A DNA stretch of 24,680 bases from a virus. Below the pieces are notes generated by a model, which searched no databases, had not been told where the DNA came from, and was given only the letters and a program-made list of their open reading frames with translations. Shown piece after piece: positions 1 to 24,680 of the stretch. The stretch is taken from IMG/VR virus record IMGVR_UViG_3300030106_007014, positions 6,991 through 31,670 of that record; one strand, written 5' to 3'. Within the stretch, counting starts at the first letter, position 1; every line of letters begins with the position of its first letter. The position numbers and the translations under genes are program-made.

Positions 1-3000
1 CTACACCGTACTCTTGCGCTAACGTTTGCCCTTTGTCTAGTGGTAAAACATTAGGATTCATACCTTTATATTTTACACCATCTATGTAGTGTACTTGCTT
101 GTTAACATTAGGATTTATATACCTTACCCAACTAGGTATTATACCAGCTAGTACTTCAAGTCTTATACTTTTTTCAAATCCAAAGTCTTTATCAGGTAAA
201 GTTTCAGTGTAGTCAAAATCTTTACCTTTTAGTAGTTTGTCATAAATATTTGGTAAAGATATTTGAGTATAAGACTTCATGGCTTTTCTCATCACACGCG
301 GTGATAATAAATTTTGTTTAGCCATTACCCAAAGATATTGAGCAAAGTCAGTGGCTGGGTACATATGTTCTTCTGTATTTGGTAACCCTAAAGTATTACC
401 ACCTACAAGTCTAGAAGCAACTCTCATCCAATTAGCTTGAGTTGTAGATGTAACTTCTAACAAAGCAGCCCAATGCTTTCTGTTACCAGGATTATCTTGA
501 ATATCTTTTTGTATAGCCATCCAAATATCAATAAAACCTTTGTCAGATCTATCAAATAAATCTTTATTTTTGTTTATTTGATCTTGAACTTGCTTTGCTG
601 TTTTTTTACCGTATGTCGTTGTTCTTTTTATAGCAGCTTTTACGTTATCACTTTCTGGTGCAAAAGTACCACCGTTTTTCTCATACTCTTTAATAAAGTC
701 TTTTAACTGACCAACATTAGCAAATAACATTTTACGAGCAGCTATTCTTTCACCTTCGTTTATTTTATATTCTTTTACCTTCTTACCGTTTATTATTACG
801 TTTTTATATACTGCTCCAGAACCTACTAATTGACCATTTTGAAGCCAAAATGATTTAGGAAGTATTTTAAATCCAACTTTACTTAACCATGCTTTTTGTT
901 TTTCTTTGCCTTCTATTGTATTTAAATCAATGTCGCCAGATTCTTTTGATTTTGTTATACCTTTAGAAAACATAATTTTAGACATACCGTCACGTATTTT
1001 TAATGCTTTTGGGTTTTGTTTTCTTATTTCTTGATTAGTAATTACTTTGCCAAATAAATCTGCAAGTGCTATAATTCTAGCCGATGTATTTCTATTACGT
1101 GTAGGTTTACCTTCAATAATATCTATTAATGCTAAAAACTCAGAGTCTTTAATATTGGTACGTTTAACTTGACCTTTTAAACCAGCTTTAGTTTTAGCCC
1201 TAGTTTCTTTTTGTGTATACAAAGCTTGTAGTATAGTTCTAGGTACTCCAGTAGCTTGACCTTCAGCATCAAAACCTTGTGGTAATGCATCTATTACTAA
1301 TTGTTTGTTTTTATTAAACCATCTTTGAGCACTAGCAACTTCATCTTTTGTTAAATTAGCTTTACTTTTAATTTTAGCTGGTGATATACCTAATAATTCC
1401 CCTACAGTATTCATAACAGCATTAGGTACACTTTTAAAGTTTATTAAATTTTCTAAATCAAATGGTATTTTTGATACTTCTTTTGTAACTTTATCAGTAA
1501 TTTTTAATTTATCAGCGATAACTTGTCCTTTAGTTTTTCTTTCAGGTGTAACAACAGCATCTTCTGCAGTTTCTTGAGCAGCAACACCTCTAGCCTCTGT
1601 TACATCTGCTTCAAACTCTGTTTTAAGTATTCTGTTACCAGCTTCAATAGAACGTGCTGGTAAGAATTTATTTATATAAGCAGCTAAAGGTACACCGGAC
1701 TCAGGCTTGTACTCTCTAATAAGATCTAATATACCTCTTTTACCAGTTTCTATCTCATCAATAAGTAGTTGTTCATCGTAACCAGGCACATCTCTAAATC
1801 TTCTAGCTATACGAGTAGTAATAGGTTTAAACTGCTCTAATATGTCAAACAAACCTGCCTCACCTTGCTGTTCGTATATTTTTTGTACTGCATCAGAAGC
1901 TTCTTTTGAAGCTTTTATATCAACTATATCTTCTTCTCTAGTAACACCACCTCTTAATATTCTACCTTCGTAAGCAGCTTTATTAAAGCTAGATATATAA
2001 CTAAAAACATTATCATTGTCACTAAAGTCTATAAAGTTGTTTAACTTTTTACCTAGCGGTGTCATACTTATTGTTTTGTTTAAAAAGTTTTTAATACCAA
2101 AAAGCATGTTAAAATCATTTCTTTTAACAGCACCAATAGTAGTTAAATCACCTACTAAGTTAAGCATTTCTTCGTAATTAACGCCGTTGTTATCTATATC
2201 ATCGTTATAAGCTTTTTTACGTTTTACATAAAAATCATATACTTCTTTTGTTATTTGTTTGTTTTTAAGTTTAATTTTCATCAAAGCGTCAAGACCTAAT
2301 ATACCTTTTTTAGCAGCTTCTATTACTTCTCCATTTTTAATTAAACCTTGATCTCTATTTTCTTTATGAAATAATTCATGAACACCAGCTACAGCAGCTA
2401 TTTTACCATCTAAACTTGTTCCAAGTAATATATTTACTTTTTGATTATCAGTAAAAATATAAACACTACCATTTTTACCATCATCAATAAAAACAGCATT
2501 ATCTGAAAAAGCTTTTTGTTTAAATTCTGCTAAATCTTCATCTGACAAGTTGTTATCTTTTTTAACTTTAGCAAAAAATTCATCGTTAATTTTATCAGCA
2601 GTAATCTCTGTATAACTTGTACCTTTTTTCTTAGCTAAAGCTTTTGCAGCGCTATTGCTAAACGAAGCTATAGCTTGTAGATAAATTAATTCAGATTCAG
2701 ATTTAGTATTTTTTCTATTAGGATCTTTAATTGCTTTACCAGCTTCTTGTTCGTGTTTTTTTGTTTCAATACCAACTATAGACTGAATTTTTTCATTAAA
2801 ATCGTCATATTGTTTTTGAGCATCTTCTAATATAGATTTATCAATGTTAGACATGTTTAAACCATATTCTCCGCTAGTAGCTGCTTTTAATATTTCTTTT
2901 TTAGCATTATGTCTTTTTCTATCAAGCTCAAACACTTCTTGTAATTGATCAACTGTTAGACTTTCAGCTTTTTGAGTAATTCTAGCTGCATCAAAAAACA

Positions 3001-5716
3001 TTTCTTTTATTTTTCTTGTTTTAAGCTTTAATAATTTTCTTTTTTTATCTTTAGTTAAGTTAGGACTTTTTAATTGTTCATTAAGTTTTGCTACACTACT
3101 AAGTTTTATTTTAAAACTTTGTTTATCTTTATACGTGGCAAACGTATTTCTAATACCATTAAAAGAATTTCTAGCAGTACCCATAATACTCATACCACTA
3201 GCACCAAGAGCTACATCTCCAAAAAATTGCATATCAATACCATCTGTAAGACTTACATCTCTATCTAGTAAAACTCTATTAGTACCGTTGTTTATTAATT
3301 GAACACTAAATTCCTCAGGAAATTCAGTAACAATTGATAATCCAAAAGCTTTAGAATTACCTGCTGCTTTTTGCAAAAAAGTAGCATTAGCACCAACTTT
3401 AGACCATTTAGCAAAGTTTCTAGCTACAAGACCTTGACCAAATAATCTTTCCATAAACATATCAGCAAAACCAGATATTATACCCGCTCCATTTTGAAGA
3501 TAAAAAGGTGTGTTTAAAATATCTTGTTGTCGTTCTAACTCTTCGTTTAATTTTTCAAGTTCATCTTCGTTAGTTGTTCCAATAATTTTATTTTGTAAGT
3601 CAGGTATTAAACTAATAGCATTTCTCATTTCCCTTTCCTGCTGTAATATAGAACCTCCAAAACCTTGAGCAAAATAATTAGCGTATGCAACAGGAGATAA
3701 AGGTGTAATCATTAAAATAGCATTAAAATATGTAGAAGCATTATCAGCCATACCCATACCTATAGATTGAACAAGATTTTCTTTACTATACAATATTTTA
3801 TTAGCAAAAGCTTGTTGTTTAGAATCTGATAAAGCAATAAGTCTATCGAAAGTTTCTTTCTCAGGTATACCTAATAAATTAGTAAAAAAACCAGGTCCAG
3901 CTTTTGAAGCGTCTCCAGTTTCAACTTCAGGTAACAACTCATCAATAATTCTAGGAAATCTAGCTGCAATAGTCTCGTAACCACCTAACATAGTTTCTTC
4001 TAGACTCGCCATTGCTCTTTCGTAATTATTATAGTTTTTACCTAGAGCTTGTAGGTAAGCTTCTTCATTAATAACATTTTGATCAAACTGAGCATTATAA
4101 ACTTCTGCTTCTAACTCAATATTTGCTATTCTATTGTTAAACAAATCTGCAATATCGTTACTTTTTGAAGTTTCTAAAAGTTTTTGATTAGCTTGAAACT
4201 CACCTATTAATTTATTTCTTTTTATTCTATCAGCATAGCTAATATTTTCTATTTCACCTAAAGTTTCTATTTGATCAAGTAACTTTTTTTGAGTATTTAT
4301 TATAACACTCATATTTTCTTTTATTATACTTGATTCGTTTTCTAATCTTGTTTCTTCGTTATTTATAGCTTTTAATGCAGTGTTTAACTTTGATGCTTTT
4401 ACTTCAGCAATTTTACTTACAATAAAACCAGGAGCTGTTTCGTAGTAAAATTCATTACCTGGTTTTACTACGCCTTGTGCTTTTGCAAATTGATATATTT
4501 TTATAAAGTCTTTTGCAGATTTCTCATTAAAATCTATTGTAGTATTTTTAAAAGCAGCTGCAATAGTAGGAGTTCCTAATTTTTTATAAATATCATCAAA
4601 AGCTCTTCTATAAACAGCTTCACCAACATCGTTACCAGCAACTTGTATTTGTCTTAAAAGTTGCAATTGCGAAAGTTCATCATCTCTACCAAACGCATCA
4701 AGTTGATCTATAGTTTTATTAACTTGTATTTGAGCTTGTTCAAATTTAGCATCTTTTAAAACTTTGTTTACTGATTCAAAAGAAATTTTTTCGTTTTTTA
4801 ATAATTCTTTTAAATTTATATCACCTGTAAAATCTCTTTCAAGTTCTTTGTCAAATTGTTTATATATTTCCCAAGCTTCTTCTCCACCTTGTTCTTTAAT
4901 ATATTCTTCAAGATCTTCATCATTTATTTTTTTAGGTTCAAAAAATGTATTAGTTTCTGGATTAAATAATCTATCACCTACTGGAGGTTTGTTTCTTTTT
5001 TGCCAAGCTGGAAATTCATCTAGTTTAAAATAATTTTTACCCCAAGCTCTTTTAACAATATCAGAGTCTTCATCTACACTAGCTATATTGTTTTTTATAA
5101 TATCTTCAAGAGTACCTACATCATACTCTTTTTCTGCAGTAATTGTTGCTTCATCTAATTTTACACCTTCAAAACCAACCAAGCTAAAACCTTTTCGTTT
5201 TAACTCGTCTATGACTAAATCTTTTTTATCAGTATCTTCTATATTCTCAATAAAACTTTTTGCTTCATCAGTATTACCTTCGTTGTATAATGAAATAAAC
5301 TTGTTTGTTTTTTGAAGTACATCAAATGTAGAAGTACTCGTTAAAGCTTTAGTAGCATCAACTAATTCAGATGTAGGCTCTTGTATATCTAAACTTTCTT
5401 TAAATTCTATATCTTGACCTACTTTGTATAAATTTACATTGTAAATACCTTTTGTAAAGCTAGTACCTTCATAGTTTTCTCTTTTATCTAACTTTTGTTT
5501 CAAGCCCAAAGAAAAATCTTCCGAAGTTGATACCCCACTTTCGGGTGCTGTAGTCTCCGACGTTACAAGCGCACCTTTCTCCGCAACGTCTTCTTTCTTT
5601 TCCACAAGACCTTTTTTTTTCATTGTTTCTAAATATGAATCAAAATCCATATCATATTCTTCTGCTTTACCTTGTAAGAACTCTAAGGTAACTTCTTCGC
5701 CGTCTAATTCGTACAT
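1..5716 (-). CDS. Giant virion/ejection-type protein with HExxH zincin motif (3' end outside window)
   Basis: Hand translation from the ATG at 5714-5716 stays open for 1905 complete codons and leaves the window at base 1, so the C-terminus is missing. The start lies 5 bases after the stop of the preceding gene. Visible parts: an acidic N-terminus; a Ser/Thr/Glu-rich linker at about residues 39-67; charged helical stretches at about 440-540; a hydrophobic segment at about 660-690; and HELFH at residues 1113-1117 (2366-2380), an exact HExxH zinc-metalloprotease signature. A Glu pair at 1182-1183 (NYEEML) could supply the third zinc ligand. Residues about 1300-1365 resemble sigma-70 region 2. 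I find no cysteine. Giant cargo or ejection proteins are known in T7-like (gp16) and crAss-like phages. By position and size this is probably one, with a peptidase-like domain. The family as a whole is not one I can name, and the enzymatic activity is inferred. Confidence 0.85.
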   Translation of the reverse strand, partial: MYELDGEEVTLEFLQGKAEEYDMDFDSYLETMKKKGLVEKKEDVAEKGALVTSETTAPESGVSTSEDFSLGLKQKLDKRENYEGTSFTKGIYNVNLYKVGQDIEFKESLDIQEPTSELVDATKALTSTSTFDVLQKTNKFISLYNEGNTDEAKSFIENIEDTDKKDLVIDELKRKGFSLVGFEGVKLDEATITAEKEYDVGTLEDIIKNNIASVDEDSDIVKRAWGKNYFKLDEFPAWQKRNKPPVGDRLFNPETNTFFEPKKINDEDLEEYIKEQGGEEAWEIYKQFDKELERDFTGDINLKELLKNEKISFESVNKVLKDAKFEQAQIQVNKTIDQLDAFGRDDELSQLQLLRQIQVAGNDVGEAVYRRAFDDIYKKLGTPTIAAAFKNTTIDFNEKSAKDFIKIYQFAKAQGVVKPGNEFYYETAPGFIVSKIAEVKASKLNTALKAINNEETRLENESSIIKENMSVIINTQKKLLDQIETLGEIENISYADRIKRNKLIGEFQANQKLLETSKSNDIADLFNNRIANIELEAEVYNAQFDQNVINEEAYLQALGKNYNNYERAMASLEETMLGGYETIAARFPRIIDELLPEVETGDASKAGPGFFTNLLGIPEKETFDRLIALSDSKQQAFANKILYSKENLVQSIGMGMADNASTYFNAILMITPLSPVAYANYFAQGFGGSILQQEREMRNAISLIPDLQNKIIGTTNEDELEKLNEELERQQDILNTPFYLQNGAGIISGFADMFMERLFGQGLVARNFAKWSKVGANATFLQKAAGNSKAFGLSIVTEFPEEFSVQLINNGTNRVLLDRDVSLTDGIDMQFFGDVALGASGMSIMGTARNSFNGIRNTFATYKDKQSFKIKLSSVAKLNEQLKSPNLTKDKKRKLLKLKTRKIKEMFFDAARITQKAESLTVDQLQEVFELDRKRHNAKKEILKAATSGEYGLNMSNIDKSILEDAQKQYDDFNEKIQSIVGIETKKHEQEAGKAIKDPNRKNTKSESELIYLQAIASFSNSAAKALAKKKGTSYTEITADKINDEFFAKVKKDNNLSDEDLAEFKQKAFSDNAVFIDDGKNGSVYIFTDNQKVNILLGTSLDGKIAAVAGVHELFHKENRDQGLIKNGEVIEAAKKGILGLDALMKIKLKNKQITKEVYDFYVKRKKAYNDDIDNNGVNYEEMLNLVGDLTTIGAVKRNDFNMLFGIKNFLNKTISMTPLGKKLNNFIDFSDNDNVFSYISSFNKAAYEGRILRGGVTREEDIVDIKASKEASDAVQKIYEQQGEAGLFDILEQFKPITTRIARRFRDVPGYDEQLLIDEIETGKRGILDLIREYKPESGVPLAAYINKFLPARSIEAGNRILKTEFEADVTEARGVAAQETAEDAVVTPERKTKGQVIADKLKITDKVTKEVSKIPFDLENLINFKSVPNAVMNTVGELLGISPAKIKSKANLTKDEVASAQRWFNKNKQLVIDALPQGFDAEGQATGVPRTILQALYTQKETRAKTKAGLKGQVKRTNIKDSEFLALIDIIEGKPTRNRNTSARIIALADLFGKVITNQEIRKQNPKALKIRDGMSKIMFSKGITKSKESGDIDLNTIEGKEKQKAWLSKVGFKILPKSFWLQNGQLVGSGAVYKNVIINGKKVKEYKINEGERIAARKMLFANVGQLKDFIKEYEKNGGTFAPESDNVKAAIKRTTTYGKKTAKQVQDQINKNKDLFDRSDKGFIDIWMAIQKDIQDNPGNRKHWAALLEVTSTTQANWMRVASRLVGGNTLGLPNTEEHMYPATDFAQYLWVMAKQNLLSPRVMRKAMKSYTQISLPNIYDKLLKGKDFDYTETLPDKDFGFEKSIRLEVLAGIIPSWVRYINPNVNKQVHYIDGVKYKGMNPNVLPLDKGQTLAQEYGV

Positions 5717-5721
5717 ATTAT

Positions 5722-6789
5722 TTAATTATTTGGATTAAATGGATCATCTGTATTAACATTACGCATATCAGTAAAAACACCCATACTAACTGTAGTGTTA
5801 AAATTTATCCAATCTTCTTTAATATTACCACCTGCTTTTTTTAACAAGTTTTTTAAAACATCGTCTATTTTTCTAGTCGACTCTGAACTCTTTAATAAAT
5901 CTTTAAAACTTTCAAAATCTTGTTTATCAGCTTCGTTTAGTTTTTTACCTAGTGTAGTTTCTGAAAATTTATTAAAATCTTCAAGCATATCAGCTTTTAT
6001 TTTACCTACCCAAGTATCTATATAATCACCAGCCCATATTCTTCGCGGATCGTATAAACTACTATATAAAGTTTGTAATTGATTTTTTGCTATATCTGGA
6101 CTAACTTGTTTATTGTTTGCTAAAGATTTAACTCTATTAAAAACTCTATTTTCAGATGTTGTTTGCCAGTTTTTATCAGATTCAAGTAAAACTGGCATAG
6201 GATTAATGCTGTAAATATCATTTATCTCCATACCACTTAAGTATTGTCCATCTTCATTATTTCCTATAACTTGCGTTCCCCAAGTAGATGAACCAGTATT
6301 CATATCTACTTTTCTATCAAGTCTATATTCGCCTCTAAAAATTTGATCGTACATAAGCTTATCTTCAGTTGTTACCATAGGATGCATGTTGTTATAATTA
6401 TCTACAACATTCTTTCTAACAACATTATAACGCTCTGTTTCGTCCTTATATGTTGTTAACGCTTTTTCTATTCTGTTTTGTTGACCAGTATGATAAGCTC
6501 TTTCTTCATCACTTAAATTTCTTTTTGCCAATTGCTTAGCGTGTGAGTCCCATTCTGCTTTCCACTCTAAAACATATTTAAGTTCTGATGCGTTATAACC
6601 TCTAAAAGGATCTAAACTTGGTGAATTTTTTTTATACGCTTCTACTCTTTTACTAGACTCTTTAGCCCATTGTTGAATACCACCAGGTATCATTTTCATA
6701 TACTGTGTAGCTAATTTAACTCTAGCGTTACCAGAAGTATTATACATCGCGTTATAAGCGCGTCTTATTGATTGTAAATTTATTGCCAT
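5722..6789 (-). CDS. Helical virion protein, possible ejection/cargo protein
   Basis: A 355-residue protein I cannot assign to a named family. It starts with MAINLQSIRRAYNAMYN and is mostly charged and helical, with Lys/Glu/Asn-rich stretches at about residues 60-135 and 265-325. It has no signal peptide, no membrane segment, no cysteine and no recognisable catalytic motif. It ends in an Asn/Pro/Asp-rich tail. It sits 10 bases after the glycine-zipper protein gene and 5 bases before the giant protein gene, so the three are surely co-transcribed and probably act together. T7 gp15 occupies the matching position between gp14 and gp16, although gp15 is about twice as long (747 residues). An internal virion protein is the best guess, from context only. 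Confidence 0.8.
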   Translation of the reverse strand: MAINLQSIRRAYNAMYNTSGNARVKLATQYMKMIPGGIQQWAKESSKRVEAYKKNSPSLDPFRGYNASELKYVLEWKAEWDSHAKQLAKRNLSDEERAYHTGQQNRIEKALTTYKDETERYNVVRKNVVDNYNNMHPMVTTEDKLMYDQIFRGEYRLDRKVDMNTGSSTWGTQVIGNNEDGQYLSGMEINDIYSINPMPVLLESDKNWQTTSENRVFNRVKSLANNKQVSPDIAKNQLQTLYSSLYDPRRIWAGDYIDTWVGKIKADMLEDFNKFSETTLGKKLNEADKQDFESFKDLLKSSESTRKIDDVLKNLLKKAGGNIKEDWINFNTTVSMGVFTDMRNVNTDDPFNPNN

Positions 6790-6799
6790 TTTATTATTA

Positions 6800-7534
6800 T
6801 TAACTAAAAATAGTACCTAACGTTCCACCTAGTCCACCACCAATTTGTGCGCCAGCTGGACCACCAATTATAGCTCCAGCAACAGTACCAAAAAGACTAC
6901 CAACTGCTCCACCCATTTGTGCTTGATCAGCTTCATATTGTTGTAGTCCTAGTTGTGCAGAACCATATTGTTCAGCAGCTATGTTAAGCAAACTCTCTTG
7001 TTGACCATACTCTAATCCTTGAAGTGTCATTTCTCCTTGAGCTTTAGCCATGTTTACTTGCATTTGACCTTGAGCTATACTTTGTTGTATTCTTGAAGCT
7101 TCTTGCGCTCTCATTCTAGAGTTTTGAGCTTCTTGAGCACCAATAGAAGCAGCTGATCTTTGTGTGTTTATAGCTTGTTGATTTGCCATAGCTTGAGCTA
7201 ACGATGCAACTCCAGAACTACCAGCAGCACCTCTTAAAGCGTTTAAAGCTTGAGCTTGATTAGCTGTTTGTTGTTGAGCTTCAAATTGAGCTTGTTGGCT
7301 ATTAACACCTAACAAACCCATCATGTTTACTTGATTAGCATAAGGATTACCCATACCCGCAAAAGCGTTTTGAAACTGAAAGTCTTCAATTGCTTGAACT
7401 TGACTTTCAAAGTTTTGTTTTTGAGTATCAACTTCACCTTGTAATTTATCTGCTTCATCATCATCACCGCCAAAAAGCCCAAAAAACTTAAATGGTGAAA
7501 GCTCTATTTTTTTAGTTATTTTACCGTACGCCAT
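6800..7534 (-). CDS. Gln/Ala-rich glycine-zipper protein, likely internal virion (ejection) protein
   Basis: A 244-residue protein in three parts. The first is a short N-terminus with an Asp-rich patch (GLFGGDDDEADK). The second, at about residues 30-205, is a long, very Gln/Ala/Met-rich helical region of low complexity. The third is a C-terminal Gly/Ala-rich hydrophobic segment (AGAIIGGPAGAQIGGGLGG) with GxxxG spacing typical of glycine zippers that pack in membranes. This layout recalls small podovirus ejection proteins such as T7 gp14, which enter the host envelope at infection. The sequence gives layout, not clear homology. The gene is the first of the putative cargo trio. The start ATG follows an A/T leader with no Shine-Dalgarno. 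A 47-base spacer (7535-7581) separates it from the gene before; I see no terminator or promoter there. Confidence 0.8.
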   Translation of the reverse strand: MAYGKITKKIELSPFKFFGLFGGDDDEADKLQGEVDTQKQNFESQVQAIEDFQFQNAFAGMGNPYANQVNMMGLLGVNSQQAQFEAQQQTANQAQALNALRGAAGSSGVASLAQAMANQQAINTQRSAASIGAQEAQNSRMRAQEASRIQQSIAQGQMQVNMAKAQGEMTLQGLEYGQQESLLNIAAEQYGSAQLGLQQYEADQAQMGGAVGSLFGTVAGAIIGGPAGAQIGGGLGGTLGTIFS

Positions 7535-7581
7535 ATTTATTTAATTGTTATTGTATAATTACACTTTTAATATCTAATTTA

Positions 7582-8115
7582 TCAAGCACTATTTACTATT
7601 ATATTAGAGCCAACTTCAAATAATTCTTTTTTTATAGTAGAATCTGTTTCAAGCTTAGCTGTCATAAAATATCCTTTTACACCAGATTTTTCTACAAAAT
7701 CATTTTTAATAACACTTAAACCAATAGAAAAACCAGCAGCTTGAAGAGTACTAGATATATTAATATCACCATCAACAATGTTAGGTTGATTAATGTCAAC
7801 TGTTATAGCTCTGTGATTACGGTTTATATTTGTTATAGGTCCTAAAAGCTTTATTGCATTAAGATCTTTATTTTCACTAAAAGAAGTTACGTTTGTATTA
7901 GTGTCTGTAAAATTAATAACTTCAGCTGGATCGTAAATATCACTAACATCAGAAGAATCTGAATTAAAATTTTGAATCTCAGTACCTTGATAACCTTTTC
8001 CAATAAAATCAGTATTATTAGTTGTTATAGGTGTAATAAGATAAGAAACTAAATAATCTCCAATTTGAACTCTTGGATCTATATCGCTGTTTAATATTAT
8101 AGTATATGTTGGCAT
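7582..8115 (-). CDS. Small beta-rich virion protein with C-terminal ELF/GS motif
   Basis: A 177-residue protein, rich in Asn/Thr/Ile/Val and probably mostly beta structure. Its C-terminus, VKGYFMTAKLETDS followed by KKELFEVGSNI, resembles a short end motif I recall from small structural proteins of marine T4-like cyanophages (a KGYY-type start, then a Lys-Glu-Leu-Phe-x-Val-Gly-Ser end). This is a memory-based resemblance, not a search result. An Asp/Ser/Asn-rich loop lies at about residues 48-80. The gene begins 3 bases after the previous stop and is one of two small genes just after the muzzle gene, which suggests a tail or capsid accessory protein. The stop is TGA at 7582-7584. The exact role is unknown. 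Confidence 0.75.
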   Translation of the reverse strand: MPTYTIILNSDIDPRVQIGDYLVSYLITPITTNNTDFIGKGYQGTEIQNFNSDSSDVSDIYDPAEVINFTDTNTNVTSFSENKDLNAIKLLGPITNINRNHRAITVDINQPNIVDGDINISSTLQAAGFSIGLSVIKNDFVEKSGVKGYFMTAKLETDSTIKKELFEVGSNIIVNSA

Positions 8116-8118
8116 ATT

Positions 8119-8976
8119 TTAAAGAATTGGTCCTGAAGTTATATTTCCTACAGACGTTAAATTAACACTCACATTAGATGCGGCACCTATAAAACCAGGA
8201 AGATGAATTAATCTATTTTCTTGTGTAAATTTTTGAAAACTAAAAAAATCTACACTACTTTGTATGTTAGCATAAGCTGCTAGTTCAAACTCTATAATAT
8301 TAGATCCATCAAAAACAATATTTTCTCTTTGAACTCTATATTGCTCTGTATCTTTAGTTTGTATTTCAAAACCAACAAAGCCTTTATAAAAGCATTGACC
8401 AGCAATGGATGTTTGTCCATTTGCTGTAACTTGACCACCGTTAGTATAAATAGCTGTAAACTTTACTCTAAACAGTTCTGAAAATTTACCAGGTTCAACA
8501 TTAACTGTTATAGCTTTACCTGTGTAAAGAGTTCCAGGATCATAGCTTGGATCTTCAGACCCATCTGTAGTTATAGAAATATTGTCAAGAGTCTTATTTC
8601 TTACAGAAACTATACCACTCCATGTAACACCACTTTTTACAGCGTTACCTATTATTTCAGCTGATAAAAAATAAGTTCCAGCACCTATTAAGTTTGAAAT
8701 ACCGGCAGGAAGTCCAGTTGGACCTATAGTATAAGAAGGTATATCATAAGTTATTTCTACTTTATTATCAAAAGCGTAAGGTGTTGTAGTGTCTGTAAAA
8801 GTAATAGTATTAATACCTCTACCTGTTAAATCTCCATGCGTAAAATCTACTGCAGCAATAACGTAACCTTTTTTTGGAGTCATAACTCTAGTATAACTAG
8901 TAGGTAGAGATGGATTATTAGCGTCATATTCGACATCTATTAAAGGAGTTGTTATTGTATAATTTTGATATGCCAT
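8119..8976 (-). CDS. Beta-rich virion protein of unknown role
   Basis: A 285-residue protein dominated by alternating hydrophobic and Thr/Ser/Asn residues, as in stacked beta sandwiches of virion decoration or fibre proteins. I recognise no family. It has no signal peptide, clear coiled coil or catalytic motif. A single Cys lies in GQCFYKGFVGFEIQ, in the second half. The ATG at 8974-8976 begins one base after the TAA of the muzzle gene (8978-8980), so translation is probably coupled. Placement between the muzzle gene and a second small beta protein suggests a tail-tip, fibre-anchor or head-decoration role, but nothing in the sequence chooses among these. Confidence 0.75.
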   Translation of the reverse strand: MAYQNYTITTPLIDVEYDANNPSLPTSYTRVMTPKKGYVIAAVDFTHGDLTGRGINTITFTDTTTPYAFDNKVEITYDIPSYTIGPTGLPAGISNLIGAGTYFLSAEIIGNAVKSGVTWSGIVSVRNKTLDNISITTDGSEDPSYDPGTLYTGKAITVNVEPGKFSELFRVKFTAIYTNGGQVTANGQTSIAGQCFYKGFVGFEIQTKDTEQYRVQRENIVFDGSNIIEFELAAYANIQSSVDFFSFQKFTQENRLIHLPGFIGAASNVSVNLTSVGNITSGPIL

Positions 8977-8977
8977 T

Positions 8978-11900
8978 TTATAAATTTCCTGAATATGAGT
9001 TAGAAACTAAAATACCGCTACTAGAGCCACTTGGTGCATAAATACCAACACCAAGTGTATTACTTTGTGCAGCTAAAGAAGTTTCACTATTATCACTTTT
9101 TATAAAAAACTGTACTTTATTGGTTTGTAAAGCTGTGTCTCCTTCTTTTAAAAATGTTGAATTAATACTACCTACACCAAAAACGTTTTTACCACTAAAA
9201 TCAATTTGACCGTCAGCGTGAATACTACCGCTAAAAGGTGAACCAGCATTTGTCCAGTTAGGAGGACTAGTTGGTGAGCTTGGATTTTTACCACCTTTTA
9301 TGTAATCGTAATGTTTATTATTTATATTTTTAAAACTATTACCAACATGACCATCTTCAATATCTGTTAATATATCTTCAACAACAGCCCAACCTAAATC
9401 ACCAGAGTAGTTTAAAGTTTTAAATTCTTTTGAAACACTAGGTAACTGATTTATAATACATGTTATTGTAGATTTATATTGGTTGTTGTAAAAATTATTA
9501 CAACTTATATTATTACCAAAAGAATCTTTTTCTTTATGATGTTTGTATATATTTCCATTCATAAAAGTATAATACTCAGAATTTAAACTTAAAGATTGAG
9601 CTTCTGGAATAAAAGATTTAAACGAACTCCAACCAACAGTGTATTCACTAAAACTTACTGTTATAGCTTCTTTAGATGATTCACTAGGAGAGTTTATAGT
9701 TACATTATACTCTTGCTTTCTTTCATCATAAGATCCTATTATAGAAGAAGCATTTTGAGTATTATCTAAGAAAAAGTCTCTCATACCAGTTTCTGATATT
9801 GTTGTTAAACCGTTTCTTGATAATCTAAGAACAACACCTCTAGCTTTGTCAACAAAGTATTGTCTATGGCCATAAACAGCAAACGACTCTGGATTTAAAG
9901 ATATACCATATTCACCTACGTAAGGTGTTGCTTGACCTAATACAGCGTTTGAAGCTGTAATATTAGTTGATCCATCAGCATTAAATAAAGCATCTTTATT
10001 AGCTAATATATTTAAAACTTTATCTTCACAAAAAGCTGTTAAGTTTGTATCTTTAGCATAAAGTTTTTGTATTGAACCAAATCTTGGTGACAAGTCTTTT
10101 GTAATAGGTAAACCAGCATTAAATTGATTTAATTCATTAACTTGAGATCCACTATTATATAACCCAGACCAAATAAAACCACTAGATTTATGATTTTCTT
10201 CAGTATTTTGTAGTATTGTAGAAGCTTTAATTCCTTTTTGTAAAACATTACCTGATAACGAGCCTTTCATTCTAGATGTTTGTAAAGGAAGATGTTCTGA
10301 TTGACTTACACAATTAACCCAATATAAATCTATAACAGAAGTAGCAGTTGGATTGTTTGGTGTTGGATGTGTTTGGTTGTATAAAACAGCTTCAGTATCC
10401 CCTGCATTGATTTGATTTTTAAGCCTAAGTCTAAAAGTTGACTTAGAGTCTTTATTTTTAAAACCTAATTGAGTTTGATAAGCTCCTAAAATAACTTGTT
10501 GACTAGGTTGATTTAAAGAAACAACTACATCATCATCTATATTAATAGTTGGTTTAGCTGATACTGAACTTGTAAATACTTGTATTCCAGGTTGTAGATT
10601 TTTTTGTAAATCTTGATTTGTAAAATTATTTTTTGTAGGAGAAATTCTATATGAAACTTCTTGTTGTTCTTTTATAAAATCTTTAACATTTTTATCATTT
10701 ATATAAACAGGTATTGCTTCTGAAGCTTCCCACCAAAGATCTAAATCAGAGTCATTTTTTGGAACAACTTCAAAATGAAAAGATTTTCTTGATTGTTTAA
10801 ATGCATTAACATCAAAGTTTGCAGCAGTAGGTCCATTAGAGCCATATAAACCAAAACTTCCATCAATACCTAGTTGACTTTCTAAAGAACCATCTCCAGC
10901 AATAATTAAATACATGTACGCTCCTTTATCAAAAGCTTGCTGAGTAGTAGCTTGACCTCCATAAGTAGAGGTATCACTATACTGACCTATAGGTGTTCCA
11001 ACAGATTTATTAATAACTCTATACCTTTTTTGATTAGGACCATTTAAAAATATTAATTCATCGTTTATTTGAACTTTATCTTGCTCACCAGCTCCACATA
11101 AAATTGTTATTTCGTTTGTACCATCTATATCATCATATAAAGCTCCTACAACACCTATATTACTATGTATAAAACTAGGCTCTTTTACAAATATTTTATA
11201 AGAATGGGCCCAATATGGTGCAAAATTTCTAATTTCTACTTGCAACCTCATAGCATGTAAACCTTCTGTTTTAGAAGTAGTATACACAGCATCATTAGAA
11301 GTTACAACAGGAGCTTCTCTACCAAACTCATCTATATATACAATTCCAACAGAATAAGTTCTACTAGCTTTCACACTTAATTCAGGTCTTGTAAAATCAA
11401 CAGCTGCAACTTTAACAGTACTTACTTTAATATCAGGTTCTATTATTTTACCAGAGTGATCTAACATTTCAAAACCTTCCGTGTAATTTCCATAAACTAA
11501 TCTATTACCTATTATTTCTTGAGCAACAGCTTTTTTAGGTACGTTATCAAAAATTCTAAGTTTTTGATTAGGATCTAAAACTCTACCAAAATATTCTTTA
11601 TTTATTTTAGCAAAACCATTTAAACCAGCGCTTGAACCCGCCCTGTTCCATTCAATACTACCGTTATTACATTTTAATATTTCGTATATATTTTGATCAT
11701 TATCTCTTTTATATAAAATATCAACACCAACAACATCTTTAGGTGTTGAAGTTGATACAAAATCTTTTACCTCTACAGACGCGATAGTGTTATACATACC
11801 TTCGTTATTACCAGATCTATCTAATAACAAAGCTCTTCCTTTAAACAAAGGCGGTGTCCAAGGACCTATAGGTGAAACTTCTCCATCTTCATATTCATAT

Positions 11901-14266
11901 CTGTAAGATAATCTAAAAAAGTCATCTCTATTTATTCCATTACCGTCTTCTGCAAAACCATAAAATCTTCTATATTCACCAGCTGCATTATCATCATCTA
12001 TAGTTATATCAAGTATTATAAAACCTACAGTTAAAGCAGCTGAAAAACCAGCAACACCGTCACTATTATCAGCCCAATCAGTAGGTGTACTAAAAGGATG
12101 TAGTTTAACTGTAAAAGAATTACCAGGTGCTAATGGATCTCTAAACGTAAATACATCACCATCAGCCCAATCTGATAGTGGGCTAAGTGAATTAGCTTGA
12201 GGATATCCTGTAAAAGGATAAGCACTAAAATTAGGTGGATTATATCCATTATTACCAAACTCACCAAGATTTACATCAAATAAATCTTGTGGATATAAAT
12301 TGTTATAATCTGTTTGGTTTAAATTATTATTAGTCGCAAAATAATTAGAAGTATCGTTATTAAAAGGCGAGCCGTCAACTCCTGGTTGGCATAAAAAATA
12401 TGATCTATAATATTGTTGATCATAGTTATCGGTAGGTGATCTAAACGAGTATGGAAATTGGCTTGATGTTTGGTTGTTAACTAATTGATTTCCTACAAGA
12501 TCATACTGTTGTCTACTTCTAAATATACCTTGTATTTCATCTTGTGTAAAACCTACTGGAGTAGCGTCAGCATCAGGATTAAAAGAGTCATATCCGTCAG
12601 TCATTTGCTGACCAAAATTAGTTAAATATGAAGTGTCATCGTGTTTTACATGAGGAGGTACAGGGGCTGCGGAGAAATTATATATATTTTGAAGTGTAGT
12701 ATTATTAATTTGATCATTACCTCCAAATATACTAAAACCATCAGAGTTAGGTGTAGATGTACCAAAACCATTAAAACCAAACACAGCTGGAAAAACAAGC
12801 TCAGGACCAGCATAACCACTTCCTCCAGGCGCAGCGCCAGCAGTTAAAATCCATTGAGTTCTAAGTTCTGAAAGTCTTATTAAGTTTAAATATTTTCTAC
12901 CAGTACCATTTGGCTGTGGGTTAGGGCTATTGCCAACTGAACTATTCATTCCTGAGCTAAAGTTATTAGATAAAACTTGAGCAAAATAATCAGCTACTTC
13001 ATCACTAGTATAACCGTTTTGAAGCAAATGGTTTATTATATCTTGTCTTTCTCCTGGTGGAACACACATCATACGAACACCACCAGCTTGCCATTTATAA
13101 GCTTCTGTAAAATCATACTCTTCTAAAGCATCGCTTGATTTAAGTATAGTATGTAACTTATGTTTTGGTGCAGGTTTTATAACAGTAATATGACTTTCTT
13201 CTATTGGACAAACAGACATTAATTGACCAAACTCTTTGTTTGTAACTAGTAAATCAGTATGTTTTTGGCTATTTAAAGTTTGATCAGTACCTTCTAAACA
13301 TCTTTGTATATTTATTTTTTTTGGCTCATTAAAACCATCTGTAAACATTAAAAATTTACTTTCTAAAATATTTATACCTGTTATTAAATTACTAGGTGTT
13401 GGAGTTGGTGAAGCAAAATTATTTTCATCTAAAGAATTTGTTAAAACTTCAGAAGTTTTAAAATTTAAAACTCTTTTTGGTGCGTCAAAAACTACTGTAT
13501 AACCATTAGCAATAATATCTGATGGGTTTATATTTTTTGGACAATTATGCGAAAGCGTTACAAAAGGATATGTGTTGGTTGCAGGATCGTATTCTTGAAA
13601 AACGTTTGTTACTAATATTTTATCGTTACCGCTAGTCCAATGTGGAATACCATTTCTATCAACAACAGTTACTTCCATACCAACTCTAACACAACTAGCA
13701 TCATAAACTAAAAGTTGATTTAAACTAGAACTACAAAACCAAAAACCAGTTGCAACTCTATAAACATCTCTTAATACACACTCTGTTAAAACTTGATCTC
13801 TAACATCATCAGGAGATATTTTAACTATTTCATCAATACCTTTTCCAAAATAAACAGAACCGTTAGGCGTCATGTCAGTATTAACTGGATTATTTAAAGC
13901 ATCAAACGGGTTAATATCATTATTATCGAAAGAATTACTAATATCAACAATACCTAAATTACCAAAAGGATTATATGTTGTAGGTCTAGCACAGTCAGCT
14001 ATTAACATATACATACAGTTAGCAGCGTTATCAACAATAGAACCTACAGTTTGACCTGCTGCAACGTTTTCAACTCTTTGACCTTCTTTATTATAACCAA
14101 AAACATTTTCGTTACCAAAAAGATTTTGAACTGCACCAACATCACTACCTTCAGAAGTGTTTATTTGAACATTTAAAGCATCTCGATATTCGCCATTAGG
14201 TACAACGCGTTCATCAAGGTCTTTTTGCATTCTACCTTTTAAAAAATTAACTTTAGACTCAGCCAT
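8978..14266 (-). CDS. Tail muzzle/nozzle-type stabilisation protein (1762 aa)
   Basis: The N-terminus (VNFLKGRMQKDLDERVVPNG, then EYRDALNVQI) matches my memory of the conserved start of the tail stabilisation or muzzle protein of crAss-like phages and related marine podoviruses. Two later blocks agree with a propeller-like tail protein: YSVGIVYIDEFGREAPVV near residue 980, and YGHRQYFVDKARGVVLRL near residue 1470, followed by ISETGMRDFF. In known relatives this protein forms the distal tail tube below the ring proteins. Residues about 440-695 form a long Asn/Phe/Tyr/Gly/Pro-rich stretch that looks like an insertion. The C-terminus is rich in Ser, Gly and Pro. The gene starts 3 bases after the ring protein gene. 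The reading frame is continuous over 5.3 kb with no sign of frameshift. Assignment to a tail-tip structural role is confident; the exact crAss-like equivalent is inferred. Confidence 0.85.
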   Translation of the reverse strand: MAESKVNFLKGRMQKDLDERVVPNGEYRDALNVQINTSEGSDVGAVQNLFGNENVFGYNKEGQRVENVAAGQTVGSIVDNAANCMYMLIADCARPTTYNPFGNLGIVDISNSFDNNDINPFDALNNPVNTDMTPNGSVYFGKGIDEIVKISPDDVRDQVLTECVLRDVYRVATGFWFCSSSLNQLLVYDASCVRVGMEVTVVDRNGIPHWTSGNDKILVTNVFQEYDPATNTYPFVTLSHNCPKNINPSDIIANGYTVVFDAPKRVLNFKTSEVLTNSLDENNFASPTPTPSNLITGINILESKFLMFTDGFNEPKKINIQRCLEGTDQTLNSQKHTDLLVTNKEFGQLMSVCPIEESHITVIKPAPKHKLHTILKSSDALEEYDFTEAYKWQAGGVRMMCVPPGERQDIINHLLQNGYTSDEVADYFAQVLSNNFSSGMNSSVGNSPNPQPNGTGRKYLNLIRLSELRTQWILTAGAAPGGSGYAGPELVFPAVFGFNGFGTSTPNSDGFSIFGGNDQINNTTLQNIYNFSAAPVPPHVKHDDTSYLTNFGQQMTDGYDSFNPDADATPVGFTQDEIQGIFRSRQQYDLVGNQLVNNQTSSQFPYSFRSPTDNYDQQYYRSYFLCQPGVDGSPFNNDTSNYFATNNNLNQTDYNNLYPQDLFDVNLGEFGNNGYNPPNFSAYPFTGYPQANSLSPLSDWADGDVFTFRDPLAPGNSFTVKLHPFSTPTDWADNSDGVAGFSAALTVGFIILDITIDDDNAAGEYRRFYGFAEDGNGINRDDFFRLSYRYEYEDGEVSPIGPWTPPLFKGRALLLDRSGNNEGMYNTIASVEVKDFVSTSTPKDVVGVDILYKRDNDQNIYEILKCNNGSIEWNRAGSSAGLNGFAKINKEYFGRVLDPNQKLRIFDNVPKKAVAQEIIGNRLVYGNYTEGFEMLDHSGKIIEPDIKVSTVKVAAVDFTRPELSVKASRTYSVGIVYIDEFGREAPVVTSNDAVYTTSKTEGLHAMRLQVEIRNFAPYWAHSYKIFVKEPSFIHSNIGVVGALYDDIDGTNEITILCGAGEQDKVQINDELIFLNGPNQKRYRVINKSVGTPIGQYSDTSTYGGQATTQQAFDKGAYMYLIIAGDGSLESQLGIDGSFGLYGSNGPTAANFDVNAFKQSRKSFHFEVVPKNDSDLDLWWEASEAIPVYINDKNVKDFIKEQQEVSYRISPTKNNFTNQDLQKNLQPGIQVFTSSVSAKPTINIDDDVVVSLNQPSQQVILGAYQTQLGFKNKDSKSTFRLRLKNQINAGDTEAVLYNQTHPTPNNPTATSVIDLYWVNCVSQSEHLPLQTSRMKGSLSGNVLQKGIKASTILQNTEENHKSSGFIWSGLYNSGSQVNELNQFNAGLPITKDLSPRFGSIQKLYAKDTNLTAFCEDKVLNILANKDALFNADGSTNITASNAVLGQATPYVGEYGISLNPESFAVYGHRQYFVDKARGVVLRLSRNGLTTISETGMRDFFLDNTQNASSIIGSYDERKQEYNVTINSPSESSKEAITVSFSEYTVGWSSFKSFIPEAQSLSLNSEYYTFMNGNIYKHHKEKDSFGNNISCNNFYNNQYKSTITCIINQLPSVSKEFKTLNYSGDLGWAVVEDILTDIEDGHVGNSFKNINNKHYDYIKGGKNPSSPTSPPNWTNAGSPFSGSIHADGQIDFSGKNVFGVGSINSTFLKEGDTALQTNKVQFFIKSDNSETSLAAQSNTLGVGIYAPSGSSSGILVSNSYSGNL

Positions 14267-14269
14267 TTA

Positions 14270-15160
14270 TTAATGTTTTATACGCTTAGACTTACCTCTA
14301 AACTGTTGTATTAATTCGTGTATTTTTAAGTTTGAAAGTCTAAGTTTAGCTTTTCTTTTACTAGCAAAAGCTTCTCTTCTTAAACGTTGAACAACATATT
14401 CTGGTATTTGAGATCTTGTAGAAACTATAGAATAAGCTATATACTTATACAAAGCTTCTTCAGCAAACTTATGTACTTTCATTTCTTCTTCAGTTCCTAA
14501 GCTATCGCTTATATATTCTAAAACTAAAGTAAGTCCATTTATATTAGAACTAAAATGTATAAAACCTCTAATATCATCTATATAGTAAGCTCCGTTTATA
14601 TTAGCTCTTGTTGGATCAAGCCCGTATCTTTGACCAATATTTAAATCATATATATCATCATCATAATCAAAATCGTTTTGATTATTTTCAGCAAGATTAT
14701 TAGCTTTATAATTTGTTAACGTATCTGATTCTGTTGTTAACACTAGCTCATCGTTTGTAAAATTATAAAAAGGTGCAACTGTTGGATCTGTTGCTTGACT
14801 TATATTTGAAGGATTACTAGTATCTTTAGTAGGATAAATAGTATGTTTAATACCAGACTTATCTGTATAACAAAGTCTAACATAATTAACGTAATCCTGT
14901 GGTAGTGGAACTTTTAATGTTGAAGGAACAACTAATTCATAAGCTTTAGTAGATTTAAAAGTATCAAAACTTAATTCTTGTAAACCACGTTGAGCATGAA
15001 AAACTACTTCAGGTCTTTTTACTTTAGATATAACTCTTTCTTCACCGACATAAGATAATATAAATTGATTTATAACATCTTGCAATGATGTAAATTGATA
15101 GTTACCTAAATCACTACTGTTGTAATACGCGTTACCTGTTGTTCCGTCTAATAATGCCAT
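14270..15160 (-). CDS. Neck ring / tail tubular (head-tail connector) protein
   Basis: A 296-residue protein with the make-up of head-tail connector proteins of podoviruses (tail tubular A, P22 gp4-like and crAss ring proteins). The N-terminal third has VKRPEVVFHAQRGLQELSFD, then KVPLPQDYVNYVRL and a short HTIYPT stretch, a pattern I associate with ring proteins of crAss-like and marine podophages. An Asp/Asn-rich loop at about residues 155-175 (NNQNDFDYDDDIYD) is probably exposed. A long helix with AEEALYKYIAYSIVSTR follows, then a strongly basic C-terminal tail (KSKRIKH). It sits between the other neck protein and the muzzle, each 3 bases away, so the three should be made in fixed ratio and stack beneath the portal. 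Confidence 0.8.
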   Translation of the reverse strand: MALLDGTTGNAYYNSSDLGNYQFTSLQDVINQFILSYVGEERVISKVKRPEVVFHAQRGLQELSFDTFKSTKAYELVVPSTLKVPLPQDYVNYVRLCYTDKSGIKHTIYPTKDTSNPSNISQATDPTVAPFYNFTNDELVLTTESDTLTNYKANNLAENNQNDFDYDDDIYDLNIGQRYGLDPTRANINGAYYIDDIRGFIHFSSNINGLTLVLEYISDSLGTEEEMKVHKFAEEALYKYIAYSIVSTRSQIPEYVVQRLRREAFASKRKAKLRLSNLKIHELIQQFRGKSKRIKH

Positions 15161-15163
15161 TTA

Positions 15164-16396
15164 TTATAATTTTTCTAATTGTGTTTTTTCTCTATTTTTT
15201 CTATCAGCATACTGAACTATATCTGGCTCTTTATTAACAACACCAGCTAGCTCTAATATTCTCATAACAATTCTACTTTCTTCAGATTCATGTAACTCAA
15301 AATCAACTGAGTTAGCAGGTGACCATTGAGGTTTGTATTGATCTGTAGGATTAAGCTGTTGAGCACTTGAACCAGGATTTAAAATTAACGTATAAGCCCA
15401 TTTAGGAGTTGTAGGCTTTTTTATATAACTATATTTTACTTCTGTTGTTGTAGCTGGTTCAGGAAATAAAGTTATAGTATCAATACCTGATCTATAATAA
15501 GCAGGATTTGATTGAGTAGGTCTAGCTAAAGGTGATAAATTATATAAAGTCATTTCATTTTTATCAACTTCTTGTACTGGTATAGGATAAGCATCTGTAC
15601 CTGTTCTTTGAAAAGTTACTTCACCTAATCTATACACGTCATTAGCTAAAGTTTGATTATCTATTTGTCTTATTGATATTTTTGAAAAATGTATTTCTGT
15701 ATTATCTGAACCTGTGTCTTCATTTAAACCAACTCTAATCATATAATCGTCAGAGTTATTTCCTGTACCTAGTACATCTAACGTTTCAAAATCAAAAGTA
15801 AAAACATCTCCAGTTTTAACAGTTGTATTAATATCATAAAAACCATCAACGTTTGAATTTATGTTTGATACTTGTAAAAACATACCTACAGAATCGTTAG
15901 TATCTGGATCGTTAGCATATGAAACTTCTACACTAATTCTAAATTTTTTACCTAACAAAAGAGATTGAGTTGCGAAAACATAGTTATCATCATCAGTACC
16001 ATCGTTTATTAATTTTAAACTAGGTACATAATTATTGTTTGCGTTAGCAACAACTGTAGCATCACTATTGTTACCTGTTCCAGTTGTTACAGTCCAAGTG
16101 CCAGTTCCACCAGTAAATGTAGATGTTGTTATTAATTCTGTTGCAGAAAATAAAGATTGATCGTTAACTCTAAATGGAGCTATTTTTTCTTCAAGAATAT
16201 GAAGCACGTCAGAGTGCTCTGTAGAGTTACCAGGTTTTTTACTTGAAAAGTTTATATCGTAAAAATACTGCTCAAATATTTCTAATTGTACTTGAGTAGC
16301 TAAATTGTTAAATTCAAGAGGTGTTATATGACCTCTTTGTTCTTTGTTGGCAATAGCCAAAACTCTTTTATATACTTCGTTTATACTTACCGCCAT
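15164..16396 (-). CDS. Neck/ring virion protein with inserted carbohydrate-binding-like domain
   Basis: A 410-residue protein in three parts. The N-terminal part (about 1-84), with KEQRGHITPLEFNNLATQVQ, matches my memory of a conserved virion protein of crAss-like and marine flavobacterial phages. The C-terminal part (about 249-410) continues that family, with DVYRLGEVTFQ, PVQEVDKNEMTLYNL and SPLARPTQSNPAYYRS. Between them lies a Thr/Gly/Asn/Asp-rich beta segment (about 85-248) that reads like a CBM4/9-type galactose-binding fold: an opening FTGGTGTWTV, a central KFRISVEVSY, and a closing KISIRQID. The start follows an A-run leader and the double-hairpin spacer. The gene lies 3 bases before the ring protein gene. 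The neck role is inferred from context and family memory. The inserted domain is read from the sequence pattern. Confidence 0.8.
   Translation of the reverse strand: MAVSINEVYKRVLAIANKEQRGHITPLEFNNLATQVQLEIFEQYFYDINFSSKKPGNSTEHSDVLHILEEKIAPFRVNDQSLFSATELITTSTFTGGTGTWTVTTGTGNNSDATVVANANNNYVPSLKLINDGTDDDNYVFATQSLLLGKKFRISVEVSYANDPDTNDSVGMFLQVSNINSNVDGFYDINTTVKTGDVFTFDFETLDVLGTGNNSDDYMIRVGLNEDTGSDNTEIHFSKISIRQIDNQTLANDVYRLGEVTFQRTGTDAYPIPVQEVDKNEMTLYNLSPLARPTQSNPAYYRSGIDTITLFPEPATTTEVKYSYIKKPTTPKWAYTLILNPGSSAQQLNPTDQYKPQWSPANSVDFELHESEESRIVMRILELAGVVNKEPDIVQYADRKNREKTQLEKL
15653..16144 (-). other. Inserted CBM/galactose-binding-like beta-sandwich domain
   Basis: Codons for about residues 85-248 of the neck protein. 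They encode alternating beta strands with the usual order of CBM4/9-like modules: an N-terminal strand and Trp (GTWTVTTG), a Leu-Leu-Leu-Gly-Lys turn before a long strand pair, and a closing Lys-Ile-Ser-Ile-Arg strand. If the segment is removed, flanking PFRVNDQSL joins DVYRLGEVTF in the order expected for the uninterrupted family. Boundaries are approximate to about 10 residues. Confidence 0.55.
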
Positions 16397-16419
16397 TATG
16401 TTTTTTTTTATAGTTAAGC

Positions 16420-16453
16420 AGCCACCCTATAATAGAGTGGCTACTCTACTATA
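16420..16453 (-). promoter_or_regulatory. Overlapping, mutually exclusive RNA hairpins between two structural genes
   Basis: Two stems share bases in the minus-strand transcript. The first pairs 16443-16453 with 16428-16438 (11 bp including one G-U, loop AGCC). The second pairs 16433-16442 with 16420-16429 (10 bp including one G-U, 3-base loop). They cannot form together. The element begins 6 bases after the stop codon (16460-16462) of the upstream gene and ends 23 bases before the next ATG. No U-tract follows, so it is not a standard terminator. A ribosome at the stop codon would cover part of the 5' arm of the first hairpin and favour the second. It could be an attenuator, a translation-coupling element or an RNA-processing site. 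Confidence 0.5.
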
Positions 16454-16459
16454 TAATTA

Positions 16460-17281
16460 TTACGCGTTTAAGCGCTTTTCTATGTTGGAGTATATCTCCA
16501 TACCTTCATCTGTTTTAAACCAAGCAGCTAAGGCAGAATATGGGTGTTCATCAAATGGTACTGTCATTAATTTTCTATCGTTAGATCCCCAACTAAATGT
16601 TCTTTGATCTGATGATAGTTTAATAATTTTAGCCTCTGTAGCTCTAATACCAAAGTTTCTAAGCTGAACGTTTTCATCATTTACTAATTCTAAGAATAAT
16701 CTAGGTTTTCTTTTAGCAAATAGTAGTAAATCTCGTTTAAGCTCTTTAGAACTCATCTCTGATACTTTAGAACCTATTTCTACACGCATTACAGCTTCAG
16801 CCATATCTATATCTAAACCTCTAGCAGCTATAAGAGCATCTATTTCAGCTTCTATAGTGCTAATTTGATTTTCAGCTATAGCTCTAGGTTTTAACTCAAA
16901 ATAAAGCTTATCTTTTAAAGGGTGATAAAGCGATAAAAGTTTTTGAAGAGTCACTTTATTTTTAGGTACATGTAAAACTCCGTTTCTAAAAATAATATGT
17001 GCTAATCTTTGATCACCTTGCATTTCATCAACAAAACAAGTTTTTTGATTTTCACAATACTTCAACTCTCTTTCGTAACCTTTTTCTTTATCAAAATAAT
17101 AAATGTTAGCCGAACTTATTGATCTACTAAGAGGTTTTTTATTATTACTTAGTAAATACGTTCTATCTTTTATTTCCCAGATAGGCTTTTTAGGTTCAAT
17201 TTTTTTAGGTTTTGGTGCTTCAACAACTGGTGCTTCAACAACAGGTACCTCTACCTTTTCTATTTTTTGTTTCTTTGCCAT
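16460..17281 (-). CDS. Conserved structural-block protein of unknown function, downstream of capsid gene
   Basis: A 273-residue soluble protein. The N-terminus (about 1-35) is a Lys/Pro/Glu/Val-rich flexible tail containing two copies of a five-residue Pro-Val-Val-Glu-Ala unit. The body begins with PIWEIKDRTYLLSNNKKPLS and includes CENQKTCFVDEMQGDQRLAH with two nearby cysteines, then a Lys/Leu-rich helix (VTLQKLLSLYHPLKDKL). The second half is helical and charged. I recall similar proteins next to the capsid gene in marine and crAss-like phages, with no assigned function. It follows the terminator downstream of the capsid gene, which should lower its expression relative to the capsid. A minor head or head-completion protein would fit. 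I see no catalytic motif. Confidence 0.8.
   Translation of the reverse strand: MAKKQKIEKVEVPVVEAPVVEAPKPKKIEPKKPIWEIKDRTYLLSNNKKPLSRSISSANIYYFDKEKGYERELKYCENQKTCFVDEMQGDQRLAHIIFRNGVLHVPKNKVTLQKLLSLYHPLKDKLYFELKPRAIAENQISTIEAEIDALIAARGLDIDMAEAVMRVEIGSKVSEMSSKELKRDLLLFAKRKPRLFLELVNDENVQLRNFGIRATEAKIIKLSSDQRTFSWGSNDRKLMTVPFDEHPYSALAAWFKTDEGMEIYSNIEKRLNA
17214..17243 (-). repeat. Two tandem 15-base units encoding the Pro-Val-Val-Glu-Ala repeat
   Basis: Two adjacent 15-base units (17214-17228 and 17229-17243) differ at only one position, the last base. They encode a repeated five-residue unit in the disordered N-terminal tail of the gene downstream of the capsid gene. The repeat is in frame and could expand or contract by slippage without breaking the gene. 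Confidence 0.7.
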
Positions 17282-17302
17282 AATATAATATAATAAAAAA
17301 TT

Positions 17303-17331
17303 AAAAAAAGATCGGAGCCGAAGCTCCGACC
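17303..17331 (-). terminator. Intrinsic terminator after the major capsid gene
   Basis: On the minus strand a 9-bp GC-rich stem (17323-17331 pairing with 17310-17318, one G-U pair) closes a TTCG tetraloop and is followed at once by seven U (17303-17309), then more A/U. It lies 10 bases after the capsid stop codon and 21 bases before the next ATG. Since the next gene lies on the same strand so close by, it probably acts as a partial terminator that leaves capsid transcripts most abundant. On the plus strand no U-run follows the stem, so it works in one direction only. Confidence 0.92.
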
Positions 17332-17341
17332 TTAATATAAA

Positions 17342-18781
17342 CTATGATAATAACATAAAGTTATTAGCACCTTGAGTAACTAAACATCTTTCAGACAAGA
17401 AGTTTACAGTCATTGCATCTAAGTCAGAAGTAACTGCTCCCACAGATCCAGTGATCCATGTTTTCATTTTTCTACTTTCAACTTGAGAAGCTCTAAAACG
17501 TACATGTAAGAAAGGACGCTTAAGGTTTTTACCTAACATCTGATCATATACAGAAGATACACCAGCAGGAATAAATACACCTCTGATAGCTTCACCACCA
17601 GTCGCGTTAGCGTTAATACCACCACGAGTAGCTAGATCATTTAGATATTTCCAGTCAGACTTATAGAAGTCATAAGAACCTCTTCTAAATCCAGAGAAAC
17701 CTAAGTTTAACGCCATGTCTTCATCGTTTTCAAACACTCCGTAAGAAGTACCACCGTGACCGTGAGAGTTCATAGTAGCTAACATATCATCGATAGCTAA
17801 AGCAGTAGTTCTATTTAAGAACATCATGTTTTCTTCAATCGCACCGTTCTTGTCAAACTCAGCTAAGATAGCATCAAATTCAGCTAAATCAGTAGCAGCG
17901 TTAATACCAGTAATACCAGAAGATTGGTGACCTCTAGACTTAATAGCAGCGAATAAACCTTCAGTACCTGCTGTACCAGCACCACCATCAGTTGGTAGAG
18001 CGATAGCAGAGTTACCAGCAACTAGTTCTGATTCAATCATACTCATTTCTAAGTAGTCCATAAATCTTGAACGAGTTTCAGCTTCAGCTTTCATATACCA
18101 GTAGTAACCGCTTTCACCTTGCTCTCCAGAAACTTCTACCCAACCGATTTGAGATACATCAGATCCAGATACTTCGTACTGATCTTTTAGTATAATAGGC
18201 TTGTTAGTAAAAGTTGTGAAAGAAGGCTCGTTAGAACGTCCACCTACATAACCAACACCTTTTGCGTTTTCAGAACCAAATACTAAAATAGTACAGTCAT
18301 CATCACCATCAACAAAGCTTAAATCACTTAAGTGAGAGTGAGCATAAGGTTGAACTGTAATTCTATCATTAGCATCAGCAGCTGCAGCAACGCTTACACG
18401 AGCTGTAACAGTTTGTCCACCACCAGCGATCAATACTTGATCACCAACACGGATACCGTGAGTTGTGTTGATAGCAACACCGTCAATATCGTGTGTAATA
18501 TCGATTTGACTAGCAGATGCATCGTGAATTTGACACTTATAAGATAAGTGTAATCTACCTTGTTCTGACCAAATAACTTGATCAGCAGACATAGCTTCTT
18601 CAGCTCCTACTTGAGCTAAGAAACCGCCAATTGTACGCTTTCCGTACACCTCAGCTTCTTTTTCCATTAAGTCTGGAAGATATTGCTGAGCCCATCCATT
18701 ATTTTGGATGTCTAAATAGTTTTCCGATGTTACAGCTTGCACTGGGGCAGCTCTAAACACCGTACTTGGAGTAATTGCCAT
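17342..18781 (-). CDS. Major capsid protein (HK97-fold type)
   Basis: A 479-residue protein with the length, place and composition of crAss-like and related major capsid proteins. It follows the scaffold-like gene and precedes a strong terminator. The N-terminal region (VFRAAPVQAVTSENYLDIQN) and the middle block (SFTTFTNKPIILKDQYEVSG, then an acidic helix AEAETRSRFMDYLEMSMIES) look like the N-arm and the E-loop/spine-helix region of HK97-fold capsids of this group. The C-terminal half is rich in Ala and Gly. Base composition is higher in GC than in its neighbours: a hand count over 18421-18480 gives 28 of 60. This suggests codon choice for high expression. The start ATG lies in an A/T leader with no Shine-Dalgarno, 28 bases after the previous stop. 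The capsid call rests on position, length and remembered blocks. Confidence 0.85.
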   Translation of the reverse strand: MAITPSTVFRAAPVQAVTSENYLDIQNNGWAQQYLPDLMEKEAEVYGKRTIGGFLAQVGAEEAMSADQVIWSEQGRLHLSYKCQIHDASASQIDITHDIDGVAINTTHGIRVGDQVLIAGGGQTVTARVSVAAAADANDRITVQPYAHSHLSDLSFVDGDDDCTILVFGSENAKGVGYVGGRSNEPSFTTFTNKPIILKDQYEVSGSDVSQIGWVEVSGEQGESGYYWYMKAEAETRSRFMDYLEMSMIESELVAGNSAIALPTDGGAGTAGTEGLFAAIKSRGHQSSGITGINAATDLAEFDAILAEFDKNGAIEENMMFLNRTTALAIDDMLATMNSHGHGGTSYGVFENDEDMALNLGFSGFRRGSYDFYKSDWKYLNDLATRGGINANATGGEAIRGVFIPAGVSSVYDQMLGKNLKRPFLHVRFRASQVESRKMKTWITGSVGAVTSDLDAMTVNFLSERCLVTQGANNFMLLS

Positions 18782-18809
18782 TTTTAATTCGTTTTAAATG
18801 GATTAATAA

Positions 18810-20027
18810 TTATTTTCGTTTTTTAATCTTAAACTTAAAGCTTTCAGCATCATCACCTAAAACTCTAACTTTAAGACCACCAGCTTCAAACGTTTTATGC
18901 GTTTGATTAGGTGACATATCTACATTCTTGGCTTTAGCAACGCTATCTTTTAAAGCGTCAGCTTTACCTTGTTCGTAGAAATGCTTTGCAACAGCGTCCG
19001 CATTCATCGCCGTATAAAGCGATTTATGATAACCCGCAGCGTCTTCCATTAAACCATCTTTATTCAAAAACTTTTTGACAAAGTTAGTAATATCACTTTG
19101 AGTTTGCTTTACTTGGTCAGTGTTGTTAACATTAAACCTATACTTTTTTTCACCCACTTCATATTCAAAACCTTTGAACTTTGAGTTAAATAAGTTTTCA
19201 GTTTTTTTATCAAACACAGACTTAGCTGTTTTAGTCTTTTCAGACTCTTTGTTGTATCGATTAAAAAAGTCCATTGCTTTCTGTTGTTCTTCAGTTAGCT
19301 TTGATCCAGCTTTAATCTCTTCGTAATATTTAGACTTTTGCCCGTCTAAGTAGGCTTTAGCCTCAGCAACTTGCTCTTTTAAGGCTATTTTCTTTTTTCT
19401 AATATCTTTTTCTTCGTCAACCTCTTCATCATAACTGAAGTTTTCGTCCATTAAAAACTGTCTTTCTTCAGCATCTAAATGAGGTTTAGTAATTTTATAA
19501 TACTCTTGCAAAGCTGTTAGATTATCCATTTCGCTATAATCTTGATTAAGCTTTACATAATCTTGTATATCACCTCCTGTCTCATTCATAAAGTCTACTA
19601 ACTTTTGAATATTTTCAGGTAAAGGCTCACCAGTTTCTTTAGCTTCAGTTACAGCTTCAACAACTTCTTCTGTTAACTCTTCAACTTTATCACTAGTAAC
19701 TTCTTCTATTACTGGTAACTTTTCTTGTACTTCTCCTTGCGGTTGTACTTCTTTTTGTTCTTGTGTGGGCTCGGTACTTTCATTCCCTCTATCCACTCCT
19801 GAGTCGTCAGTTTCACTTGCTGCAACTTCTTGTGTTTCTTCTGGTTTTTCATTTTGATCCGTTACCGGTGGTTTGCTTAAATCTACTTTAATAACTGAAT
19901 CGTCTTCTGCAGATTTAAATTTACTTTTATCAACATCTTGTGTTGTTTCTTCTACTTGTTGAGTTGTTTCTTCTACTTGTTCGTTTGTTTCTTCAACGTT
20001 CTCAACGTTTTGTAATTCTTGTTCCAT
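18810..20027 (-). CDS. Scaffold-like acidic coiled-coil protein
   Basis: A 405-residue protein between the portal and capsid genes, where scaffolding proteins are normally encoded. The first 140 residues or so are highly acidic and of low complexity (Glu/Val/Thr/Gln), with imperfect heptads such as QVEETTQ near the start. The middle (about 160-300) is a charged helical region, including KAGSKLTEEQQKAMDFFNRY. The C-terminus is small and basic (FKFKIKKRK), comparable to the basic end by which P22-type scaffolds bind the capsid. It has no cysteine and no protease motif I can see. Probably it guides procapsid assembly and is then lost. A minor capsid component is the alternative. Confidence 0.75.
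   Translation of the reverse strand: MEQELQNVENVEETNEQVEETTQQVEETTQDVDKSKFKSAEDDSVIKVDLSKPPVTDQNEKPEETQEVAASETDDSGVDRGNESTEPTQEQKEVQPQGEVQEKLPVIEEVTSDKVEELTEEVVEAVTEAKETGEPLPENIQKLVDFMNETGGDIQDYVKLNQDYSEMDNLTALQEYYKITKPHLDAEERQFLMDENFSYDEEVDEEKDIRKKKIALKEQVAEAKAYLDGQKSKYYEEIKAGSKLTEEQQKAMDFFNRYNKESEKTKTAKSVFDKKTENLFNSKFKGFEYEVGEKKYRFNVNNTDQVKQTQSDITNFVKKFLNKDGLMEDAAGYHKSLYTAMNADAVAKHFYEQGKADALKDSVAKAKNVDMSPNQTHKTFEAGGLKVRVLGDDAESFKFKIKKRK
19942..20001 (-). repeat. 21-base (heptad) repeat in the scaffold-like gene
   Basis: A 19-base unit at 19942-19960 is repeated exactly at 19963-19981, with period 21, and a third degenerate copy follows from 19984. The units encode Gln-Val-Glu-Glu-Thr-Thr-Gln heptads in the acidic N-terminal region. 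Period 21 keeps both the reading frame and the helical register. Confidence 0.75.
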
Positions 20028-20052
20028 AATATATAATATAAAAAATTAATTG

Positions 20053-22473
20053 TTATCTAGGTTCAAACGATCCTAAATCAAAGCCAGCTCCAAGTATATC
20101 ATTACCTGAAGACTCAAACTTTTTAGGTGGTGAACCTGTCTTTCTTTGTTCTATAAGTTCACTTTGTTGTGAAGCTTGTATTCTTGTTCTTTCATCTTTA
20201 CGATCTTCTTTTTCTTTTTCTTTTGACTTTTGACCTTCAGTTTCTACACCTTTTAAACGCATGTTGTACTCAAACTCTAATTGCATTAATTGTTTTTTCA
20301 AATCAGACTCTGCTTGAAGCTTTTGAACATCAGCTTGATTTTGTATTTGAATTAATTGAGCTTTTTGTTGTGTTAAAGCTGCGTTTTTTTGAACTTCAGC
20401 TTGAGCGGCAACTTGTTGAGATTGCGCGTTAGCTTGAGCTTGAGCTTTAATATTTTCTTGTTGTATAGCTTGATCTTTCTTTAATTTCTTTTCTCTTCTT
20501 ATTTTAAGTAGTTGATTAGCTAGTTTTATATTTTTAATTTCTCTAAGATCAATAGCATCTGCTAGCTCTATTAAGTTTGCTTGTAAAGCAACTTGAATGT
20601 TGTTTTCTAATAACTGCCTTTCTTCATCATCTGGTGTAAGATCTATAAATATACCAAAATCATATAAATGTAGTTCTGATAACTCATCTAATATAGCTGT
20701 GTTATGAGAACCTATTGTACTTATAAAAGCTTCTTTTGTTGGAGAGTATTCTAATATATCAGATATTCTCAAAGAAAGTAACTCAGCTGTTTGAGCTGTT
20801 AAAAATAATCCAGCATTCAATATATGTCTTGTTGCTGTGTTACTGTTAGCTGCTGCTATTTTTTGTATACCTACTAAAGCGTTTTTATCTGGCGTGCTAC
20901 CATCTCTAGCTTCATTAAGCCCGGTAACATCACGAATCATTTGTAAATAATAATTGTAAGTTTGTATAAGACTAGCCATTTTCTGTCCACCACTACCACT
21001 TGCTATTTCTTGTATAGGTACTCTACCTGGATTACCTTCACCAAGCTCGTTCATTGATCTACCAATAACAGAACCTGTTTGGAAGAACATGTTTAAAGCT
21101 TCTTGTGGATTATAATTTGTTCCGTTACCTAAATCTATTTCAGCTAAACCATCAGCATCAAGATAAACGCCATCTGGCACCATACGAGACATAACTTGCT
21201 GTAGTTTTAAATGTGTTAACTGTATCATATCAGCAAAACCAGTTATACGACTAACTAAACTTTCTATTCTACCATTGTACATTTTAGGTGCTACAATAGC
21301 ATAATTCATTTTAACTTTAGTATAATCACTTTTAGATCTCATCATGTTTTTACACATTTCCCATCTAAGTAATTTATCTGTACCAAGTATCAAAGCACCA
21401 TCATATAAAGTTTCTACAGATCTTTGTAATCTACTAAAACCACCTTCCATATCTTTTGGAGGATTAAATGTATCATCTTTTTCAATTGCTTTTATTCCAC
21501 CTGTTTTTGTTTCTTTTAACTTATAAACATGATTCATATATGTTTTATAGTTAAAGTATAATATAGATATTATATTTTCATCTAACTTACTACTATCTCC
21601 TCTTGAGTAGTTATTTCTATATGTATTATTTTGTTTTTTAATTTGGTCTAGTTCTTCTTCAGATAAAAAAGGAAACTGCTTTACCAACTCGTTAATAGGT
21701 ATTTCTTTTACTTCTCCCACATAATATATATCTTCAAAATAAGGAGACTCTGTATAAGAATAAACTAAATTAGCTGGATCAACATAATCTATAACTACAC
21801 CTTCAGATGTATTAAAAGAAGTTTTTACAGCACCTATACCTATCTCTGTAATATCTTGATAAAATCTTCTTTTAATTAACTCGTAGTTGTTACCTTCCAT
21901 TAAAACATTAATAGCTTGCTCTTCTGCTATTTCTGCAGCTTGCTTGTAAGTTAATTGCATATGAAGCTCAAACTCTTCAACACTATCAGGTAGTTCGTCT
22001 ACTTCGTTTCTGTAAACGCTCATACCAAAACTATTTTCTATAAACTTGTTTAATTCTTGAGATCTTAAATCTGCTAGCACAGACTCCATATACTCTGTTC
22101 TTTTAGAAACTCCATACGGATCTTGAGCATAAGCTTTTACATCATAAGTTCTTTGAGCAAGTCCATTAACTACAATGTCAACAAACTTAGGAATAATTGG
22201 AACTGGCTTCCAGTCTAAATTTAAATAAGATAAATCACCATCAATAGATAACTCATCTTTGTATTTTTGTATTGATTGCTCGCCTCTAGCGTAAAGTCTT
22301 AATCTATGAAAATTAGTTTGAGTGTTTCTGTATCGACTATTAGTTCTTTGACGATCATTTTCAAACCACTCTTGTTCGATAGCTTTAGCCACTTTCAAAC
22401 CATACTCATAACTTATTTTTTCAAAGTCACTAACAGTTTGACTTGGGAAGTAATTACTTTTAACTGTAGCCAT
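20053..22473 (-). CDS. Portal protein with extended Gln/Ala-rich barrel
   Basis: An 806-residue protein directly after the terminase, 2 bases from its stop, where the portal is expected. The core has an N-terminal helical wing and a central block with GSGGQKMASLIQTYNYYLQM followed by RDVTGLNEARDGSTPDKNAL, which I associate with portals of crAss-like and marine phages. Residues about 655-770 form one long helix, very rich in Gln, Ala, Lys and Glu, resembling the coiled-coil barrel that extends the portal channel into the head in P22. The end (ILGAGFDLGSFEPR) is a short ordered-looking tail. It should form the dodecameric vertex ring that docks the terminase during packaging and later binds the neck proteins. 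The length is at the upper end for portals because of the barrel. Confidence 0.88.
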   Translation of the reverse strand: MATVKSNYFPSQTVSDFEKISYEYGLKVAKAIEQEWFENDRQRTNSRYRNTQTNFHRLRLYARGEQSIQKYKDELSIDGDLSYLNLDWKPVPIIPKFVDIVVNGLAQRTYDVKAYAQDPYGVSKRTEYMESVLADLRSQELNKFIENSFGMSVYRNEVDELPDSVEEFELHMQLTYKQAAEIAEEQAINVLMEGNNYELIKRRFYQDITEIGIGAVKTSFNTSEGVVIDYVDPANLVYSYTESPYFEDIYYVGEVKEIPINELVKQFPFLSEEELDQIKKQNNTYRNNYSRGDSSKLDENIISILYFNYKTYMNHVYKLKETKTGGIKAIEKDDTFNPPKDMEGGFSRLQRSVETLYDGALILGTDKLLRWEMCKNMMRSKSDYTKVKMNYAIVAPKMYNGRIESLVSRITGFADMIQLTHLKLQQVMSRMVPDGVYLDADGLAEIDLGNGTNYNPQEALNMFFQTGSVIGRSMNELGEGNPGRVPIQEIASGSGGQKMASLIQTYNYYLQMIRDVTGLNEARDGSTPDKNALVGIQKIAAANSNTATRHILNAGLFLTAQTAELLSLRISDILEYSPTKEAFISTIGSHNTAILDELSELHLYDFGIFIDLTPDDEERQLLENNIQVALQANLIELADAIDLREIKNIKLANQLLKIRREKKLKKDQAIQQENIKAQAQANAQSQQVAAQAEVQKNAALTQQKAQLIQIQNQADVQKLQAESDLKKQLMQLEFEYNMRLKGVETEGQKSKEKEKEDRKDERTRIQASQQSELIEQRKTGSPPKKFESSGNDILGAGFDLGSFEPR

Positions 22474-22475
22474 AT

Positions 22476-24680
22476 TTATTGTTTAATTATTTTTGACATA
22501 AAGCCTTTATTATCATATCTAGCAATATGTATATTTAAATCTTTTTTTACTTTTGGCGCAACTGGTTTGTAAAGATGTCTATTACAAGCCATGATAGCTA
22601 ATCCACTACTAATAGATGCATCATGCTTTGTTCTTTTATTTATATCAAACCTACTCCAATCGTTTAATGTATTGTTAAAATACATATTATTACAAACACC
22701 TTCTTTATTAAGACCAACATGGTCGTTAATATACATCTCAATAGCTGCTGCGTGAGCTTGTTTTATATCTTCACTAGAGTTTGGTATACCACCTATTTCT
22801 TTTTCAGCAACAGATAGTTTGTTCCAAACTTTGTCTGGTCTATTCATACTAAACGCTCTATAACCTCTACGTTTAAAGTAATATAATAATCTTGGTTTGT
22901 TGTTTTCCGCAAGTAATGGCATACCATAAAACACACAAGCCATAAGTACATCTTCAAAAAACATTTCTGCAGTTTGTGGTCTTGCTAGGTATTCTAAAAA
23001 AAAGTGGTTTGCTGGAGCGTTTTCCATAGAAAACTTAGTTAATCCGTGTAAAGCACCTTTTGATCCTTTACCGTCAACAGTACCACTAATATCGTAACTG
23101 TCACAACCAAAAGCACCCATGTGTTCATTACCTGGATATTTAACTCCATTTTTTAATATCACTCTATTTTGCAAGTTTCTATCTGGAACCCAACTAATAT
23201 TAAACCTACCGTTAGGATCTGGATTAAATAAAACTTGAGTATCCTTAACTCCATTAGCCCACTGAAAACTACCAGGCGTAACAAGCGAGCTACTTATCAT
23301 TTCTTCATTATAGTCTATTTGTTCATATATCTTTATAAGATTAAATATACTATTTTTTGTTTCATCTCTAAACGCGTGTTCAGTTGTTCTTGGAAACTGC
23401 CTGTAAAACTCATTCAACGCGTCTTGATCACCTTTTAATCCATCAGCTTCATTTTGCCAGTGATCAACAACACCAATATCTATTAGTTCACCGTCGGGTC
23501 CATAACACTCTCGTGTTGGGGTATCGAAAACTGGTCGTCCAAACTCATCAATAAAACCTTCATAGTTCCATTCCATTGGGATAAACAAAGAATATAAACC
23601 AGAGCGTGTTTGACCATTTCTATTTCTTTTTGTGACATCGCTGTCGTTATACAATTTTTTAAAGTTATCACCACCTTTGTCAAGAGCATTACTCGTTGAC
23701 CCCATCATACACTTACCTATAATTCTACTACCAAGACGTAAACAAGTTTTTGTTACACGCCAGTTATTTAAAATATTATCAGGTCTTTCCCACTTACCAC
23801 TTTCATCGTGTACTAACAGATTAAGTTTTTCTCCATCATAACTGTTATCACCTGTGTTTTTCCAATCAATAGTAGTGTCAAGTCCAACCAACTCTTCTTG
23901 CTTTTCGTTGGCAGTAATTTTTTTACGCGTAAACTTACTTGCAGGTACGCGATAAGCAAGTTCAGACTTAGGTCTGTCCATACCGTCTTGAATCGGTTTG
24001 AAAAAGAACGGATAGTTGACAGATATTGGCACAACTTTATCGGTAAACATTTTTTTAGCATCACTACCACTTTTAGATAATATTCCGTATCTACTATCAC
24101 TTGATATAGTAGCTTGATTAACAGTTTCAGCTGATGACATAAAAGAAAAACCACTACGTCTGTTTTTTAAATAACACATTCCGTAGCAACGTTTATCAGC
24201 TTTACACGCTTCCCAAAATATAAAGAACAACCTGTTGGCTTCTCTAAAATCTGGAGCACCAACATCTATTTTACTCCATTGTAAATACATATAATGGCTA
24301 CCTGTTATATATGTAGGTTCACCATTGTTTATAAACCAAAAGCCTTCTTCTCTACGTTTAAACTCTTCGTCTATAAAATCGTACCACTTATCTTTGCTTT
24401 CTTCTGGATAATTTCTCCAGTCAAAAATGTTTTTAAGTTTACTTAACTCTTTAGGGTACTCTATTTTTTGCCACTTGTTGTTTTGCACACACAGTTTTTG
24501 TGGTTCCAACGGCAAGCCAATTCGCAAACCTTGAATCTCAAGTATTTGTCCAATTTTGCCAGTTTTGCTAATAACCACAATATCATGTTCTTTATTGTAT
24601 CCATATTCCCATTTACGTTTTTTGTTAAGTCGACTTATTGTTGTCTTCTTAACTGGTTCAACTATTTTATATAAGCTTTG
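22476..24680 (-). CDS. terL: Terminase large subunit (5' end outside window)
   Basis: The frame is open to the right edge: 734 codons are visible before the stop. The 34 codons upstream of a GTG at 24576-24578 are also open and read like protein (RLNKKRKWEYGYNKEHD), so that GTG is probably internal and the true start lies outside the window. ATPase: a deviant Walker A, KNRRSGFSF, near 24150-24170; Walker B LLVHDE at about 23803-23820; then a coupling-motif candidate, GSTSNALDKG. Nuclease: GCDSYD at about 23090-23105; ENN at about 22900; and KHDAS at about 22615-22630 supply three acidic positions in the order of the RNase H-like fold. The protein cuts concatemeric DNA and pumps it through the portal. 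I see no terminase small subunit in the window; it would lie upstream. Confidence 0.92.
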   Translation of the reverse strand, partial: QSLYKIVEPVKKTTISRLNKKRKWEYGYNKEHDIVVISKTGKIGQILEIQGLRIGLPLEPQKLCVQNNKWQKIEYPKELSKLKNIFDWRNYPEESKDKWYDFIDEEFKRREEGFWFINNGEPTYITGSHYMYLQWSKIDVGAPDFREANRLFFIFWEACKADKRCYGMCYLKNRRSGFSFMSSAETVNQATISSDSRYGILSKSGSDAKKMFTDKVVPISVNYPFFFKPIQDGMDRPKSELAYRVPASKFTRKKITANEKQEELVGLDTTIDWKNTGDNSYDGEKLNLLVHDESGKWERPDNILNNWRVTKTCLRLGSRIIGKCMMGSTSNALDKGGDNFKKLYNDSDVTKRNRNGQTRSGLYSLFIPMEWNYEGFIDEFGRPVFDTPTRECYGPDGELIDIGVVDHWQNEADGLKGDQDALNEFYRQFPRTTEHAFRDETKNSIFNLIKIYEQIDYNEEMISSSLVTPGSFQWANGVKDTQVLFNPDPNGRFNISWVPDRNLQNRVILKNGVKYPGNEHMGAFGCDSYDISGTVDGKGSKGALHGLTKFSMENAPANHFFLEYLARPQTAEMFFEDVLMACVFYGMPLLAENNKPRLLYYFKRRGYRAFSMNRPDKVWNKLSVAEKEIGGIPNSSEDIKQAHAAAIEMYINDHVGLNKEGVCNNMYFNNTLNDWSRFDINKRTKHDASISSGLAIMACNRHLYKPVAPKVKKDLNIHIARYDNKGFMSKIIKQ

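Follow-up and report, generated by a model that had tools for sequence, protein, structure and literature searches.

What is a giant, nearly cysteine-free phage protein with a peptidase motif for, and does it enter the host with the genome? The question is raised by a 24,680-base stretch of viral DNA, here called the window, which covers positions 6991-31670 of a 31,670-base IMG/VR record. We propose that its largest gene is the last of a cysteine-free ejection triad and encodes a polyvalent protein that combines a zincin, a sigma-like and a HAD-like part and would be cleaved in cis by its own peptidase; for this model as a whole we estimate a probability of about one half.

The giant gene and its structural operon

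The genes that bear on the argument are these:

22476..24680, minus strand: terminase large subunit (TerL), 5' end outside the window
20053..22473, minus strand: portal protein
17342..18781, minus strand: probable major capsid protein (MCP), by position, size and PHROG (virion structural protein)
8978..14266, minus strand: muzzle-like tail protein, 1762 aa, Pfam crAss_MUZ_C above cut-off
6800..7534, minus strand: 244-aa Cys-free protein, small triad member, C-terminus glycine-rich and hydrophobic
5722..6789, minus strand: 355-aa Cys-free protein, middle member of the putative ejection triad
2..5716, minus strand: giant gene, visible for 1905 of ~2857 codons, the rest lying beyond the 10-N gap that adjoins the window

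As the initial annotation had it, the open reading frames of the window include one that runs from an ATG at 5716 to position 2 on the minus strand, stop-free over 1905 codons up to the window edge. That account treated the visible frame only and overlooked its truncation. A 10-N scaffold gap (L002:6981-6990) sits immediately before the window start, and a 945-aa ORF resumes the giant frame on its far side. In a relative about 95-97% identical (G001, IMGVR_UViG_3300037991_006876), both parts form a single frame, with seven residues at the junction across the gap position (...QEYGV-DVDAKYR-MNQD...). We therefore rejected the idea that the giant ends at the window edge; read-through in G001 puts the real protein at about 2857 aa. 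The earlier description "cysteine-free" holds for the visible 1905-codon body but not for the whole protein, whose C-terminus beyond the gap (RCTKIKSDGERC...TRCHYHD) contains three cysteines. Together with a histidine these form a Cys3-His tail in the last residues, RCTKIKSDGERCKIMVNKPKTRCHYHD, which resembles a small zinc finger. Such tails, with the pattern C-x9-C-x10-C-x-H or close variants and sometimes doubled (L020, L026), are carried by a series of otherwise Cys-free giants (the C-terminus of L002:4131-6968, minus strand; L014, L016-L020, L026). Downstream of the giant, a further ORF of the phage genome (L002:3-911, minus strand) consists of repeated GCTDPTALNYNPLANVEDSSC-type Cys-rich units and has the look of a surface protein.

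Tblastn of the whole giant protein against cultured phages gave no match, and Pfam, PHROG and PDB yielded nothing useful when searched with only the window protein or only its domain; its relatives were drawn from IMG/VR. The giant sits within the late structural operon. In the direction of transcription the order is TerL, portal, an acidic 405-aa protein, the probable MCP, proteins of 273, 410 and 296 aa (the last two with virion-protein PHROG matches), the 1762-aa muzzle-like protein, two small proteins, the 244-aa and 355-aa proteins and the giant. The muzzle-like protein contains the crAss muzzle C-terminal domain PF25729 (32.8 bits against a cut-off of 27), and the nearest isolates by portal protein are phages of Flavobacterium, Cellulophaga, Maribacter and Tenacibaculum. 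MW202828, Panino, Elemovirus and phi38:1 share the gene order, with a giant as last structural gene. In the model to which we give even odds, the virus would infect flavobacteria as a podovirus whose muzzle is of the crAss type; this marine-type Bacteroidetes phage probably injects the giant along with its DNA. The positional counterpart in Panino (L007:13229-18718, 1829 aa, 0 Cys) is labelled 'tRNA methyltransferase', probably a misannotation.

Cysteine content sets the last three proteins apart. Elsewhere in the window, the proteins for packaging, portal, head and muzzle have 34 Cys in 4316 aa, a rate at which about 15 would be expected in 1905 aa, and the visible giant has none; a baseline from neighbouring ORFs (0.127%) was set aside because spurious frames and further putative ejection proteins are among them. 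The giants of 80 relatives contain 13 Cys in a total of 179,232 aa. Counts for the last three proteins are 0, 0, 0 in phi38:1 (200, 549, 1691 aa), in Elemovirus (202, 450, 3694 aa) and in Panino (216, 500, 1829 aa), and 0, 0, 1 in ctfjg026 (302, 644, 3859 aa). The virion RNA polymerase of N4, gp50, is likewise the last gene of a Cys-free triad (gp52, gp51, gp50; 150, 644, 3500 aa; 0, 0, 0), and the T7 triad (196, 747, 1318 aa) has 1, 0, 0. The PhicrAss001 virion cargo (gp45-gp50; PMC10172136), whose genes likewise follow that of the muzzle, amounts to 7478 aa with 7 Cys. The terminases of the same phages (about 0.8-1.6% Cys) and most of their portal, head and muzzle proteins do contain cysteine; some of their MCPs and scaffold-like proteins also have none.

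Synteny, and a cysteine avoidance common to the ejected proteins of N4, T7 and crAss001, both support the earlier suggestion that the giant is ejected. That a lack of cysteine suits unfolding is a sound reading, already published for N4-like virion RNA polymerases, in which disulphides would hinder injection (PMC3915230); the PhicrAss001 cargo is thought to be ejected in a partly unfolded state (PMC10172136). The 244-aa, 355-aa and ~2857-aa proteins would form a three-protein Cys-free ejection cassette, giant last, as the same even-odds model has it, and we infer that the giant resides in the virion, is ejected with the genome and refolds. The glycine-rich hydrophobic end of the 244-aa protein (window 6800-7534) is a possible membrane-channel segment, as in podovirus ejection proteins. 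The near-absence of cysteine across ejection cassettes of unrelated podoviruses offers a simple sequence flag for ejected proteins in metagenomes.

The zincin motif and its conservation

The peptidase features of the visible giant are the following:

1937..2569, minus strand: zincin-like metallopeptidase domain, residues ~1050-1260, by invariant residues and an Elemovirus profile match
2366..2380, minus strand: HELFH, residues 1113-1117, with predicted zinc ligands H1113 and H1117 and general base E1114
2168..2170, minus strand: E1183, predicted third zinc ligand, kept in 79/80 relatives

HELFH and the downstream pair E1182/E1183 are present where they had been reported. HELFH is the sole HExxH in the visible giant, where composition predicts 0.002 per protein; with this expectation, and with the motif conserved, a chance match was rejected. 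Close relatives were uninformative, and we therefore aligned the giants in two ways. Alignment A1 comprised the HExxH-flanking regions of 24 giants that are 12-20% identical to the window, to which one nearly identical row was added; its rows were selected on HExxH and not on E1183. H1113, E1114, H1117 and E1183 were its only invariant columns, and they were again the sole invariant positions in alignment A6. The second set was unselected for the motif, consisting of 80 loci found through the downstream sigma-like domain. The initial annotation had proposed as a check that both His and both Glu be conserved across homologues, and they are: HExxH is intact in 77/80 relatives (the remaining 3 have EELFH), the second His and the first, general-base Glu are kept in 80/80 and the Glu at 1183 in 79/80, at a median identity of ~23% across the zincin region. 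Of the two Glu first named as possible third ligands, E1183 is the conserved candidate and E1182 is not. The motif precedes the downstream domain by 155 to 255 aa, mostly 175, in 77/80.

The domain reaches into a cultured phage. Window-type and Elemovirus-type domain profiles match over 145 columns (probability 97.7), and a profile from the 80 relatives finds the Elemovirus giant at 1515-1674 (E 8e-12). This 'structural protein' (QLF85284.1, 3694 aa) occupies the same cassette position, with 0 Cys and a homologous zincin domain whose motif reads HEIFH; it differs in that DUF3293 is present and no sigma-like domain was detected. Elemovirus is cultured on Flavobacterium sp. BAL314. HExxH is absent from the phi38:1, Panino and L027 giants. 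Together with EELFH in three relatives, this implies that the peptidase is not universally essential and is dispensable in some lineages. The three EELFH domains (L075, L077, L110), which lie upstream of the sigma-like core and keep all else, are possibly dead or altered-metal versions. The MW202828 giant (L006:744-12320, 3859 aa), annotated 'reticulocyte binding/rhoptry protein', has two HEFGH motifs (1615, 2500), the second of which matches the zincin profile.

Which family does the domain belong to? Peptidase_M78/IrrE was matched by 6/36 domain members (best 3.9e-7), and one relative (L070/G027) passes the Pfam threshold for Peptidase_M78 (PF06114; 25.1 bits against a cut-off of 22) with match coordinates that span HExxH and Glu. 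Further weak matches were to SprT, DUF2268, DUF3267 and M1, and PDB profile searches with the zincin returned weak zincin matches only (M48, snapalysin, IrrE). In Pfam, the window's own domain matched no zincin family and did not reach the M78 cut-off, and MPTase-PolyVal (PF18818) matched 0/18 records. M78 peptidases (IrrE/ImmA) likewise have HExxH and a downstream Glu, whereas the window domain has no Pfam match and is embedded in a giant virion-type protein. Ligand conservation and the one relative above the M78 cut-off thus support the original zincin assignment at the level of sequence: the domain is very likely a zincin, in our model one of the gluzincin type, with M78/IrrE as its apparent nearest Pfam family. 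The structure prediction first suggested as a check did not confirm the fold. AlphaFold, from the 24-row alignment, produced a model too poor to rely on (pLDDT 59, pTM 0.50). In it HELFH is placed in a confidently predicted helix rather than in a loop, behind two short strands, and E1183 is in a later helix, in the expected order; Foldseek with this model found no zincin among its matches.

The sigma-like domain and the HAD-like part

Behind the zincin lies a second domain, about 175 residues downstream of the motif, which the first analysis had overlooked:

1541..1927, minus strand: sigma-70 region-2-like domain, residues ~1264-1392, by AlphaFold model, Foldseek, hhalign and occurrence in at least 140 viral contigs
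842..1540, minus strand: conserved helices that follow the sigma-like core on its C-terminal side, residues ~1393-1625, with no recognisable sigma region 4

The domain was found in none of the bacterial genomes scanned. It is much better conserved than the zincin (60-90% in most relatives), and S1274, V1277 and Q1278 are kept in 80/80. AlphaFold modelled residues 1262-1625 with a pLDDT of 72, around 80 over the sigma-like part. Nearly all of the best 50 Foldseek matches in PDB were RNA polymerase sigma factors (best E 0.014, probability up to 0.97), with TM-scores of about 0.2 over the two-domain model. In BFVD an uncultured-virus giant came first (E 2.6e-6), followed by a phage Sigma70-ECF (E 0.0028, probability 1.00) and then by SigF, RpoE and FliA homologues; many of the named phage matches were sigma factors. 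Hhalign against E. coli RpoS, RpoD and FliA gave 40 and 38 for the two segments containing 1285-1370 and at most 19 for 15 others. Its register is that of sigma region 2.1-2.2 (LLIDEIETGKRGILDLIREYKPESGVPLAAYIN against RpoS), and in the divergent giants L027, L030, L019, L026 and L017 the strongest sigma match falls at this position too. Proteins of Elemovirus, N4 and crAss001 gave nothing convincing against sigma in the hhalign comparison.

Sequence searches of the window against sigma factors yielded nothing significant (E 0.1-1.4, level with antitrypsin and OPA1), Pfam Sigma70_r2 matched single divergent members only, and sigma region 4 (PF04545) was not found in the giants of 15 records. 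The domain shares with the sigma-70 factors (RpoS, RpoD, ECF sigmas) a predicted fold and a segment like region 2.1-2.2; it differs from them in having no significant sequence match and no region 4, and in being fused inside a protein of ~2.9 kaa. On the predicted structure, residues ~1264-1392 probably adopt a sigma-2-like fold; that they act as a sigma factor is doubtful. One relative that also carries a giant, G006, encodes in a separate 253-aa frame (C1:44179-44343, plus strand) a Sigma70_r4 match above cut-off (E 8e-9), perhaps the DNA-binding half that the giant lacks, perhaps just an ordinary regulator.

A HAD motif I, which reads DFDETL in the part of the giant beyond the gap, occurs in 40/61 long-enough relatives, 636-912 aa after the sigma-like core; our default guess for this HAD-like part is a phosphatase. 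The giant thus combines effector-type domains, a conserved zincin, a predicted sigma-like domain and, in those relatives, the HAD motif, and by this combination it would be a polyvalent protein in the sense of Iyer et al. (2017, PMC5512222), with delivery into the host suggested by synteny and cysteine avoidance. Polyvalent proteins are likewise giant, multidomain and probably delivered at infection, with an HExxH + Glu zincin-like hub domain; the window giant differs in its lack of an MPTase-PolyVal Pfam match. A peptidase inside an ejected giant, which the initial annotation had singled out as notable, is a known theme: no domain is more frequent in the polyvalent proteins of phages, N4 virion RNA polymerase included, than the zincin-like MPTases (PMC5512222; PMC12633501), and N4 gp50 has one HExxH, at 2228, and a conserved HExxH in its C1 domain (PMC12633501). 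What appears to be new is the conserved, apparently common zincin plus sigma-like architecture, the sigma part by predicted fold. We did not find it in the literature searched, and the term 'sigma factor' is absent from the text of the polyvalent-protein survey (PMC5512222).

Possible roles of the giant on infection

How might these parts work together? The giant would be packaged in the head, threaded unfolded through the tail and refolded in the host. Once ejected, or towards the end of packaging, the giant would be cut by its own peptidase, acting chiefly in cis; this would free the sigma-like part, which would engage host RNA polymerase and start early phage transcription. The zincin's near-constant distance before the sigma-like domain (77/80) is why we favour action in cis; cleavage and polymerase binding are both inferred steps. 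As a guess, the cut would fall at about 1253-1287, where a linker leads into the next helix and where S1274, V1277 and Q1278 lie. N4 virion RNA polymerase is packaged unprocessed despite its MPTase (PMC5512222), which argues against obligate self-cleavage.

Given the likeness to M78/ImmA, the main rival is a peptidase that acts in trans, cutting a host or resident-prophage protein after injection as M78/ImmA enzymes cut repressors, while the sigma-like domain does its work independently. The M78/IrrE family, the nearest Pfam match, includes the repressor-cleaving ImmA, and a sequence that diverges quickly (~23% identity) while its active site stays invariant is in keeping with a target that changes. 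Iyer et al. name trans action as a possibility (PMC5512222). The near-constant placement before the sigma-like domain, however, suggests a role in cis, and we regard trans action as a possible but tentative reading. A maturation protease that trims the giant, or something else inside the head, by the time packaging is under way or earlier, is unlikely: P1 DdrB, for which this has been proposed, is processed prior to packaging, and our gene lies in a late structural operon, but the MPTase-bearing N4 polymerase is packaged uncut (PMC5512222). We think it more unlikely still that the zinc site is structural or catalytically dead and the domain kept for packaging or folding. EELFH in 3/80 relatives, the lack of HExxH in phi38:1, Panino and L027 and the need for the N4 MPTase region in encapsidation (PMC5512222) would fit such a site, yet the general-base Glu, which a structural site does not need, is kept in 80/80.

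The sigma-like domain could also be a look-alike helical bundle with no part in transcription. This is a serious possibility, if not one we favour: the sigma sequence matches are not significant and stand level with unrelated proteins, region 4 is missing and TM-scores are about 0.2 over the two-domain model, whereas sigma factors make up nearly all of the best 50 PDB Foldseek matches and recur in BFVD, and the hhalign match is limited to the right segment and register. That the giant is never ejected, being an external or tape-measure-like structural protein, seems very improbable. Its cultured relatives are annotated only as 'structural protein', but gene order and size pattern are as in the N4 and T7 ejection cassettes, and the Cys-free body is like known ejected proteins, whereas muzzle, terminase and most portal proteins bear Cys.

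Returning to the model of an ejected, self-cleaving giant, its interest lies in how a phage starts transcription in a naive cell. Two ways are well known: promoters recognised by the host sigma factor, or an injected RNA polymerase, as in N4 and crAss phages. N4 brings its own RNA polymerase, whereas in the window giant none was recognised and a sigma-like domain is present instead. PhicrAss001 differs in a similar manner: gp47, gp49 and gp50 are RNA-polymerase-associated (PMC10172136), and no sigma-like match was found. The crAss001 protein gp47 (L051:4220-11245) has HEAFH at 2157, then EENMAEGF, a possible zincin with a weak match in one of two profiles.

A sigma-like domain would be a novelty among the proteins that phages inject, and a conserved adjoining protease would give a concrete reason for the recurring peptidases of injected giants, an open question in the polyvalent-protein literature. 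In its boldest form, which we consider speculative and rather unlikely, a ready-made sigma factor would be injected, freed by the adjacent zinc protease and hand host RNA polymerase to phage promoters as the DNA enters, and this would apply across a large, uncultured group of aquatic phages. If true, the injected sigma would be a third way to start phage transcription, beside the virion RNA polymerases of the N4 and crAss types.
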